61,015 bases of DNA from a virus, in IMG/VR virus record IMGVR_UViG_3300033064_003747, positions 1-61,015 of that record. One strand, 5' to 3'. The notes beneath the pieces are model-generated. The model saw only the letters and a program-made list of their open reading frames with translations, was not told where the DNA came from and made no database searches. The position numbers were made by a program, and so were the translations under genes. The number at the start of each line of letters is the position of its first letter. The first letter of the stretch is position 1. Of this stretch, positions 1 through 61,015 are shown piece after piece.

Positions 1-130
1 ACCGACATCCGTGCGTGACAGATTAACTGCTTGGCACCTTAGACCATAACAACAATCAATCTTGTTACAGCCATTGCGCTACCGGCATGATTACGCCGCG
101 CCTCCCTGTAAACTGAATGTTAAAGAACGG

Positions 131-267
131 TTACTTCTTAATCTTCTTTGGAGAGATCAACTCCACATCAATAATTTTTGAGGTTCCATCTTCATTTAAT
201 CTCTCCATGATCTCGTCGATATTTACTCGATCTCCCACTCGATCTTATATCGCAATACCTTGTTCAT
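131..267 (-). pseudogene. Small frameshifted gene downstream of the SbcD-like gene
   Basis: A reading frame opens at the ATG at 265-267, just past the SbcD-like stop, behind a good ribosome site (GGAAGGA). It reads MNKVLRYKIEWEIE and stops at TAA 223-225. In the neighbouring frame an open stretch continues to TAA 131-133 and contains GDRVNIDEIMERLNEDG. The two parts would join into one acidic protein of about 47 residues if one more copy of the 7-base unit GAGATCG were present near 230-245. A 7-base contraction, or an assembly error, is the simplest explanation. No family is recognised. Confidence 0.45.
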
Positions 268-271
268 CTTT

Positions 272-1198
272 TTATCCTTCCATAACCTCCCAAATCAAGT
301 CAACAATGCCCTGTTTTACTTTGTTTTTGTTAAAAAATCTATTCATATTTTCTTCAAAACTCAGACCTATCTCCATCTGTTCATTCAATTTCTTTATGAA
401 AACTTCTATTCGCCTATCCTTTTCTTGCTTGATCTCTATGTGTTCTCTTGTTACTACTCCTTCTTCTATAGGAACAAATTCAGCACGAATTTGATTATGC
501 TCTGCCCACCACAAATACACTCTTGGTTTATGGTCTATCTGGTCTGCTGATATTCTTGTGAAGGAGCCAGGATTAACAAGTAATCTTTCATTAGGACCAT
601 CTACTAAGACAAAGGCTTGATGATTATCTCCTGTAAGTATGAGATCAAACTCTTTCATCTTTTTCAGTAAGACTCTGGCATTATCAGATGTGCAGTCTGG
701 AAAAGGTTTTCCTAACTTTGGTGAGTAGGTCATTATGTGCCTGACTGCTATTTTTCTTTTTATATTGTTAGATTTTCTAATTGTTTTTAATTGTTCAGAT
801 TTATATGGCTGACCATAGTTATATCCATATAACTCAAAGTTGTCGAATGGCGAATACCTTTTCCCTTTATTTGATATGAAAATTCTATTTGCTGATTGAA
901 CAACATTCACAGCAGACCTGTGAGCAAGACTCAAATTGTGTTGAGGTAGGTCGTGCTGTCCATATATCGTGTACATATATGGTAGATTTCTTATCGCCCA
1001 TCCAACTAATTCCAAAGAAGAGTTCCATTTATCAAATACGTCTCCAGCACACAGTACAGGACATTGGTGCTTTTCTTGTAGCTTCCTTAGCCAAAGTATT
1101 TTTTTCTCCTGAGCCTTCCAGAAGTCGTCTGTTCGGCACTGTGGTTGCCTGTCCATTAGGTGGAGATCGCCTACGAGTATTGCTGTTGCAGAGTTCAT
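272..1198 (-). CDS. sbcD: SbcD/Mre11-like DNA repair exonuclease
   Basis: A calcineurin-like metallophosphoesterase of 308 residues, the nuclease partner of SbcC/Rad50, which processes DNA ends and hairpins during replication and recombination. The metal-site motifs are in order: GDLH at residues 10-13, GDVFD at 52-56, GQHD at 80-83 (the usual Asn is Gln), and later TGDNH followed by NPGSF. The length fits a compact phage SbcD. The ATG overlaps the upstream stop as ATGA, with AAGGAAG upstream of it, so translation is coupled to the genes above. It ends an operon holding the split SbcC subunits. The function is safe at family level. Confidence 0.88.
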   Translation of the reverse strand: MNSATAILVGDLHLMDRQPQCRTDDFWKAQEKKILWLRKLQEKHQCPVLCAGDVFDKWNSSLELVGWAIRNLPYMYTIYGQHDLPQHNLSLAHRSAVNVVQSANRIFISNKGKRYSPFDNFELYGYNYGQPYKSEQLKTIRKSNNIKRKIAVRHIMTYSPKLGKPFPDCTSDNARVLLKKMKEFDLILTGDNHQAFVLVDGPNERLLVNPGSFTRISADQIDHKPRVYLWWAEHNQIRAEFVPIEEGVVTREHIEIKQEKDRRIEVFIKKLNEQMEIGLSFEENMNRFFNKNKVKQGIVDLIWEVMEG

Positions 1199-1413
1199 TT
1201 TACTTCCTTAACTATTTCTATTTTGATAACTCTATGTTTATTTTCATAATGCGAGTCAAGATATCCTGCTGATTGAAACTTTTTGTGACAGACAGGACAC
1301 TCATATTTTTCTTCTTGTAATGACCACAGAGAGCCATAAAGACAAAGCACAGTCAATATAAAAGCAATCAAAAAAGCAAAAACTAGTATTGTCTTATCTA
1401 TTTTAGGAGTCAT
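1195..1413 (-). CDS. Membrane-anchored C2H2 zinc-finger small protein
   Basis: A 72-residue protein with one strongly hydrophobic helix (about residues 8-30) and then a single zinc finger of classical C2H2 spacing: C39, C42, H55, H60 (C-x2-C-x12-H-x4-H), with the expected aromatic and Leu residues between. The C-terminus is Lys-rich. It overlaps both neighbours by ATGA and lies between the SbcC C-terminal subunit and SbcD, so it is probably made together with that complex. A role in binding or tethering nucleic acid at the membrane is inference only. I know no named family with this layout. Confidence 0.7.
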   Translation of the reverse strand: MTPKIDKTILVFAFLIAFILTVLCLYGSLWSLQEEKYECPVCHKKFQSAGYLDSHYENKHRVIKIEIVKEVK

Positions 1414-1793
1414 TTTACTTCTCTAACTCCTCTAATAAAAACATCGTTGTCTTGAAAATGCCATTTCCATTCATTTGCAGAAATAGTACCTTTAGGTACA
1501 TTATGCCATTTCACAACCCCATCATCTGACAGATAGACTTCTATTTCTGGCTCTATAAACGTATCGGTTTCAGTATTCCACCCAATAGCCAATCCTGTGT
1601 CTCCCTCGGTTCCGGTTATTGTTATTACGTCGCCGAACCGAGAATCGTTTATCCCCTCCGTCGTCGGCATCTCGATCAGCCGGTCGAGCTTGCGCTCAAT
1701 TATTTTGTGATTGTTGTTCATCACTGCAATTACTATGCTCATTCCCATAGCAAGAAGCAGAGCATAAAACCATCGTTGCGTTGTGCTACTCAT
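1410..1793 (-). CDS. Single-pass membrane protein, unknown function
   Basis: A 127-residue protein with an N-terminal membrane segment (about residues 8-25), a short charged region (HKIIERKLDRLIE), then a probably beta-rich, Trp-containing domain that would lie on the far side of the membrane. It is coupled by ATGA to the SbcC C-terminal subunit upstream and to the zinc-finger membrane gene downstream. The stretch at about 1610-1700 is clearly richer in C and G than its surroundings, so part of the coding sequence may be newly acquired. No family is recognised. Confidence 0.65.
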   Translation of the reverse strand: MSSTTQRWFYALLLAMGMSIVIAVMNNNHKIIERKLDRLIEMPTTEGINDSRFGDVITITGTEGDTGLAIGWNTETDTFIEPEIEVYLSDDGVVKWHNVPKGTISANEWKWHFQDNDVFIRGVREVK

Positions 1794-2494
1794 TTCATAA
1801 CCTTGTGTTTTTTATTTTTGTATATCTGTTCTTTTTCATCCTCTGATAAATTTCGATATAAGCTGTGCCATAAATCTGGACCACTTGTTTTTACTACACT
1901 TACTCCTTTCTTTTGCCTAACTGTAAATACTTTATCAGCAGATTCTACTAATTCTTCTTCGTGTGTGATAATGATAAACTGGATGCCTAACCTTTCGCTG
2001 ATCTCTTTTAATAGTTCTCCTGCCTTTGGTTGAAGATCTGTTGAAAGGAAGCGAAATGGTTCGTCTAAGATTATCACATTTCTGCTCTTTGGATTTTGCA
2101 AGCTCCATAGTGTTACCCTCAAAGCAAATGCTGCTACATCTACAACCCCTCCTCCACTGGCATTCATAGGGTTTATCTTTTCACCACCATCTTTTGAAAA
2201 TGTAATCTCGGCTTCTGTCTTATCTCTTTTCTTAACAAAGTCTAAGTGCATTTCATATGGCTCAGGGAAAATAGATTTCATAGCAAGTGTTACTAATTCT
2301 GATATCCTGTATTCTAATTGCTCCTGAGTTTTCTGTGCTACTGTTTGAATTATTACTTTTGCCTTCTCTGTGTTCCTTTGTTCTGCTTTTGATTTTCTTA
2401 TGTCTGATCTTGCCCTCTTAGCATTGGATACAGCGATGTCATATCTTCCTCTTATTCGCTGTATCTCTTCTTGTAGTTTGTTTAGGTCTGTCAT
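1790..2494 (-). CDS. sbcC: SbcC/Rad50-like ATPase, C-terminal half (split subunit)
   Basis: A 234-residue protein that is only the C-terminal ATPase half of an SbcC/Rad50 protein: an N-terminal coiled coil (residues 1-55), an ABC-type signature (NASGGGVVDVAAFALR, near residue 110), Walker B plus catalytic Glu (VIILDEPF, near 141) and the H-loop (IIITHEEEL). It has no Walker A; that lies in the separate gene at 2730-3806. The two products should pair to form the ATP sites that drive the SbcD-like nuclease. ATGA overlaps on both sides point to coupled synthesis. Confidence 0.85.
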   Translation of the reverse strand: MTDLNKLQEEIQRIRGRYDIAVSNAKRARSDIRKSKAEQRNTEKAKVIIQTVAQKTQEQLEYRISELVTLAMKSIFPEPYEMHLDFVKKRDKTEAEITFSKDGGEKINPMNASGGGVVDVAAFALRVTLWSLQNPKSRNVIILDEPFRFLSTDLQPKAGELLKEISERLGIQFIIITHEEELVESADKVFTVRQKKGVSVVKTSGPDLWHSLYRNLSEDEKEQIYKNKKHKVMK

Positions 2495-2733
2495 ACTTCC
2501 AACCCATATTTCTTTGTGACTTCTTGGATGCCTTCTTCTATTTCTAATTCAAGTGCTTCTATCTCTTTTTCCACTGTATCAATTTTAGCTTCTGCTTGTG
2601 CTATGGTATCACATTTGAATTTTTCTTTGAGGTCTTTCTTTAGCTGATCTTGTGCTCCTGTTAAGCGAGCGATCTCTGTTTTTGTTTCTTCTATCTGTGA
2701 TTTCATTTCTGTGAGTTTTTCTGCCGTAGTCAT
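2491..2733 (-). CDS. Short coiled-coil protein between the split SbcC halves
   Basis: An 80-residue protein starting MTTAEKLTEMKSQIEETK, almost wholly heptad-like and charged, so probably one long coiled coil. The start at 2733 is chosen because it overlaps the upstream stop as ATGA and has AAGGAGCAAGA just before it; a start at 2769 is possible but lacks this. Its position between the two SbcC halves suggests that it supplies coiled-coil arm, or bridges the two halves. That role is inferred. Confidence 0.7.
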   Translation of the reverse strand: MTTAEKLTEMKSQIEETKTEIARLTGAQDQLKKDLKEKFKCDTIAQAEAKIDTVEKEIEALELEIEEGIQEVTKKYGLEV

Positions 2734-3806
2734 TCTTGCTCCTTTATCTTTTGGTTGCATAATGGACAAACCTTTCCCATTTTCTTCTTAAACTCTCTTT
2801 CTATATCTTCCAATCTATATTTTGATCGAGCGAGTTCGTTATCGCTACCTATTAGCTCGTTTATTGTGTGGGCAAGGTTGTTGTATTGGTCTGTACGTTG
2901 TTCTATACCTTCCAGTAGGGCAAAGCACTGGGCTACTTTCTTTTCGGCTCTTACAATCGGTTTTAACTTCTTTAAGAGTTTAGTAATTTCTTTGAGATCG
3001 AGTGTGGCAGTCAAAAGGTCGTCTGCTTTTACAATTGCTTCTTCCAACTCATTTTGTTTTCTAATAAGTTCAGTCAATTCTATTTCAGCTTTTACGATTG
3101 GTTCCAAAGCTCTTATAGATCTTGATGCTTGCTTGAGTGAAACTATCAAAAGAGCAAGGGCATGTCCATCTTGTTCTACATTTTCTAATCGTTCCTGCTT
3201 CTCAAGGATTCTATCTATATCCTTTTCAGCAATTTCTACATAAGCAAGTTCTTCTTTTTCTTTTCTATAGCTTGCAAGATCCTCTTCATGGATTTTTATA
3301 CGAGTATTTATTTCACGGCTTTTTCTATTTATGTTAGATATTGCTCTGTCTATGACTTCTATATTTGCTATCTTATTTAGTTTTCGTGCTATCTCTCCTG
3401 ATGTTTCGCTGAGAAGAAAGGGAGCATCTAACTGATTCTGTACATTAAGGTCTGAAATGTTTAATGCCTTTTGTATGTCCTCTGGAACTCCTTGACCAAA
3501 TGCTCTGAAAGCATTAGCTTCTTTATTTTCTTCACTGGAACTAAGAGTATAGGTATTATGTGTTTTTGTTTTCCTTCTTGCAATTCTTGCTTTAGAATCC
3601 AGTTCGATCTTAACAGATGTATCTCCACCCCACTCAGATCTAAAAGCATTACCTCCGGGTTTGTTCCATATCAGCCACCTTAATGCTCTGAGTATGGCTG
3701 TCTTGCCTGAATCACTCTGTCCAACAATTATGTTGACACCCGAATCCAATTCAAGCTCTGTCTTTTTATGGCTTTGATAGTTTGAAATTGAGATTGATTT
3801 TATCAT
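2730..3806 (-). CDS. sbcC: SbcC/Rad50-like ATPase, N-terminal half with zinc hook
   Basis: A 358-residue protein with the Walker A site of an SMC/Rad50-type ATPase (GQSDSGKT, residues 29-36), a long coiled coil, and a CPLC zinc-hook motif at about 347-350, only a few residues from its end. In ordinary SbcC the chain continues from the hook back through the second coiled coil to Walker B. Here it stops at the hook and the rest is encoded by separate genes. The start at 3806 follows GGAAAAG. It is the first gene of the SbcCD block. Confidence 0.87.
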   Translation of the reverse strand: MIKSISISNYQSHKKTELELDSGVNIIVGQSDSGKTAILRALRWLIWNKPGGNAFRSEWGGDTSVKIELDSKARIARRKTKTHNTYTLSSSEENKEANAFRAFGQGVPEDIQKALNISDLNVQNQLDAPFLLSETSGEIARKLNKIANIEVIDRAISNINRKSREINTRIKIHEEDLASYRKEKEELAYVEIAEKDIDRILEKQERLENVEQDGHALALLIVSLKQASRSIRALEPIVKAEIELTELIRKQNELEEAIVKADDLLTATLDLKEITKLLKKLKPIVRAEKKVAQCFALLEGIEQRTDQYNNLAHTINELIGSDNELARSKYRLEDIEREFKKKMGKVCPLCNQKIKEQE

Positions 3807-3807
3807 T

Positions 3808-4011
3808 TTAGCTTTTCCAATTTATGTCATAATTATCAGATATTACGATTTCTACATCTATGGTTGGATCAATAAAAGTATTTGCATCAATACACTTTGC
3901 TCTGGCATTAAGGTCTTTAATCCATATTTTGTGCTCTTCAAGACCTTTTACAACCTCTTTGAAAAATGCCAATACATCATTTTGGTTAGCAATACTTGGG
4001 ATTTTTATCAT
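3808..4011 (-). CDS. Small protein, copy 1 of a tandem duplicate pair
   Basis: A 67-residue protein resembling the product of the next gene upstream (4013-4201). Shared features in the same order are an Phe/Leu-rich helix followed by KG, the segment K(I/V)WI, then ISDNY and INWK at the C-terminus. The copies have diverged elsewhere. Its last codons (Asn-Trp-Lys, AATTGGAAA) contain the GGAAA that serves as ribosome site for the SbcC gene. No known family. Confidence 0.65.
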   Translation of the reverse strand: MIKIPSIANQNDVLAFFKEVVKGLEEHKIWIKDLNARAKCIDANTFIDPTIDVEIVISDNYDINWKS

Positions 4012-4012
4012 T

Positions 4013-4201
4013 TTATTTCCAATTTATGTGATAATTATCAGATATTGCAAATTCTACTTCTATGCCACAAGTAGAGTGCTCTAATCCTCCACCAGCACTT
4101 CTTATCCATACCTTGCCTTCTTTAACTCCTTTTGTAATTTCTCTAAGAAACGACAGAGCTTCTTTCTGATCCGCAGGTTTTGGAGTTCTAATAAGATTCA
4201 T
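4013..4201 (-). CDS. Small protein, copy 2 of a tandem duplicate pair
   Basis: A 62-residue protein, paralogous to the product of 3808-4011 (common KG...K(V/I)WI, ISDNY and INWK elements). It overlaps the RMF-like gene upstream by ATGA. As in its copy, the terminal Asn-Trp-Lys codons double as the ribosome site of the following gene. Function unknown; the pair may form a dimer or a small beta-rich fold. Confidence 0.65.
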   Translation of the reverse strand: MNLIRTPKPADQKEALSFLREITKGVKEGKVWIRSAGGGLEHSTCGIEVEFAISDNYHINWK

Positions 4202-4380
4202 TTCTTCTTCTTTGCATACTCCTTTCTTTTTTTCATTTGTTTAATCTCGTCTTCGTAGCCTATCCACCAATCAGCAAATGCTTGTGAGTCTGGTGGATAG
4301 GGACAACCACGATCTCCATCTCTCGCTGCTCTTCGTCCTGCTTTTGAAGTAATCTCTGCGAATTTTTTAACCTTTTTCAT
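4198..4380 (-). CDS. RMF/CrpP-like small basic protein
   Basis: A 60-residue protein whose centre (GRRAARDGDRGCPYPPD, then WWIGYEDE) has the Gly-Arg..Cys-Pro-Tyr..Trp..Gly-Trp/Tyr pattern of the ribosome modulation factor family, which also includes CrpP-type proteins. RMF itself binds 30S ribosomes and dimerises them in stationary phase. The Lys-rich tail fits RNA or ribosome binding. ATGA overlaps join it to the RuvC-like gene and to the duplicated small gene. Role in the phage unknown; a translation-modifying function is an inference. Confidence 0.6.
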   Translation of the reverse strand: MKKVKKFAEITSKAGRRAARDGDRGCPYPPDSQAFADWWIGYEDEIKQMKKRKEYAKKKK

Positions 4381-4826
4381 CTGAACATTTTCCTTTCTAT
4401 TGCCAGTCGTCGTGCGTACTCTGCTATGAGTAAAGCATCAGCTATGGCATGGGTTACTTTTATGTTTGGAAACAGTTTCTGAGCAGCAGCTTTTGTTATG
4501 TTTTTATCTCCTCCTGTTCTACATTTCATTACTTTCTGCCAAGACATAGGTGTTACATACTCATGTGGTATAGCAGCATAAGCAAGTATCATTCTTGAAC
4601 AACCATATGACATTCCAAACTTAAAGCTGGAAGCAACTCCCTGTCCGGGCATAGAATGAACCCTCTCTATAACAGCGAATGTAACATCTGCTGAGAATTC
4701 TGAAAACCAGTTGGCTTGGTCTGTGAGTGTTTCTTTACCTTTTATATAGCTTACAAATGTTCCTTCTCTGTCAATTACAACACTTGCTCCTGATATTCCT
4801 GGATCAATTCCTAAGAAAAAGTACAT
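4377..4826 (-). CDS. ruvC: RuvC-like Holliday junction resolvase
   Basis: A 149-residue RNase H-fold nuclease of the RuvC type. It shows GIDPG at residues 6-10 (first catalytic Asp, D8), a second acidic site in AVIERVHSMPGQG, and the C-terminal acidic pair in HAIADALLIAEYA. Phage versions cut branched recombination intermediates or clean up DNA before packaging. The ATG at 4826 follows GAAAGGAAG. It sits at the head of the group leading to the SbcCD genes, consistent with recombination. Confidence 0.85.
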   Translation of the reverse strand: MYFFLGIDPGISGASVVIDREGTFVSYIKGKETLTDQANWFSEFSADVTFAVIERVHSMPGQGVASSFKFGMSYGCSRMILAYAAIPHEYVTPMSWQKVMKCRTGGDKNITKAAAQKLFPNIKVTHAIADALLIAEYARRLAIERKMFR

Positions 4827-4837
4827 CGTCTTCCTTT

Positions 4838-5029
4838 CTATGGACTAAGTTTTCTTGCCCACTCTATTAGCTTTTCCATTAGCTTTATTAAAAATTTGTG
4901 CCACCGAATCACTAACGGTGGAGCTTCATCCTCTCCTGGAAGCATCATTAGAACTGCTACAAAAAGAGCTGTTGCTGGTAATAGGACGAATAGGATGATC
5001 AATTTGTTAATTATGTATTTTAGTTTCAT
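4838..5029 (-). CDS. Small single-pass membrane protein
   Basis: A 63-residue protein with one long hydrophobic segment (about residues 8-28) followed by a charged, Trp-containing cytoplasmic or amphipathic tail (IRWHKFLIKLMEKLIEWARK). The start overlaps the end of the zinc-ribbon gene by 23 bases and the ribosome site is weak (AAAGAAA). No lysis context is visible, so I do not call it a holin. Unknown function. Confidence 0.55.
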   Translation of the reverse strand: MKLKYIINKLIILFVLLPATALFVAVLMMLPGEDEAPPLVIRWHKFLIKLMEKLIEWARKLSP

Positions 5030-5210
5030 TTTCTTTTTGTTTCTTTAATGAGAGGTCTAAAATAACATCAACACAGGAAGAACAAATTTTTAACTTCACC
5101 CTACCTGCGAAGATATCACACAGCTCTTCTCTTTTAGTGATTTTAACTTTGTAAAGTTTATTGTATGGTTCAAGTATGCTGTCGCAAATATCACAGTGTT
5201 CTTTTTTCAT
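5007..5210 (-). CDS. Small zinc-ribbon protein
   Basis: A 67-residue protein with two CxxC knuckles (HCDICDS near the N-terminus and ICSSCVD near residue 44), typical of a four-Cys zinc ribbon. It is coupled by ATGA to the gene upstream. No specific family is recognised; such phage proteins often bind nucleic acid or host transcription and translation factors. Confidence 0.6.
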   Translation of the reverse strand: MKKEHCDICDSILEPYNKLYKVKITKREELCDIFAGRVKLKICSSCVDVILDLSLKKQKENETKIHN

Positions 5211-5410
5211 AATTTTACTACTTTTGTTTCCTCTACTTTAACCATCTCTCTTCTCTTGTAACCTGCTTTCATAGCTGCTGTTATGCTTTTATACACAGGA
5301 AGGAAACCAACTAAACCAGTTTTAGTAGATATTGGAATTTCAATGTTAGAGGATTCCATGATCAATGTTTTGTTAAGCCTCAGTACGAGAACCATGTTTG
5401 GATTTGGCAT
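5207..5410 (-). CDS. Hypothetical small protein
   Basis: A 67-residue protein starting MPNPNMVLVLRLNKT with no recognised motif; probably a mixed alpha/beta fold with a basic C-terminal part. It has only a weak ribosome site and overlaps the zinc-ribbon gene by ATGA, so it may depend on read-through translation from its neighbours. Confidence 0.5.
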   Translation of the reverse strand: MPNPNMVLVLRLNKTLIMESSNIEIPISTKTGLVGFLPVYKSITAAMKAGYKRREMVKVEETKVVKL

Positions 5411-5411
5411 T

Positions 5412-5597
5412 TTACATTTGACAAGAACTACAAGTCTTGCCTTTCTTATCTTTTTCTCTTTGATTATTATTTATAGTACAATTAACATCATGCCACTCTA
5501 TAGCACCTTTGAACCATATAGCTCCACAGTGCTTACACATTTGTCCTATGTCCTTAATGCCCTTGAAATTAACTGTTTCAATATAATCTCTATTCAT
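5412..5597 (-). CDS. Small four-Cys zinc-finger protein
   Basis: A 61-residue protein (start MNRDYIETVNF) with CKHC near residue 21 and CSSC near the C-terminus, plus a His/Cys pair in between (WHDVNC), consistent with zinc binding. The ATG at 5597 is preferred over an upstream TTG because it has AAGAAAG before it and overlaps the preceding stop by only 8 bases. Function unknown. Confidence 0.55.
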   Translation of the reverse strand: MNRDYIETVNFKGIKDIGQMCKHCGAIWFKGAIEWHDVNCTINNNQREKDKKGKTCSSCQM

Positions 5598-5895
5598 GTT
5601 TTTGTGCTTTCTTAACAAGTTTTACTGCTTTTTTGTGACCTTTGATTGCTTCTTCTCTGGTGGAGTATCTTTCCTGATACTCATCATGCTTGCCACCAAA
5701 AATCATTGTTTCAAACAATAGAGGCTCACCACCACCGAAACTGTGATCAAAGCCAAGGAAGACTGTGCTGATGCTAACTCCTTCTATGTCGTCCTTCCCT
5801 ATATGTTTATTTGTTGTAGCATTCTGTAGTGTTGCTTTAATCATATCTGGTTCTTTAACTGGATTGCCTTCTTTGTCTAATACATAACCTTCCAT
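5590..5895 (-). CDS. Conserved phage protein of unknown function
   Basis: A 101-residue protein with the stretch STVFLGFDHSFGGG followed by PLLFETMIFGG and a Tyr/Arg-rich RYSTREEA segment. I recognise this pattern as recurring in many phage genomes without an assigned role. The ATG at 5895 follows AAGGATAG. It lies just downstream of the inverted-repeat leader at 5917-5988, which might control its expression. Confidence 0.65.
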   Translation of the reverse strand: MEGYVLDKEGNPVKEPDMIKATLQNATTNKHIGKDDIEGVSISTVFLGFDHSFGGGEPLLFETMIFGGKHDEYQERYSTREEAIKGHKKAVKLVKKAQKHE

Positions 5896-5916
5896 CGTTC
5901 TATCCTTAATTTAATT

Positions 5917-5988
5917 TCAGGCTCCCCATGAGAAAAAGGAGATAAGGGGGATCTTTTTAGGTAAGTTAAGAAACTCACAGGGAGCCAT
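5917..5988 (-). CDS. Possible 23-residue leader peptide enclosed in an inverted repeat
   Basis: In the gap between two genes a 23-codon frame (MAPCEFLNLPKKIPLISFFS, ending WGA) starts behind a good AGAGGT ribosome site and stops at TGA 5917-5919. Its start region (GGCTCCC) and its end (GGGAGCC) are complementary and lie at 5980-5986 and 5920-5926; TGAG/CTCA just inside extends the stem. Translation would open the stem, as in leader-peptide control. It may equally be a terminator hairpin with a chance frame. Confidence 0.3.
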   Translation of the reverse strand: MAPCEFLNLPKKIPLISFFSWGA

Positions 5989-6007
5989 TTCTACCTCTTA
6001 ATTGTAC

Positions 6008-6439
6008 TTAGTCGTCGTAATTCTCCGCAAGTTTGATTTCATGACAAGGGTAAATGTCTATATGGTTATCTCCTGTTGCATATTCTACATTCGCTGAATG
6101 GTCGGGAAGTATTTTCAAAACATCTGATATTACTACAAAGCCTACCTTTGAAGGCATAGTCATGCCTTCTTTCTGTTTGGTCTTTGCTGAATCACCAGTA
6201 GCAATCAGTTTGCATCTACCATCAGGTTCTCTTTTTAACCTTAATGTCTTTTCTTCTTTGTTGATGTATAAAGAAACAAAGTCTCCTGTTACCCAATGCA
6301 TTGTTTCCATTACATCTTGACCAATTCTAATTTTCAATCGTGTTGCATCAGAAACTTGGATTACTTCTGTTGATATCCTAATTCCTCGACTTGTTCTACA
6401 TCTACCTCTTTTGTTTGGACTTGCTGTTTCCCATACCAT
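6008..6439 (-). CDS. Hypothetical protein
   Basis: A 143-residue soluble protein with a conspicuous beta-rich middle (ISTEVIQVSDATRLKIRIG, then VSLYINKEEKTLRL). No family is recognised; the alternation of short strands resembles small swapped-hairpin or OB-like folds but this is not demonstrable. The ATG at 6439 follows AAGGAGAG. First of a run of three short genes downstream of the recombinase. Confidence 0.55.
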   Translation of the reverse strand: MVWETASPNKRGRCRTSRGIRISTEVIQVSDATRLKIRIGQDVMETMHWVTGDFVSLYINKEEKTLRLKREPDGRCKLIATGDSAKTKQKEGMTMPSKVGFVVISDVLKILPDHSANVEYATGDNHIDIYPCHEIKLAENYDD

Positions 6440-6449
6440 TTTTCTCTCC

Positions 6450-6710
6450 TTAGTTTACTTGGAACAAATGCCAGACGAATGCTCCGTCCATTGCTGTTCC
6501 TATATAGATATTTGTTGAAAAGTTAATCTTAAATCCTGTTCCTACTATTTTGAAATTGATTTTCATAGTGTCTTTGGTAGGACCATATTTTAGAACCCAA
6601 ATATAATACCTTCCATGCTGTGATCCAAAGTGTAGTATTTTATAATTTACTGGTAACTCTAAAGTAAGGTCGTCTTGGATTTTTATTTCATATTTCCATA
6701 TTGTTTTCAT
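6450..6710 (-). CDS. Hypothetical protein
   Basis: An 86-residue protein, probably all-beta (MKTIWKYEIKIQDDLTLELP, followed by further short strands with many aromatic residues). The start overlaps the upstream stop as TAATG and follows GAGGAGAG. No family recognised, and no membrane or metal-binding motif is visible. Confidence 0.5.
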   Translation of the reverse strand: MKTIWKYEIKIQDDLTLELPVNYKILHFGSQHGRYYIWVLKYGPTKDTMKINFKIVGTGFKINFSTNIYIGTAMDGAFVWHLFQVN

Positions 6711-6937
6711 TACTCTCTCCTCTTTCTTTTACCTGTTTCCCTACTTATACTTGTGCATCTTTTACAATGGAACTTGAATCCATCTGATATGTCTTCTACT
6801 ACAACAGCACCATTATTCATAGCATCTTCTTGAGCGAGTGTTACCTTACTGAATCCATTTGATAACACCTTCAGACATGCTCCACACTGAATAACTACAC
6901 CTGTATAATACTTATCTTGTACAAATCTTCTTGCCAT
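6710..6937 (-). CDS. Small zinc-finger protein
   Basis: A 75-residue protein with one Cys pair near residue 19 (CGACLK) and a second CKRC pair near 57, plus a basic tail (RETGKRKRRE). It looks like a zinc ribbon with possible nucleic-acid affinity. It lies just downstream of the recombinase gene, with AGAAGG before its ATG. Role unknown. Confidence 0.55.
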   Translation of the reverse strand: MARRFVQDKYYTGVVIQCGACLKVLSNGFSKVTLAQEDAMNNGAVVVEDISDGFKFHCKRCTSISRETGKRKRRE

Positions 6938-6948
6938 ATTAAGCCTTC

Positions 6949-8034
6949 TTATTCATACTTACTTCTTCTGTTTAGTTTTAAGCTCTCTTCTCTCTTCCTC
7001 CAGTGGTGTCCTATACAGCCACGCAAGCGAGGAAGTAGGTTTTGTTCCAAGTCATTACTTTCTACTTCTTTTATCAATTTTTCCATAGTTCCTTGGAAAT
7101 CAAGATAGGCAGCATCAATAGTACGACCTTTCATTTTCCAAAAGCCTTCACTGACCATCCAAGATATACAGCTTCCTATGTCGTCGATTCCATAGTCATA
7201 GTATATGGGAAATTCAACTTCTCTTATTTTACCTGTTAGCTTGTTCTTTGATATTTTTACTTTGCAGTTGATTCCTATCTGTATGTTTCTTTTTCTGATT
7301 CTCTTTGAAACTGCTGTCCATACCTCATGGGTACAATAGAAGTTCAATGCTCTTCCACCACTACGAGTTTTCTTTGTGAAGCTCATAGGGTCTATGTTAT
7401 CTCTGGTCTGGCTTATGATGATAAGCAACGATTCTGTTTTTGCTATCTTGCTTTTTATCTGCCTTAGTATTTGACTCAGCTTTTTCGCCTTTTCCATTCC
7501 GTAAGTGCCTGATATTTTCTTCCCTGCTCTTCTTGCTTCTATTTCCCTATCTGTTTTCTCAAGACCTTCTTCAGAAGCAAGAGCATCAAGGCTATCAAGT
7601 ACATAGACAAAAGGTCTCTCGTCATTCAACCAACCATCTATATAAGATTGGAAATCTTGAATAGTGTCGCTGTTTTTAGAAAGGTACTCTCGCCCTCTAC
7701 TTGCAGAATGGGTCACATCTATTCTGCATGGAGCAACTATTCTCTTACTGGCTTTACCAAACAGCTTCTTCATATTGAATTCATTTGCTGCTTCCACATC
7801 GTCGTAGATGAAAGCATAGTTATCAAACTCTTTTCGCTGAGCCATTTCAGCAAAGCAGGAGAGGGCAAGGAATGTTTTACCACTGCTGGAATCACCTATG
7901 ATGTTCACAATCTTTCCAACCTGCCACCCTCCTGATTCGCTGTCACTTAATGCCAAATTGAATAATGTGGAACCACTCGGCACAAGCAATTTGTTGTCTA
8001 AACTATTATCTTTAGTTGTTTTTGTTCTTTTCAT
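6949..8034 (-). CDS. RecA/UvsX-like recombinase
   Basis: A RecA-fold ATPase that would form filaments on single-stranded DNA and carry out strand exchange. Walker A is GDSSSGKT (residues 47-54 in this numbering) within GGWQVGKIVNIIGDSSSGK; Walker B-like VYVLDSLDAL and a switch region IIISQTRDN follow. The start at 8034 (MKRTKTTKDN) leaves a 34-base gap to the SSB gene; an ATG at 8094 and a GTG at 8118 would add 20-28 basic residues and cannot be excluded. It groups with gp32-like and UvsY-like genes, a T4-type recombination trio. Confidence 0.85.
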   Translation of the reverse strand: MKRTKTTKDNSLDNKLLVPSGSTLFNLALSDSESGGWQVGKIVNIIGDSSSGKTFLALSCFAEMAQRKEFDNYAFIYDDVEAANEFNMKKLFGKASKRIVAPCRIDVTHSASRGREYLSKNSDTIQDFQSYIDGWLNDERPFVYVLDSLDALASEEGLEKTDREIEARRAGKKISGTYGMEKAKKLSQILRQIKSKIAKTESLLIIISQTRDNIDPMSFTKKTRSGGRALNFYCTHEVWTAVSKRIRKRNIQIGINCKVKISKNKLTGKIREVEFPIYYDYGIDDIGSCISWMVSEGFWKMKGRTIDAAYLDFQGTMEKLIKEVESNDLEQNLLPRLRGCIGHHWRKREESLKLNRRSKYE

Positions 8035-8068
8035 TTTTTGAACTACCTGCTCTGCAATATCTTCAGAA

Positions 8069-9109
8069 CTATCTTTTCTTCTTTTTCGTTGCATTTTTCT
8101 TCGTTGGTAATTTTCCACGTTTCTTTTTAGTTTTAGGTTCTACTTCCTCATCGTCATCATCGTCATCGTCTTCGTCTTCGTCGTCATCATCATCTTCTAT
8201 ATCTTCCTCATCCTCATCATCATCGTCATCTTCATCATCGTCTAAGTCTTCTATGTCATCTTCATCGTCATCATCTATGTCTTCATCATAGTCGTCATCT
8301 TCTTCTACTCGTTTCTTTCTTTCAGGAGGTTCGGGCATATCATCATCGTCGTCGTCCATGTCATCATCTTCAGATTTTGTAGCGATAGAGCCTCCAATAA
8401 AGGCTGTTTCCAGTTCCTCATAGGTGGGGATCATCAGGCACTTATCGAAACATACAACACCTTTTAGAATAGACTCATCATAGTCGTCTCTATCTTTGAA
8501 ATCTATTCTGGTTGCTTTGAAATACGAACCCTTTCTAAAGGTTTCTTCAGACCAGCGGACTTTTAAGGTCTTACCACCTTCTAAGTCAAATGATACATCA
8601 TCATCGCCTTCTGTTTCTCTTGCTCTTATTTCTTCCTCAATCTTATCACCAAAGAGGAAGGTAGACACTTCTAATACTTTTATTGTACTGTCATCTGAAC
8701 TAACGTCAATGACGTTGACAAGTTCTCGTTCTTTTGGTTTCAATGCTTTTACAATATCATCGTCAGCTTCTGGATCTCGCCTTAACCTTTGGTACTCTTC
8801 ACAGATAGGGCAGGGCAATCCTTTATTCAGTAGTGGACAAAGATAAGTCCTACCTTCAGGACCGATGTCTCTGTGAGTGTAGATTAATCTCCTCCACCAG
8901 CTTTCACCAACAGGTATTTCCTCAGGATGTTTCTTGTCTACTACTTTATATGGAATTATATCCAATCTCATTGTACCTCCCCGAAGTTTTAGTGGTTCAA
9001 CTCCTTCAGGAAGGTTGATATAAATTCCTATTTTATATTTATCCTTTCTCTCTTGTGCTTGTTTGCTTATTCTTTCTGACATCAGTGATCTTTTCTTCTT
9101 TTTCTTCAT
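8069..9109 (-). CDS. gp32-like single-stranded DNA-binding protein with long acidic tail
   Basis: A 346-residue protein. After a basic N-terminus comes a core with a zinc site H79, C91, C100, C103 (YLCPLLNKGLPCPIC), whose spacing closely matches that of T4 gp32. From about residue 245 it changes to a tail made largely of Asp and Glu, then ends in about 22 Lys/Arg-rich residues. The acidic tail of gp32 recruits other replication proteins; the extra basic tip is unusual. ATG at 9109 follows AGGAGAG. It should coat single strands during replication and recombination. Confidence 0.82.
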   Translation of the reverse strand: MKKKKKRSLMSERISKQAQERKDKYKIGIYINLPEGVEPLKLRGGTMRLDIIPYKVVDKKHPEEIPVGESWWRRLIYTHRDIGPEGRTYLCPLLNKGLPCPICEEYQRLRRDPEADDDIVKALKPKERELVNVIDVSSDDSTIKVLEVSTFLFGDKIEEEIRARETEGDDDVSFDLEGGKTLKVRWSEETFRKGSYFKATRIDFKDRDDYDESILKGVVCFDKCLMIPTYEELETAFIGGSIATKSEDDDMDDDDDDMPEPPERKKRVEEDDDYDEDIDDDDEDDIEDLDDDEDDDDDEDEEDIEDDDDDEDEDDDDDDDEEVEPKTKKKRGKLPTKKNATKKKKR

Positions 9110-9257
9110 CTTTCTCTCCTAAGTTGTTCTTTGAATTTTTCGATTCCTTAATTGATCTTATTATTGCTAACGTGATAATTCTCGCAGCAATGTAAAGCCA
9201 AAATAAAATTCCAATAGCTAATATGATTACTAAGAAGCTGTCCACGAAGCTGTTCAT
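9039..9257 (-). CDS. Small membrane protein overlapping the SSB start
   Basis: A 72-residue protein with one long hydrophobic helix (about residues 7-33) and a very charged tail (KNSKNNLGEKDEEKEEK). Its start overlaps the UvsY-like stop as ATGA; its last 71 bases overlap the beginning of the SSB gene in another frame. The ribosome site is poor, so it would rely on coupling. Coding status is likely but not certain. Confidence 0.5.
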   Translation of the reverse strand: MNSFVDSFLVIILAIGILFWLYIAARIITLAIIRSIKESKNSKNNLGEKDEEKEEKITDVRKNKQTSTREKG

Positions 9258-9751
9258 GGGTTTTGTTTTGAAGACCTCATTATGCTTTTTGTTTTTTTAC
9301 GGAGTGTTTTCTTTATTTGATCTTTTTTTTCAGGGGAAGTTGTGTGTGGCAATTCAGGTGTTGAGAAATAACTTTGCCCATGGAGCCTCACAAGGTTTTC
9401 AAGAGCATCTTTTCGCTGGTCAAAAGCCTTAACAGCACCCATCAGAAGACTATATTTATATTGAGCTTCAATATATTCTTTGTGCGACTCAATGTATTCG
9501 GGAGTAGTGATGATAGTAGCTTCGATAGAATTTTCAGTGGTTTTAGATAAATGAAATCTTTCTGGATTTTTTCTAATTGTCAAGTCTAATTCAGCTTTGG
9601 TGTAATCTGCTGTTTCTTTTGCTTCATCAAGTTCTCGTCTTGCTATTGATGCCGCCTCTGAATATTTCATAAACAGTTTAGGTTGCATAAGCCATTCCTG
9701 TTCTAAAGCATCAAGATCAATAGCAAGTTCTTCTTTGTAATTGTACTCCAT
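9254..9751 (-). CDS. Probable UvsY-like recombination mediator
   Basis: A 165-residue, mostly helical protein with the layout of UvsY-type mediators: an N-terminal helix (DLDALEQEWLMQPKLFMKYS), a charged helical middle (ARRELDEAKETADYTKAEL), and a C-terminal helix of the form YKYSLLMGAVKAFDQRKDAL. UvsY loads UvsX recombinase onto gp32-coated DNA, and here the gene stands beside gp32-like and RecA/UvsX-like genes. Direct sequence identity to UvsY is weak, so the name rests on pattern and context. ATG follows AAAGGAC. Confidence 0.55.
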   Translation of the reverse strand: MEYNYKEELAIDLDALEQEWLMQPKLFMKYSEAASIARRELDEAKETADYTKAELDLTIRKNPERFHLSKTTENSIEATIITTPEYIESHKEYIEAQYKYSLLMGAVKAFDQRKDALENLVRLHGQSYFSTPELPHTTSPEKKDQIKKTLRKKTKSIMRSSKQNP

Positions 9752-9789
9752 TTTTAGTCCTTTTCATTTTTAACCTTTATTTGCTATTA

Positions 9790-9803
9790 CTATATTATTG
9801 ACA
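9790..9803 (-). promoter_or_regulatory. Candidate phage promoter motif (TGTCAATAATATAG)
   Basis: Read leftward, the site is TGTCAATAATATAG, about 39-52 bases before the UvsY-like start. The core TGTCAATAATA recurs at 18.89 and 22.41 kb, each time shortly before the first gene of a leftward block and in the same orientation. It does not show a normal sigma-70 pair of hexamers, so it may be read by an altered polymerase, possibly with the sigma-like factor encoded at 23768-24298. Confidence 0.4.
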
Positions 9804-9830
9804 TCAAGTTGAATTTTTTACTTTTATTTT

Positions 9831-10751
9831 TTACTTTTTATTTTGTGAAAACACTTCATAGCAAGCCATTAACAAACCAGTCTTACCTGTAGAATAGAAA
9901 TCATCTCTGAAAGAATCCATGATAAGATATATCTCTGATCTATCTCTCCTTAAGAGAATACTACTACAATATCCTAAGACAGCTCTACGAGTTTCTTCTA
10001 TGTCTTGATTATTTAATGAAGATATTATTTTTGTTATTTCTGACCAAGAACTCTTTGATACTAAAGCACGGCATAGTTCTATTGCTTGGTTCTGTTCTGC
10101 TGAAGTTTGCTTTATAATTGATTTCGCTGCGTTTTCTGGGACAGCCAGTACCTTCTCAAGAATTATCAAAGCTGTTCGGGGGCAACCAAGAGATTCTGCA
10201 CATATCATTTCCAATATTTCCTCTGAAACATTTTTATCTTCAACCTCTGCAACAGCTTTCATTAGTTCTGTAAGCTCATCATCATTGAGGAGCTGCATGG
10301 AAAATTGTGTGCAACGGTTCCTAATCGTCCCTAACAGTTTTAGGGGCTCTGTGGTACACAATATAAAATAAACACCTTCTGGGGGGCATTCTAATGTCTT
10401 CAGGAGGGCATTTTGGGCATCGTTGGTGAGCTTATGGGCTTCATCCAGTATCCAGACCTTTACTTTACCATCTATTGGAACGAGTTTAGCTTGGAAGATA
10501 ACATCTCGAATGGTATCTATGCCTCTGAAGTCAGCAGTATTGAGTTCTTTCAAATCACGCACACCACACTTCAGCTTTTTCGCTATTATTCTTGCTATTG
10601 TAGTTTTCCCTGTTCCGGAAGGTCCTGAAAAGAGGAAGGCGTGTGGGATATCCTTTTTGTCATCAAGCATAGGTTCCAGTAATTCCATTGTCTTTGAATT
10701 ACCTCTCATTTCTTCGAACTCTTCAGGTCTATAAGTTATGTGATACGGCAT
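9831..10751 (-). CDS. DNA polymerase clamp loader subunit (gp44/RFC/DnaX-like AAA+ ATPase)
   Basis: A 306-residue AAA+ ATPase: Walker A GPSGTGKT (43-50), Walker B LDEAH (102-106), followed by ALLKTLECPPEGVYFILCTT and an RNRC arginine-finger box, then a helical collar domain. It loads the sliding clamp (probably the product of 17417-18154) for the family A polymerase. ATG 10751 is preferred because GGGAGG precedes it; the upstream TTG is not needed. Only one loader gene is seen, so the complex may be homomeric or recruit host subunits. Confidence 0.85.
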   Translation of the reverse strand: MPYHITYRPEEFEEMRGNSKTMELLEPMLDDKKDIPHAFLFSGPSGTGKTTIARIIAKKLKCGVRDLKELNTADFRGIDTIRDVIFQAKLVPIDGKVKVWILDEAHKLTNDAQNALLKTLECPPEGVYFILCTTEPLKLLGTIRNRCTQFSMQLLNDDELTELMKAVAEVEDKNVSEEILEMICAESLGCPRTALIILEKVLAVPENAAKSIIKQTSAEQNQAIELCRALVSKSSWSEITKIISSLNNQDIEETRRAVLGYCSSILLRRDRSEIYLIMDSFRDDFYSTGKTGLLMACYEVFSQNKK

Positions 10752-10752
10752 T

Positions 10753-11238
10753 TTAGAACCTCCCAATCATATCAATAAGAGAAAAAGATTTTTGTTCAAC
10801 TCTATCTTCAAATTTTTCCAAGATATTAGAAGCTGCCCACAACCTTGATATATCAAAATGTCTTTTTGATATTGTTTCTTGCACATTGTTATGGTGATAC
10901 TTACCGCATTCATAGGGACGGATAGGATAGATATCACATTTACCATCCTCTCTGTGAAACACACACTCTCCTCTTGGGTCAGCAGGATACTGAATATTGT
11001 AATTCCCTTTGATGTTAGGAGCAAGAATTAAAATCATACTGCCATCAGCATTCCACCAATCTATTGCCAGTTTATTAGCTTTTTCATAGTTGGTGGTGTA
11101 ATCTACTAACAGTTCTTCAAGATCATTGACCATCCAGTATTTCAGTAACAAAGGTACTTGCTCTGGTACAAACCATCCTGGTTTTTCTGAACAAGCTCCT
11201 TGGCAGGTCAAACATTCGCATGAACTAAACTCCATCAT
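10753..11238 (-). CDS. YkgJ-type cysteine-cluster (Fe-S) protein
   Basis: A 161-residue protein with an N-terminal Cys set (C7, C9, C12, C16) and a second one in GECVFHREDGKCDIYPIRP followed by YEC, the hallmark of YkgJ / CxxCx(n)C cluster proteins, presumed to hold an iron-sulfur or zinc centre. It overlaps the polymerase stop by ATGA and is followed two bases later by the clamp loader. Its biochemical role is not known; the placement among polymerase genes suggests a link to replication or to the iron-sulfur enzymes in this operon. Confidence 0.75.
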   Translation of the reverse strand: MMEFSSCECLTCQGACSEKPGWFVPEQVPLLLKYWMVNDLEELLVDYTTNYEKANKLAIDWWNADGSMILILAPNIKGNYNIQYPADPRGECVFHREDGKCDIYPIRPYECGKYHHNNVQETISKRHFDISRLWAASNILEKFEDRVEQKSFSLIDMIGRF

Positions 11239-12581
11239 TTTATTTCCTCCTTTTCATACCAACTTTTGTTTATTGGGGCTATTTCTATTTCTACTTCTAA
11301 AGGAACGATGATCCAATCCCATTCCTTTCGTATGTCTTTACACATGATTTGTTTGACCTTTGGAATAACAATATCTCTTTCCTCTGGATCAAGGTCAAAT
11401 ACAATAGAGTCATGAATTTGTCCTATTATACGAGTATTTAATTTTTCTTCTTTTAACCATTTGTTTATCTGAATCAAAGACCAAAGAAGACAATGAAATG
11501 CAGAGCCTTGTACTGGATAGTTAATGACATCGTTTCTTTTCATTAACCCACTGCAACGAAACCCTGTCAATGTATCAAGGTAGCCTTGTTCTAAGTATTG
11601 ATTATAGAACTCATCCTTCCATGCAGTATATACAGGGAATCTTTTGTACCAGAAGTTTCTCTCTATTCTTTTGATATGATTTTCAAATTTCTTATAAGAA
11701 ACCATCCCTTGTTCTTTCAGGTGTTGCTTCAAAGGAGTCCCTTGTTTTGTTATCAATTTCAATTCTTTAGTAGCTTTCCAAAGATGTTCTGCACAACTTA
11801 TATAGTAATCACCATAGAACTCTGGAAATACAAACATGTTCTTTCCACAATATCGTATTTCTTTTGTGATTTGGTTTTTATTGAGAATATAACATTCCAT
11901 TGCCATGTCTCGATGGAGATCTTTTGTAGAATCTTGGATGTATGATATCATAGTGGGATCTTGGTGGTAGCAAGCAGAAACACGGATTTCCGCACCGTCG
12001 TAATCTACCTCCATTAATTGATGCCCTTCTCTGGGAATAAATATTGTCCGAATCAATTTCTTTATCTTAGGATCTCGTACAGGAATGTTCTGAAAGTTTG
12101 GTTTGTCCGAAGAACTTCTATAAGTTTTTACAGTGTGAAGATTGAAAGAAGGGCGAATGTACCCATCACATTCAAACCTGACAATTCCATCTAAGTATGT
12201 GTTCTTAGCTTTATTCAGTTTACGCAGTTCAAGAAGATCCTTAACCATAGGAATATCTAACATTCCTAAAGCCTCTTGATCAACAGAAGACTTTCCAGTA
12301 GGAGTCAGCTTAGGAGCCTTATACCCCATATAATTAAACAATACTTCTCCTAATTGATGATTAGAATCCATATTGAATTTATTCTTATAAATAGATTTCC
12401 ACTTTTTTACTTCCTCACTCTCTTCTATTATGATTCTTTTCTTGCGAATTCGCTTTGTCAGCTTAATCTCCTGTTTCTTACAATATTCTTTATCAATACG
12501 AATACCATTAGCTTCTATGTCAGCCAAAGCTAAAGTTCCATCGTGCATTAATTGATATGCATCTATAGTTGAGAGGCTCAT
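11235..12581 (-). CDS. polA: Family A DNA polymerase, polymerase domain only
   Basis: A 448-residue protein covering only the polymerase part of PolA. Motif A is DYDGAEIRVSA (canonical catalytic Asp and steric-gate Glu kept), motif B is KEIRYCGKNMFVFPEFYG (Arg, Lys, Phe and Tyr-Gly kept), and motif C is QIHDSIVFDLD, in which the usual HDE is HDS. No 3'-5' exonuclease domain is present; that lies in the adjacent gene, fused to a uracil-DNA glycosylase. ATGA overlaps on both sides tie it to those neighbours. It is the phage replicative polymerase. Confidence 0.9.
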   Translation of the reverse strand: MSLSTIDAYQLMHDGTLALADIEANGIRIDKEYCKKQEIKLTKRIRKKRIIIEESEEVKKWKSIYKNKFNMDSNHQLGEVLFNYMGYKAPKLTPTGKSSVDQEALGMLDIPMVKDLLELRKLNKAKNTYLDGIVRFECDGYIRPSFNLHTVKTYRSSSDKPNFQNIPVRDPKIKKLIRTIFIPREGHQLMEVDYDGAEIRVSACYHQDPTMISYIQDSTKDLHRDMAMECYILNKNQITKEIRYCGKNMFVFPEFYGDYYISCAEHLWKATKELKLITKQGTPLKQHLKEQGMVSYKKFENHIKRIERNFWYKRFPVYTAWKDEFYNQYLEQGYLDTLTGFRCSGLMKRNDVINYPVQGSAFHCLLWSLIQINKWLKEEKLNTRIIGQIHDSIVFDLDPEERDIVIPKVKQIMCKDIRKEWDWIIVPLEVEIEIAPINKSWYEKEEIK

Positions 12582-13789
12582 GTTCTTTCCTTCATCTCTC
12601 TTATCTGTTTATTCGCTAACCTGAATTCATACAAAGCATCAAGTGCCACATAAGGAAGCAGGTCTTCCAATGGACATTCATCTATTCTGTTAAGCCCATT
12701 AATATCTTTTGGATCAACCAACCGGAAGTAAGGTTTGATATGGGATGAGTAATCTGTCACACCAAAGTTTGCATAGACTTGAAAGTCTAATGATGTTATC
12801 TTTGGTCTATTATCAAGGATGTGTGCGGCTTGCATAGTATCCCACTTCCATCCAACAACATCACACTCCAAACAAGCCTTGCTCCAAGCATGTTCAAACT
12901 TGATGTTAGCGGCATACTTATGTATCTTTGGGTGTTTCAAGACTTTACACAACATCTTTTTGTTTTCATCTTTGAGGGGGAATGCTGTTACTCTGTTTTT
13001 ACTGTAAGCAATAGCACAGGCTACAATCCTATGTCCTTTGGAAACATAGGGTTTTAGTCCTGTTGTTTCATAATCAATTGCAATATTCAATGGAGCTTTC
13101 ACTAACAACCAGTGTAGGAACCTATCTATTTGTTTGGGATCTGTTGTTATCCTGACACATTCCCTCTCATCTCTGTAAAGTGGGATTATTTCACTGTTCT
13201 TTATTAGAGACAGTGCTTGTTTAAGATCCTGTTCAAATATTAATTCTGCTACATCTTCAGTGGTGTGTCGTTGGACATAGCTGGGATGATAGGTAGGACA
13301 GACCCAAGCATTCACTTCTCTATCAGGAATAATGAGCCCTCTCCATTTAGTGATACCCCCCAACTTACCCTTCCAACGGTGTCCAAGAAAGGACTGTAAA
13401 GCTGTGCCACCAAGAAGGATAATCAACTTTGGTTTTGATTTCTCTATCTCTGTGAATACTTTTACTCGACAAGCTCCTATTTCCTTATCTGTAGGAGTCC
13501 TATTTCCTGGAGGACGGCAACATACAGCGTTCGTCTTTCTACAATCCTCATCCAGATCGTAGCCTAATAGTTTTAATTTCTTTCTAAAGAACTGCCCTGC
13601 CTTCCCAACCAATTGAGTATTCTCTTCATCTTCAACTCCACCCGGAGCTTCTGCCACAATAAGAATACCCTTCTTCCCTTTTCCTGTAACTCGCATCTTG
13701 GGGGATTGACATAGAAGATAGAGTCCACAAGAAGAGCATAGTGGGCGTGATTTTTTGTTACGACTTGGAAAGAATCCTCTTTTCAACAT
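12578..13789 (-). CDS. Family 4 uracil-DNA glycosylase fused to 3'-5' exonuclease
   Basis: A 403-residue two-domain protein. Residues 1-200 are a family 4 glycosylase: C18, C21, C91 and C107 as likely 4Fe-4S ligands, the EAPGGVEDE motif, the CRPPGNRTP stretch and the TYHPSYV motif. Residues 225-403 are a DnaQ/PolA-type proofreading domain (IAIDYETTG, NIKFEHAW, ALDALYEF). Together with the separate polymerase gene this gives a replicase in which base-excision and proofreading activities share a chain. It overlaps the polymerase gene by ATGA, so the products are made together. Confidence 0.87.
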   Translation of the reverse strand: MLKRGFFPSRNKKSRPLCSSCGLYLLCQSPKMRVTGKGKKGILIVAEAPGGVEDEENTQLVGKAGQFFRKKLKLLGYDLDEDCRKTNAVCCRPPGNRTPTDKEIGACRVKVFTEIEKSKPKLIILLGGTALQSFLGHRWKGKLGGITKWRGLIIPDREVNAWVCPTYHPSYVQRHTTEDVAELIFEQDLKQALSLIKNSEIIPLYRDERECVRITTDPKQIDRFLHWLLVKAPLNIAIDYETTGLKPYVSKGHRIVACAIAYSKNRVTAFPLKDENKKMLCKVLKHPKIHKYAANIKFEHAWSKACLECDVVGWKWDTMQAAHILDNRPKITSLDFQVYANFGVTDYSSHIKPYFRLVDPKDINGLNRIDECPLEDLLPYVALDALYEFRLANKQIREMKERT

Positions 13790-14820
13790 TATACCGCCAT
13801 GTATTTTTTGTATTGGTTATTTCTGGTGGGGAAAAGTTTGTTCTTTAAGAGTTTATTCCATGCTGCTTGTCTTTCCCATTTTCTTAATCGTGGTTTAGTC
13901 AAGGTATCAACACATGCTGCCCTCTTTATGTACTTAACATCCTCCTCTGTAGGTAATGGTAATGTCTTCTTACCCATTCTATCAGGCAAAAGACCAACTC
14001 TATGTCCACGTGAATTACAACCATAGCAAGGTCGGAATGTTCTTAAGCCATTGTATAGAAACCTTCTCGCTGTCATGAATCTTTCATTCTGCCACACTTC
14101 TTCTGCTGACCTTGTTAGAATATTTCCACAGTAGTATTCGCCCCTCCAGTCATTGCAACACAGGACAACTTTACCATCGAACCTGACAGGAAATTCGCGG
14201 AATGGTCGGGGACATCTCTTGCCTATGTATCCATAATCTGGAGGGGCTGCAATTGCCGCCATATTATTACATATTCTTATTTTATAATCAGCCTTTTTGA
14301 TATCTCTAAAGAAGATTATGATATGTTTCTTTATTCCTATTCTTGAGTAGGGGTTGATCCCATCATCTGGATATCTATATACATTTTCAAATTCATACTT
14401 GATCCTTGGATATATTTGATTATATATATTTGCATGAGAGTATTCTTCAATTGCAAGTATGTTCACATACTTCATCAGTTCTTTTATTTTACTGACTGTA
14501 TTCTTTACCAGTCCACCACCATTAGTAGTGAGTAGGATCTGGTTTTCGCTAAGTCTTTCCCTAAAGATAGAAACTATTTCTAAGAGATTTGGATTCATAG
14601 TATCTTCTCCACGAATTCCAAATTCTATCTTTGAGTTCCACCCTGTTTTCTTAAGATTGTCAGCTATGGTTTTTGCCATGTCAACGGTTAGGAAAGAATA
14701 CTGTCCCTTCTTCACATCTATCCCATTGATACCACAAAAACTGCAACTCAAATTACAGCCTTGAGTGAGCTCTAACTTCAGTGTGTTAGGTTGATCTTGT
14801 CGAGTGATTGTTCTTTTCAT
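13789..14820 (-). CDS. Radical SAM enzyme with SPASM-like C-terminal Cys cluster
   Basis: A 343-residue protein. The radical SAM 4Fe-4S site is C22-x3-C26-x2-C29 (GCNLSCSFCG). A C-terminal Cys-rich region (KRCPRPF, then DGKVVLCCNDW, YYCGN, CYGCNSRG) looks like a SPASM/twitch domain holding extra clusters. The substrate is not known. It starts MKRT like several other genes here. It lies between the glycosylase/exonuclease gene (TAATG overlap) and the glycosyltransferase gene (ATGA), so it is expressed with the replication genes and could modify nucleotides, DNA or a peptide. Confidence 0.82.
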   Translation of the reverse strand: MKRTITRQDQPNTLKLELTQGCNLSCSFCGINGIDVKKGQYSFLTVDMAKTIADNLKKTGWNSKIEFGIRGEDTMNPNLLEIVSIFRERLSENQILLTTNGGGLVKNTVSKIKELMKYVNILAIEEYSHANIYNQIYPRIKYEFENVYRYPDDGINPYSRIGIKKHIIIFFRDIKKADYKIRICNNMAAIAAPPDYGYIGKRCPRPFREFPVRFDGKVVLCCNDWRGEYYCGNILTRSAEEVWQNERFMTARRFLYNGLRTFRPCYGCNSRGHRVGLLPDRMGKKTLPLPTEEDVKYIKRAACVDTLTKPRLRKWERQAAWNKLLKNKLFPTRNNQYKKYMAV

Positions 14821-15659
14821 AAGAATTTAGAGATTCCTCTTTTAGGTTTTCTTATTCCAAATCGGTATGCTTTCTTCCAATGAACAATAACATCTGTTCT
14901 TGTGATAAATCCATCTTTGTCTTTCTTAAAGCCTATCCAGCTACCTTTTGTCTTCTTCTCTTTTACAGTTACAAACATAGGATGTTTTTGCTTTAAGAAC
15001 AAGGCACTTCGTTTCTGTATCTCCTGTGTGCGGTACAGGGAACATCCCCCTTCGGCATTTGAACCAGAATCACTCTGGGCATATTTGTACAGGACTCTGT
15101 TCTTGTGTCCTTTTTCTAAGAAACAAAGATTCATATGAAAATCTTCCATTACAAACGTATCAATAGGATCAAACACTGCCCCTACTTTATTGAACACCTC
15201 TTTGTTTACAGCATAGCAACGAGTTACTCTCGTTATGTCAGTGTGATCTTCTGGAACTCTGTTGTTCCCCATACGGCAACTTATACCGACTATGGGTATA
15301 TTTTGCATTGTCAAGTGGAAGGTGACTTCTCTTAACATGCTTTCCATTCGGGAAGGTGTCGATCTTTTTAACTTTCCATTCAGCGTCCGTGTGTGAAAAA
15401 CAAGGTCATCATCCATAAAGAATATGAAATCATCCTTTGCATTTTCCATAACCCATTGCCGCTGAGATGGTAGGCACTGCGGAACATCTTTGGGTATTGC
15501 TAATATAGGAAACGTATTAGCAGTTCTATAATTCTGAACCTGATCATGTGGAACAACAATACAGGCAAACTTTCGCCAACGGTCAGGCATCTGTTCGGTT
15601 GTGATTATTTTTTTATCTGCTCTGTGAGAGGAGTTAATGAATATTGCTATAGTTCTCAT
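14817..15659 (-). CDS. Glycosyltransferase-like protein (GT-A fold) in the replication operon
   Basis: A 280-residue protein with a GT-A layout: an N-terminal Rossmann-like half, then RQWVMENAKDDFIFFMDDDL, where the DDD is the likely metal and nucleotide-sugar site, followed by VGISCRMGNN and VMEDFHMNLCFLEKG. It resembles the family of phage transferases that have been proposed to add sugars to modified DNA bases, but I cannot separate these from protein or lipid glycosyltransferases by eye. It is coupled by ATGA to radical SAM genes on both sides. Confidence 0.68.
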   Translation of the reverse strand: MRTIAIFINSSHRADKKIITTEQMPDRWRKFACIVVPHDQVQNYRTANTFPILAIPKDVPQCLPSQRQWVMENAKDDFIFFMDDDLVFHTRTLNGKLKRSTPSRMESMLREVTFHLTMQNIPIVGISCRMGNNRVPEDHTDITRVTRCYAVNKEVFNKVGAVFDPIDTFVMEDFHMNLCFLEKGHKNRVLYKYAQSDSGSNAEGGCSLYRTQEIQKRSALFLKQKHPMFVTVKEKKTKGSWIGFKKDKDGFITRTDVIVHWKKAYRFGIRKPKRGISKFL

Positions 15660-17059
15660 CTTGTTAAGTCAATCCCTTCTTTTTTCCAAGTTTCTTCATA
15701 TTCCATTGGATTGTATTCGAATATCAAGTTTCCTTCCTCATCTAATACTTTCAAAGGTAATATCTTCCCATGAAAGTAGTTACGAGGATTGGAATACCCA
15801 TTAAGATTATTCCATTTCTCTTGAAGCAGATCCCTTGCAGTAACATTTGATTTGTAAGCCATTGGAGTATTCACTGTAGCAACATGGTCTATGCCAAAGG
15901 TAGAACATGTCAGGTATGAAGGTTCAGCAGGATAGATATCATTAAAGTAGAACTTTTTGATTATACCTTCCTTATGGAAGAGGCGTCTTGCTTCTTTTAT
16001 ATGATATGTAAATTGGTTTCTTGTCCAGTTCTCTAACCCTCGATTTTCAGGGTAGCTGTCCGGCATTGCACAGCACGAGCCACTTGTATTTAACTCTTTG
16101 AAATCAGGATCACTTATGCCACAGACAAGTCCGTGTTTTGCACAGAATTTATATATTGTTTTAGCATAAGGTTCTTTTACCATCCGATTCAACCGCATGT
16201 ATCCACCACGCTCCGATGGACTTAGTGTTCTATAATATTTCTTTATATCAGGGATATCCATAACTTTTTCTAACCATGCATATCTGTTTTTGGCAACAGT
16301 ATTAGCTCTGGAATCCATAGCAAAGAATTCTGTGCTTACCCCCTTGATGCCTGCTTGTAAACCCCTCTCTAACAATTCATCTAAATCAATATCTGTGATT
16401 CCAATTAAGAATGGACGCAACCGTAGGATAGTCCAATATCCCATGTCACTTAATATTTTGATAGCTTCCAACCGTTTAGTAGGAGAAGGCACGCCCACTT
16501 CTATAGATTTCGCTATCTTATCATTACCTGTAACCAAACTGACTTGAAACGCAAAGTTTTTTTGCTTTGAAGACTGCTCTAACAGATTCATGTATTCCTT
16601 GTCAAGGAATGTGTTGCCTTTGAAACTGAACAGGGTGGGATAATTTTCTTCTGCCAGAGCCTCCATTAGTTTTAGACCCATCTTGTTCTTTTGTTCAAAA
16701 TTACAGAATGGATCAGCAAGACCACCCCAATGTAAAAGAAACTTCTTACTGTAGAACCACTTATACATTTCTTGGCTTCTCTTATTTGTGGGATGCCCTT
16801 TTATGTCCTTAATCATTCCTTCAATATTAACTGACTTTAGTTCGTTATTAAATAATGGATTACAACTCTTTGAGAAATATGCAAAGCAATATAAGCATCC
16901 TAACGAGCAGTAGTTGTATTGATCAAAGGTCAGGGGCATGGAGCAGTCCATAACCTCGTTGGAAAGTCTTGGAGAACCGTACCTTTTCTTAGAGAGCTTT
17001 CTTCTGGTGTTTTCTCCTAACCATTCGATTGCTTTTTCGGTCTCGGAGATGTTTGGCAT
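15656..17059 (-). CDS. Radical SAM enzyme, spore photoproduct lyase-like
   Basis: A 467-residue protein with C51-x3-C55-x2-C58 (YCSLGCLYCFA), then the segment LLHWGGLADPFCNFEQKN, reminiscent of the conserved Asp-Pro region in spore photoproduct lyase relatives, and a C-terminal Cys-containing region (SGSCCAMPD, YLTCSTFG). SPL repairs thymine dimers; relatives act on other substrates. It starts behind a strong GGGAGG site inside the end of the upstream gene (71-base overlap). With the glycosyltransferase and second radical SAM gene it forms a coupled cassette. Confidence 0.75.
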   Translation of the reverse strand: MPNISETEKAIEWLGENTRRKLSKKRYGSPRLSNEVMDCSMPLTFDQYNYCSLGCLYCFAYFSKSCNPLFNNELKSVNIEGMIKDIKGHPTNKRSQEMYKWFYSKKFLLHWGGLADPFCNFEQKNKMGLKLMEALAEENYPTLFSFKGNTFLDKEYMNLLEQSSKQKNFAFQVSLVTGNDKIAKSIEVGVPSPTKRLEAIKILSDMGYWTILRLRPFLIGITDIDLDELLERGLQAGIKGVSTEFFAMDSRANTVAKNRYAWLEKVMDIPDIKKYYRTLSPSERGGYMRLNRMVKEPYAKTIYKFCAKHGLVCGISDPDFKELNTSGSCCAMPDSYPENRGLENWTRNQFTYHIKEARRLFHKEGIIKKFYFNDIYPAEPSYLTCSTFGIDHVATVNTPMAYKSNVTARDLLQEKWNNLNGYSNPRNYFHGKILPLKVLDEEGNLIFEYNPMEYEETWKKEGIDLTR

Positions 17060-17417
17060 ACTTTATCCTCCCTTTTTTATATCGTATGTTACCAGACTCT
17101 AATTCTTGTAGGAGTAGTTCTAATAGCTTCACTTCACGGCAGTTCTGTTCTCTGTAAGTGCCTACTGTAAAGTATTTTCCGAAAAGATTAAATGCTTCTT
17201 TGGAAGAGAAAACTATTTTCACTGTCCTATCCCATATTCCTTTTACATGGGAGACATCCCCAGTGTGGGAGGGCAGGGGAGTTGGTTTAAGCATTTGCAT
17301 CTCCAACTCTCGCTGCCCTCTCTTATTCTCTGGTTCTATCTTGGACTTTTCCCTTTCAAAAGTATTCCTTCTACTACTCTTTTTGGAAGAGACGAAAGAT
17401 CGGATTCCTTTTTTCAT
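16989..17417 (-). CDS. Hypothetical basic protein between clamp and radical SAM genes
   Basis: A 142-residue protein with a low-complexity basic N-terminus (MKKGIRSFVSSKKSSRRNTF) and a folded-looking C-terminal part (GIWDRTVKIVFSSKEAFNLF) ending in a very basic stretch. Its start overlaps the clamp stop (TAATG), and its 3' end overlaps the radical SAM gene by 71 bases. No family recognised. Its place suggests a replication accessory or DNA-binding role. Confidence 0.55.
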   Translation of the reverse strand: MKKGIRSFVSSKKSSRRNTFEREKSKIEPENKRGQRELEMQMLKPTPLPSHTGDVSHVKGIWDRTVKIVFSSKEAFNLFGKYFTVGTYREQNCREVKLLELLLQELESGNIRYKKGRIKYAKHLRDRKSNRMVRRKHQKKAL

Positions 17418-18154
17418 TATTCAGCCTGTAGGGGAGTTACTGTCCAAATTGCGTTGTCTTGTTTTATTGCTATTGGAATCTCTGGCTCTTCTCCATACAC
17501 CAACGTAGGAGAATCTTTAGATTTCCAATCCAATTCTTTGAAGATAGCTACCAATCTATCTGTAAACAATTCGACCACTACATCTTCAGCAGTGTTGTTG
17601 TCGAGGAAGACACTGAATTGTGCCTCAGGAGTTGTTAGAGCAGATTGAAAGCTCGTCTTGTTGTTGCTTGACACTAACTGGATGCTCTTTGGTTTTATTA
17701 ACGAGACATAGTACAGAAAGGAATCTATACTTTTCGCTGTTAATTCAACTTTGTTCGGACACTTCTTCAGTATCTTATTTATCAACTTACTTTTATCAGC
17801 ATCCTCAGTATCACTGATAGCAGTAGTGATCTGTTCGGGTTTGATGTGTAGAACCTTGAATCTATTCTTCTTGCAAGTAAAGGTTATCCATTTTTCATCA
17901 ATTTTGAAGAGGGCTTTCTGCTCTCTCTCAAGAAATGCACACAGGTAAGAGAGATTAGAAAGCCCTACTTTCATATCCGGAAGACCTCCTATTTTCGCTG
18001 CAACGAAGACATAGATACTATCAGACATGTCGATAGCGTGAATGGAGGCTTTTTCTTCTGATACTTCGAGAACACACTCGTTAATGAGTCCTCCAAGATA
18101 TACTTTCTTCAATAGCTTACCCAACTCAACACTATTAAATCTATTCTTCTTCAT
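17417..18154 (-). CDS. Probable gp45/PCNA-like sliding clamp
   Basis: A 245-residue protein whose pattern follows the two-domain sliding clamp fold: N-terminal helix and strands (LGKLLKKVYLGGLINECVL, IHAIDMSDSIYV), a KVGLSNLSYLCAFLE element like that of T4 gp45, an inter-domain stretch, a second domain starting VELTAKSIDSFLYYVS, and a final strand WTVTPLQ. A clamp is expected because a clamp loader is encoded nearby. The ATG at 18154 is chosen for its GGAAG site; 18169 lacks one. Identity to known clamps is low. Confidence 0.62.
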   Translation of the reverse strand: MKKNRFNSVELGKLLKKVYLGGLINECVLEVSEEKASIHAIDMSDSIYVFVAAKIGGLPDMKVGLSNLSYLCAFLEREQKALFKIDEKWITFTCKKNRFKVLHIKPEQITTAISDTEDADKSKLINKILKKCPNKVELTAKSIDSFLYYVSLIKPKSIQLVSSNNKTSFQSALTTPEAQFSVFLDNNTAEDVVVELFTDRLVAIFKELDWKSKDSPTLVYGEEPEIPIAIKQDNAIWTVTPLQAE

Positions 18155-18180
18155 TGTGTTTACTTCCATCAGTTATTGGA

Positions 18181-18837
18181 TTATTTTGCAGACAGGTTTC
18201 CGTTTTCCTTGTTGATTTTAACACCCTTTTCTACTTTGAGATGCTTCAAGTGAACCATCAGCTTTGCTTTTGCTTTCTTAGGTTCCCTGCCATACTCTTC
18301 TTCTAACACATTCAGTATAGCCTTCTTGGTGGTTCCTGCGATGAGCATCTCATCTATTGTGCCGGACATTGTTCCAATCCTATGCCCGAACTTGGTTGCT
18401 TTGTTCCCTTTCTTTTCTTTCTTTTCTTTTACTTCTGGTTTCTTCTTCGCCTTTGGTTCCGGTTTAGTTTCTGGTTTCTTTTTTCCCTTTCCCTTTGATT
18501 TCTTCTCTTTTACTTCTGGTTTCTTTTCTTTTACTTCTGGTTTCTTCTTTTTCTTAGCCTTTGCTTTTCCTTTCATATCATCCTCCTCTTCTTCTTCTTC
18601 CTCTTCTTCTTCCTCCTCTTCCTCTTCTTCTTCTTCTAACAGCTCCAACTCAACGAGACCTGCATGTGCCTCCTCCGAAAGGGATTCAGCATCCCCTTCT
18701 TCAAACAGACTTACTACTTCCTCCAGAAGAGTTCGCATCTCTTCGGTTTCAATAGAATCATCTGTGGCTATGGGTGGGTCTAATCCCATAGTCGTGTTGA
18801 GTTCCTTGACAATTTTTACTAACTCTCTTCTGTTCAT
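18181..18837 (-). CDS. Low-complexity acidic/basic protein with helical C-terminal domain
   Basis: A 218-residue protein in three parts: a helical acidic N-terminus ending in an almost pure run of about 18 Glu; a basic middle built from repeats of KKKPEVKEKK; and a C-terminal domain (GTIDEMLIAGTTKKAILNVL, then KAKLMVHLKHLKVEKG) that resembles a small winged-helix or HTH fold. It is the first gene behind the promoter-like motif at 18.89 kb and precedes the clamp. Probably DNA- or replisome-bound; function unknown. Confidence 0.65.
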   Translation of the reverse strand: MNRRELVKIVKELNTTMGLDPPIATDDSIETEEMRTLLEEVVSLFEEGDAESLSEEAHAGLVELELLEEEEEEEEEEEEEEEEEEDDMKGKAKAKKKKKPEVKEKKPEVKEKKSKGKGKKKPETKPEPKAKKKPEVKEKKEKKGNKATKFGHRIGTMSGTIDEMLIAGTTKKAILNVLEEEYGREPKKAKAKLMVHLKHLKVEKGVKINKENGNLSAK

Positions 18838-18892
18838 TTTCGGCTCCTTTGGTTTTACTTGTTGCTTTTTATGGTATTGTTTTTCTACTCTA

Positions 18893-18906
18893 CCATATTA
18901 TTGACA
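18893..18906 (-). promoter_or_regulatory. Candidate phage promoter motif (TGTCAATAATATGG)
   Basis: Second copy of the TGTCAATAATA element, read leftward, 56-69 bases before the start of 18181-18837 and inside a 159-base gap. Its context is AT-rich. It is the only gap of this size between the helicase gene and the clamp block, so a promoter here is plausible. Confidence 0.4.
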
Positions 18907-18996
18907 TTAGCCAATAAAAAATGCAAAAATAAATTGCAAAATAAAAAACTCCACCTCAAAATCGAAAAATTTGCCGGAGAAAACAAAAGAGCTTTC

Positions 18997-20511
18997 TCAG
19001 TCTTCCACATTCGGCAACCAATAACTTTTCAAATGGGGTTTCCCCATTTCAAAGCTATAAAGAACCGTGACTACTGTATTTTCATCAAATCTGCCTTCTC
19101 TCAGAATCACCCAAGCTAACCTCATAACTCCTTTACTCTTGTTCTTTAATGTTTGATTCAATGCTATCATACCTGTAACATGAGCATTCTTTCTTTTGTC
19201 CTCAGAAAAGTTCGCCATAGAAATGTTTGATTTTGTGTAAGAAGCAGCATCAGCTTGTGTGGCGGTCATCACTAAACAATTCTTCTCTTGTCCTAATGCT
19301 CGCAGTGCTTGCCATGTTTCATTTTGTTGTTGTCTGAATTCTTTCCTATTATCTTCTGGTTTTAGAATGTCAGCATAATCTATAACTATTACATCTGGAA
19401 TGAACTCCTCTGAGTCTTCCCATATTGTAAGAATATCTCTTATTTCAGAAACATTTATAGATTTGTTAGGATGAACTGATAGTTTGAATCTTTTCCCTCT
19501 TGCGTTCTTAAGAATACTTTTCGCTTTCCAATAAGCCGCTTTCCAAGTAAGAGGATTTTCAATGATCTTAATCTTCGTTGAAAATATAGGTTCAAAACCT
19601 CTCCTTTTCTTTTCAAAGCAAGTAATACAAAATTCAGGTCTTTCTTTCTTCCTGAGTTTTCTACATGTATTTTCTACATTCCTACGACAATTAAGGACTG
19701 GTATTTCTATTTCTCCAGTATATTTTTCCTTATTACTTCTTCCTGTTATACGAATAGCTATTCGTCTAATTATTTGGCTCTTACTCATGTCTCCCACTTC
19801 GAAGAATGCCACATTACATCTTTGAAAGTATGCTTGTATCGCCATTTCAACTAACCACCAAGTCTTCCCTCTTTTTTCAGGAGCAAGGATGCTTATGAAT
19901 CCATCTCGTGTCAATTGATCATTTATTAGATCTCCCAATGCTCCAGTTAGTGTGAACAATGATTCTGTATCGTATTCAAAAGCAGTTCGCATACTTTCTT
20001 TATCATCAAATAGATTTATGCCTGTTCCCAATAATCTGTTGCTTATGGCTTTGTCTTTGTTGTATTTGCTTATGAGAACTTCTATGTTTGGAACTTCGCT
20101 GTTACTGGTCAGTTCAGCTTTAATATCTTCTGCCAGAATAGCAAGTCTTCTTTTTTTGAAATAGTCTTCTGATTTGTCTAAGATATATTCTACATTAAAG
20201 GTGCTTTCTTCTTGTTCATATTCTTCTGATACCCTTTCAAGGAGCTCAGATAATAGTTCTAATTCAACATCCCGAATATTTTCATCTTTCATATAACTGC
20301 TGAACAGATCTTGAATATGATCTGCTGGTGCTTTTTTGTATTTGTTGAAATAATCTAAACACCATTTTGCTATTTTCGCTATGAGTGGAACTTGCAATAA
20401 ATCTAATTCTAAGACTGGCTTTACTTCCATTAGGAATCTTGTGTTAGTAATCATTCCAACAAGTATTTGTCTTTCAATAGAATGGTCTGCATCTTCTCTG
20501 TTCAATTTCAT
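18997..20511 (-). CDS. dnaB: DnaB-like replicative helicase with zinc-binding insert
   Basis: A 504-residue protein with a DnaB-type N-terminal helical domain and a RecA-fold C-terminal domain. Walker A is APEKRGKT (near 208), Walker B VIVIDYADIL, and a later MTATQADAAS resembles the helicase sensor motif. Between them lies an insert with four Cys (VLNCRRNVENTCRKL, then FCITCFEKK) that probably binds zinc. The second ATG (20511) has better SD spacing than the one at 20517. It should unwind the phage fork together with the primase at 21230-22126. Confidence 0.83.
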   Translation of the reverse strand: MKLNREDADHSIERQILVGMITNTRFLMEVKPVLELDLLQVPLIAKIAKWCLDYFNKYKKAPADHIQDLFSSYMKDENIRDVELELLSELLERVSEEYEQEESTFNVEYILDKSEDYFKKRRLAILAEDIKAELTSNSEVPNIEVLISKYNKDKAISNRLLGTGINLFDDKESMRTAFEYDTESLFTLTGALGDLINDQLTRDGFISILAPEKRGKTWWLVEMAIQAYFQRCNVAFFEVGDMSKSQIIRRIAIRITGRSNKEKYTGEIEIPVLNCRRNVENTCRKLRKKERPEFCITCFEKKRRGFEPIFSTKIKIIENPLTWKAAYWKAKSILKNARGKRFKLSVHPNKSINVSEIRDILTIWEDSEEFIPDVIVIDYADILKPEDNRKEFRQQQNETWQALRALGQEKNCLVMTATQADAASYTKSNISMANFSEDKRKNAHVTGMIALNQTLKNKSKGVMRLAWVILREGRFDENTVVTVLYSFEMGKPHLKSYWLPNVED

Positions 20512-20529
20512 GTTCATTTCCTTTTCAAT

Positions 20530-20865
20530 TTATCCTACTGCATTACCTATCGCCCATTCTGGTCTTGTTATAATTAACATCTCTTCAGTTGGCTTAAATA
20601 TTCCTATCCATTCATTCTCCATTGATCTTTCGAGTATTAGTATGGCAAGTTTTTCACTTTGATTGCTATACTTTCTAATTTTATTGAGAGTACCATTGAT
20701 TCCATACATGGTCTTGTAAGGATGTTTTATTTTATTTCTATATTCTAACCATTCTTTCCATTTTTCTAAGAATGGTCTTTTGAATGGTAGATTCCCAAGC
20801 ATTATTTTTACTTCTTTACTGGTCAATCTTGTGTGAAAGTTAGAAAGTTTTTTAGTTCTCTTCAT
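20530..20865 (-). CDS. Probable helicase loader or replication initiator fragment
   Basis: A 111-residue basic protein (start MKRTKKLSNF behind GAGGTT). The C-terminal part, LAILILERSMENEWIGIFKP, matches the pattern in which phage replisome organisers and loaders end (a helix with Ala/Ser followed by N-x-W-x-G-I/L-F). It lies directly between primase and helicase genes, which supports a loader or initiator role. It is much shorter than a full initiator and lacks any AAA+ or HTH domain that I can see. Confidence 0.5.
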   Translation of the reverse strand: MKRTKKLSNFHTRLTSKEVKIMLGNLPFKRPFLEKWKEWLEYRNKIKHPYKTMYGINGTLNKIRKYSNQSEKLAILILERSMENEWIGIFKPTEEMLIITRPEWAIGNAVG

Positions 20866-21229
20866 TTTTAACCTCATTTTGACCTTTTTATTTTGTAATT
20901 CGATTTTTTTTATTTTAATGCATCTACTTTCATTTGTTATACTTACATTAAATACATTTTGTTATTTTTGACCTTATTTTGGTGTTTTTACCTTCATTTT
21001 TAATATTTATTGAGCTCAATACATCACAATAATATTGTATGTATTCAGTATACAATATATGTGAATATTATATTGAATATTTACCGCGAGCGTGTGCGGG
21101 TGTGTGCGCGTACCAGCAAAAAAGGTCTCCAGGGTACGCACGTCCGCACGACGCGCATAAGCTGCGCGCACGCGCGTACAGTAAAAGACATATATTTTAA
21201 TCTTAATCACGTAAGTTTTAACAGCAAAT
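20866..21229 (-). other. Intergenic region with a GC-rich island; candidate replication origin
   Basis: This 364-base gap lies between the primase and loader-like genes. It has AT-rich flanks holding repeated words such as TTTTGACC and ACCTTCATTTTTAA. At about 21083-21180 there is an abrupt island of alternating CG/GC bases (for example GTGTGCGCGTACC, GGGTACGCACG, GCGCATAAGCTGCGC), with at least one short hairpin (GCGCA-TAAGC-TGCGC). Such DNA is unlike the rest of the phage. An origin, a structured leader or foreign DNA are all possible. Confidence 0.4.
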
Positions 21230-22126
21230 TTAATCAACTTGTAATTCCTTTTTTAATTGTGCTACTTCTGACCTGTTCAATTCTGCTGGATCTTTCTTAT
21301 CAGTTGTTACTATTTCGGTATGTCCGGGGAATCCCCCAAGGATGTTTGAGAGTTTCCGAGCTTGTTTCTGCGCCTCAATTTCACTGTCAAACAAGATAAA
21401 CCTGTTCTTGTATCTACACATGAGCTTAATTTGTTCAAGAAGAAAGGTTGTCCCAAAAGTACCAACTGCTCCTGATCCTAATCTCCAGACATCTGGTATT
21501 CCTTCAACGATTATAATTGAATCCGAACGAACCTTGTCTATTCCATACAGTATTGTTTTGTGATGTACTATTTCTTTTTCTTTAGAACAAGACTTGTATC
21601 TCATTGGAGATTTATCTGTTATGTCTCTTGAAGTAAAACTTATTATTCTATTATTGTAGATGATTGGGATAATTATTCTGAATTTGTAGTTCCCGAGATG
21701 CCCTGTCCCAAGAAGATCCCATTCCTTTTGTAGCTTATTTGGATTAAAGTTCCTATTCAACAAGTAGAATTTGTGCCTGTAAGCCATTTTAATTGTGCCA
21801 CAGGGCAAAGCTACCACATTAGGGGTCTTAGACGTTTCTGAGGGCAACCTAACGTCTTGGCGGCGGTGTTTGCGTTGCTTATAGGTACTTGGTATTTGGA
21901 CAAAGGGAATTTTAGTGAGTTTTTCAATGGTTTCGGAGAGGGAATGGAACCCACATTTCCAACAGTGAAAGAACCCTGACCTTATGTTGTAGCCCAAGTG
22001 CCAGCTATCCCTTCCTTCACAGAAGGGGCAATCTATTTGAATCCATCCCGGAGTACAGTGATGATCACCCTCTTCTATGAATTGGATACTGTAATCTTTA
22101 CAGAATCTAATGAAGTCAAAGTTCAT
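21230..22126 (-). CDS. DNA primase (CHC2-type zinc finger plus TOPRIM)
   Basis: A 298-residue primase. A zinc ribbon with C33, C36, C55, C58 (CPFC and HCWKCG) is followed by a TOPRIM-like region: IIVEGIPDVWRLG carries the conserved Glu and FILFDSEIEAQKQA the Asp. It would make RNA primers or act as a compact primase with the DnaB-like helicase nearby. It overlaps the upstream small gene by 11 bases; the ribosome site is weak, so coupling is likely. The helicase-binding domain of bacterial DnaG is missing. Confidence 0.85.
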   Translation of the reverse strand: MNFDFIRFCKDYSIQFIEEGDHHCTPGWIQIDCPFCEGRDSWHLGYNIRSGFFHCWKCGFHSLSETIEKLTKIPFVQIPSTYKQRKHRRQDVRLPSETSKTPNVVALPCGTIKMAYRHKFYLLNRNFNPNKLQKEWDLLGTGHLGNYKFRIIIPIIYNNRIISFTSRDITDKSPMRYKSCSKEKEIVHHKTILYGIDKVRSDSIIIVEGIPDVWRLGSGAVGTFGTTFLLEQIKLMCRYKNRFILFDSEIEAQKQARKLSNILGGFPGHTEIVTTDKKDPAELNRSEVAQLKKELQVD

Positions 22127-22373
22127 AATTTATTGTTTCTTTGATTTTAGCTGCTGTTTCTGTCCTGATCAACTCTCTTATCGTTGGACAGCCTTGTGAT
22201 TTGGCAATACCTATTTTTATTTTCGCTTCTGCTTTCAAGCAGTTAGCAATGTCTTCTGATTCTTCAAACAGACTTACCATTACATCTGGATAGTCTGTAG
22301 AGTTGCAGAGTGCAAACAAAAGATTTTGTGCTTCTTCGTAGGTTAGGGTTATTCTAATTTTCTTTTCCATCAT
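22116..22373 (-). CDS. Hypothetical small helical protein, first of the primase operon
   Basis: An 85-residue protein (MEKKIRITLTYEEAQNLLFA) with a short N-terminal strand and then helices. The strand-helix start resembles small dimeric regulators, but no family can be assigned. ATGs at 22373 and 22370 follow AAGGAG. It is the first gene after the promoter-like motif at 22407-22418. Confidence 0.55.
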   Translation of the reverse strand: MMEKKIRITLTYEEAQNLLFALCNSTDYPDVMVSLFEESEDIANCLKAEAKIKIGIAKSQGCPTIRELIRTETAAKIKETINYEL

Positions 22374-22406
22374 TATTCTCCTTGTGTGTAATTATTACTA
22401 TACAAC

Positions 22407-22418
22407 TTATTATTGACA
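22407..22418 (-). promoter_or_regulatory. Candidate phage promoter motif (TGTCAATAATAA)
   Basis: Third copy of the TGTCAATAATA element, read leftward, about 34-45 bases before the start of the 22116-22373 gene and just after the terminator at 22446-22477. The TATAGTAATA that follows is also shared with the copy near 9.79 kb. The pairing of terminator and motif marks a transcription unit boundary. Confidence 0.45.
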
Positions 22419-22445
22419 ATTGCAAGCAAAAAATAAATAATAAAT

Positions 22446-22477
22446 AATACAGGGGATAAAATACTATCCCCTGTATT
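22446..22477 (-). terminator. Rho-independent-type terminator of the DUF932 gene
   Basis: Perfect 13-bp inverted repeat AATACAGGGGATA / TATCCCCTGTATT with a 6-base loop, 10 bases beyond the stop of the DUF932 gene. Read leftward it runs into a T-rich stretch (ATTTATTATTTATTTTTT), as expected for an intrinsic terminator. It separates the small-gene region from the replication block. Confidence 0.8.
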
Positions 22478-22487
22478 TTGCTGTGCT

Positions 22488-23444
22488 TTACAGGTCGGAA
22501 CTAAGAATAGCCAGTGCTTTACTCTTAAATTCGGATCTGCTTCCCACTATGCCGTCCCACATTACCTGAGCTTCGTCTTGTCCTTCTCGTGGTTCTTGGT
22601 GGTCTGCATAGTTTGTTACGGCATTTAGTAGTCCGTAACGAGTGTAATTGTTATCGAGGCTTTCTTCTTGATCCATCAAGTCCTCGATTTCTTCTCGCTT
22701 GTTTAGTACACGAGTGAAAGCTGCTTCATGTGGTTTAGCGGTGGTTGGTAGAAGTTTATCGAAGAATTTTTTCAATTCTTTGCTATCAACTTCTTTAAGA
22801 GTAAGCTCATTCAGGAGCTCAATATGCTCTTTCAATCCCAGTTTCAGTTCGGCAAGGTCAATTAGATGACCTTCGATTTTACTTGCAGCGTTCCTTGTGT
22901 GTGAGATCTTTCGGAGTGAGTTGGATGCAGTAGCTTGGGCTGAAGCCATTCTCAAAGTGTTGGCACATACGACTCTTATGTCATGAGCGCACACTTGATA
23001 AGAGCCTTTACCAAGAGGGTTGTAGTACATCAGTCTGCTAATGGTGTTGCTCTGATCGCCTTTGACTTGGAACTCATCCAGTTTCAAGTTCAAGAAGCAA
23101 ACAGCCCCATTCCACAGAGTTCCCACACTTTCGATCTTAAGATCAGAATATCTCAAGATGAAGTTTTGGTGAATGTACTCCAACAGGCTCTTATTGTTGA
23201 GCAAGGTGAAACTTTCACCTACATGGTCAACCAATACGGCTTCCTGATCGGCTCTTACTATTGCCCAAGCCCGAACTTGTTTTCCGTCAGAGAGAAATAA
23301 TGGTCTCTTTTCAATTGGGTAGTCCATTACTTCTAATGACTGTTCGTAAGATACTGCTTTGTCTTGCTGAACATACTGTGGCAATCTATGCCAAGTAGTT
23401 CCCCATACTACTCCTTTGTCATGCTTTTGTATTCCTGCTGACAT
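22488..23444 (-). CDS. DUF932 family protein
   Basis: A 318-residue protein of the DUF932 family, common in phages and plasmids. Recognisable stretches are GTTWHRLPQYV near the start, the central SRLMYYNPLGKGSYQVCAHD followed by RVVCANTLRMA, and NYTRYGLLNAVTNYADH near the end. No biochemical role is established. Start behind AAAGGAAC. It is the last gene before a strong terminator and so is probably well expressed as the end of its unit. Confidence 0.8.
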   Translation of the reverse strand: MSAGIQKHDKGVVWGTTWHRLPQYVQQDKAVSYEQSLEVMDYPIEKRPLFLSDGKQVRAWAIVRADQEAVLVDHVGESFTLLNNKSLLEYIHQNFILRYSDLKIESVGTLWNGAVCFLNLKLDEFQVKGDQSNTISRLMYYNPLGKGSYQVCAHDIRVVCANTLRMASAQATASNSLRKISHTRNAASKIEGHLIDLAELKLGLKEHIELLNELTLKEVDSKELKKFFDKLLPTTAKPHEAAFTRVLNKREEIEDLMDQEESLDNNYTRYGLLNAVTNYADHQEPREGQDEAQVMWDGIVGSRSEFKSKALAILSSDL

Positions 23445-23477
23445 TGTTTTGTTCCTTTTCTGTTTTGGTTTGGTTTG

Positions 23478-23750
23478 CTACTCTTCTATCCATTCTTTGA
23501 CTTTGTCTATTGCCTTGTTCTCATTTACAGTGTCGTAAATGATTCCTACTACTGCATTTCTATTGATGTCTACCACTTCTACATAGTGTGCGCCACCAAG
23601 TTGTTTGAACCTATATCTTGGTTTCTTTTCAGGCTCTGGTTCTGGAGCATTCCTTAGCTCCTTCCAAAGCTCCATTAGCTGCTTTTCCGTTTGGTGGATA
23701 CGCTCTTTCGCTTGCCACAATCTTTTGAGATAATTTGATTTTTTACTCAT
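23478..23750 (-). CDS. Hypothetical small protein
   Basis: A 90-residue protein: an N-terminal helix with coiled-coil character (KRLWQAKERIHQTEKQLM), a Pro/Glu-rich linker (NAPEPEPEKKP), and a short beta-containing domain (HYVEVVDINRNAVVGIIY). No family assigned. The start at 23750 follows AGGAG. Confidence 0.55.
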   Translation of the reverse strand: MSKKSNYLKRLWQAKERIHQTEKQLMELWKELRNAPEPEPEKKPRYRFKQLGGAHYVEVVDINRNAVVGIIYDTVNENKAIDKVKEWIEE

Positions 23751-23767
23751 CGTTTTTACTCCTACTT

Positions 23768-24298
23768 TTAGATTGTTTGCAGATTGTGTTTAATTTCCTT
23801 GATTGCTAAGTCTACTGTTTTTATTTTCCATCCCTTTGAACGTAGAAATTTCTTGATCAACTTTGTTGTAATCCTATGTTCTTTTTTGATTATCTCATAG
23901 AATTCAATGGGGCAGTTCAATACTAAATCTACTACCGAGGAGGCTTCTTCAGATAGATTACTGATCATCTCTGAAAGTTTTGCTGAATTCCTTGAGAAGT
24001 TTCCATTAGAAGGGGTGTTCACCAATGTTTCTATTGGTACTGTCATAAGAGGTGTTTTTCTACCAAGAATTCCCATGTTTGGGTACATCTTTTTGAAGTG
24101 AAGGCTCAAGACTCTATAGAGATATGTTGAGTATTCCCCTCTATCCAGATCACATTTTTGGTGGTCTTTCATGAAAATGTAGAAACATTCACTTATCGCT
24201 TCATCAAAGGGTCGTCCAGTCCGGATGTGATTATCCCATGCTATCCTGTACAGTAAGTTTTTGTGTTCAGAAAAGATCTCTTCAATTGATTTCTCCAT
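23768..24298 (-). CDS. Sigma factor-like protein (sigma-70 region 2 / region 4 layout)
   Basis: A 176-residue protein that looks like a minimal ECF-type sigma factor. The N-terminal half (HKNLLYRIAWDNHIRTGRPF, then ISECFYIFMKDHQKCD and YSTYLYRVLSLHFKKMY) follows the helices of region 2. The C-terminal part (RITTKLIKKFLRSKGWKIKT, VDLAIKEIKHNL) could be a diverged region 4 helix-turn-helix. It may redirect host RNA polymerase to phage promoters such as the TGTCAATAATA sites. The region 4 match is weak, so its function remains open. Confidence 0.5.
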   Translation of the reverse strand: MEKSIEEIFSEHKNLLYRIAWDNHIRTGRPFDEAISECFYIFMKDHQKCDLDRGEYSTYLYRVLSLHFKKMYPNMGILGRKTPLMTVPIETLVNTPSNGNFSRNSAKLSEMISNLSEEASSVVDLVLNCPIEFYEIIKKEHRITTKLIKKFLRSKGWKIKTVDLAIKEIKHNLQTI

Positions 24299-24321
24299 TT
24301 CAATTCCCCTTATTTTTAGCG

Positions 24322-24519
24322 TTAGAAGGTGATGTTTTCAGGATTGTCCTTGATATAGTCACTGACCAATTCTATTACCATTTCTCTGGCTGACTTGTCT
24401 TTCAACCTGCACAGAGCCATGAATTTGTTTTTCAGGGTCTTAGGAACTTTTCCCAACATCCATACGACAGTTTCTTCTTCTGTTGCTTCTGCTGCTTCTG
24501 TTGCTTTTGTTCTTTTCAT
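24322..24519 (-). CDS. Ribbon-helix-helix-like small protein
   Basis: A 65-residue protein starting MKRTKATEAAEATEE. The rest (VVWMLGKVPKTLKNKFMALC, then REMVIELVSDYIKDN) has the strand, helix, turn, helix pattern of CopG/Arc-type DNA-binding proteins, which act as dimeric repressors. It lies beside the sigma-like gene, suggesting a regulatory pair. The start follows AAAGGCG. Confidence 0.55.
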   Translation of the reverse strand: MKRTKATEAAEATEEETVVWMLGKVPKTLKNKFMALCRLKDKSAREMVIELVSDYIKDNPENITF

Positions 24520-24550
24520 TGTCTTTCGCCTTTCAATTTAGGTTAAGGTT

Positions 24551-24838
24551 TTATGCTTTCTTTTTCAATCCTAATTTAGTTGCAGGAAATACATGTAGTT
24601 CTAACGCATGTTGACCTCCTGTGAAATATCCACACCCACCAAGATAGGTTGATTCTGGTTTGTCGTGTAGCCCAAAGAGTTCCAAGAATCCTCCACGAGG
24701 TTCGTATTTTTCAATTCCAAGTTCAGTAGCTATTTTCTCAAACCCTTTCTTTGCTTCTTTTTTGCTGTTGTAAATGCCTTTAACTTCTGTTTGCTCACCG
24801 CATTCGATGCACCCTACGTCAACAATAATATAGGTCAT
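24551..24838 (-). CDS. Hypothetical small protein with an N-terminal Cys knuckle
   Basis: A 95-residue protein starting MTYIIVDVGCIECGEQTEVK, with CIEC near residue 10 and a Gly-rich C-terminal half (YLGGCGYFTGGQHALELHVF). The ATG at 24838 is preferred because AAAGGA precedes it; an upstream start would add six residues. It may bind a metal. No family recognised. Confidence 0.55.
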   Translation of the reverse strand: MTYIIVDVGCIECGEQTEVKGIYNSKKEAKKGFEKIATELGIEKYEPRGGFLELFGLHDKPESTYLGGCGYFTGGQHALELHVFPATKLGLKKKA

Positions 24839-24890
24839 CTTACTTTTTCCTTTCAATTTAGGTTATGGTTTTCAGTTATGCTTACAATAA

Positions 24891-24958
24891 GAGACACGAA
24901 GTGTGTGAAGGGCTGCTACAACATTGGAAGGGTTCACTTGGGTGGGACTTCGTGCCTC
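24891..24958 (-). ncRNA. Candidate structured RNA element before the SNF2 gene end
   Basis: In the 133-base gap between two genes GAGACACGAAGT (24891-24902) pairs with ACTTCGTGCCTC (24947-24958) over 12 positions with one mismatch; inside, GTGAA (24905-24909) pairs with TTCAC (24933-24937). The remaining loop is GC-richer than the surroundings. Read leftward it follows the SNF2 gene stop by about 14 bases. It may be a terminator, an RNA processing site or a small RNA. The strand is assumed from the neighbouring genes. Confidence 0.4.
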
Positions 24959-24971
24959 CACTTTGTAAACA

Positions 24972-26600
24972 CTACTTCAAGTAATCCTGCACCAAATCAT
25001 TCAGTACAGAGGACTCGCCAACATCCTTGCCATCAAGAACTTGGTCAAGGATTTTTTGTTTCTTGTTGAGTAGCATTATTATATTCTCCTCTATTGTTCC
25101 TTTTGTTGAGAGATACCATATATTTACGGCTTCACTCTTCTGTCCAATTCTATGTACTCGGTCTTCTGCCTGTGTGAGCTCTCCTGGAGTCCAAGGGAGC
25201 TCCAAGAAGGCTACATTGCTGGAAGCAGTCAGTGTTATTCCAACACCAGCAGCTTTGATGTTCCCTATGAACAATCTGACTTTGTCGTTGTTCTGAAAGT
25301 CTTCTACTACTTGTTGCCTTTTATTCATAGGTGTACTACCATCAAGGACTACACAGACGTCTTTGAACTCTTCTCGGAGTTCTTCTACAGCTATCCTGTG
25401 TACTGTGAATACAACTAACTTCTCTTCATTTCCAAGGAAGTCAGAGATCCACCTTTTCGCTTCTTTCATCTTACCTTTCAAAGCAAGTTGCTTCAACATT
25501 CCTATCTGTACCAGAGTTTCACTTCCTTTTGCTCTTTCTGCTTTCGCGCTGCCATATTTCTCTTTGACCCAAGCAATGAAGTCGTTCTCTGCCCTTTGGT
25601 ATTCTACTGCGTTTGTCATTTGAAGCGGTACTGATGCTCTTGTTTTGTTTGGAAGCTCAGTTAGAACATTCGCCTTCAGTCGTCTTATCATGATGTTCTT
25701 AGTGAGTATCTCATTGAGTTTTTTTGTATTTGAACTTCCAGTCATGTCCCAACCAAATCTGGTATGAACCAAGTTGCAATACTTCTTAGCGAATTGCCAT
25801 CTGTTAGGGAACAGGCTTGGCTTGATCAAGCTGATAGCATTGTAGATCTCAATAGGTCTATTTACTATCGGTGTGCCTGATAAGCACAGTACATGGGGAA
25901 TGTCCATAGCTATGTTCTTCGCTGCTTTGGTTCTTTTTGCCTTGTCGTTTTTGATGTAATGTACTTCATCAAAGATGATGGCTCTTGGTTCAACTCCAAC
26001 CATACTTGCCCGATGCTTTACTATGACATCGTAGTTAGTGATAACTATTTGATTCATAATAAATTCTTTACCACCATTGACAACAGAAACATTAGCATTA
26101 GTTGACATCCACTTTTTGACTTCCTTCTCCCAGTTCAATTTCAATGAAGCTGGGCAGATAATCAAAGCTGGTCTGATCTCTGGGTGAAGTTGCAACCAAG
26201 CAAGGACTTGAACAGTCTTACCAAGACCCATCTCATCAGCAAGCAAAACTCTTCCTTTAACAGCTTCTATGAACTCTACACCTTCTCTTTGAAAAGGGTA
26301 CAGAGTTCCCTTGAGCCCTTCGATTTCGCTGAGTTTTTTCTTTTTGATAGGTTTGAGCTGCTCTTCATACCACATTTTCAATTGGGGTCTCATCTTAAAG
26401 CCTAAGTCAATAAGTGTTTTTGTATTCTCAACACCTAACGGTACTGACCATCTCTTAGTTTCGCCATCATAGTCTCTACCATTAATTTCCTTAATTTTGC
26501 TAATCAGTTCAACATTGTAGTAGAACCGAATAAGGATTTGGTTCCCTATTTTGCCTATGATCTTTTCGTGGTCAGTCCTCGATCTTTCTTTAGTCTTCAT
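24972..26600 (-). CDS. SNF2-family helicase, HARP/SMARCAL1-like
   Basis: A 542-residue SF2 DNA translocase. The N-terminal segment (IRFYYNVELISKIKEINGRD, then KRWSVPL) resembles a HARP domain. Helicase motifs follow: LADEMGLGKTVQ (I), FDEVHYIKN (II), LCLSGTPIVNRP (III), VVFTVHRIAVEEL, and QAEDRVHRIGQKSE (VI). HARP-type enzymes rewind or remodel stalled forks; phage copies are common and may help replication or restart. The start follows AAGGAG. The core is complete, so it should be active. Confidence 0.87.
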   Translation of the reverse strand: MKTKERSRTDHEKIIGKIGNQILIRFYYNVELISKIKEINGRDYDGETKRWSVPLGVENTKTLIDLGFKMRPQLKMWYEEQLKPIKKKKLSEIEGLKGTLYPFQREGVEFIEAVKGRVLLADEMGLGKTVQVLAWLQLHPEIRPALIICPASLKLNWEKEVKKWMSTNANVSVVNGGKEFIMNQIVITNYDVIVKHRASMVGVEPRAIIFDEVHYIKNDKAKRTKAAKNIAMDIPHVLCLSGTPIVNRPIEIYNAISLIKPSLFPNRWQFAKKYCNLVHTRFGWDMTGSSNTKKLNEILTKNIMIRRLKANVLTELPNKTRASVPLQMTNAVEYQRAENDFIAWVKEKYGSAKAERAKGSETLVQIGMLKQLALKGKMKEAKRWISDFLGNEEKLVVFTVHRIAVEELREEFKDVCVVLDGSTPMNKRQQVVEDFQNNDKVRLFIGNIKAAGVGITLTASSNVAFLELPWTPGELTQAEDRVHRIGQKSEAVNIWYLSTKGTIEENIIMLLNKKQKILDQVLDGKDVGESSVLNDLVQDYLK

Positions 26601-26949
26601 CTTTGCTCCTTTTCCTGTAACGAGGATATCGTTTTTTCCTGACCATCAAGACCCAGTTTTTCACTTTTTCCTTTACTACTTTGAGTTTTTTTGATGTTGT
26701 TCTCTTTTTCAGTTCCATGTGTCCACTGTGTTTTGGAGTTTCCTTATACATCAGGGCTTCATATTGCTTTTTTCCATTTTCATCGAAAACAGGAGTGTCA
26801 GTCCAATAGAAACGATAACGCGCACCATGTCTCCTCTTATTATTTAATTCACAATAGAAAAGTTTCAGGTGTGGTCGAGGGGATGTTAGGATATCTTCCT
26901 CTCCAAAAGTACATATGGGAGCAATTTTCTTTTTCCTCCATCTTTTCAT
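26590..26949 (-). CDS. Hypothetical basic protein
   Basis: A 119-residue very basic protein (MKRWRKKKIAPICTFGEEDI at the start, KRYPRYRKRSKDED at the end) with a central segment rich in Tyr and Trp (RHGARYRFYWTDTPVFDENG). The ATG at 26949 follows GGAGG and is preferred over an upstream start that would read through the hairpin at 26997-27046. Possibly RNA- or DNA-binding; no family. Confidence 0.55.
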   Translation of the reverse strand: MKRWRKKKIAPICTFGEEDILTSPRPHLKLFYCELNNKRRHGARYRFYWTDTPVFDENGKKQYEALMYKETPKHSGHMELKKRTTSKKLKVVKEKVKNWVLMVRKKRYPRYRKRSKDED

Positions 26950-26996
26950 AATTGTTTTCCTCCATTTTAGGTTTCTGCAGATTAATACCAATAAGT

Positions 26997-27046
26997 GAAA
27001 GCATTTTATACCTATTACAATCATTATGCAAGTATAAAATGCTTTC
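26997..27046 (-). terminator. Hairpin downstream of a stop codon (14-bp stem)
   Basis: GAAAGCATTTTATA (26997-27010) pairs perfectly with TATAAAATGCTTTC (27033-27046). It ends 12 bases after the stop of 27059-27322. No T-run follows. The flank towards the next gene (AAGTG, AGATTAATA) is shared with the hairpin at 30761, while the stems differ. Confidence 0.6.
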
Positions 27047-27058
27047 CTTTTATGGATA

Positions 27059-27322
27059 TTAGTCTTTTTTCATCGTTGCTCCTTGTTTTCTGAGCTCTTC
27101 TATTGTCCAGCAGCCACTGAGCCGCACACCTCCGGGCATCCATATACCTTGTCGATCTCTTCCCTCAAGGGATACTAAACGATATGTTTCATCTTTGCGA
27201 CGAGGGAGGACTTTGTAGCGCATTCCTGATTTTGAAGTGATGATATCCCCCCTCTTTAGGATCTGTGGAAGAGGGTTGTTCCTCCTTTTCATTCTCTTCG
27301 CAGGTCTTTTAGTTCTTTTCAT
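27059..27322 (-). CDS. Hypothetical basic protein starting MKRT
   Basis: An 87-residue protein with a strongly basic N-terminus (MKRTKRPAKRMKRRNNPLPQ) and a beta-rich remainder (DIITSKSGMRYKVLPRRKD, YRLVSLEGRDRQGIW) that could be an SH3-like small barrel. The start follows AAGGAGG. Unknown function. Confidence 0.5.
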   Translation of the reverse strand: MKRTKRPAKRMKRRNNPLPQILKRGDIITSKSGMRYKVLPRRKDETYRLVSLEGRDRQGIWMPGGVRLSGCWTIEELRKQGATMKKD

Positions 27323-27334
27323 CTGAAGTCCTCC

Positions 27335-27628
27335 TTAATTACACTCTTTCAGTGGTCGGGGTGTCCAGTGCATGTCTCGCTCAATCGGTAATCCTAACGC
27401 TCCTCGGACTTTTTGTAGCTCGCTCAAGCTGAAGTAACCATATTCTCTCTCTAAACCTACAACGACACCAAAGAACATGTCTAAGCCGTCATATTCGCTG
27501 GCATACCAAGTCCACTGAGCATCTGGTGTGAAGAATTTCACCTGTGCAATAGCATTTTCGCCAAGATCCTCATTTACACCAAGCTCCGGTAGTTTGTGGA
27601 GGATTTCTTTTGTTAATAGTTTCATCAT
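27335..27628 (-). CDS. DUF2958 family protein
   Basis: A 97-residue protein matching the DUF2958 pattern: KLLTKEILHKLPELG, then VKFFTPDAQWTWYASEYDG, a DMFFGVV strand, YGYFSLSELQKVRGALGLPI and ERDMHW. The family is frequent in plasmids and phages, often beside anti-restriction genes; its biochemical role is not established. Start behind AAAGGAAAAG. Confidence 0.78.
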   Translation of the reverse strand: MMKLLTKEILHKLPELGVNEDLGENAIAQVKFFTPDAQWTWYASEYDGLDMFFGVVVGLEREYGYFSLSELQKVRGALGLPIERDMHWTPRPLKECN

Positions 27629-27663
27629 CTTTTCCTTTCTGTTAGGGTTTAATAGCTACAATC

Positions 27664-27689
27664 GAGTGCTCTATATTTCAAGAGCACTC
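27664..27689 (-). terminator. Hairpin downstream of a stop codon (GAGTGCTCT stem)
   Basis: GAGTGCTCT (27664-27672) pairs with AGAGCACTC (27681-27689) around the loop ATATTTCA, 7 bases after the stop of 27697-27909. The hairpin at 28817-28844 has the same loop and closing pairs but a different outer stem with complementary changes on both sides. Confidence 0.6.
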
Positions 27690-27696
27690 TCAGTAG

Positions 27697-27909
27697 CTAC
27701 CCAAAGCAGAAGAATAACGTCTTGAGGACTTCCATGTCCTCAATGTTACTGACTTCTCTGCGTTTAAGTTCAGCTTCTTTCATGTAGTTGACCGCTACAG
27801 TTAAGGCTTGTCCTATTATATAACTTCCTCTCGCTGAGTTAAGCAGTTGTTTTGCATACTCTGTTTTCTGCTTATCTGTCATTTCATTCCAGTTGTGTGG
27901 TTTTGCCAT
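27697..27909 (-). CDS. Conserved small phage protein
   Basis: A 70-residue helical protein (NWNEMTDKQKTEYAKQLLNS, then ARGSYIIGQALTVAVNYM and SNIEDMEVLKT). I recognise this pattern from small proteins found in many phages, but no function is known to me. The start follows AAAGGATAG; a hairpin follows the stop. Confidence 0.6.
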   Translation of the reverse strand: MAKPHNWNEMTDKQKTEYAKQLLNSARGSYIIGQALTVAVNYMKEAELKRREVSNIEDMEVLKTLFFCFG

Positions 27910-27935
27910 CGTACTATCCTTTCTTTTTGGTTCAG

Positions 27936-28109
27936 TTATTCATATGCAAAAAGTTTGTCCCAATCTTCATCCTCTTTGACAATCCCTTCAAGGTGAATCC
28001 TTTCCATATCGTCAATGATTGTTTGAATAGGGCGGTAATACTTCTTCTTCAAGTCTTTCATTGCACCGATGCACTGTTCAAACTCATTCAGATCAATTAG
28101 TATTTGCAT
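27936..28109 (-). CDS. Hypothetical small protein
   Basis: A 57-residue helical, acidic protein (MQILIDLNEFEQCIGAMKDL, ending EDEDWDKLFAYE). The ATG at 28109 follows AAAGGGAAAG and is preferred over a start 45 bases upstream. The WDKEL/WDKLF-type acidic segment also occurs in the product of 28292-28561 (EDEDWDKELMV), which might reflect a shared short motif. Confidence 0.5.
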   Translation of the reverse strand: MQILIDLNEFEQCIGAMKDLKKKYYRPIQTIIDDMERIHLEGIVKEDEDWDKLFAYE

Positions 28110-28129
28110 TCTCTTTCCCTTTCTGTTTT

Positions 28130-28291
28130 TCAGGAACCTTTCAAAATATTCCACAGACGCCTTGCTATTCTTTTCTTCTGTGACACTTTTTCTGGAATAT
28201 CGTCAATAGGTATTCCCTCCTTTTTTGCAAGAGCTTTCAATTCGCTTACTTTCATTTTCCAACGCAATGTTTCCCATGTTAATTTGTCCAT
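28130..28291 (-). CDS. Short basic protein with a SAP-like helix pair
   Basis: A 53-residue protein with a strong AAGGAGG ribosome site, starting immediately after the stop of the gene above. The segment KVSELKALAKKEGIPID resembles the first helix and turn of SAP/HeH DNA-binding domains; the C-terminus is basic (KKRIARRLWNILKG). Short but well supported by SD and packing. Confidence 0.6.
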   Translation of the reverse strand: MDKLTWETLRWKMKVSELKALAKKEGIPIDDIPEKVSQKKRIARRLWNILKGS

Positions 28292-28561
28292 CTACTTTGC
28301 CTCCTTCTCCTTTGCTTTTTCTCTTATGAGCTCCTCCAATAGTTGACTTACTGTCTGGTCATTCGGTCCTACTACCATCAGTTCTTTGTCCCAATCTTCG
28401 TCTTCATAACGAGCATAGAAAGCAACTTCTCTCGTTTTCAGAACTTCAGCAGATAGTAACATACCTTCTGAAAGTTCATAGACCTCATCATTCATTTCAC
28501 AGTACACAGTTTTCTTTCTACCCTTTGGACGAAGATACTGATCTACTCTTCTCTTTTTCAT
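28292..28561 (-). CDS. Hypothetical protein
   Basis: An 89-residue protein with a basic start (MKKRRVDQYLRPKGRKKTVY) and an acidic end. Contains the segment ARYEDEDWDKELMVVGPND. It overlaps the upstream zinc-site gene by ATGA and follows AAGGGAAA. Function unknown. Confidence 0.5.
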   Translation of the reverse strand: MKKRRVDQYLRPKGRKKTVYCEMNDEVYELSEGMLLSAEVLKTREVAFYARYEDEDWDKELMVVGPNDQTVSQLLEELIREKAKEKEAK

Positions 28562-28773
28562 TTTATTTTCCCTTCTTTCATCTGTTTTCTGTAGAAATCA
28601 TTCATTTTGCCAAGCATCACGCCCCAATGAGCTCGGCAAAGTGTAACAAGTTCTTCTTTCTCATCTAATCCAGCAAGAACAAAATTGATTTTCTTGCCTT
28701 TGTAATCTGAGTCAAGGTACATGTTGTCTGCAAGGTTTCTTTCATCTCCACAGATTAAGCATTTCTTGTTCAT
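28558..28773 (-). CDS. Small protein with a Cys/His metal site
   Basis: A 71-residue protein with CLICG at residues 5-9 and a later CRAH pair (VTLCRAHWGVMLG), a likely zinc site of HNH-like or zinc-finger type, though no HNH catalytic core can be made out. Start behind GGAGGA. Function unknown. Confidence 0.52.
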   Translation of the reverse strand: MNKKCLICGDERNLADNMYLDSDYKGKKINFVLAGLDEKEELVTLCRAHWGVMLGKMNDFYRKQMKEGKIK

Positions 28774-28816
28774 TGTATTCCTCCATTAGTTTTAATTGTT
28801 TCTTCAATCAACTATG

Positions 28817-28844
28817 ACTATGCTCTATATTTCAAGAGCATAGT
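28817..28844 (-). terminator. Hairpin downstream of a stop codon (ACTATGCTCT stem)
   Basis: ACTATGCTC (28817-28825) pairs with GAGCATAGT (28836-28844); one more pair closes the loop ATATTTCA, identical to the loop at 27664-27689. It lies 10 bases beyond the stop of 28855-29196. Stem changes relative to the 27.67 kb copy are matched on both strands. Confidence 0.6.
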
Positions 28845-28854
28845 GTATAGGTGA

Positions 28855-29196
28855 TCAAGCGACTGCAAGTCTACATCTTGTTCGCCACTCAAGAGCACTC
28901 TCGTTTATTGTTGGGGATAGTTTGTCAAGAACTCGTAACGGACAGTCATAGTAGAACGGATGCATAGTCTCATCCATTGCTTTATAGCCGAAATTACATC
29001 TACCATTTGGTTGCCGTTTGGTCAGACACACTACCGCTGTTGTCATGCCTTCTCTTTCTCCTTGATTGATTTTCACCGCTGCGTAAAAGATCTCATCTAC
29101 AACGGCGGATTCAACGATGGTGACGTCTGGAAACTCCTTCTCGAAGAAATCTTTCAACTTCTCTCCGGAAGGTCTGTGAGAAAAATCCCATCCCAT
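28855..29196 (-). CDS. Hypothetical protein starting MGWDFSHRP
   Basis: A 113-residue protein. The N-terminus MGWDFSHRPSGEKLKDFFEK resembles small phage and plasmid proteins beginning MGW with a conserved His, but I cannot attach a family number with certainty. The ATG at 29196 follows AAAGGAAC; upstream starts would overlap the next gene extensively. A beta-rich middle (FYAAVKINQGEREGMTTAVV) follows. Confidence 0.55.
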   Translation of the reverse strand: MGWDFSHRPSGEKLKDFFEKEFPDVTIVESAVVDEIFYAAVKINQGEREGMTTAVVCLTKRQPNGRCNFGYKAMDETMHPFYYDCPLRVLDKLSPTINESALEWRTRCRLAVA

Positions 29197-29224
29197 TGTT
29201 TTGTTCCTTTCTGTTTTGTTAGGG

Positions 29225-30139
29225 TTAAACCTTCTCTTCTGATTTTGGGTGGCATTTGTCATAGTACCCATCTTCGTCAGCTTCAAACAGTTCTCTCTGC
29301 TTGTACCACTCATCTTGCCAGATGGGATGATGCAGCTCTCTTAGTTGGAAGCCTTCTCTGAAACTAACTCTTGCATCTTCTCTGAATTCTCTCTTACAAT
29401 CTTCTGTTAGTTTTTTGAAAAGTGGAAGATTCAGATACTCCGCTCCAAACTCTCTTGGGTCAAATAGTCCCGGCACTTCCACCCTGAATTGAGTTTCTGG
29501 ATGACAGATACACTTTTCTCCATAGAATTCAACTACTTTGGTTTCAGCAGGAACTCCTTTCAGCATCTCGTGTATCGTGTCTAACTCATAGCACTTGTAA
29601 GCATCATTCTCATCGCTGTAATACTCTCCACAATACGGACAAGTGTGATTGCTGTAGCAATCTTCACAGTAGATAGTTTCGTTTGCTATCACTATTCCAC
29701 CTTGTCCTCTTGGATCAGCACCTATAGGCTCCTCTGTTCTTTCATCACAGTCTGCACACCTTGCGAAAAGTTCCATATCGAGTTCGGGTCTGTGTCCGGA
29801 AGGATGTTTGATAAAATAGGTGAAGTTGTTTCCATTTAGGATGTTCACTATCCCAACGACAATACTGGCGTGATAAGTTTTCTGCCATTCCTCTACTTGT
29901 TTTTCATCTGTGAGATCAACGAGATCACAGTTGGGATCCCATCCTGTGTCGTAATACCCTGTCCCATCCAGTGCGTTTTTCGCCTTCTCTTCAGTGTCCG
30001 CTCCACCTTTCCCTGATGAGTAGATGTCGTACCACATCCCGTTCTTGTCCCAGACACACATATTCCATTCATATATGCATCCGTCGTAGCCACCTCCTTC
30101 ATACATCAGGAGTTTGCTCTTCAGTTCGGCGGTTTCCAT
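29225..30139 (-). CDS. Hypothetical protein with zinc-ribbon segments
   Basis: A 304-residue protein. A central region holds several Cys pairs (FARCADCDERTEEP, YCEDCYSNHTCPYCGEYY, then EKCICHPE), probably one or two zinc ribbons. The N-terminal part is acidic and rich in Gly and Tyr (MYEGGGYDGCIYEWNMCVWD). The C-terminal part is helical and charged. Start behind AAGGAGG. No family recognised. Confidence 0.6.
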   Translation of the reverse strand: METAELKSKLLMYEGGGYDGCIYEWNMCVWDKNGMWYDIYSSGKGGADTEEKAKNALDGTGYYDTGWDPNCDLVDLTDEKQVEEWQKTYHASIVVGIVNILNGNNFTYFIKHPSGHRPELDMELFARCADCDERTEEPIGADPRGQGGIVIANETIYCEDCYSNHTCPYCGEYYSDENDAYKCYELDTIHEMLKGVPAETKVVEFYGEKCICHPETQFRVEVPGLFDPREFGAEYLNLPLFKKLTEDCKREFREDARVSFREGFQLRELHHPIWQDEWYKQRELFEADEDGYYDKCHPKSEEKV

Positions 30140-30254
30140 TGTCTTTCCTCCTTATAAGGTTTTTAATGGTTTCCCTGATTTTTTTCTTATGCTTCTTTTG
30201 TTTTCGCTGTATCCTCTTATCCTTTTTGAGATAGGATTTCCAATTTGAACTCAT
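30099..30254 (-). CDS. Short highly basic protein
   Basis: A 51-residue protein, about 40 % Lys and Arg (SYLKKDKRIQRKQKKHKKKI), with an AAAGGATA ribosome site. It overlaps the start of the zinc-ribbon gene by 41 bases in another frame, and that gene's ribosome site is inside it. Could bind nucleic acid. The SD and the lack of any other content in the gap support it; coding is still unproven. Confidence 0.5.
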   Translation of the reverse strand: MSSNWKSYLKKDKRIQRKQKKHKKKIRETIKNLIRRKDNGNRRTEEQTPDV

Positions 30255-30283
30255 GGCTATATCCTTTCTACTGGATTGTAGGA

Positions 30284-30703
30284 TTAACAGAGACCATCCA
30301 GTGTCAGTTTTTTAGGATCGAAGTCAGTAACGCTTCCATGATAAATGGTTTCGTTTTTGTAGACATCATGTACACCAATTCCAACTGAATCAGCCATAGG
30401 ATATATGGTGTATATCCATTCTGCGCCACAATCTCTTGTTCCTGCTGGATGGAGATAGACACTTCCGATGCCATCTTTGAAGTGAGCAATCAGTTGAGCA
30501 GCGAGACATTCCATTCCGTTCGCTGCCTTGCCACTTTCTGTGTTGAAACCGTTTACGATTTTGAATCCTTCTAAGAAGGACTTCAATTCACTGCCAAGAC
30601 CTTCAGGATAACCATCCATCTGTCTGTACATGACAACGATGTCCTTGAACTTATCTTCTTCGGTGTCGTGATACGTGATGACTGTTAGGCTTCTTGTACC
30701 CAT
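30284..30703 (-). CDS. Conserved phage protein, MGTRSLT family
   Basis: A 139-residue protein with MGTRSLTVITY at the start, then VVMYRQMDGYPEGLGSELKS, NGMECLAAQLIAHFKDG and EWIYTIYPM. I recognise this as a widespread phage and bacterial small-protein pattern with no assigned role. The start follows AAAGGAAC and the gene forms its own unit between two hairpins. Confidence 0.65.
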   Translation of the reverse strand: MGTRSLTVITYHDTEEDKFKDIVVMYRQMDGYPEGLGSELKSFLEGFKIVNGFNTESGKAANGMECLAAQLIAHFKDGIGSVYLHPAGTRDCGAEWIYTIYPMADSVGIGVHDVYKNETIYHGSVTDFDPKKLTLDGLC

Positions 30704-30739
30704 TGTTCTGTTCCTTTCTTTAGATTTTTAGTTGCTATC

Positions 30740-30786
30740 TGTAGATTAATATCTACAAGTGGAAGCATCCATCTCAGAATGCTTCC
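30740..30786 (-). terminator. Two adjacent hairpins downstream of a stop codon
   Basis: GGAAGCAT (30761-30768) pairs with ATGCTTCC (30779-30786), 12 bases beyond the stop of 30799-31035. Directly next to it TGTAGAT/ATCTACA (30740-30746 and 30751-30757) form a second stem with loop TAAT. The AGATTAATA and AAGTG words are shared with the flank of the 27.0 kb hairpin, but the main stem is different. Confidence 0.55.
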
Positions 30787-30798
30787 TGTTTGTAAATG

Positions 30799-31035
30799 TT
30801 AGTCTCCTTTGATCTCGCTGGTCGCCGCCTCAAGCATCTCTGCTAAGGCTTTCGCCTGTTCAATGGCGATGTTCCCATGCTTTGTTACAAGACGATAGAT
30901 TCCAGTAGGCAATCTATTCTGCTCATAACAAGTTTGAAGTAGATTGGCACATCCAGCCATCGTCTGTTTGATGTGGCTTGCCATACTTGCTCCAATCTCA
31001 ACTGCCAGCTTCACTTTTTCTGGGACGGTCTCCAT
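30799..31035 (-). CDS. Hypothetical small helical protein
   Basis: A 78-residue helical protein (METVPEKVKLAVEIGASMAS; AIEQAKALAEMLEAATSEIK). The ATG at 31035 follows AAAGGACAGGA, and the reading frame upstream of it overlaps the zinc-finger gene, so this start is preferred. Function unknown. Confidence 0.52.
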   Translation of the reverse strand: METVPEKVKLAVEIGASMASHIKQTMAGCANLLQTCYEQNRLPTGIYRLVTKHGNIAIEQAKALAEMLEAATSEIKGD

Positions 31036-31190
31036 TGTCCTGTCCTTTCGTGTTTGCGTTGGTCTTTTCGGCATTCCATACAAATGCCACTCAAGCGCAT
31101 CCACTGTAACAAGTCCATCCTCTTGTTGCACCTTCTACAATCCTTCCCATAGAGAACTTCATCACTCTTGTACATCCTTAGAACGAACAT
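31011..31190 (-). CDS. Small four-Cys zinc-finger protein
   Basis: A 59-residue protein with two Cys pairs, CRRC and CMEC (KDCRRCNKRMD, SGICMECRKDQ), spaced as a zinc ribbon. The ATG at 31190 has AAGGAG at ideal distance. Its end overlaps the next gene by 25 bases. Possible nucleic-acid binding. Confidence 0.58.
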   Translation of the reverse strand: MFVLRMYKSDEVLYGKDCRRCNKRMDLLQWMRLSGICMECRKDQRKHERTGQWRPSQKK

Positions 31191-31200
31191 CACTTCTCCT

Positions 31201-31488
31201 TCAATAGATATAGTGAGCTATTTGGTATCGGCTTTGACACTTGGAAATCTTAACCAGAACACCACTGAAAAAGGTCTCATTGTGATAGCCATCCCAGTCT
31301 TGGAATTTTTCATCACTACCAAATTTTGGCATTCTCATGAATTCATCGAGAGCGTAGACCCAGCCTCTATATCTCATGAAGTTGTGGAAGTCTGGGTCTT
31401 CCATCCAATCGAACTCTTCCTTCTCTTTATCGGTGAGATCATGCCAGTAGAGGAAGTCTCGCCAGTGGTGATTTGTGTAGATTTTCAC
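31201..31488 (-). CDS. Conserved small protein with WHDLTDKEKEEF motif
   Basis: A 95-residue protein with WHDLTDKEKEEFDW, then RYRGWVYALDEFMRM, WDGY and FFSGVLVKI. Similar short sequences occur in phage early regions, but I know no function. It is coupled by ATGA to 31485-31955. Confidence 0.55.
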   Translation of the reverse strand: MKIYTNHHWRDFLYWHDLTDKEKEEFDWMEDPDFHNFMRYRGWVYALDEFMRMPKFGSDEKFQDWDGYHNETFFSGVLVKISKCQSRYQIAHYIY

Positions 31489-31955
31489 TTTACATCACCA
31501 CCTTTCTGCTTGTCCTGATGCATTTTACCAAGCATCATATAACTTACCAGTTTTTTCTCTGCTTGACTTGGTTCTTTCCTGTATTTCTTAGGAAAGTTTA
31601 AGGAGTGAATAAATTGGTAGATGGTATCCTCAAGATAATCCTTCAGCCCATAGAAGCTCTCTCGCTGATTCTCATCACATTCGACATCAGTCATGTCGAT
31701 TTCGCCCTTGTAGTGGAGAAGTTGTATTTGTCCCTCACAAGGTCCTTTGAGGCGTTTGATGATATCTTTATCATGGATAAACACATCGAATGCGAATGGC
31801 ATATAACCATCATAGTAACCATCACTGTTCATGGCGTGAAAGTAGTTTAAGCATTGAATGCTACCATCATCACGCTTTTCAAAGTGCCAATCACTGTCTA
31901 TCCCACTTCCATGTGGGAGGACTTCCAACAGCATCTCTTTGGTTAGAGTTGTCAT
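31485..31955 (-). CDS. Hypothetical protein
   Basis: A 156-residue, aromatic- and Asp-rich protein (DWHFEKRDDGSIQCLNYFHA, DGYYDGYMPFAFDVF). No family or motif is recognised. Start behind GGAAGGA. It begins a two-gene unit that follows the hairpin at 32004-32031. Confidence 0.5.
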   Translation of the reverse strand: MTTLTKEMLLEVLPHGSGIDSDWHFEKRDDGSIQCLNYFHAMNSDGYYDGYMPFAFDVFIHDKDIIKRLKGPCEGQIQLLHYKGEIDMTDVECDENQRESFYGLKDYLEDTIYQFIHSLNFPKKYRKEPSQAEKKLVSYMMLGKMHQDKQKGGDVK

Positions 31956-32003
31956 TTTTCTATCCTTCCTTTTAGGTTTCTAATTGCTCTTATAGAACCA
32001 AGT

Positions 32004-32031
32004 GATAGCACCTGAGCTAACAGATGCTATC
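32004..32031 (-). terminator. Hairpin downstream of a stop codon (GATAGCA stem)
   Basis: GATAGCA (32004-32010) pairs with TGCTATC (32025-32031), 9 bases after the stop of 32041-32388. The preceding AAGTG word is shared with the 27.0 and 30.76 kb hairpins. The stem is short, so this is the weakest member of the set. Confidence 0.45.
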
Positions 32032-32040
32032 CAGTTGGGT

Positions 32041-32388
32041 CTACTTTCTTACAGGAGGTTTGTCGCTGAGCAGTCCCACAAGTAGGAATACATCATGGGC
32101 TGGTAGTTTCGCAAGAATCTTTGCGATTTCCAAACCGGATGTATAGGTGAGTTTCCTTTGGAAGACTACGAATGCGTAATCCTCTTCAGATTTGATGTTC
32201 GTTACATCAAACCCATCACGCACTATGCCGTGACCAACATAGATACCCTGTGCATCTATGATTACGGCATAGCCGTCTTCCTCATCATAAGCAACGAATG
32301 GCTGTTCTTTGACTTCCACTTGTTTTGTGAATGTCAAAGCACCACTCCAAGCATCCCAGTCATGGGCAGTGAATTTGTGGAATTCCAT
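32041..32388 (-). CDS. Hypothetical protein
   Basis: A 115-residue protein, apparently beta-rich in the middle (KQVEVKEQPFVAYDEEDGYA, VIIDAQGIYVGHGIV) and helical at the end. No family recognised. The start follows GAGGACAG. Confidence 0.5.
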   Translation of the reverse strand: MEFHKFTAHDWDAWSGALTFTKQVEVKEQPFVAYDEEDGYAVIIDAQGIYVGHGIVRDGFDVTNIKSEEDYAFVVFQRKLTYTSGLEIAKILAKLPAHDVFLLVGLLSDKPPVRK

Positions 32389-32418
32389 TGTTCTGTCCTC
32401 TCTTCTTTTCTCTGGTTT

Positions 32419-32613
32419 TTAACATACTACGTCAAAGTCTTGTCCATCTACAAGACCATCTTCTACCATACCGAATACTATTTCTTCGATATAGTGGTGG
32501 TCTACTGCAATCCCAGTGGATATTCGCTGCCAGGATTCATATTTGAGATGGTCTTCTACCCATGTTCTACATGGTTTTGTGAGTGGTCTTAGTAAATAAG
32601 TTGTTGTGAACAT
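32419..32613 (-). CDS. Hypothetical small protein
   Basis: A 64-residue protein (TKPCRTWVEDHLKYESWQRI) with an acidic C-terminal half. A G-rich ribosome site (AGAGGGGG) precedes the ATG, and the gene starts 3 bases after the upstream stop. Unknown. Confidence 0.45.
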   Translation of the reverse strand: MFTTTYLLRPLTKPCRTWVEDHLKYESWQRISTGIAVDHHYIEEIVFGMVEDGLVDGQDFDVVC

Positions 32614-32616
32614 TCA

Positions 32617-32802
32617 CTAACACCCCCTCTCTACTGAGGTTCTGTCAAAGTATCCATATCTACAAGCACTCTTGCAGATAATTTTATGGAGTTTTTTGAC
32701 ATGGTCATTAGCATTAAAGTTACTTTTCACCATCAATCTTCCACAGCTTTTCGCTAACAAGCGAGTCCATCGACGGTCTTTCTCCCATGCTTTGCTGTTC
32801 AT
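32617..32802 (-). CDS. Hypothetical small basic protein
   Basis: A 61-residue basic protein (MNSKAWEKDRRWTRLLAKSC), with several Cys at the end (KIICKSACRYGYFDRTSVER) that could form a metal site. The start follows AAAGGAAC. A repeated 22-base element lies 57-78 bases upstream. Confidence 0.45.
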   Translation of the reverse strand: MNSKAWEKDRRWTRLLAKSCGRLMVKSNFNANDHVKKLHKIICKSACRYGYFDRTSVERGC

Positions 32803-32858
32803 CGTTCTGTTCCTTTCAATTTTGGTTTATTTCACTAACGTATATTTCACTGTTATAT

Positions 32859-32880
32859 TTCGCTGACGTGTTTTCGCTGT
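32859..32880 (-). repeat. 22-base direct repeat, copy 1 (TTCGCT...TTTTCGCTGT)
   Basis: The 22 bases here differ by one base from those at 33490-33511. Both contain TTCGCT, then ACGTG, then TTTTCGCTGT, and both lie 55-100 bases upstream of a leftward gene (32802 and 33413). Degenerate TTTCACTAACG and TTTCACTGT units directly precede this copy. Candidate operator or promoter element. Confidence 0.55.
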
Positions 32881-33028
32881 CGGCTTTATGCCGTTGATTT
32901 TATACTGCGATTTTCGTGCTTGTGATTTCGGTTACAGTATAGTTTTTTGTGATTTGTAGATAAACAACTTTGTGATATACTGATAGATAGATTTCGTGAT
33001 TTGGTTTTTTGCAAAATAGATTTTAATT

Positions 33029-33056
33029 GTATGCTACAAGATTAGTTGTAGCATAC
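33029..33056 (-). terminator. Hairpin downstream of a stop codon (GTATGCTACAA stem)
   Basis: GTATGCTACAA (33029-33039) pairs perfectly with TTGTAGCATAC (33046-33056) with loop GATTAG, 12 bases after the stop of 33069-33413. The outer flanks (GCAAAATAG..TTTTAATT and TGTTAAA.CCT) are shared with the hairpin at 33738-33770, whose stem is unrelated. Confidence 0.65.
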
Positions 33057-33068
33057 TGTTAAATCCTA

Positions 33069-33413
33069 TTAATAAGGTTTGAAGTTTTTTTGCGCGTTTA
33101 TGACCACAAATAAACTGGCTTCAATTAGCATAAGCTGTTCGGCAGACAGTTCGATTTTGCCTTCCCATGTATCGGGTGCTTGCCCATCACTTAATTCGGG
33201 TGGACCATTGCAGGTGAACACGCCATTATTGTCGATGATATCGGCAAAAAACAAATCAGTTATACCGACTGCCGTATAGGTGTTTTGGCAGTGATATAGG
33301 TTTTTATCGACACAATCGACTTCGATCTGCCAGTTTTTGCCTATTGTGATAGGCATTACTGGCGGCACTAATCCTGTTGGCAGTGCTTTTTGTAGTTTTT
33401 TTGCGTTTGACAT
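33069..33413 (-). CDS. Hypothetical protein
   Basis: A 114-residue protein, probably beta-rich (MPITIGKNWQIEVDCVDKNL, then YTAVGITDLFFADIIDNNGV), ending in a helix (IELSAEQLMLIEASLFVVIN). The start follows AAAGGTAG. No family recognised. Base use begins to shift here towards that of the odd region further right. Confidence 0.5.
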   Translation of the reverse strand: MSNAKKLQKALPTGLVPPVMPITIGKNWQIEVDCVDKNLYHCQNTYTAVGITDLFFADIIDNNGVFTCNGPPELSDGQAPDTWEGKIELSAEQLMLIEASLFVVINAQKNFKPY

Positions 33414-33447
33414 TGTGCTACCTTTCGATTTTTGGTTTGTTACATTT

Positions 33448-33545
33448 TTCGCTATTGAATATTCGCTATTGAATATTCGCTATTGAATATTCGCTAACGT
33501 GTTTTCGCTGTTGAACTAAATTTCGCTGCTTTTCGCTATTTCGCT
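33448..33545. repeat. TTCGCT array with 14-base tandem repeats
   Basis: Unit TTCGCTATTGAATA occurs three times in tandem at 33448-33489, then a partial copy starts at 33490. TTCGCT recurs eight times within about 100 bases. The 367-base gap 33414-33780 also has repeated TTTGTGATTT words. It separates two leftward genes and may be a regulatory or origin-like region. Confidence 0.7.
33490..33511 (-). repeat. 22-base direct repeat, copy 2
   Basis: Second copy of the element at 32859-32880, with one mismatch. It lies 77-98 bases upstream of the 33069-33413 start. Read leftward it contains ACAGCGAAAACACGT. Same relative position as copy 1, so probably a shared control site. Confidence 0.55.
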
Positions 33546-33737
33546 GTTGAACCAACATTTGCTGATTTTGTTGGTTTTGCCGATTTTGCCGAATTTACGG
33601 ATTTGTAAATTTTCGTAAAATTTTTGTGATTTGGCAAATCGTGTGCAAAATTATACATTATACGATTTTCGATAATGTAATTTTGTTTTACTTTTTTGTG
33701 ATTTTGTTTTTGCTTTTAGGCAAAATAGGATTTAATT

Positions 33738-33770
33738 TATACCGCAAAGTTTTTTATGCTTTGCGGTATA
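33738..33770 (-). terminator. Hairpin downstream of a stop codon (TATACCGCAAAG stem)
   Basis: TATACCGCAAAG (33738-33749) pairs perfectly with CTTTGCGGTATA (33759-33770), loop of 9 bases, 10 bases after the stop of 33781-34260. Flanks match those of the 33029-33056 hairpin (GCAAAATAGGATTTAATT; TGTTAAACCT) while the stem sequence is unrelated. Confidence 0.65.
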
Positions 33771-33780
33771 TTGTTAAACC

Positions 33781-34260
33781 TTATTTTTTATCGGTTGCGA
33801 TTTCGGCGGTATCGGCGGCGGTTTTCGGCGATACCAAATGTAATTTACTGCCGCGATATTCGGCAATTTTTGCATGCAGCATAAATTTGGTAATTCGGCG
33901 AACAACCGATTTTTGTCGATTTAAGCCCGCGTTTGCATATTTCGGTTTATCGGGATTTTTTTCGATAAACCGTTTTTGCGTTGCCGTTGTTAGTGCCGCA
34001 AAATCGATACCGCCATTTTTCGTGGTATCGGCTATGCAATCGTAAACTGCATAGTCGCGTTCGTATCGGGTCGATACGTTCGCCGATTTTGTGTTTTGCT
34101 TTTGTTGGTAAGCCTTAAAAGCAGCATATTCGGCGGCGGTAACTTCGACATTTTCGGCGGTAGGCTGTGCGGTAGGCTGTGCGGTAGGCTGTGCCTTGCG
34201 ATCGGTTTCGATTTTTGCTTTTAACTGCGATTCGGTTTGTGTGTTTTTGTTTTTCGACAT
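33781..34260 (-). CDS. Hypothetical basic protein with AQPT repeats and extreme codon context
   Basis: A 159-residue Lys/Ala/Thr-rich protein (MSKNKNTQTESQLKAKIETD) with three AQPT repeats (12-base DNA repeat near 34158-34197), a spacer and a C-terminal part (KYANAGLNRQKSVVRRITKF) that may be a small helical, nucleic-acid-binding domain. It starts at 34260 behind AAAAGGTTAG. Every GA in the coding strand (26 by my count) is preceded by C, and all but one TC is followed by G. Asp and Glu codons therefore always follow a codon ending in C, and AGA, GGA, TCT and TCA are absent. Confidence 0.65.
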   Translation of the reverse strand: MSKNKNTQTESQLKAKIETDRKAQPTAQPTAQPTAENVEVTAAEYAAFKAYQQKQNTKSANVSTRYERDYAVYDCIADTTKNGGIDFAALTTATQKRFIEKNPDKPKYANAGLNRQKSVVRRITKFMLHAKIAEYRGSKLHLVSPKTAADTAEIATDKK

Positions 34261-34324
34261 TGTACTAACCTTTTGATTGTAATTATACCGCGCGTTATTA
34301 CGCGACATTTTTTAACTGCAATTT

Positions 34325-34355
34325 GTATAGTGCAAGTAAAAAACCTGCACTATAC
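34325..34355. repeat. Hairpin GTATAGTGCA / TGCACTATAC
   Basis: GTATAGTGCA (34325-34334) and TGCACTATAC (34346-34355) form a perfect 10-bp stem with an 11-base loop, 65 bases upstream of the 33781-34260 start. It resembles the post-stop hairpins further left but no gene ends here; it could be the remnant of a lost unit, an operator, or a leader structure. Confidence 0.55.
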
Positions 34356-34958
34356 TTTTGCAATTAAAACCATTAAAAAGGTGTAAAACAACTGTAACTT
34401 ATTTAACACTATTAATAAATTTTAACTATTAAAATTTATATGGTAAACTTGTGTTACATAGTTTTTTACGCATTAAACATTTTAAAAATTATGCTTTATA
34501 ATACACTGCAATATTATAAACCTTACCAGTTTTTACGCGTTAAATTACTAATATATGCTATACAAATTTACCGCTTAAAAAGCCGATATACCATAAGTTT
34601 TTTAACCTGTATTGTATAAATTTTAATAGTTAAATTTATACGATTATGGTTTTATAATCGGTTATAAACTTGTAATTAAAAGCATATGCTTTTATTTAAC
34701 GTTTATTTAACTGTATGCGAAAAAACTTTTATTATGCCGTTATTAATGTTATCGGCATAATCGAAAAAAACTTTAACTTTTTTACTGCCACCATTATAAC
34801 AAAGTTTATGTTTATAAGCAATATTAAAATATTTATAACTTATACAATGTTTATAAAGTATTGCTATATAGTAACTTATAAAAAGCATTTTATTTGTAAA
34901 AAATGCATTGCTATTTACAACAAATAATGCTATGGTACGCGCTTTTGTAAAGCCTTGT

Positions 34959-34975
34959 GTTATAACATGTTACAA
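34959..34975. repeat. Palindromic repeat GTTATAACATGTTACAA, copy 1
   Basis: First of three copies of the near-palindrome TATAACATGTTA in the divergence region (others at 35125 and 35215). Symmetry suggests a dimeric protein site. Confidence 0.55.
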
Positions 34976-35124
34976 CCTAAATGCTAAAAAAACTAATAGC
35001 TATAAGTTTATAGGCATTATATGTTTATATGGTATAAAACCTGTCGCGCGGCGATATTTACCGATACCATATAACGCGATAAAAAGTATGCTATGCTATA
35101 AAATATACAGCTATAAATCGTTGC

Positions 35125-35140
35125 GTTATAACATGTTACA
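35125..35140. repeat. Palindromic repeat GTTATAACATGTTACA, copy 2
   Basis: Second copy of the TATAACATGTTA palindrome, 166 bases after the first, with the same orientation of flanking GT and CA. Confidence 0.55.
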
Positions 35141-35214
35141 TAATACAGTATAATGGCAGGTATAAACATATTAAGCTATAATTAAAACGCGTTACGCGCC
35201 GAATATGGGCGTTT

Positions 35215-35233
35215 TATTATAACATGTTATATA
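35215..35233. repeat. Palindromic repeat TATAACATGTTATA, copy 3
   Basis: Third and most symmetrical copy, about 90 bases after the second, at the right edge of the odd-composition segment. Confidence 0.55.
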
Positions 35234-36225
35234 CCATATACTTACAACATATCATATACTATAAAGCAATATTAAGCTCCATAATTAATAAAGTAGTAAG
35301 CTCATCAATAATTAATAATGGTGTAATATCATATGGTATTAATAATAAGGTAAATCCCTCTGTTATTAACAAAGTAGTAATAAGCTCTATAATTAATCAT
35401 GTAATTAATCTATCTCTTATTATCATTGTAGTAATAAGTCATATCATTTGTGTTATAGTATGTTCATATATCATAGTAGTATAACGGCATATCTTTTTTA
35501 TTATCTTACTGTATATCGGTATAGCTAAAATCATGCATAGTAAGGGGGATAGCATACGTTCTAAGGCTATATTATAGCTTAATCATAGGTGGGCGAGGGC
35601 AAAACACCTTAATCAGCAAAACAAAAGGGATTTATATACCTTGCCATTGGATTTTTATTATAGGGCGTTACAAGGGATTTATGGTACGTTGCCGGGGATT
35701 ACAACTATGCTACCGATACCGACCCCCAAAGTCATTTAGCAAAATGTAATCGACCGTTTGGGTTTTATATTTTGGTGTGAAATGCCCATTATATTACCAG
35801 AGGAAATATGGATTGATCAACCCTTTCTGTGATCACACTCCTCCTACACTGTATTGGCCTTACCCCCTTGAATACTATAAAGATCATAAGATCATTTACC
35901 TGTATATTACTATAATAGAACCCTCTACTGAGTTACTGAGCCAATTGAGTATTAATACTACCCCCTAACCCTTTCATAGTGAACTTAGATTGGTCTGTGA
36001 GACTCTTAATAGGAGCTATTACTGTATTGTGTACCATTAATAGGGTTTAAGCTCTGTATGAACAAGAGATCACTATATTATTTTCATACCTAATTTACTA
36101 ATATGACGAATTGAAAAATTTAAGAGAAGAAATAAAAGAGCAAGAAAGATCTTTACAGAAAATGTGAATGAGAGTATGAATTAATATAATGAAGATGATC
36201 AAGTGCCAAGATTGAGGTTATGAAT

Positions 36226-36732
36226 ATGAAGAGAACCAAAGATAAGATTGAAAAGGGGTATAAGAGGAAGACCTCTCCTTATAATGAGAATTTAGTGTAT
36301 AAGGGGAAGTATAATAAGAATACCTTCCCTGATCTTGTAAAGACATTTGCTCAACAAGGGCTTACAGATGCTGAAATAGCAAGGAAGTTGGGTATATCAT
36401 TATCTACGTTCTATATTTATAGAAGGAAATATCCTAAATTCGCCAAGTCATTAACCGCAGGGAAAGAACCTGTTGATATTGAAGTTGAACAAGCTCTGTT
36501 CAAGAGAGCTATGGGGAGAGAAATTCCCATTGAAGAAGTGACTGAAGTTACGAGTGCAACAGGAAATGTCACAAAGACTGTGAAGAAGTATAAGAAGTAT
36601 TATTTAGGGGACACCATTGCTCAGATATTCTGGTTGAAGAATCGTCAACCTGAGAGGTGGAGAGATAAGATTGATCATGGAGTGTCGGGTGATATTATTA
36701 TTAATGTCGATAAAAATGATAAGAAATACTAA
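36226..36732 (+). CDS. terS: Terminase small subunit
   Basis: A 168-residue protein with a helix-turn-helix (LTDAEIARKLGISLSTFYIY) followed by a helical oligomerisation part and the C-terminal segment DTIAQIFWLKNRQPERWRDK typical of phage small terminases. It recognises the packaging site and recruits the large subunit. The second of two ATGs (36226, MKRTKDK) has correct distance to GAGG. First rightward gene; its stop overlaps the large terminase start (TAATG). Confidence 0.87.
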   Translation: MKRTKDKIEKGYKRKTSPYNENLVYKGKYNKNTFPDLVKTFAQQGLTDAEIARKLGISLSTFYIYRRKYPKFAKSLTAGKEPVDIEVEQALFKRAMGREIPIEEVTEVTSATGNVTKTVKKYKKYYLGDTIAQIFWLKNRQPERWRDKIDHGVSGDIIINVDKNDKKY

Positions 36733-38000
36733 TGTTCCAAAAGAAGTTCAAAAAGACTCCCAAACAGCTTGAAGCAGATAAACTACTGACTTCTAAAACA
36801 GCCGTTCATATCATGTTTGATGGAGGTAGCCGTTCAGGAAAGACCTTTCTACTCATAAGAGCAATCATTATAAGAGCGTTGAAAGCGGCAGGTAGCCGTC
36901 ATGTGGCTCTTAGGAAGCACTTCGCCAGCATTAAGAGATCTGTTTGGTATGACACCCTCCCTAAAGTTCTTGATCTTTGTTTCAAAGAAGTTCCTGTTGA
37001 AATGAATAAGTCTGATTGGTTTATAAGGTTTCCCAATAAAAGTGAAGTATGGTTTGGCGGATTAGATGAGAAACAGCGCACAGAAAAGATCTTTGGAAAT
37101 GAATATAGTACCATGTTCTTCAATGAAGCCTCTGAACTTGATTATGAGAGTGTAAGTAATGGTCTTACAAGGTTAGCGCAGAAGACTTCACTAAAGAACA
37201 GAGTATATTATGATTGTAACCCTCCCGGAAAGAAACACTGGTTGTATAAGGTGTTCTTCCAACATCTTAATCCACTGACTAATGTTGAAATAAATAAAGA
37301 ACTGTATGCACGTCTTCAAATGAATCCGTTTGATAATAAGTCTAATCTTCCTGAAGGCTATATGGAAGAGATTCTTGCTAACCTTCCTGAAAGAAAAAGA
37401 AAACGATTCTTAGATGGTGAATGGTTAGACGATGTAGAAGGTGCTCTATGGAACCGAGATACTATGATAAATCCTTATAGAGTTACCCTTGCAAGCTGCC
37501 CAGAACTCGTTAGAATATTGATAGGAGTTGACCCTGCTGTTTCTACTAAAATTACTTCTTCTGATACAGGTATTGTTTCAGTAGGGATGTCTAAAAATAA
37601 ACATTTCTATGTACAAAGAGATAGCACAGTGAAAGGAAGCCCATTAGAATGGGCAAATATAGTCAATAACCTTTATGGTGAACTCTCAGCGGACAAAGTA
37701 ATTGGAGAATCTAACCAAGGAGGTGATCTTGTAGAAGCGAACCTCAGACATGTCAATCCTCTCATAAGTTACAAATCAGTTCACGCTACGAGAGGCAAGA
37801 TAAAACGTGCCGAGCCGATAGCTAATCTTTACGAACAAGGGAGAGTTCACCATATTGGTATGTTTCCAGATTTAGAAGATGAGTTATGTAGTTATAATCC
37901 AGAAAATGAAGAAAATGACGAAAGCCCCAACAGATTAGACGCTCTTGTATGGGCTATGACTGAATTGGCTGGTATAGGTAAGTCAGCCGGAGTTTGGTAG
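36732..38000 (+). CDS. terL: Terminase large subunit
   Basis: A 422-residue packaging motor. ATPase: Walker A GGSRSGKT (31-38), Walker B and catalytic Glu in STMFFNEASELDY. Nuclease: IGVDPAVSTKITSSDTG with the first catalytic Asp, IGESNQGGDLVE, and a final acidic site in SPNRLDALVWAM. It cuts concatemeric DNA and pumps it into the prohead through the portal. Length is normal. Confidence 0.92.
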   Translation: MFQKKFKKTPKQLEADKLLTSKTAVHIMFDGGSRSGKTFLLIRAIIIRALKAAGSRHVALRKHFASIKRSVWYDTLPKVLDLCFKEVPVEMNKSDWFIRFPNKSEVWFGGLDEKQRTEKIFGNEYSTMFFNEASELDYESVSNGLTRLAQKTSLKNRVYYDCNPPGKKHWLYKVFFQHLNPLTNVEINKELYARLQMNPFDNKSNLPEGYMEEILANLPERKRKRFLDGEWLDDVEGALWNRDTMINPYRVTLASCPELVRILIGVDPAVSTKITSSDTGIVSVGMSKNKHFYVQRDSTVKGSPLEWANIVNNLYGELSADKVIGESNQGGDLVEANLRHVNPLISYKSVHATRGKIKRAEPIANLYEQGRVHHIGMFPDLEDELCSYNPENEENDESPNRLDALVWAMTELAGIGKSAGVW

Positions 38001-38018
38001 AAGAAAGAAGGTGACATA

Positions 38019-38264
38019 ATGGATGATGAAGATATTTATCAAGAAAATTTCCCTTGTATTAATGAACCTATTTATGAGGATGCAGAAATGCCTACTGTAT
38101 ATATAAAACTTCCTGCTGCACCAAATATAAGTAAAATTGCAAAAAAACATAGAGTACTATCATTCAAAAATAATGAAGGGTTTGGTTTGGCATTTAGAGG
38201 ACTTGACAACCATCTGTACATCTATTTCTGTAATTTGAATGCTGTCTCGGGAGAAACACTATGA
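38019..38264 (+). CDS. Hypothetical protein between terminase and portal
   Basis: An 81-residue acidic protein (MDDEDIYQENFPCINEPIYE), with a more basic middle and a C-terminal beta-like part. It follows AAGGTGAC and overlaps the portal gene by ATGA. Small genes at this place are common in phages, but no family can be named. Confidence 0.55.
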   Translation: MDDEDIYQENFPCINEPIYEDAEMPTVYIKLPAAPNISKIAKKHRVLSFKNNEGFGLAFRGLDNHLYIYFCNLNAVSGETL

Positions 38265-39679
38265 AAAGAACCATCTCTCCAAATAATGGCAATGGCAAAA
38301 GCAAAATGAAAGCTCTTGTTGAGTTTCAAAATTTAGCAACTGCTATGATTGAAAGATCAAGATTGGCTGGTAGACTTGGAAAGTCATTTGGTACTACCAA
38401 TGATGATCGTGAATTATATACAGCTTTGGGATATCCTCTTACTTTGGACTTTGAAAGATTCCAAATGAGGTATAGAAGGCAGGACATTGCTAAACGAATT
38501 GTTGATGCCTATCCCAATGCTACTTGGAGTATCCCTCCTACTGTTTATGAAACAGAGTCTAATACTGATGAAACCCCCTTTGAAAAGAGTTGGAATGCCT
38601 TACTTGAGCAATTGAGGGTATTTTATTATATGCTCAGAATTGATAAAGTTGCTGGTATAGGTCAGTACGCCTGTCTGTTTCTTGGTTTTAATGATGGCAG
38701 AGACTTTAGCAAGCCTGTTAAAAAAGCAGATAAACTTTTATATCTAAAGACTTATGATGAAAGTGAAGTTCAAATAGGAGATCTTGTAACGGATACCTCA
38801 AGCCCAAGATATGGTCTTCCTGAGAGTTATAGACTACAAATGGTGACTGAACCAGGAGGAATAGAAACTACTGTTCACCACACTCGTGTTCTTCATGTTG
38901 CAGACGATACGGACGACTCTGATATATATGGTGTACCAAGACTTGAAGTAGTTTACAATAGACTTATGAACTTGGAAATGCTATCAGGTGGTTCTGCTGA
39001 AATGTTTTGGCGAGGAGCTTTTCCTGGATATGCTTTCGAGATGCCAGCCGATGTAACCTTGTCTGATGCTGATAAAACAGCAATGGGTGATCAGATAGAA
39101 GAGTATTTTCACAAACTCAATAGATATCTTAGACTTAAAGGTATAGAAACAAAACAACTGTCTCCTCAAGTGTCTTCTCCAAAAGAGCATATAGATATTC
39201 AGTATAGAGCAATTGCTGGAGCTACTGGTATTCCTCTTAGAATATTGACTGGAAGTGAAAGAGGTGAGTTAGCAAGTTCGCAAGATAGGAGCAACTGGGA
39301 GACCAGAGTCAACGAGCGTAGGAACAATTTCGCCGAGCCTGTTATGCTCAGGCCATTTGTTGATAGACTTATTGAAGCTGGAGTTCTTACTGCTCCAAAA
39401 GATAAGTATCTTATTAAATGGCCTGATGTAGAAGCTATGACTGAAAGAGAACGTGTTGATATTGCTGATAAGAAATCAGATGCCATACGAAAATATGCTT
39501 CTGCTCCTGGAGCCGAATATGTTGTTCCTGTGGGTTACTTCAGAACTAAGGTTCTCGGCTTCTCTCAAGAAGAGAGTGATAAAATGGATGACAGTGTTAA
39601 ATCAGATATAGAAGATGAAGTAAATGACACAGTAGTAGTTGAACCAGTAGTTAAACCAAAAGAGAAAAAAGATGAATAG
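38261..39679 (+). CDS. Portal protein (DUF1073-type)
   Basis: A 472-residue portal. ELYTALGYPLTLDFERFQMR, then YRRQDIAKRIVDAYPNATW and the later SGGSAEMFWRGAFPG and GIPLRILTGSERGELASSQD match the DUF1073 portal family. Portals form the 12-fold ring through which DNA enters the head. The start (MKRTISPNNG) follows GGGAGAAAC. Acidic C-terminal tail. Directly follows terminase, precedes the MuF gene. Confidence 0.86.
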   Translation: MKRTISPNNGNGKSKMKALVEFQNLATAMIERSRLAGRLGKSFGTTNDDRELYTALGYPLTLDFERFQMRYRRQDIAKRIVDAYPNATWSIPPTVYETESNTDETPFEKSWNALLEQLRVFYYMLRIDKVAGIGQYACLFLGFNDGRDFSKPVKKADKLLYLKTYDESEVQIGDLVTDTSSPRYGLPESYRLQMVTEPGGIETTVHHTRVLHVADDTDDSDIYGVPRLEVVYNRLMNLEMLSGGSAEMFWRGAFPGYAFEMPADVTLSDADKTAMGDQIEEYFHKLNRYLRLKGIETKQLSPQVSSPKEHIDIQYRAIAGATGIPLRILTGSERGELASSQDRSNWETRVNERRNNFAEPVMLRPFVDRLIEAGVLTAPKDKYLIKWPDVEAMTERERVDIADKKSDAIRKYASAPGAEYVVPVGYFRTKVLGFSQEESDKMDDSVKSDIEDEVNDTVVVEPVVKPKEKKDE

Positions 39680-39791
39680 AGAAATAAGCATTGAAGTATT
39701 TATACTGATTCAGATTGCTATTCTTATATTTTCAGTTGGTGTGGGTTACTTTTTTAGAAATAGAGTATTAAGACGAAGGAGTAGAAGATGA
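39672..39791 (+). CDS. 39-residue single-pass membrane protein
   Basis: Short frame MNREISIEVFILIQIAILIF, continuing with further hydrophobic residues and ending in the basic tail RRRSRR. It starts 8 bases inside the portal gene and its TGA overlaps the next ATG (ATGA). The membrane helix (about 9-27) with a positive tail, and the tight coupling on both sides, support it as a real gene. Function unknown. Confidence 0.55.
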   Translation: MNREISIEVFILIQIAILIFSVGVGYFFRNRVLRRRSRR

Positions 39792-40117
39792 CAGTAGTAA
39801 CAGGAAATAATTCGACTGTAAGCAAGATCATAAAAGCTCTTGGTCTGCCAGAACGAACAGTGGATTTCAAAATTAATTTTCCACTGAATGATGTGGTGAC
39901 AGTAGACTGTAGTTATTATCCGAGTGGGGAAGGTATGGAAGAGTTAGGTGCTATTATTAAGAAATACAAATTAGTGACAGAAGAGATAGAAGAAATGGAG
40001 GAGATTAAGGAGAATATGGTAGATAAAGGAGGGATTAATGTAAGACCAACAATTCCTCCTCCATCTCCTCCTAAAGGTCAAGGAAAGTATAATGTTAGCG
40101 ACAAAACAGCGAAATAA
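39788..40117 (+). CDS. Hypothetical protein between portal and MuF genes
   Basis: A 109-residue protein with a beta-alpha N-terminal domain (RTVDFKINFPLNDVVTVDCS), an acidic helix (EEIEEMEEIKENM) and a Pro-rich end (RPTIPPPSPPKGQG). Its pattern recurs in phage head operons but has no assigned role. Coupled to the 39-residue gene upstream; overlaps the MuF gene by 26 bases. Confidence 0.55.
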   Translation: MTVVTGNNSTVSKIIKALGLPERTVDFKINFPLNDVVTVDCSYYPSGEGMEELGAIIKKYKLVTEEIEEMEEIKENMVDKGGINVRPTIPPPSPPKGQGKYNVSDKTAK

Positions 40118-41099
40118 GCCGTCTTTATTAGGCTCTAAGGTAGTTTACCCTATAAATAGCCATTCAGACTGTAATAGGGACTGTCTAAGATCAAATAGGG
40201 CGTATAGCTACGACCCTACGAGGACTCTTTCGCTGAGAAAGGCTTGGGTTGCGGACTTTAATCGTAGATTTAAGAAGATTAGGTCGTTGATTTGGGAAGC
40301 CATTGTAGTAGATGATGTTTTTGGGTTACTGCCAAGACCTCATACTTTAGCTCTTCCAAAAAGAGTTTATGAATTTAGAACTTCTCGTGAAAAAGTTGAT
40401 GAGTTTATGGTTTGGCTTCAAAGGCAAGTTGATGATGAAGTCTTAGGAGTTTCATTTGGAGATCCGAGAGATTTCACTGGAGCTCCACACTGGAATGATA
40501 TGTATATTGATTCATCATACAAACAAGGAATAAGAAGAGCAAATGCCGAACTGAAGAAAGTTGGTATAATGCCAGACTTTCCAATAGCTCCTGCTCTTGC
40601 TGCTGAAATAGCATTTAATAGACCTATCCATGCTGATAGAGTTGGTTTGCTGTACACCAGAGCTTATAATGAGCTTAAAGGTGTTACTGATGCTATGGCT
40701 CAGCAAATGAGCAGAGTTCTTGCTCAAGGAATGGCGGAAGGTAAAAGTCCACGAGTAATGGCTCGTGAGTTAATGCATCGAATAGAAAAAGTTGGTGACT
40801 TAGCTACTACTGATGCTCTTGGTAGATTTATTCCTGCTGCTCAAAGGGCTCGGATGATAGCAAGAACAGAAATTGTCCGTGCGCATCATGTAGCAACTAT
40901 AAATACTTATAGGGAAGCTGGTGTTGAAGGAGTACGAGTTCTCGCTGAATGGACGACTGCTGGTGATGATAGAGTTTGTACAAGATGCTTAGAGATGGAA
41001 GGTAGAATATTCACTCTGGATGAAATAGAACCAATGATTCCACTTCATCCACAGTGTAGATGTGTTGCAATTCCAGCAGAAATTAAGGTGATGAAGTGA
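40092..41099 (+). CDS. MuF-like minor head protein (SPP1 gp7 family)
   Basis: A 335-residue protein. The C-terminal domain has RMIARTEIVRAHHVATINTY, then TTAGDDRVCTRCLEMEGRIF and PLHPQCRCVAIPAE, the Mu F / SPP1 gp7 signature with its Cys pair and the CRC motif. Such proteins bind the portal and are packaged inside the head. The start follows AAGGAAAG. It is the last gene before the glycan block. Confidence 0.86.
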   Translation: MLATKQRNKPSLLGSKVVYPINSHSDCNRDCLRSNRAYSYDPTRTLSLRKAWVADFNRRFKKIRSLIWEAIVVDDVFGLLPRPHTLALPKRVYEFRTSREKVDEFMVWLQRQVDDEVLGVSFGDPRDFTGAPHWNDMYIDSSYKQGIRRANAELKKVGIMPDFPIAPALAAEIAFNRPIHADRVGLLYTRAYNELKGVTDAMAQQMSRVLAQGMAEGKSPRVMARELMHRIEKVGDLATTDALGRFIPAAQRARMIARTEIVRAHHVATINTYREAGVEGVRVLAEWTTAGDDRVCTRCLEMEGRIFTLDEIEPMIPLHPQCRCVAIPAEIKVMK

Positions 41100-42409
41100 T
41101 AAAATTAGTAGTGCCTATGTACAACGTGGGATTATTCTTTTCACATGGGATGCAGTCCTTGAGTGCTGGTTTGGTAGAGTGTGGGATAGAGCATTCTGTT
41201 TATACCATAGAAGATGATAGTGTTCCAATAGAGAAGACAGTTTCAGAGATACTGGCTGATAATCCAAAAGCAGTTTGTTTCACTTCTACTTCATTTGAGT
41301 TCGATTTTATTAATAAACTTGCTGGTGCTATTTCTAAGAAGTCAGATTGTACGCTTGTGCTTGGTGGTGTTCACGCTATTATGAATTCATTATCAATATT
41401 GGACTCTAATTTTCATTACTACTGTATCTGTGAAGCAGAGATGGTATTTCCTCGGTTTTGCTTGCATTTAGAAAAGTACAAGGAACCGCCTTCGCTAATG
41501 GCTGGATTTTTGAATAAATATAGAGCAATGCCTTTTGGTTTGGTATGGGAAGCCTTAGTGCCAGAGAATTTGGATATAGACCTTCCAGATTATTCAAGAG
41601 GTCTGCTTCCTCTTACAGAAATATTAGATGAACGTGATGGTTGGTTAAGCGTGTTGGTTTCAAGAGGCTGTCCCTACAATTGTAGCTTCTGTGCCAATTC
41701 AATTTTAAGAAAGACTTTCTCTGGATATCACTTCTGTAGAAAAATGTCTCCGTATAAAGCGATTGAGCATATATTGAGATTACTTTCTAAGTTGGGCGAC
41801 GTTAAAATGATAAATTTTGATGATGATAATTTACTGTCTGATATAAATTGGTTGCGAGTGTTCTTGAAATTGTATAGTGAACATATCTATTCAAAGACAG
41901 GTATAGGATTTGTATGTAATGGAAAAGCCTCTCATGTTAATTATCAAAGTGTTCAGTGGCTTGGAGAAGCTGGTTGTTATGAACTTCAAATGTCTGTTGA
42001 AACTGGAAATGAAGAAGTTAGGAATAAAATTCTTGGCAAAAGACTGACTGATGCTCAGCTTGAACAGGCTTTCACTACTTGCTATGATTATGGACTGAGA
42101 ACATTGGCATATGTTATGCATGGTGTTCCATTTACATCTAATGGAGATTGTGAAAAGACAGCAGAATTGGTAAAACTGTTGCGTCCTACCTTAGTTCGTG
42201 ATACTTATTGCTATCCTTTCAGAGGGAGTCGTCTCAGAGAGCTATGTGATGAAGCTAATATAAAGGTAGAGATTCCTGATGGTTGTTATTTCAATGAGCC
42301 AGCTATCAAGGGACATATGGGAGAAAAGCAAAAGTTTAGAAGGCTTATTGAAAGTGATTATGAAATGTTTACTGGTAATACAGATTATTTGGTGAAAAAG
42401 AATGTATAA
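41096..42409 (+). CDS. Radical SAM enzyme with B12-binding-like N-terminal domain
   Basis: A 437-residue protein. Residues 1-130 form a B12-binding-like Rossmann domain (AVCFTSTSFEFDFINKL, CTLVLGGVHAIMN) without a clear DxHxxG. Radical SAM site: C192-x3-C196-x2-C199 (GCPYNCSFCAN), followed by MINFDDDNLLSD and LQMSVETGNEEVRNKILGKR. Family members methylate or rearrange unactivated carbons. It starts with GTG overlapping the MuF stop (GTGA). First gene of the 41-47.7 kb glycan block, so a sugar or peptide substrate is likely. Confidence 0.82.
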   Translation: MIKLVVPMYNVGLFFSHGMQSLSAGLVECGIEHSVYTIEDDSVPIEKTVSEILADNPKAVCFTSTSFEFDFINKLAGAISKKSDCTLVLGGVHAIMNSLSILDSNFHYYCICEAEMVFPRFCLHLEKYKEPPSLMAGFLNKYRAMPFGLVWEALVPENLDIDLPDYSRGLLPLTEILDERDGWLSVLVSRGCPYNCSFCANSILRKTFSGYHFCRKMSPYKAIEHILRLLSKLGDVKMINFDDDNLLSDINWLRVFLKLYSEHIYSKTGIGFVCNGKASHVNYQSVQWLGEAGCYELQMSVETGNEEVRNKILGKRLTDAQLEQAFTTCYDYGLRTLAYVMHGVPFTSNGDCEKTAELVKLLRPTLVRDTYCYPFRGSRLRELCDEANIKVEIPDGCYFNEPAIKGHMGEKQKFRRLIESDYEMFTGNTDYLVKKNV

Positions 42410-43199
42410 AAAGATAGACATATATGCTGTTGTAAGAGTATATGGAAAACCCATGCATACTTTCGCCACACTGAAATCTTTGGCATTGACGACTACTTCA
42501 GAAAATCTTTGTGTTCATTATTTGATTGTTTTCACTCACTCTGAAGATTTGCCTGTAGGAAGGTTTATAGAGCTTTTAGAAGACAGTGATTTGAAAAATT
42601 ACAATGTAAAATATGTACCTCTTAGTTCTCCTACTGAGAATCTTCCTGATGCTGTTCGCTATTATTATGATTACGCAAAAACTCAGGTTCATGAGGTTTA
42701 TTTTTGTTATATTGAAAATGATAATCTGTTCAATTCAAATTGGATAGAGCATCTGATGTATATTGTAGGGAAAGCAAGAGATGATGGATTAAAGGTTGGT
42801 ATCTGTACTCCTCATCATATTACTGGTAAGGTCAATAGTCGTCACAAAGACCCTTACGAAACTAAGGATCCAGGAGAAGACAAGGAATACTATACCAAAG
42901 TAAGAGTTCCAGGATGTGTTCTACTCTTTACTCCAGCAGCTATATGTAGTATATCTGTAGATGATGTTTGTTTCCACATAAATCATCAGATTGATTGGAG
43001 AATATGTGATAAACTGTGTGCTTTTGGATTTAAGCATATTTCTCCTAAGAGAAGTGTAGCACAACATATAGGTAGAACAGGTATTGGATCAAAAGAATCT
43101 TGGTGGAAGTATAAAGGTAGGGGTGGAATTAATTTCACACCTGATATTGAAGTAGAAGGCTTATGGAAGGAATTTAATAAGGACTTGGTAAGTGTATAA
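42402..43199 (+). CDS. Glycosyltransferase family 2-like protein
   Basis: A 265-residue GT-A fold protein. It has a Rossmann start (IDIYAVVRVYGKPMHTFATL), and VYFCYIENDNLFNSNWIEHL with an acidic END in place of the DxD, then a C-terminal part with His/Trp residues (QHIGRTGIGSKESWWKYKGR). It resembles transferases of virion or surface glycans. Starts 8 bases inside the preceding gene behind GGTGAAA. Confidence 0.68.
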   Translation: MYKKIDIYAVVRVYGKPMHTFATLKSLALTTTSENLCVHYLIVFTHSEDLPVGRFIELLEDSDLKNYNVKYVPLSSPTENLPDAVRYYYDYAKTQVHEVYFCYIENDNLFNSNWIEHLMYIVGKARDDGLKVGICTPHHITGKVNSRHKDPYETKDPGEDKEYYTKVRVPGCVLLFTPAAICSISVDDVCFHINHQIDWRICDKLCAFGFKHISPKRSVAQHIGRTGIGSKESWWKYKGRGGINFTPDIEVEGLWKEFNKDLVSV

Positions 43200-44769
43200 A
43201 GATATTAATTTGGTAAAAGATCTGTGCTCTGTTGTAATAACTGTTTACAACGAGTGTGAATTTTTGAAGAAATGCATTGGATCACTGATGCAAAAAGCAG
43301 ATCTGTCATTGGAAATAATAGTTGTTGATGGCGGTTCAGATAAAGAAATAGTAAAAGAAATATTTGATCACTTGTTAAGAGTTGAATATAGATTTGCTCA
43401 GACGAAGTTCATAACTACAAGAGTACGAACTCCAGCAGCACATTGTATAAACATAGGTATAGATGCCTCAAGAGGAGAACACTTATTTATAGCTAATGAT
43501 GATATATTGGTTGAGACAAAGAATTGGTGTTCAAGGATGGTATTCCATGCTGTAACTAATCCTCATGCTGCTGTAGTTGGGTGTGTCGGTACTAAAACTT
43601 ATCACAAACAAAGTGTACAGCGTAAGTATGATACAGAGGAATTCTTAGGAAAAGCATTTGAAAGTGATCAAGTAGCTGGTACTCTTTGCTACATAAATAG
43701 AGATGCAATGAGTAAGATTGGGAAGTATGATGAGAATCTTGGCTATCAAGGTGGCGGTGACGCTGATTATAGTGTCAGAGCTGCTGCTTATGGCTATGAA
43801 TTGTTAATAGCGAAAGATGTTAAAGTGAAGCATCTCAATCATGGTACTTTGGAGAATTTCAGCTCAATGAAACAACACATCAGTAAAAAGTATGATGTGG
43901 AAGTTATCAGTCCAGATAATGTTCCTAAGTGCATAAAAAGAGCAAGGCATTTGTACTCAAATGAATCTAAGGATGCGGTTGCTGTTTGGGCATATAAATG
44001 TCCTATAATAGATAAGACAGTTGAGTCACTTGTAAAATACACACCAGAAGATATTCCTATTTATATATTAGATCAAGCTGCTCCTGATATGGTTGTAGAA
44101 AAAGAGCGGATGAAAGAAGTTGCTGAAAAGTACAAAGGTAGGGTTGATTTATATGAGTGCTTCATTAGTGAAAGTAAGAGAGACGCTCCTTTATCTATAA
44201 TAAAGTTTTTGGTTAATCATCTTAATGTAGATAGGTTGTTGAAAATAGATGATGATGTTATTGTCTCTTGTGATGTATATACAGGTTTGAAAGAGGCCTA
44301 TGAAAATAAACCAAACACTTTATTTTCAGTTGGATTATCTCCTATTCAAATATGGGGATTAGAGATATTCAAAGAAAGGCTGAAATTAAATGGTAAGTTA
44401 GACTCTTCTCTGTATAAACCTTTAACTATGTATGAGGAGATAGTAAGACGCCCACAACATGCGAAGCAAATATGGGAAGCCACAACACCTCCTGATGTAA
44501 TTCTTCCTAAGTTGAGAAGTGGAAATAGATTTGTTAAAATACCAAATATCAACAGAAATTGGGGGATGTTTCATTATTTCGCTCATAGGAGTGATATATT
44601 ATCTGTTGGTGGAGTTTGGGATGAGACTAAATGGCAAAAAAAATATAATACGACACTAAGACCGAGAGTTATGGATACGTGGTCTTTAGTTTATCACTTT
44701 GCGTGGTTCAAGTGGTATGAGTATGCAATGAAAGAAATATACCCTCTGGTTAAGAGTGTGGATTTTTAG
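43192..44769 (+). CDS. Two-domain glycosyltransferase
   Basis: A 525-residue protein with two glycosyltransferase-like domains. Domain 1 (1-240) is a GT2 type: CSVVITVYNECEFLKKCIGS, IIVVDGGSDKE, HLFIANDDILVE (DD site) and YQGGGDADYSVRAAAYGYEL. Domain 2 (255-525) has its own start (VAVWAYKCPIIDKTVESLVK) and a metal site in LLKIDDDVIVSCDVY. Two active sites could add two sugars in turn or polymerise a disaccharide. GTG start behind AAGGACTTGG, overlapping the previous gene. Confidence 0.72.
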   Translation: MYKDINLVKDLCSVVITVYNECEFLKKCIGSLMQKADLSLEIIVVDGGSDKEIVKEIFDHLLRVEYRFAQTKFITTRVRTPAAHCINIGIDASRGEHLFIANDDILVETKNWCSRMVFHAVTNPHAAVVGCVGTKTYHKQSVQRKYDTEEFLGKAFESDQVAGTLCYINRDAMSKIGKYDENLGYQGGGDADYSVRAAAYGYELLIAKDVKVKHLNHGTLENFSSMKQHISKKYDVEVISPDNVPKCIKRARHLYSNESKDAVAVWAYKCPIIDKTVESLVKYTPEDIPIYILDQAAPDMVVEKERMKEVAEKYKGRVDLYECFISESKRDAPLSIIKFLVNHLNVDRLLKIDDDVIVSCDVYTGLKEAYENKPNTLFSVGLSPIQIWGLEIFKERLKLNGKLDSSLYKPLTMYEEIVRRPQHAKQIWEATTPPDVILPKLRSGNRFVKIPNINRNWGMFHYFAHRSDILSVGGVWDETKWQKKYNTTLRPRVMDTWSLVYHFAWFKWYEYAMKEIYPLVKSVDF

Positions 44770-44771
44770 AT

Positions 44772-46532
44772 ATGAAAATAGCCCATATATTTGTACACGA
44801 TGTTCCAAATGCTGGAGACATGTTCCTAAAGGAAGCTGTTAAGTGGTCTTTTAGAAATAAATTTTCAGACGTTACTTTCGTGGATGTTGATTTGATGAAT
44901 GTGTCATTTACTGAAAAACACATATCAGTATTAAACGAATGTGATTTAGTAGTTATAGGTGGAGGAGGCCTGTTCCACAAATCCGGTAATCAAACGTCTG
45001 GTTGGTTTTGGGATTGCAGTTTGAATCTTATGGATAAAATAAAGGCTCCAATAGTAGTGTATGCTGTTGGATACGATAAATTTAGAGGACAGGTAGGATT
45101 TGATACTAATTTATTTAACAAACATGTTGAAAAGTTATTAGATAAATCTATATTCTTTTCTGTTCGTAGTGAAGGTTCTCGAACAGCTTTATCAAAACAC
45201 CTACCTAAACATTTGTGTGAGAAGTTGAGAGTGGATTTTTGCCCCTCAATAAGCATGGCAAACACACTCGTTAAGGACAAAGAAAAAATTAATACTGGAA
45301 AAATAGGATTGATAATTCCAGGAGATTTTCTTAAGAATAGACATAGAGATTCAGTTGAGTTCACAAAGAACATAAGTGCTTTATGCAAAGAGATTACTAA
45401 GTCGAAAGAATTATATCTGATTATTCATGATTTTTGTGATTTCTGGCTCGTAAGTCATTTTATTTCTGATGGCATTCCTTTCAAATATATAAGTTTGGCC
45501 TTGAAGCAATTTGAAGAGACGATAGACGTGTATTCTCAGATGGATGCTGTAATAGGAGAAAGAGGGCATTCTGTAATGATTCCTTTTGGTGTAGGGTGTG
45601 AAGTTGTAGGCATTATTTCACACGATAAGGTAAAATGGTTTTTGGATGATGTGAATATGCCAGAAAGAGCAATAGAAGAAAGTGATCCAAATATAGTAGA
45701 AAAAGCTCTTTCACTATTGAATCTTACTGATAAGAGAAGTTACAAAGACAAACACAATTTAGCTATGGTAGAAATACAAAGATTGCATAATGAAAATTTG
45801 GAAGAAATAAGTAAAGTGGTGCTGAGTAACCAAGACAGTAGGTGCGGTTCGTCTGATTCATTAGGTATTGATAGTGGTGATGTGGCAAAAGAAAAACCAG
45901 AATTTGATGAAACACAAACATCTGCTCCTTGGGAATTTAACCAGACATTTCCCTCTATTATTGAAAGAGTAGAAGGACACACATATTTAAGTTTTAGTAA
46001 TTGCCATTATCTAATTCAGTTGGCAGAAAATGCAAAAAATCTAAAAGGTGAAGTTGCTGAAATTGGAACTTGTTGGGGAGGTTCTACTAAACTGATCGCA
46101 ATTGTTATGTCCAATAAACACATTTATAGTTTTGATACATTCTCTGGTTTGCCTATAATTGATGGAAACAAAGACGGTTCTTTTCAAGAAGGTATGTATG
46201 TAGCTTCATATGACGAGGTTAAAGAATATCTTGGAGATTGTCCAAATATTTCTTTACACAAAGGAGTTTTCCCTCAAGGCTCTGATATCATTGAAGATAA
46301 AGAGTTCTGTTTTGTGCATTGTGATGTAGATATTTATCAACCAACAATAGATACTTGTGAATTCTTTTATTCAAGGATGGTTAGAGGTGGTATGATGGTG
46401 TTCGATGATCCTGGTCACCCTGTTTGTTCATGGAAAGTTGGTCAAGGTTTGGCTGTGAAACAGTGGTTTGAAAACAAAAAGGAATCACCAATAATGTTGC
46501 ATGGTGGTCAAGCATTGGTGATAAAAATATGA
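44772..46532 (+). CDS. Polysaccharide pyruvyl transferase fused to a TylF-like methyltransferase
   Basis: A 586-residue fusion. Residues 1-330: polysaccharide pyruvyl transferase-type domain (HDVPNAGDMFLKEAV, LVVIGGGGLFHKSG, IVVYAVGYDKFRGQ, SVRSEGSRTALSKH, AVIGERGHSVMIPFGVGCEV). A low-complexity linker follows (330-395). Residues 395-586: TylF/macrocin O-methyltransferase type (GEVAEIGTCWGGSTKLIAI, YSFDTFSGLP, FVHCDVDIYQPTIDTCEFF). It could add a pyruvyl ketal and a methyl group to a glycan. The substrate is unknown. Confidence 0.72.
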   Translation: MKIAHIFVHDVPNAGDMFLKEAVKWSFRNKFSDVTFVDVDLMNVSFTEKHISVLNECDLVVIGGGGLFHKSGNQTSGWFWDCSLNLMDKIKAPIVVYAVGYDKFRGQVGFDTNLFNKHVEKLLDKSIFFSVRSEGSRTALSKHLPKHLCEKLRVDFCPSISMANTLVKDKEKINTGKIGLIIPGDFLKNRHRDSVEFTKNISALCKEITKSKELYLIIHDFCDFWLVSHFISDGIPFKYISLALKQFEETIDVYSQMDAVIGERGHSVMIPFGVGCEVVGIISHDKVKWFLDDVNMPERAIEESDPNIVEKALSLLNLTDKRSYKDKHNLAMVEIQRLHNENLEEISKVVLSNQDSRCGSSDSLGIDSGDVAKEKPEFDETQTSAPWEFNQTFPSIIERVEGHTYLSFSNCHYLIQLAENAKNLKGEVAEIGTCWGGSTKLIAIVMSNKHIYSFDTFSGLPIIDGNKDGSFQEGMYVASYDEVKEYLGDCPNISLHKGVFPQGSDIIEDKEFCFVHCDVDIYQPTIDTCEFFYSRMVRGGMMVFDDPGHPVCSWKVGQGLAVKQWFENKKESPIMLHGGQALVIKI

Positions 46533-47146
46533 ATATAGTTATAAACTCAATACTATCTAAAGCTAATGAATATATAAGAGATGAAAAGGAGCATAATGAC
46601 AGAGCTTTTGTAGGACCGATGTATCAAAGTGTTTCAGAAGAAGAAGGTAGATTGTTATATTCAATAACAAGAAGAGTTAAACCTTACATTGCTATTGAAA
46701 CAGGAACTGGTATAGGTTACTCTGCTATTCACATAGGACAAGCCCTGAAAGATAATGGTAGAGGGTCACTGATCACGTGTGAGGCAGATATTGGACAGTT
46801 TAGTGCTATAGAGAAAAATGTAAAGCGATCTAATTTGGATAAATATATTCATTGTCTAAATTGTAAAGGAGTAGAACTTGCTGATTTATACGATTTACCG
46901 TGCGTTGGGTTGGTTTTTTTAGATAGTGATCACAGTTATGAAAATGTAAAGAAAGAATTTGAAGTTTTTAGTAATATGTTATCAAGCTCTGGGATGATTA
47001 TTATGCACGATGTTTTAGAAAAAGAAGTTGGTGAATTTTTCAGAGAAATAAAAGGTTGGTGGAAAATATTGTTGCCAACAGAATATGGTTTAGGACTCGT
47101 ATCAAAAAAGGACATACATAATGTTGCATTCAGCAATAGAGCTTAA
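46529..47146 (+). CDS. Class I SAM-dependent O-methyltransferase
   Basis: A 205-residue Rossmann methyltransferase: SAM site ETGTGIGYSAIHIGQAL, CEADIGQ, then LVFLDSDHSYENVKKEFEVF and MIIMHDVLEKEVGEF, as in catechol/sugar O-methyltransferases. It overlaps the pyruvyl transferase fusion by ATGA, so it belongs to the same glycan block. Confidence 0.75.
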   Translation: MNIVINSILSKANEYIRDEKEHNDRAFVGPMYQSVSEEEGRLLYSITRRVKPYIAIETGTGIGYSAIHIGQALKDNGRGSLITCEADIGQFSAIEKNVKRSNLDKYIHCLNCKGVELADLYDLPCVGLVFLDSDHSYENVKKEFEVFSNMLSSSGMIIMHDVLEKEVGEFFREIKGWWKILLPTEYGLGLVSKKDIHNVAFSNRA

Positions 47147-47729
47147 CAGATTGTATAATTCAGAGTATGTTGATAAAGTTATGGAGAATGACTACGATGC
47201 TGGAGAACCTTTGGTAGAGGCTGTAAAAGAATTGTTTCCAGACGTGAAGTCTGTGATAGACATTGGTTGCAACAATGGCGTTCACATGAAACACTTTTGG
47301 GACAAAGGATTTGTAGTTGCTGGTGTTGACATAAGCTCTGCTGCATTTGAAAAATTGCTGGTTCCGCGAGGATTCATTTCGCTATGTGATTTAAGAGAAC
47401 CTATTGTGTTTGATGCAGAGTATGATCTGGCAATTGCCATTGAAGTGATAGAGCATATAGAAGAGGAAGCATTAGATCAGTTTATTATGAACTTAAGAAA
47501 CGCTTCTCCTCTGTTGATAGCAACTCCTGGGAATCAGCCAGGAACAGGCCATTTCAATATGAGACCTAAAGAGTGGTGGATTAATAAGTTTATGGAGTAT
47601 GGAATGTATTATGATAAATATATGTCTAATAAACTATTGAGTTTTCTGAACAAACAAGAATGGGAAAATCAACAAAAAAGATTTCCTTTCATAAAACAAT
47701 CAGCAATGGTATATAGAAGGTATGGTTAA
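47121..47729 (+). CDS. Class I SAM-dependent methyltransferase
   Basis: A 202-residue methyltransferase with SVIDIGCNNGVHMKHFWDKG (SAM loop) and VVAGVDISSAAFEKL, then DLAIAIEVIEHIEEEALDQF. Similar to small-molecule and sugar methyltransferases. ATG behind AAAAGGAC; overlaps the preceding methyltransferase by 26 bases. Third methyltransferase domain in the block, which suggests a heavily methylated sugar. Confidence 0.74.
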   Translation: MLHSAIELNRLYNSEYVDKVMENDYDAGEPLVEAVKELFPDVKSVIDIGCNNGVHMKHFWDKGFVVAGVDISSAAFEKLLVPRGFISLCDLREPIVFDAEYDLAIAIEVIEHIEEEALDQFIMNLRNASPLLIATPGNQPGTGHFNMRPKEWWINKFMEYGMYYDKYMSNKLLSFLNKQEWENQQKRFPFIKQSAMVYRRYG

Positions 47730-47730
47730 T

Positions 47731-47907
47731 ATGTTTAGTATTGGAAAAAGTAAAGGAACAGAACCGTTTTTACGTCACAAGGGTGATGTTAATGAAATAG
47801 CAAGAGCAAAAGCTGATAGACCGAGAGAACTTGATAAAAGTAAGTTCGGAATAAATTATGGTAATATTGATTGGAGGAAAGAAGATGCCTATTCCCGCAC
47901 CACATAA
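47731..47907 (+). CDS. Hypothetical small basic protein
   Basis: A 58-residue protein (MFSIGKSKGTEPFLRHKGDV), strongly charged, with an ATG at 47731 at a good distance from AGAAGG. It overlaps the protease gene by 23 bases. Possibly a structural or assembly peptide; unknown. Confidence 0.45.
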   Translation: MFSIGKSKGTEPFLRHKGDVNEIARAKADRPRELDKSKFGINYGNIDWRKEDAYSRTT

Positions 47908-49480
47908 GAAAGAAAAGAAAAGTGACTTTATCAGTCGTTGTATGAGCAATAGCGTAATGAAAAAGGAATTCCCTGATAACAAGCAACGACTGGCTGTGTG
48001 CCATTCTGCTTGGAAAAAAGAAATACAGGACAATGTAAAGGAGCATGAACTTAGTGACATTGAAGAACTAAAGTCCAAAATGAAGTACAATGAAGACGGC
48101 AAAAAAATAACAAACATCAAGCATTTGATGTCTGATTTGGTAAATTATGGAATGTTGGAAGGTAAAAGATATCTGGTAGTGCCAACGATATTAATAGCTG
48201 AAGGAGTTTGGAATAATCTTTTTTACCCAGAGGAAGAAATTTCCAAAGTTCCGCAAGCGTGGAATGGCAGACCAGTTGTAGTTTATCACCCTTCAGATGA
48301 AGACGGTAATCCAATCACAGCCAACAGCCCTGAGGAGGTGGAAAAGAGAACTGTTGGAGCATTGTACAACACAAAGTTTGAGGATCAAGTGCTTAAATCA
48401 GAAGCATGGATAGATCCCATAAAGGCAAATTTAGTAGACAAAGATGTTATGGTTATGCTTGAAAAAGGAACATTTTTGGAAGTCTCAACAGGAATGTACA
48501 CAGAAGATGAAATTGTTGATGGCGACTGGAATGGCGACCACTATGATGGTATAGTTCATAATATAAGACCAGATCACCTTGCTGTACTACCAAGAACCAC
48601 AGGTGCTTGTAGTTGGTCGGATGGTGCTGGAATGCCGAGAGTAAATGAAAGTATTAAAACACACGAGTTATCTCACTACGAACTGTCTGACAAGTTACAA
48701 TTAGCAGTTAATGGAACACGTACAGGCGATTTTAGTACATGGATCATTGCTGTGTTTGATTCTAATTTCGTCTATGAGAAAGACAACAAGCTATTCAAAC
48801 AAGCATATGGTGTGGCTGCTAATGAAGAGATAGTATTAAATGGTGGTCCAGTCGAGGTACAGAAAGAAGTGAAATACACTCCTGTAAATAATGATAATAA
48901 CATTAAAAAGAATGAGGAAACCATGGATGAAAAAGAAAAAATGGTGAAGGCTCTGATTGACAACGAGAAGAGCAAGTTCGCCGAGAAAGACAAAGAGGAT
49001 CTTCTGAAGTTGAATGAGGAAATCCTCAAGAAGATGGTTCAGAACCAAGAGGAAGCTGAAAAAGAGGAAGCTAAACCAGAAGTAAAGCCAGAGGAAAAAA
49101 CTCTTGTGGCTGATGCTGCTGATAAGGCTCATGCTAATGCTATCCCTAAAGAGGAAGTTAAGCCAGAAGTAAAGGCAGAAGTAAAGCCTTTGACTGCTGA
49201 GGAGTATATTGGAAAAGCTCCCAAGGAACTTCAGGAAGTTCTTGATTCTGGCTTGAAAATGCATCGTGCTGAAAAGGGTGCTATGATAAAAGCACTGACA
49301 GAGGACAAAAGGTGCAAATTCACAGAGAAACAGCTTGAGGATATGTCTTTGGAAGAGATCAAGAAATTGACCGAGTTAGCTCAGGTAGAACCTGACTTTA
49401 GTGGTCAGGGTGGAGGTACTCCTAAAGAAAATGAAGCTGAAGTGCCTGATATGCCTGTTTATAACTGGGACAAGAAATAA
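47885..49480 (+). CDS. Prohead protease with C-terminal scaffold region (DUF2213-like)
   Basis: A 531-residue protein. N-terminus: the short motif KSDFISRCMSNSVMKKEFPD with Cys, seen at the start of many phage proteases. Core (90-270): NGRPVVVYHPSDEDGNPITA, EKGTFLEVSTGMYTEDEIV, IRPDHLAVLPRTTGACSWSD, as in DUF2213-type head maturation proteases. C-terminal 200 residues are acidic, coiled and rich in EVKPEVK repeats, as in scaffolds. Start at 47885 behind GGAGG. It should guide prohead assembly and cleave itself. Confidence 0.75.
   Translation: MPIPAPHKKEKKSDFISRCMSNSVMKKEFPDNKQRLAVCHSAWKKEIQDNVKEHELSDIEELKSKMKYNEDGKKITNIKHLMSDLVNYGMLEGKRYLVVPTILIAEGVWNNLFYPEEEISKVPQAWNGRPVVVYHPSDEDGNPITANSPEEVEKRTVGALYNTKFEDQVLKSEAWIDPIKANLVDKDVMVMLEKGTFLEVSTGMYTEDEIVDGDWNGDHYDGIVHNIRPDHLAVLPRTTGACSWSDGAGMPRVNESIKTHELSHYELSDKLQLAVNGTRTGDFSTWIIAVFDSNFVYEKDNKLFKQAYGVAANEEIVLNGGPVEVQKEVKYTPVNNDNNIKKNEETMDEKEKMVKALIDNEKSKFAEKDKEDLLKLNEEILKKMVQNQEEAEKEEAKPEVKPEEKTLVADAADKAHANAIPKEEVKPEVKAEVKPLTAEEYIGKAPKELQEVLDSGLKMHRAEKGAMIKALTEDKRCKFTEKQLEDMSLEEIKKLTELAQVEPDFSGQGGGTPKENEAEVPDMPVYNWDKK
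48923..49480 (+). CDS. Probable nested scaffold protein from an internal start
   Basis: In the same frame as the protease gene an ATG at 48923 (MDEKEKMVKALIDNEKSKF) has GAGGAAACC just before it, the best internal ribosome site in the gene, and sits exactly at the junction between protease and coiled-coil scaffold. A separate 185-residue scaffold would follow the lambda C/Nu3 arrangement. This is inference from the site and position. Confidence 0.5.
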   Translation: MDEKEKMVKALIDNEKSKFAEKDKEDLLKLNEEILKKMVQNQEEAEKEEAKPEVKPEEKTLVADAADKAHANAIPKEEVKPEVKAEVKPLTAEEYIGKAPKELQEVLDSGLKMHRAEKGAMIKALTEDKRCKFTEKQLEDMSLEEIKKLTELAQVEPDFSGQGGGTPKENEAEVPDMPVYNWDKK

Positions 49481-49507
49481 GAATAGCAATGAAGAAAGGA
49501 AACTAAC

Positions 49508-49924
49508 ATGGCTATAAAAACTATAGTTGTTAAAGGAGATCCAGTAAGGATAGAGCTTCTGGCAGATGCAGCAATTACTCCTGGAGCCCTCTGTGAGAGG
49601 ACAACTACTGGAGCTAAAGTTCATGCCACCGCCAGTGGTAATGCCGAGAGGCTATTCGCTATCGAAGACGAACTTCAGGGTGGCGAGATTGGGACAGATT
49701 ATACTACTGATAATAGGTGTCAGCTTGGTATATTCAATCCTGGAGATGTTGCGTATGCGTTAATAACTGGAACTCCTGCTGTAGGAACATTCCTTGAGTC
49801 TGCTGGAGACGGCACATTAAAGGAACACGTTCCTGACAGTACTGGAGTTTACTATCCACAACAGATAGTAGGTGTCGCCATCGCTGCTGCCGCAGGTGGT
49901 TTCATCCAGTGCGAGATAATGTAA
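49508..49924 (+). CDS. Probable capsid decoration protein
   Basis: A 138-residue beta-rich protein (VVKGDPVRIELLADAAITPG, LFAIEDELQGGEIGTDY, VGVAIAAAAGGFIQCEIM) directly upstream of the major capsid gene, where head decoration proteins usually lie. The motif DAAITPGALCE matches small capsid-stabilising proteins of other siphoviruses. Start behind AAAGGAAAC. Confidence 0.65.
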   Translation: MAIKTIVVKGDPVRIELLADAAITPGALCERTTTGAKVHATASGNAERLFAIEDELQGGEIGTDYTTDNRCQLGIFNPGDVAYALITGTPAVGTFLESAGDGTLKEHVPDSTGVYYPQQIVGVAIAAAAGGFIQCEIM

Positions 49925-49954
49925 ACTGAAACAAGATATAGAAAGGAAATAAAC

Positions 49955-50929
49955 ATGCCAAAAAGAATAATGACTCAAAATTTTGGTAATGCTGCTACGA
50001 GGCTGCTTAATGGCGAAATGAATGTGAATTCACTTCGCACGAACGCCACTCTTCGTAAGGATGAGTGGAAACATTACGACAAAGCAGTTATTGAAGCGGC
50101 ACAGGAACGGTTGACTGGTGTAGCAGATCTCTATTCTCGTGGTCTGATATACAGGATACCAAACGGACTGGGAACGACTGTGCTGGAATACGAGGATGTC
50201 AGTGATATGGAAGCTGCCGAAATGAACATGGCAGGTATCACAAGAGGAGCTAAGGATAGGATAGAGTTTGATATTAATTATCTGCCTCTGCCTATCATCC
50301 ACAAAGATTTCTCCATCAATATTCGTGTACTGAATGCGTCGCGGACTACTGGAGCTCCTTTGGATACTACGATGGCTGCTCTGGCTGCTCGCAAAGTTGC
50401 TGATTATCAGGAGCAAATCCTGTTTATCGGTACTGGAGCAACCGCCTACACCTTTGGTGGTGGTGCTATCTATGGTTATATGACTGCTGCTGCCAGGAAT
50501 ACAGGTACGATTGGTACTACTTGGAGTAGCGATTCTGGTTCCTCAATCATAGACGATGTTCTGGCTATGAAACAGGCCTCAATCGACGACCGCCACTATG
50601 GTCCTTGGATAATGTACATTCCAACAGCTTATGAAACTACGTTTGATGATGACTATACTACTGGTTATCCGAAATCCATCAGATCAAGGGTATTGGAGGT
50701 TGATGGGCTTCAGGCTATCAAAGTATCAGACAAACTAACTGCTACGAATGTGATTATGGTTCAGATGACTCCTGATGTGGTTCGTATGGTTGAGGGATTA
50801 GCTCTCACTACGGTTGAATGGCAAACTGAAGGGAATATGATATTCCACTTCAAAGTCATGACTATTAGTGTACCTCAAGTTAGAGCAGATCAGGCTGATC
50901 GTTCTGGAATCCAGCATTGGTCAGTGTAA
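49955..50929 (+). CDS. Major capsid protein (HK97 fold)
   Basis: A 324-residue capsid protein. Typical HK97-fold segments: an N-terminal arm, the long helix region (AALAARKVADYQEQILFIGT), then YGPWIMYIPTAYETTFDDD, VLEVDGLQAIKVSDKL and IMVQMTPDVVRMVEGLALTT, similar to the encapsulin-like capsid group. Strong AAAGGAAAT site, and a hairpin follows the stop, both consistent with high expression. No long N-terminal delta domain, so scaffolding comes from the neighbouring protease/scaffold gene. Confidence 0.88.
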   Translation: MPKRIMTQNFGNAATRLLNGEMNVNSLRTNATLRKDEWKHYDKAVIEAAQERLTGVADLYSRGLIYRIPNGLGTTVLEYEDVSDMEAAEMNMAGITRGAKDRIEFDINYLPLPIIHKDFSINIRVLNASRTTGAPLDTTMAALAARKVADYQEQILFIGTGATAYTFGGGAIYGYMTAAARNTGTIGTTWSSDSGSSIIDDVLAMKQASIDDRHYGPWIMYIPTAYETTFDDDYTTGYPKSIRSRVLEVDGLQAIKVSDKLTATNVIMVQMTPDVVRMVEGLALTTVEWQTEGNMIFHFKVMTISVPQVRADQADRSGIQHWSV

Positions 50930-50942
50930 TGGAAACAATTGT

Positions 50943-50970
50943 GGTAGGGAAGTGTGAAAATTTCCCTACC
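50943..50970 (+). terminator. Hairpin after the capsid gene
   Basis: GGTAGGGAA (50943-50951) pairs with TTCCCTACC (50962-50970), 13 bases past the capsid stop. No T-run follows. It has the same spacing to the stop as the hairpins of the left arm and probably limits or stabilises capsid mRNA. Confidence 0.65.
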
Positions 50971-51002
50971 CAAAACAAAGTATAAGTGATAGGAGAAATG
51001 AG

Positions 51003-51533
51003 ATGTTATTCAGAGTAATAAGCGGAACATATCGCAGAGGAACAGAAGTATATAGAAAAGGCGATATGGTAAAGTCGGATCAAGAGCTTGATAAAAAGTT
51101 TATAGGTATCTTTGAAAGAATTCACAAAGAGGGTGCTACAGAGCAGCCAAAACCAAAACGAGTAATAAAAGAAGTAAACTTAGACGAAATGGAAGCTCAA
51201 GAGAGATCTCAAGAAAAGGTAAGAAGATCGACTGATTTAGAAGAGGAAGAAAGAAAGGCTAACCCAAAGACAGACCACATAGTTCCAGAACTGGTTGAAA
51301 CTGAAGATGGAAAATGGAACATTGTTAATTCTGTAACTGGAAAGAATATAAATGACTTTCCTCTTTCAAAACCAGAAGCAGTGCAGATTAAGGCTTTATT
51401 CGAAGGGAAGGATATCACAGCAAAAGAACCTCCTAAAAGGAGACCTGCTCCGATGAAGAGAAGATTACCGAGAGGCAGAAAGAAGACCCTGAAGAAACGA
51501 CCAAAAAGAACTATAAAATTAGTGGATGTTTAA
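51003..51533 (+). CDS. Hypothetical protein with basic C-terminus downstream of capsid
   Basis: A 176-residue protein. N-terminal part LFRVISGTYRRGTEVYRKGD looks like a small SH3-like fold, followed by a charged linker and a very basic tail (PPKRRPAPMKRRLPRGRKK). It might be a head protein that contacts packaged DNA. Start behind GGAG. Confidence 0.5.
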   Translation: MLFRVISGTYRRGTEVYRKGDMVKSDQELDKKFIGIFERIHKEGATEQPKPKRVIKEVNLDEMEAQERSQEKVRRSTDLEEEERKANPKTDHIVPELVETEDGKWNIVNSVTGKNINDFPLSKPEAVQIKALFEGKDITAKEPPKRRPAPMKRRLPRGRKKTLKKRPKRTIKLVDV

Positions 51534-51535
51534 TC

Positions 51536-52174
51536 ATGGATTTTTGGATGCCTCCAGAAATATGGAAAGACAATGCTGCCTATATAATAGGTGGTGGTCC
51601 GAGTCTAAAGAACATGGACTGGACACCATTTAAGGATAAAAGAGTAATAGGCTGCAATGATGCCTATACTCTTGGGGATTGGATAGATGTGTGCTTCTTC
51701 GGAGATTATCTGTGGTATATGGGTCAGTCTAACTTTGTAGGTCATAGAGAAAAGCTAATGAGTTTTCCAGGATTGAAGGTTACTTGTTCAGAAAAGAGGA
51801 TATCTGATGCTGGAATCTTGAGGGTTCGCAGAGCCATTTTCAAACGAGGTATTACTTTTGATAGAGCAAAGGGAACAGTGTGTTGGAATGGCAATACAGG
51901 CTTGGCTGCGATTAATCTCGCTATCTATTTTGGTTGTAAGAAAATAGTGCTTCTTGGCTTTGATATGAAGTTAAGCAACGAGGGGGATTCAAATTGGCAT
52001 CCAAACTTGAAAACAAAACCAAACAAGAGCTTATATCCAAGATATTTGGGATCAGCTCAGCTTGTTGCAAAAGACATAAAAGCAAAGTTTCCAGACATCG
52101 AAGTGCTGAATGCAAATCCTGGATCAGCAATGGAGTATTTCAAAAAAGTTGAAATTAAGGATGTAGTACAATGA
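51536..52174 (+). CDS. Glycan-modifying enzyme of the DUF115/MptE or GT42-like type
   Basis: A 212-residue protein starting with the motif AAYIIGGGPSLKNMDW, then RVIGCNDAYTLGDWIDVCFF and KIVLLGFDMKL. The GxGPSL start plus Rossmann fold is shared by DUF115 (MptE-like) and sialyltransferase family 42 proteins; both occur in surface-glycan clusters. It is coupled by ATGA to the hexapeptide-repeat gene. Confidence 0.6.
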   Translation: MDFWMPPEIWKDNAAYIIGGGPSLKNMDWTPFKDKRVIGCNDAYTLGDWIDVCFFGDYLWYMGQSNFVGHREKLMSFPGLKVTCSEKRISDAGILRVRRAIFKRGITFDRAKGTVCWNGNTGLAAINLAIYFGCKKIVLLGFDMKLSNEGDSNWHPNLKTKPNKSLYPRYLGSAQLVAKDIKAKFPDIEVLNANPGSAMEYFKKVEIKDVVQ

Positions 52175-52563
52175 AAGAAGATTATCGTAGAAGGTTCATC
52201 CCAGTGAGTAAATTTTACATTTCAAACAGAGCTAAAATGGGATTCAATGTACGCATTGGTCTTGGTACTGTCATAGAAGATGATGTTACCATAGAAGACA
52301 ATGTTTACATTGGGCATAACAATACCATAAGAAAAGGTGTTAAAATAGGTCTTGGTGTTGTTATTGAGCATGGAAATGTAATCGAAAGGCATGTAGTTAT
52401 AGAAGATGAAGCTACTATCACTTGTAACTGTTATATCGGAAGAGATATAATAGTTAGAAAAGGCTGCTCAATAAGACCGGGAATGGTTCTTCAAAAGAGG
52501 GAAGAGTGTGTTGTTGAAAGGAACGGAAGCGATAGTATTGACAGTGGGGGAACCCCAGACTGA
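52171..52563 (+). CDS. Left-handed beta-helix protein (acyltransferase-type hexapeptide repeats)
   Basis: A 130-residue protein made of hexapeptide repeats: VRIGLGTVIEDDVTIEDN, VYIGHNNTIRKGVKIGLG, and ITCNCYIGRDIIVRKGCS. This is the fold of sugar O- and N-acetyltransferases. Too short for a full acetyltransferase with its own acceptor domain, so it may act as a trimer or as a scaffold with the adjacent glycan enzymes. Confidence 0.65.
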   Translation: MKEDYRRRFIPVSKFYISNRAKMGFNVRIGLGTVIEDDVTIEDNVYIGHNNTIRKGVKIGLGVVIEHGNVIERHVVIEDEATITCNCYIGRDIIVRKGCSIRPGMVLQKREECVVERNGSDSIDSGGTPD

Positions 52564-53884
52564 AAAGAGCATAGAGTCTGTGCTTAAACAGTCCACCCCA
52601 TTTCAGAAGATGACTGTTATTGATTCAGTTGTTCCTGCATACAGAGCTATGAATATGGCTCGGGAAAGAGCTACATATGAAAAGGCAGTGCTTGTGAATG
52701 CAGATACTGTACTGAAGAAGTTTGCTTTCGCTGCTATGATTGAAAATGTAAAACGTGGATTCTACGATAGAAACAAAGTCCTGTCTTACAAGTTCAGGAA
52801 GCATGATGCGTTTGCAAAAAAGAATCAGTCTTGGATAAAGATGTTCTGTACAGACATTTGGAAACAATTTGAGTATAAAGACATTTTAGATTATGAGGGA
52901 GAAATGAAAGAACAAGCAGCAAAACAAGAGTTTATGGAATTAGAGTGTCCATTCAAAGGAGATAAAGCAATAGCAACCTGTTTTGAAGACCCTTCTGATT
53001 TTCAGATATTTTCAAGATATTTTGCTAATGGCTACTCTGGCAAGAAAGTAACTGTTCTGGATAAAGCGACTACTACGGATGGAATGAAACTTGCTCTTGA
53101 TTCCTATTCATTCGGAAAAAAAGATGCTTCCTTTTATACTAATGATATTCATTTGCTAAAGAAAGAATACATAGAGTTTCTAAAGCAAAAAGCAGAAATG
53201 ACAGTTGTATGTTGCCTGTGGGGTAAATGGAGCGATGGAGTGAAATATGTAAACAAGCTAAATAGATCTACAAAAAGACATTTATCAGTCCCTCATAGAT
53301 TCATTTGCTTCACAGACAACACAGAACAGCAAGGATTTGATCCAGAAGTTGAGATAAGAAAAATAGAAGTGCCTTCTTGGAAAGGAAACCTTCCAAAATT
53401 AGCCATATACGACCCTAAAAATAATTTTACTGGTAGGGTGCTTGTTTTCGATTTAGACCACGTTATAGTGGGTTCTCTGGACGATATGGCGACATATAAG
53501 GGAGAGTTCTGTACTCGTGAGGATCATTACAAAAAAGGATCTTCTGGTGGGGACCTAATAGGATTCAATTCTGGTTATGTAAATAGGATTTGGGATTTTT
53601 TCAATAGAAAAACAAAAGCAGTTGAAAGAATGTCAACAGGAAATAAAATACATGGTAGTTTTGGGAAAGTTGGACAAGAACGTATTTTTTACAGAGAATT
53701 TGTGAAGGATATGGACTTTTGGGAAAGAATCTATCCTGGACAAATAATCAGTTACAGATTAGAAGCTCAGAAATCAGAGTCACTACCACAGCAAACACGA
53801 ATAATAACTTTTCACGGAAAACCAAAACCACACCAAATTCTCAATCCACCTAAGTGGATGGTTGATAACTGGTGTAGTATATAG
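52508..53884 (+). CDS. Two-domain glycosyltransferase (GT2-like plus GT8-like)
   Basis: A 458-residue protein. The N-terminal part (IVLTVGEPQTEKSIESVLKQ, LVNADTVLKKFAFAAM) resembles a trimmed GT2 domain. The C-terminal part from about 230 (VVCCLWGKWSDGVKYVNKLN, RFICFTDNTEQQG, RVLVFDLDHVIVGSLDDMAT) is GT8-like, with DLD as the likely metal site and a final RIITFHGKPKPHQI. GTG start behind GAGGGAAG, overlapping the hexapeptide gene by 56 bases. It closes the second glycan block. Confidence 0.7.
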   Translation: MLLKGTEAIVLTVGEPQTEKSIESVLKQSTPFQKMTVIDSVVPAYRAMNMARERATYEKAVLVNADTVLKKFAFAAMIENVKRGFYDRNKVLSYKFRKHDAFAKKNQSWIKMFCTDIWKQFEYKDILDYEGEMKEQAAKQEFMELECPFKGDKAIATCFEDPSDFQIFSRYFANGYSGKKVTVLDKATTTDGMKLALDSYSFGKKDASFYTNDIHLLKKEYIEFLKQKAEMTVVCCLWGKWSDGVKYVNKLNRSTKRHLSVPHRFICFTDNTEQQGFDPEVEIRKIEVPSWKGNLPKLAIYDPKNNFTGRVLVFDLDHVIVGSLDDMATYKGEFCTREDHYKKGSSGGDLIGFNSGYVNRIWDFFNRKTKAVERMSTGNKIHGSFGKVGQERIFYREFVKDMDFWERIYPGQIISYRLEAQKSESLPQQTRIITFHGKPKPHQILNPPKWMVDNWCSI

Positions 53885-53894
53885 GAGTAAGAAT

Positions 53895-54281
53895 ATGGCA
53901 AATTTAGTTACAACAGCAGAAGTTGAGGCTATCATATCAATAGATTCAAATGTCATTGCTGACTTGACTCCATTTATTGATGCTGCTCATTTAATTGTTA
54001 GTGAAGAGCTTGATGATTCGTCTTTGGGATTAAGTGATGCCAGAAAGAAAGAGATAGAGCGTTGGCTCTCAGCACATTTCGCTGCTATTAGTGATATGAG
54101 ATCTGCTGAGGAGGGAGTGAGAGAAGCTGCAACACAACTTTTTCAACATAAAGTTGATTTGGGGCTGAACGTGACGATGTATGGGCAACAAGCTCAGTTG
54201 CTTGATACGAGCGGTACATTAAAAAGATTGAATTCAGAGGATGGGACTACTAATGTTCCATCAATTGAGGTAATGCCATGA
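53895..54281 (+). CDS. Head-tail connector (gp6-like) protein
   Basis: A 128-residue helical protein (VTTAEVEAIISIDSNVIADL, LTPFIDAAHLIV, WLSAHFAAISDMR) with the layout of connector proteins that sit below the portal. The ATG at 53895 follows AGGAG. It begins the neck gene set right after the second glycan block. Confidence 0.7.
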   Translation: MANLVTTAEVEAIISIDSNVIADLTPFIDAAHLIVSEELDDSSLGLSDARKKEIERWLSAHFAAISDMRSAEEGVREAATQLFQHKVDLGLNVTMYGQQAQLLDTSGTLKRLNSEDGTTNVPSIEVMP

Positions 54282-55138
54282 TAAGGTTGTTGACTCGTGA
54301 ACGTAAACAGTCCGCAGTGTATTGGGGAACTCCTGTAAATGACGGCTATGGTGGAGCTACTTATGATTATCCAGTAGCTATTGACTGTCGCTGGGAAGAT
54401 CTCCAGGAATTATTTATTGATCCTTTTGGTGAAGAGAAGTTATCGAAAGCGGTTGTGTATGTTGGTCAAGATTTAGATCTTGGAGCGTGGTTATTGTTTG
54501 CTGCTCTCTCAGAAGTAACAATAGGTTCAATTGGATTTGATGATGTGTATTCTGGCTCTGGTGGTTTGGATGATTTAGCAGCCAGTGGTGATTATACTGG
54601 ATCATCTGGAACTTCAGATTCTCCTTCTGAATATGTTGTTACAATGGAAGCTATTAAGTCTGGAACTGTAGCTTCTTTTTCTGATGCTGGAGGTGGATAC
54701 ACTCTTGTAGATGCAGGATCTCCTCATGGAATATCCGTAGGTGAAGACGTAGTGATAACAAATTCAGTTAAGTATGCAGGAACTTATACTATTGGTGTAG
54801 GTGATGATGTGTCGTCGGACACATTCAAGATCAATATAGTATTTACAGGTGATGATGCAGATTCTACTACTGTTTGGGAAGTGGTAAATTCTTTCAAATG
54901 GGCAAAAGATGGTGGAACTGAAACTACTGGAGTTGCTATAACAGGTGCTGCTCAAACTCTTGCTGAAGGAGTTGCTATAACATTCACAGCAAAACTTGGA
55001 CATACAGCAACAGATAATTGGACTATGAGTGTGTTTCCTGCTGAGTCTCCACCAGCTAATGGAGGCTTTGAGATAAGGCAATTTGCTAAAATACCAACTT
55101 TCGATGGTACACAATATCTTAGAAAGTGTTTCCTATGA
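54278..55138 (+). CDS. Head closure protein with a large beta-domain insertion
   Basis: A 286-residue protein. Residues 1-80 (RERKQSAVYWGTPVNDGYGG, DCRWEDLQELF, GEEKLSKAVVYV) and the last 25 (FEIRQFAKIPTFDGTQYLRK) together match a normal head closure/stopper of about 110 residues. Between them lies about 180 residues of linker and beta-rich modules (SVGEDVVITNSVKYAGTYTI; FKWAKDGGTETTGVAITGAA), of a type that decorates virions. Coupled by ATGA to both neighbours. Confidence 0.68.
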   Translation: MIRLLTRERKQSAVYWGTPVNDGYGGATYDYPVAIDCRWEDLQELFIDPFGEEKLSKAVVYVGQDLDLGAWLLFAALSEVTIGSIGFDDVYSGSGGLDDLAASGDYTGSSGTSDSPSEYVVTMEAIKSGTVASFSDAGGGYTLVDAGSPHGISVGEDVVITNSVKYAGTYTIGVGDDVSSDTFKINIVFTGDDADSTTVWEVVNSFKWAKDGGTETTGVAITGAAQTLAEGVAITFTAKLGHTATDNWTMSVFPAESPPANGGFEIRQFAKIPTFDGTQYLRKCFL

Positions 55139-55608
55139 AATATGCAAAACTTGTTGGGCTTGATAGAGCTATAAAAAATCTTAATAAAGCTGTAGAGAAT
55201 ACAAAAGCAGCGACTAAGGAAGGGCTGATTGCTGGTGCTTTTGAACTTCAGAGAGAAGCTGTTCCAAGAACTCCAATAGATCTTGGTAATTTAAGACATA
55301 GCTTTTATGTTGTCTGGCAAGGAGGGAGAACAGCAGAACCAAGTTGGAATAATAAAAGAGGAGATGCCGCTAAGATAGCAGCTTTTTACAAAGCATCTAT
55401 ATCCTCAGCAAGAACTATGGTTAATAAAGTAAAGGAAGATAAGGAAATAAGAGTAGAAGCTGGTTATGGAGCTTTTTATGCTGTATATGTCCATGAAGGT
55501 GGTCCAAGAGCAGGAGGAGCAGGAGAAAAGAAATTTTTTGAAAACGCAATAAATTCCAGCCACAAAGCTGTTTTAGATAAAGTTACGCAGAAAGCAAAGA
55601 GAGGTTAA
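55135..55608 (+). CDS. HK97 gp10-like tail completion/neck protein
   Basis: A 157-residue protein of the HK97 gp10 type: GLDRAIKNLNKAVENTKAAT, ELQREAVPRTPIDLGNLRHS, GYGAFYAVYVHEGG. It joins the tail to the head. Start 55135 overlaps the previous stop by ATGA and follows AGAAAG. Confidence 0.78.
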   Translation: MKYAKLVGLDRAIKNLNKAVENTKAATKEGLIAGAFELQREAVPRTPIDLGNLRHSFYVVWQGGRTAEPSWNNKRGDAAKIAAFYKASISSARTMVNKVKEDKEIRVEAGYGAFYAVYVHEGGPRAGGAGEKKFFENAINSSHKAVLDKVTQKAKRG

Positions 55609-55611
55609 AGA

Positions 55612-56022
55612 ATGAATCCTGTAAGCGAAGATGTAAAAGACAAATTGGTTGCTTCTGGTGTTGGAGTGTTTGTGGCAACTTCTGGGTGGGCTATTTACAT
55701 AGCCAAAGAGCCGACGACACCTAACACAACTATTAGCTTATATGATTATCCTGGTCCTCCTCCACAGTATTTTCAGGATAGGACTAAAGACCCCTTGAGA
55801 ATGGACAATTTTCAAGTAAGAGTTAGAGGTACTGGATACAAAACAGCTTATGAAAAAATCAGAAGTATTCAAGAGACTATTCGGCAGTACGATATCTTTA
55901 CGGTTGGTACTGTCAAATACTATGGCTTCGTTTCTGTAGGAGACATTCTTTTTCTTAAAATAGACGAGCATGATCGCTATATTTGGGTCGCCAGCTTTCA
56001 AGCTCATAGGACAGAAACATGA
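55612..56022 (+). CDS. Tail terminator/minor capsid-type protein
   Basis: A 136-residue protein with TISLYDYPGPPPQYFQDRTK, then FQVRVRGTGYKTAYEKIRSI and ISEVKDI-like end strands. The pattern (beta core with an Arg-rich helix) fits the phage minor capsid / tail terminator family, which caps the tail tube. Follows the gp10-like gene in the usual order. Confidence 0.7.
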   Translation: MNPVSEDVKDKLVASGVGVFVATSGWAIYIAKEPTTPNTTISLYDYPGPPPQYFQDRTKDPLRMDNFQVRVRGTGYKTAYEKIRSIQETIRQYDIFTVGTVKYYGFVSVGDILFLKIDEHDRYIWVASFQAHRTET

Positions 56023-56043
56023 TAACAAGAGAGGAGTTTGACT

Positions 56044-56433
56044 ATGCTTGTTAGCACAGGAATAGGGATAACTTTTGGAAACATTGCACTTGGTGAGATA
56101 TTAGATGTCACACCACCTGCTGCAAGTAGAGAGGCTATTAATGTAAGTTACAGTAGTTTGACGGCACACGCATTCACACCAGCTAAATTGTATCAGTGGG
56201 GTGAGCTTGTGGTTACGATTGGTTTTGATCCGGCTGATATGGACAACATTGTCACTGATATATCTGCCGCTGCTGCATCGTGTGTGATTACATTTGTTGA
56301 CAGTGCCTTCGCCAGTGGAGAAATTTGGACATTCACTGGGTTCTTAATCAATTACGAACCAGAAGCACCGTTTGAAGACAAGATGACAGCTACTGTAACA
56401 ATCAAAGTAGCAAGTACAATAGCATTGACTTAA
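56044..56433 (+). CDS. Major tail (tube) protein
   Basis: A 129-residue beta-rich protein (LVSTGIGITFGNIALGEILD, VTIGFDPADMDNIV, FTGFLINYEPEAPFEDKMTA). Position just before the tail chaperones, size and beta content fit a short tail tube protein. ATG 56044 with GAGGAG; an upstream TTG is unlikely. Confidence 0.7.
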   Translation: MLVSTGIGITFGNIALGEILDVTPPAASREAINVSYSSLTAHAFTPAKLYQWGELVVTIGFDPADMDNIVTDISAAAASCVITFVDSAFASGEIWTFTGFLINYEPEAPFEDKMTATVTIKVASTIALT

Positions 56434-56446
56434 AGAGGAAATGAAA

Positions 56447-56854
56447 ATGAGTTTGAGTAAAGAACAAATATTAAGTAGCAACGATTTGAAAACTATTGAA
56501 GTTGAGGTTCCTGAATGGGGTGGCACTGTTCTTCTTAAAGAGCTATCTGGAGCAGAACGGGATGAATTTGAAACTATGTGTTACAACGAGTCTAAAGGAG
56601 GCAAGATCGAAATTAATCCAGTTGGATTAAAGGCAAAGATACTTGTTTCCTGTGCTGTGGATGAAGAAGGTAATAGACTTTTCACGTTGGATGATGTTGA
56701 AGCTCTTAACAAGAAGAACGGTGCTGCCATAAATAAGCTGTATGAGGAAGCTCAAAAGGTAACTAAATTAACTGATGTAAACCTTGAGGAGTTAGCAAAA
56801 AACTTAAAAAGCGACCTGAGCGTAGATTCTGGTTCAGGCTCGCAAGACAATTAG
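56447..56854 (+). CDS. Tail assembly chaperone, short form (gpG-like)
   Basis: A 135-residue protein (LKTIEVEVPEWGGTVLLKEL, ERDEFETMC) typical of the first tail chaperone, which binds the tape measure during tail assembly. ATG 56447 has better SD spacing than 56441. Near its end is the slippery heptamer A AAA AAC, where a fraction of ribosomes shift to make the long form. Confidence 0.78.
   Translation: MSLSKEQILSSNDLKTIEVEVPEWGGTVLLKELSGAERDEFETMCYNESKGGKIEINPVGLKAKILVSCAVDEEGNRLFTLDDVEALNKKNGAAINKLYEEAQKVTKLTDVNLEELAKNLKSDLSVDSGSGSQDN
56797..56803 (+). promoter_or_regulatory. -1 ribosomal frameshift site (A AAA AAC)
   Basis: The heptamer AAAAAAC lies in the proper phase (gcA AAA AAC) in the gpG-like frame. 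A -1 shift here opens a stop-free path (FWFRLARQLGMSVAEAQQKV) directly into the 56857-57156 frame. A second weaker slip site (A AAA AGC) follows at once. This is the lambda G-GT arrangement. Confidence 0.82.
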
Positions 56855-57156
56855 GAATGTCTGTTGCCGAAGCTCAACAAAAAGTCAGTAGTAAAGAGTT
56901 TGTTGATTGGATGGCATACGAACTTATTGAACCAAGTGAGCCCAAAAGGTCTGATATACAGGCAGCCTTGATATGCACCATTATAGCAAATGCTCATAGA
57001 GCTAAAGGCAAAGCATTTACTATAGAGGACTTTTTGCTTGAGTTTGGTAAGGAAGAAAAAGAAACAAGAAGATTTCCTACAGCAAAGGAGTTGAAGTTGA
57101 AAATGCAATCTTGGTTGATGTCTCAGAGACTGATGGGAGGTGAACTGAAGAAATGA
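56803..57156 (+). CDS. Tail assembly chaperone, frameshift extension (gpT-like)
   Basis: Read after the -1 shift, 117 residues: a basic linker, then MSVAEAQQKVSSKEFVDWMA, ALICTIIANAHRAKGKAFTI, ending KLKMQSWLMSQRLMGGEL. The segment SSKEFVDWMAYELIEP is typical of the T part of tail chaperones. It may also be read alone from the ATG at 56857, but the open frame through the slip site favours a G-T fusion of about 240 residues. Confidence 0.78.
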   Translation, partial: LKKRPERRFWFRLARQLGMSVAEAQQKVSSKEFVDWMAYELIEPSEPKRSDIQAALICTIIANAHRAKGKAFTIEDFLLEFGKEEKETRRFPTAKELKLKMQSWLMSQRLMGGELKK

Positions 57157-58934
57157 TAATTGGTAAATTAGCCGTTATTTTGAGCGCACAAACAGCTAAA
57201 TTCAGTGCTGGCATGAAAGAAGCTGCAACTCAATTAACAACTTTTGATTCTTCTGTCAACAAATTAGGTAAAAACATGTCAAGAATGGGCAGAAGAATGA
57301 CTTTGATGTTTACTCTGCCTGTTGTTGCAGCAGTTGGGGCGGCAGTAAAAAAGTTTGCTTCCTTTGAAGAGGCCATGCGCAATGTCAATGTTATTGCTAA
57401 AATGAGTGATGCACAGTTTGAGAAAATGTCTAAAACTGTATTAGACTTATCTGTTAAATTTGGTAAAAAAGGTGTTGAGGTTGCAGAAGCACTTTATGAT
57501 ATTAACTCTGCTACTATATTTGGTGCAGACGCAATGAAAGTTCTTAACCATGCATTGGAAGGATCTGTTGCTGGTCAAGCGAACCTTAGAATAGCAACGA
57601 GATCTGTTATTGGTGTATTAAGAGCTTACAGTCTTGGCGTTGAACATGCTGCCGATGTTAATGATGTTATGTTTAGAACTGTTGAACGTGGATTGGTTAC
57701 TTATCAAGAACTTGCAAATAATGTTGGTGTTACAGTGGCTACTGCTGCTGCTGCAAAGATACCATTTGAACATGTTGGTGCTGCAATTGCTACTATCACT
57801 CGTGGTGGTATTCATGCTCGTATTGCTTTCACGTCTTTGAACAATGCCATTTTGAAGATGATTCATGGTAGTGGTGCTATGAATACGATTGCTAAGAAGT
57901 ATGGTCATGAAAATATGGCTGCTATGCTTGCCACCAGAGGTTTGGGACAGGCTGTTCAGATCCTTACCAAAGAAACTGGTGGAAATGCGAAAAAGATGCA
58001 AGAACTTGGATTCAACATTCGTGCTGTTCGTTCTATTTGGTCATTGGCTCGTGATGAAGGGAGAGCTTTTGGTGAAGACTTAGAATTGATTGGTACAAGA
58101 GCAGGACGTGCCGGAGCGACAACAAGAGCGTTTAAGGAACAAACAAGAGCTTTGGCGTTCAAATTAAGACAGTTGAAATCCGAAATTGGTAAACTTGCTA
58201 TAGAGTTTGGGAAGTCGTTGGCTGGATCAGTAGTAAAAGCAACTAAAAAGATAAAGTTACTCATAAAATCTTTTAATGATCTTACAGATGCTCAGAGACT
58301 TGCTAAAGTTAAGATGCTTCTTTTGACAGCCGCTATTCCTGTTTTACTATGGGGAATAGGCACTCTTATTAATTCTATTATAGCTCTTGGTGTTGCAATC
58401 ACTTTCTTGGCAGCCCATCCTGTTGTTCTTGCTATTACTGGATTGACTTTGTTTGGATATACTATATATAAACTGTTCAAAGGAATCAAAGAAACCGACG
58501 TGGTTATGGAACATCTTGGAAAAACTACTAAAAGTACAGGTATTCTGTTCAAGAAATGGTCATTTTTTGGGGGCAAAAGTATGGCAGATTTATCTGGTTT
58601 TACAGAGGCTCTCAAGAAAGCAAAGGCAGTTAAGGCAGCAGCTAAGGCAGCATCAGCAGTAAGAGCAGGAGCTGGTGTTCCAACCAAAGAATTTGCAGGA
58701 GCCTTCCAAAGAGGGTCAGAGGAAGCATATAAAGTTTTGATCAGAGGTGGGGGTAGAGCAGGGGCTGAGACTATACCAAAGCAACAGTTAGTAGCAGCAA
58801 AGCAGACAGCAGTTAATACAAAAAAGGCGGTGTTGGGTCTTGATAAATTACGAGAGTATGGATATGATACCAAAAGGTTCTGGGAAGATATATCAGATAA
58901 TGCAACAGCACCAGCATATGAAATTCCAATGTAG
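57153..58934 (+). CDS. Tape measure protein
   Basis: A 593-residue protein: helical N-terminus (LSAQTAKFSAGMKEAATQLT), the TP901-type region (FEEAMRNVNVIAKMSDAQFE, LYDINSATIFGADA, AYSLGVEHAADVNDVMF, ITRGGIHARIAFTSLNNAIL), then two hydrophobic segments at about 390-445 and an Ala-rich end. By the usual 0.15 nm per residue the tail would be roughly 90 nm. It sets tail length and enters the host envelope during DNA ejection. Coupled by ATGA. Confidence 0.87.
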   Translation: MIIGKLAVILSAQTAKFSAGMKEAATQLTTFDSSVNKLGKNMSRMGRRMTLMFTLPVVAAVGAAVKKFASFEEAMRNVNVIAKMSDAQFEKMSKTVLDLSVKFGKKGVEVAEALYDINSATIFGADAMKVLNHALEGSVAGQANLRIATRSVIGVLRAYSLGVEHAADVNDVMFRTVERGLVTYQELANNVGVTVATAAAAKIPFEHVGAAIATITRGGIHARIAFTSLNNAILKMIHGSGAMNTIAKKYGHENMAAMLATRGLGQAVQILTKETGGNAKKMQELGFNIRAVRSIWSLARDEGRAFGEDLELIGTRAGRAGATTRAFKEQTRALAFKLRQLKSEIGKLAIEFGKSLAGSVVKATKKIKLLIKSFNDLTDAQRLAKVKMLLLTAAIPVLLWGIGTLINSIIALGVAITFLAAHPVVLAITGLTLFGYTIYKLFKGIKETDVVMEHLGKTTKSTGILFKKWSFFGGKSMADLSGFTEALKKAKAVKAAAKAASAVRAGAGVPTKEFAGAFQRGSEEAYKVLIRGGGRAGAETIPKQQLVAAKQTAVNTKKAVLGLDKLREYGYDTKRFWEDISDNATAPAYEIPM

Positions 58935-58941
58935 GTGAAAA

Positions 58942-59865
58942 ATGAGTGTTACAGTAAATGAAAGACTGATAGAGCAGACTGGAAGAGATAGTAAAGATCT
59001 CGTAACAAAACAGGAAGTTAGAACTTATCAGAGGCAATTCATAGCTTCTTACAGTCATGGCACAGCCATAAGCGGAATAAACACAGCAGCGGTATTGGCA
59101 TTATCAGGTGTTCCAGAATTAAATGATACATTTCCTGGCGATACTCGTGCTATTTGCTCAAATAGAACTGCAAGATCACACAGGGATGAGTATCAATGGT
59201 TAGTAACTATTGATTACACTATACCGCCAGCAGGAGCAGAAACTGATCCAACTGATGAAGATCCTATTATTTCATTTTCTTCTGTGCAATATACGATTGC
59301 TGTACAAAGTTCTTATGTAACAGGAGATTCGCGGTCATCTCCCTCTAAAGTAGTTGTGAACTCAGCACGAAATGCTTTTGATCCTCCTATTACTCAGGAG
59401 GAATCAAGAATGATAATAAATATTCAGCAAAACCTTAAACGATTTAATCCACTATGGATATATGATTATGAAAATACGATAAACAAATATTCCATGAGGA
59501 TAGCTGGAATTCCTGTAGGTGCTGGAAATGCAAGAATGGTCAAAATAGATGCTGATAAAGAAGTAATAGCGAGAACAGGATGGTATGATTTAGTATATTG
59601 GAGAGTTCAATATCAAATAGAGTTGAATGCTATGGGATATGCCAGAGAAATTCTTGATGCAGGATATTATTATCTTAATGCAACAAAGAAGCAAAAACCA
59701 ATTTTGGATGAGGATGATGATGAAGTTACAGAGCCAGCTAAGTTGAATGGATCAGGAGGGATATATGTTGATGATTCCTCTAATCCTTATGATGGAGAAT
59801 TTTTAACTTTCAATACATATTGGACAGCCAATTGGAAAACATTGAAGATTCCGAGGAATGCATAA
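58942..59865 (+). CDS. Probable minor tail protein
   Basis: A 307-residue protein following the tape measure, where the distal tail protein usually lies. It is beta-rich (YQWLVTIDYTIPPAGAETDP, IISFSSVQYTIAVQSSYVTG, VYWRVQYQIELNAMGYAREI) with an acidic patch (DEDDDEV). No clear Dit motif, so a structural tail role is inferred from place. Confidence 0.55.
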   Translation: MSVTVNERLIEQTGRDSKDLVTKQEVRTYQRQFIASYSHGTAISGINTAAVLALSGVPELNDTFPGDTRAICSNRTARSHRDEYQWLVTIDYTIPPAGAETDPTDEDPIISFSSVQYTIAVQSSYVTGDSRSSPSKVVVNSARNAFDPPITQEESRMIINIQQNLKRFNPLWIYDYENTINKYSMRIAGIPVGAGNARMVKIDADKEVIARTGWYDLVYWRVQYQIELNAMGYAREILDAGYYYLNATKKQKPILDEDDDEVTEPAKLNGSGGIYVDDSSNPYDGEFLTFNTYWTANWKTLKIPRNA

Positions 59866-59866
59866 C

Positions 59867-60499
59867 ATGGCAAAAAAGTCAGTGGCTTTTAGTATAAAAA
59901 GTGCAGCGAGAATATCCCAAACTGTAAGACGAGTTGAAAAAGATCCTTATGGTTTCTATCGTCTGCGTAGCAAGCACAAAACAAGAGGAGGCACATCCAC
60001 CAGTGCCGTATCATTTTGGGGTAAGATAGTATTAGAAGGTCCTGATTCAGGTGATGTTGATTATGAAGATCACAGATATTGGGTAAAAGAACAGAGTTAT
60101 GTTATTTCTGGAACTACTGTAACATTTAGTGATAAAGAGGATGGGCTTCATACCACAGCAATTAACTTAGCAGAACAGACTTTGCCTTCTTGTATTTCGG
60201 ATACACACAACATTACCAAATCAGCAATAGAACTTGATTGGGACGAGGATTCTGGAGATTCGTCTACTGCTCCTAATGTGAAATGGTATGAAGAAAATGT
60301 GATAGTTCCTATTTTCAAACTAACTGCCGGAGGCAATTCGATATATGTTTTCAATTTCCTAAGAGGACAGTTCGTACAAGAGAATTATCTGAATGTTGAA
60401 ACAACAGATGCTGATGGCTGCCCTGATGTATATTCATGGAATAGGCGATACATAATGGCTTGGGACTTTGATCAAGACGACAGTAGTATGCCACAATAA
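59867..60499 (+). CDS. Hypothetical tail-associated protein
   Basis: A 210-residue beta-rich protein (basic start MAKKSVAFSIKSAARISQTV; later IVLEGPDSGDVDYEDHRYWV, ILELDWDEDSG-like acidic stretch, YVFNFLRGQFVQENYLNVET). Possibly a tail-tip or fibre component. The ATG at 59867 follows GAGG; it begins one base after the previous stop. Confidence 0.5.
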   Translation: MAKKSVAFSIKSAARISQTVRRVEKDPYGFYRLRSKHKTRGGTSTSAVSFWGKIVLEGPDSGDVDYEDHRYWVKEQSYVISGTTVTFSDKEDGLHTTAINLAEQTLPSCISDTHNITKSAIELDWDEDSGDSSTAPNVKWYEENVIVPIFKLTAGGNSIYVFNFLRGQFVQENYLNVETTDADGCPDVYSWNRRYIMAWDFDQDDSSMPQ

Positions 60500-60515
60500 T
60501 TAAAAGAGGTATGAT

Positions 60516-61015
60516 ATGCAAAGAAGAGTAATTAATGTTTATTATGATGTAGAGAACGATCTCCTTAGAGACAGTCTTGGAAACGAAATCAATGATGATT
60601 TGTATCCATATATCTACTATCAAGAACAGCCTATGTTATGGTTACACTTGGTAACAGTTGATTCTAATGATGATATGGTAGATTATGATGAATTAGTTGG
60701 AACATATGAAATGTCAGCGGTTATTGAGGACGACTTTGATAGCGGAACAAATCCTTACTGCAAAACTGTTGATGGGCTTATCAATGCTGCTAATGAATGG
60801 GAGGCCAGTGGTTCAGCGGATATCGCTGCTGGCGAATTCAGTATTCCTCTTGATGCTTACAACACTGATTTCAATAGTAAGATAGGAACAAGTGCTGCTG
60901 ATAAGAATGTGATGTTTGAATTACAGCTAAGAGATTCTACTGATTCAGACCTTCCTATTATAGCTGTGTTCTCGTTTCCATTTATTTGCTACAACATTAT
61001 GGACAGATCAGGAGC
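60516..61015 (+). CDS. Tail protein, cut by the window edge
   Basis: A frame of at least 166 residues from ATG 60516 (behind AGAGGT) to the end of the window: MQRRVINVYYDVENDLLRDS, LYPYIYYQEQPMLWLHLVTV, FSIPLDAYNTDFNSKIGTSA, DLPIIAVFSFPFICYNIMD. The regular beta pattern resembles baseplate or receptor-binding N-terminal domains. Incomplete, so function is open. Confidence 0.6.
   Translation, partial: MQRRVINVYYDVENDLLRDSLGNEINDDLYPYIYYQEQPMLWLHLVTVDSNDDMVDYDELVGTYEMSAVIEDDFDSGTNPYCKTVDGLINAANEWEASGSADIAAGEFSIPLDAYNTDFNSKIGTSAADKNVMFELQLRDSTDSDLPIIAVFSFPFICYNIMDRSG

Follow-up and report, generated by a model that had tools for sequence, protein, structure and literature searches.

Why should a phage keep two three-letter words out of one stretch of about 2 kb, on both strands and through coding and non-coding DNA alike, when the same words occur at normal counts elsewhere in its sequence? 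The window, by which we mean the whole stretch of DNA analysed, is a 61,015-b IMG/VR phage contig (IMGVR_UViG_3300033064_003747) whose leftward arm (1-34 kb) carries replication genes and whose rightward arm (36-61 kb) carries terS, terL, portal, capsid and tape measure genes; the locus in question lies between them. An earlier note had described GA there as occurring only within CGA and TC only within TCG, and its counts agree with ours: nine GA, all CGA, and five TC, all TCG, in 34277-35251, and, on the coding (minus) strand of the gene at 33781-34260, 26 of 26 GA as CGA and 15 of 16 TC as TCG. Over 33781-35251 as a whole, TC is followed by G in 31 of 31 cases (background 9.8%, P = 6e-32) and GA is preceded by C in 24 of 26 (background 9.0%, P = 2.5e-23).

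The words lost are TCH and DGA, where H is any base but G and D any base but C. Together they occur twice in 33781-35251, against 35.2 ± 3.3 in dinucleotide-preserving shuffles (minimum 25, n = 200), 134 ± 9 in mononucleotide shuffles and a minimum of 143 in any 1,471-b window elsewhere in the contig, so that the shuffle comparison and window scan proposed in the earlier note place the depletion far beyond what composition gives. The longest TCH-free run spans 1,880 b (33372-35252; next-longest 217); for DGA the longest is 1,273 b (34274-35547; next 321 and 260, the 321 adjoining it). In the core, TCH/(TCH+TTH) is 0/127, compared with a background of 0.41. The depletion is confined to TCH and DGA, with ACH, CCH and GCH near background; CpG is elevated in all contexts, and TCG is enriched, not merely spared. 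A second contig (L005, IMGVR_UViG_3300032731_001114), identical to the window and starting at about window position 34496, carries the right half with the same pattern. The observation is real, and bigger than first described.

The limits of the zone (Table 1) differ by word and strand. On the plus strand TCH is rare from about 32.86 kb and its absence ends sharply at 35252, whereas DGA is rare from about 33.73 kb to between 35547 and 35.7 kb; the two exceptions to the ban, GGA at 33953 and TGA at 34274, both lie before the core. The edges are thus strand-specific, 32.86-33.73 kb lacking TCH only and 35252-35.55 kb lacking DGA only. A leftward fade and an abrupt end at 35252, as first reported, hold for TCH on the plus strand; they do not hold for DGA, which runs on to about 35.55-35.7 kb. 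Tandem repeats at the left edge (32828-32880 and 33446-33515) read TTCACT outside the purged part and TTCGCT inside it, and so preserve a small trace of how TCA was escaped by A-to-G change. GC skew and gene direction both change sign across 33000-36000, as at a bidirectional origin or divergent promoters. A promoter scan of the zone gave no enrichment over shuffles, and Rfam and tRNA scans gave no match.

Table 1. Features of the window discussed in the text
Feature	Position	Strand	Remark
Zone without DGA/TCH, both strands	33730..35546	.	core complete at 34275-35251
Left flank	32860..33729	+	TCH strongly depleted on plus, fading leftwards; DGA not depleted
Right flank	35252..35546	+	DGA absent on plus, TCH present; sharp TCH edge at 35252
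Gene inside zone	33781..34260	-	159 aa; longer frame to 34308; low-confidence structure model
Non-coding stretch in which the near-palindrome TAACATGTTA occurs three times	34961..35231	.	copies at about 34962, 35128 and 35219
Terminase small subunit-like gene (HTH)	36220..36732	+	opens right arm
Terminase large subunit	36732..38000	+	in relatives, the zone is just upstream of the counterpart
Radical SAM protein of the Rv2578c/PA0069 kind, spore-photoproduct-lyase-like	15656..17059	-	candidate base-modifying enzyme, also in G001
TET-associated glycosyltransferase (TAGT)	14817..15659	-	PF20691, phrog_842; candidate DNA-base glycosyltransferase
Radical SAM/SPASM protein	13789..14820	-	adjoins the TAGT and SPL-like radical SAM genes

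Comparison with related phages, also called for in the earlier note, uncovered zones at the same locus that ban different words. We scanned full contigs of relatives, most of them metagenomic fragments, for any depleted word; as words and window sizes were searched exhaustively, scores weaker than about -11 are to be ignored. The relative G001 (71,842 b), found through a capsid search (capsid 65%, replication and structural modules syntenic with the window), has, between its left arm and terS, 1,647 b without any GA or TC at 54% GC (log10E -97). Beside terS of G048, GC is missing for almost 2 kb and in the core GT/AC has all but gone (GY 5 versus 82 in 900 b), and beside terS of G003, CA/TG is down to 47 versus 179 in 1,400 b; the best depletion score in the rest of each of these two genomes lies between -7 and -16. 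A TerL search yielded 80 TerL-centred loci of relatives, with a median best depletion score of -6.35. Fifteen of them fall below -11 (-11 to -98), and in all 15 the depleted window lies upstream of TerL. In L367 (= G063), GA, TC, GG and CC are all at zero over 2,376 b with a sharp end (log10E -178), and L360 has five AC/GT in 2,520 b; further strong outliers are L324 (= G065; GT/AC), L347 (CA), L322 (= G066; DGA/TCH) and L319 and L320 (GGR). The ban therefore reads DGA/TCH in the window, GA/TC in G001, GR/YC in G063, GY/RC in G048, GT/AC in L360 and G065 and CA/TG in G003. A zone at this locus is not universal among relatives: in the same scan it was absent or only weak in G002, G041, G043, G044, G046, G049, G051, G053 and G029, and no strong zone appeared in the known modified phages CAjan, 9g and Brevundimonas phage MaInes.

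The short palindromic repeats also differ by zone: TAACATGTTA in the window, TTGGAATTTTCCAA in G048 and GTTTAACC/GGTTAAAC in G001, where about 18 copies lie in the zone (38663-40730) and a PAPS-reductase-like gene (GFSGGKDST) occupies its right edge (40829-41479). Between zone and terS, L360 (6401-7600), G048 (23.4-24.3 kb) and L324 (6801-7400) have a second stretch free of GC in which AC/GT is present, as if a second, different ban adjoined the first.

Proteins encoded within the zones bear the cost of the ban. In the window's zone gene, synonymous codons are fitted to it, in line with the selective purge through coding and non-coding DNA proposed earlier: a GAN codon, always Asp or Glu, follows NNC in 17 of 17 cases, compared with 61 of 670 (9%) in fourteen other left-arm genes, and serine is written TCG or AGT, arginine CGN and glycine GGC or GGT, with AGA and GGA codons absent. 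A single-sequence model of its product is poor (pLDDT 51; helices and a C-terminal beta hairpin), and a homology search with it returned no match, including none to the relatives' zone genes. In those relatives, whole amino acids have gone: the G001 zone gene has neither D nor E, the G048 zone gene has no A, T or C residue (0 GC, 1 GT, 0 AC), and in the L367 zone the open frames do without D, E, G, P and W. L324 has a homologue of the G048 zone gene as its own zone gene (E 2e-12). G048 also has a paralogue of its zone gene beyond the zone, at a distance of 3 kb (43% over 56 aa, E 8e-14), and this copy is normal, with 11 GC, 17 GT and 17 AC, and 6 A, 9 T and 12 V, so the ban is local and not a property of the genes. 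Selection acts on DNA words, as seen in the NNC preceding every GAN codon, the loss of amino acids in zone genes and the contrast with this paralogue.

What would make one locus intolerant of a word that the rest of the genome uses freely? We give a probability of about 0.5 to the reading, drawn from sequence comparison, that the zone is a control locus under selection to lack the word that the phage's own DNA-modifying enzyme targets. The control locus, reaching from the leftward early arm to terS, would consist of a small gene and a non-coding part of about 1 to 1.3 kb that holds palindromic repeats. With its two- or three-letter target word purged, it would escape the modification placed on the rest of the genome and remain ordinary DNA, and host RNA polymerase, a replication initiator or a packaging start protein could bind and open it. 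The banned word would differ between relatives because the modifying enzyme, and hence its word, differs. Three things here are inferred: the identity of banned and modification word, the lack of modification of the zone in virions, and the reason for it. The reading is the simplest one and covers the size of the word, its symmetry, its change between relatives, the confinement to a single locus and the cost to proteins.

The modification genes of the relatives bear on this. Four zone phages, G048, G063, G065 and G066, encode DpdA and FolE in the same contig, and their bans all consist of G and its 3' neighbour (GY, GR, GT and GA, respectively), the pattern to be expected if the enzyme replaces G and recognises the base that follows. 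The bans of G063 and G048, GR and GY, are exact complements, and the DpdA proteins of G048 and G065 are 59% identical, with both zones losing GT and, beside it, GC. DpdA acts with QueC/D/E and FolE in 7-deazaguanine modification, known from Queuovirinae such as CAjan and 9g, which is dinucleotide-specific (GA); the title of Olsen 2023, as cited in PMC11008142, ties dPreQ0 modification to a single GA motif. Unlike the four zone phages, CAjan and 9g themselves lack a zone, which counts against the modification reading. DpdA does not imply a zone, since G041, G043, G074 and G077 carry it without a strong zone and the zone of G050 is only weak. In the window, which is a fragment, and in G001, neither tblastn with CAjan, 9g and MaInes proteins nor PF01227 gave a DpdA or FolE match.

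Thymine and cytosine hypermodification offers words like those banned here, at TG/TC for the 5hmdU kinase (PMC6449724) and GC for the phage enzyme CmoX (PMC12783734), alongside TET-associated glycosyltransferases; the papers on these systems that we found describe no local exclusion zone. The window carries a TAGT glycosyltransferase and an SPL-like radical SAM protein; 5hmdU kinase, TET and CmoX were not found in it. The TAGT gene passes the PF20691 cut-off (60.4 bits versus 27.5; phrog_842 E 7e-35). The radical SAM protein has a CX3CX2C cysteine motif, invariant in 20 homologues, and NCBIfam matches to the spore photoproduct lyase/Rv2578c family; its fold matches spore photoproduct lyase among others (4fhc; Foldseek E 1.8e-4, TM 0.52 by target), although other radical SAM folds score alike, and its identity to SPL is only 13%, far below family cut-offs. 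The window and G001 have this protein and the TC/GA word in common, and we would guess that it acts with the TAGT glycosyltransferase as the window's own modifying enzyme. The pair is present also in phages without a zone: as a sufficient cause, radical SAM was rejected on about 16 other carriers that lack one, G017 and G019 alone having their genome-lowest GA/TC upstream of terL. In these two, otherwise distant phages with the same radical SAM protein, the ratio falls to 0.50 (G017, 15000-16200) and 0.73 just upstream of terS/terL. The set of SPL-like radical SAM, TAGT and radical SAM/SPASM genes recurs in G014-G018, G020-G022 and many IMG/VR phages and is a candidate for a new base-hypermodification pathway. 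Beside the window's DNA polymerase I gene, a uracil-DNA glycosylase domain is fused to a 3'-5' exonuclease domain (12578-13789).

Other modifying enzymes were tried and set aside. The window and G001 gave no match to cytosine C5-methyltransferases or to the thymidylate synthase family; a CpG-sparing C5-methyltransferase was dismissed on the absence of PF00145 matches in the window, G001 and G048, and the thymidylate synthase family as a source of 5hmdU on matches that are weak in G003 and otherwise present in G047. An N6/N4 methyltransferase does not serve as the common cause, being present in G001, G003, G065, G067 and non-zone phages and absent in G000, G048 and G063. G003, with its CA/TG ban, carries ThyX, such a methyltransferase and an HhH-glycosylase/thymidylate-synthase-like protein. 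This last (3896-4762, plus strand; HhH-GPD glycosylase-like N part, thymidylate-synthase-like C part), with ThyX and dCMP deaminase as neighbours, is a possible thymine hypermodification gene.

Our figure stays at 0.5 because the modification reading, itself built on inferred modification, does not account for the strand-specific flanks of the window, which are not repeated in G001, nor for the DpdA phages without a zone or the window's own enzyme. The flanks matter for the alternatives. Avoidance of a short site was rightly among the causes listed at the outset, and restriction-site avoidance by phages likewise removes short words selectively, down to synonymous codon choice; it acts genome-wide on host sites of four to six letters, whereas here two to three letters are lost from one locus of about 2 kb and counts elsewhere are normal. 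A version confined to one locus would have the zone purged of the word recognised by a sequence-specific nickase or nuclease, encoded by the phage for host DNA breakdown or belonging to host defence, with only this locus exposed, for example by entering first or by being present as a single strand at genome ends or the origin. Three-letter words are known for enzymes such as Nt.CviPII (CCD), and strict two- or three-letter bans, possibly even the strand-specific flanks, would follow, while the adjoining terS/terL would suit genome ends. We nevertheless consider it unlikely: no candidate dinucleotide nuclease was found, the word would need to change with every relative, and the modification systems present in several zone phages already fit. 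Flanks of this kind also prompted the idea of a collapsed terminal repeat with 5'-end resection, which the relatives' GC-rich zones and changing words oppose.

A replication rule strikes us as quite improbable, although it would account for the window's flanks. The zone would be a bidirectional origin without the start word of primase, or a similar enzyme, so that no primers form near the origin, and the flanks would lack the word only on the lagging-strand template. Primase start words have two to three letters, GC skew changes sign across the zone and DGA is absent in both window flanks on the would-be lagging-strand template; yet G001 differs in its flank asymmetry, the primase genes of relatives with and without a zone share about 40% identity, and no origin known to us excludes primer sites in such a way. 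Both outward RNAs of the window are free of DGA for their first 1.5 to 2 kb, as would be seen if zone transcripts avoided the target word of an RNA-binding protein or of a ribonuclease that cuts at a specific triplet. This is very unlikely, as the core bans both orientations, the bans of relatives are symmetric (in L367, all four words are at zero) and each change of word would need a new ribonuclease. A mutational scar is already largely refuted. A TC-context deaminase acting on exposed single strands at ends or origin, sparing CpG as the earlier note had suggested among possible causes, would remove TCH, leave TCG and give strand-specific flanks, but TCG is enriched in the window, whose repeats show TTCGCT and not TTTACT, the G001 zone lacks TC and GA at 54% GC, other relatives ban AC/GT, GR or CA, and whole amino acids are lost; the footprint of an APOBEC-like enzyme, C-to-T at the word with a rise in A+T, was not found. 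A further early suggestion, import from a genome with such rules, is unlikely for a ban that stays at one locus and changes its word from phage to phage.

Whatever the mechanism, two-letter words are under very strong selection within a defined 2 kb. Like the earlier note, which knew of no such phage region, we found no description of a locus that bans dinucleotides until proteins lose up to five amino acids (L367), with the word varying by relative, in a limited search of the open-access literature, and precedent in subscription journals is possible. Were the modification reading true, the word missing from a zone would give the sequence specificity of phage DNA-modification enzymes straight from metagenomes, the zone would mark where phage DNA must remain unmodified for transcription, replication or packaging to start, and the continued use of host proteins by base-modified phages would have an explanation open to test. 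More tentatively, and at somewhat less than an even chance, a widespread group of tailed phages may keep an unmodified island of 1 to 2.5 kb beside the packaging genes, in which the exact word of the phage's own enzyme is banned on both strands and even within genes, the ban is rewritten with enzyme specificity and the missing word reads out the modification motif from sequence alone. Strong local depletions away from a recognised terL also occur, of AAG/CTT in G043 (2100-4100) and of BAG/CTV in G026 (34400-35600).
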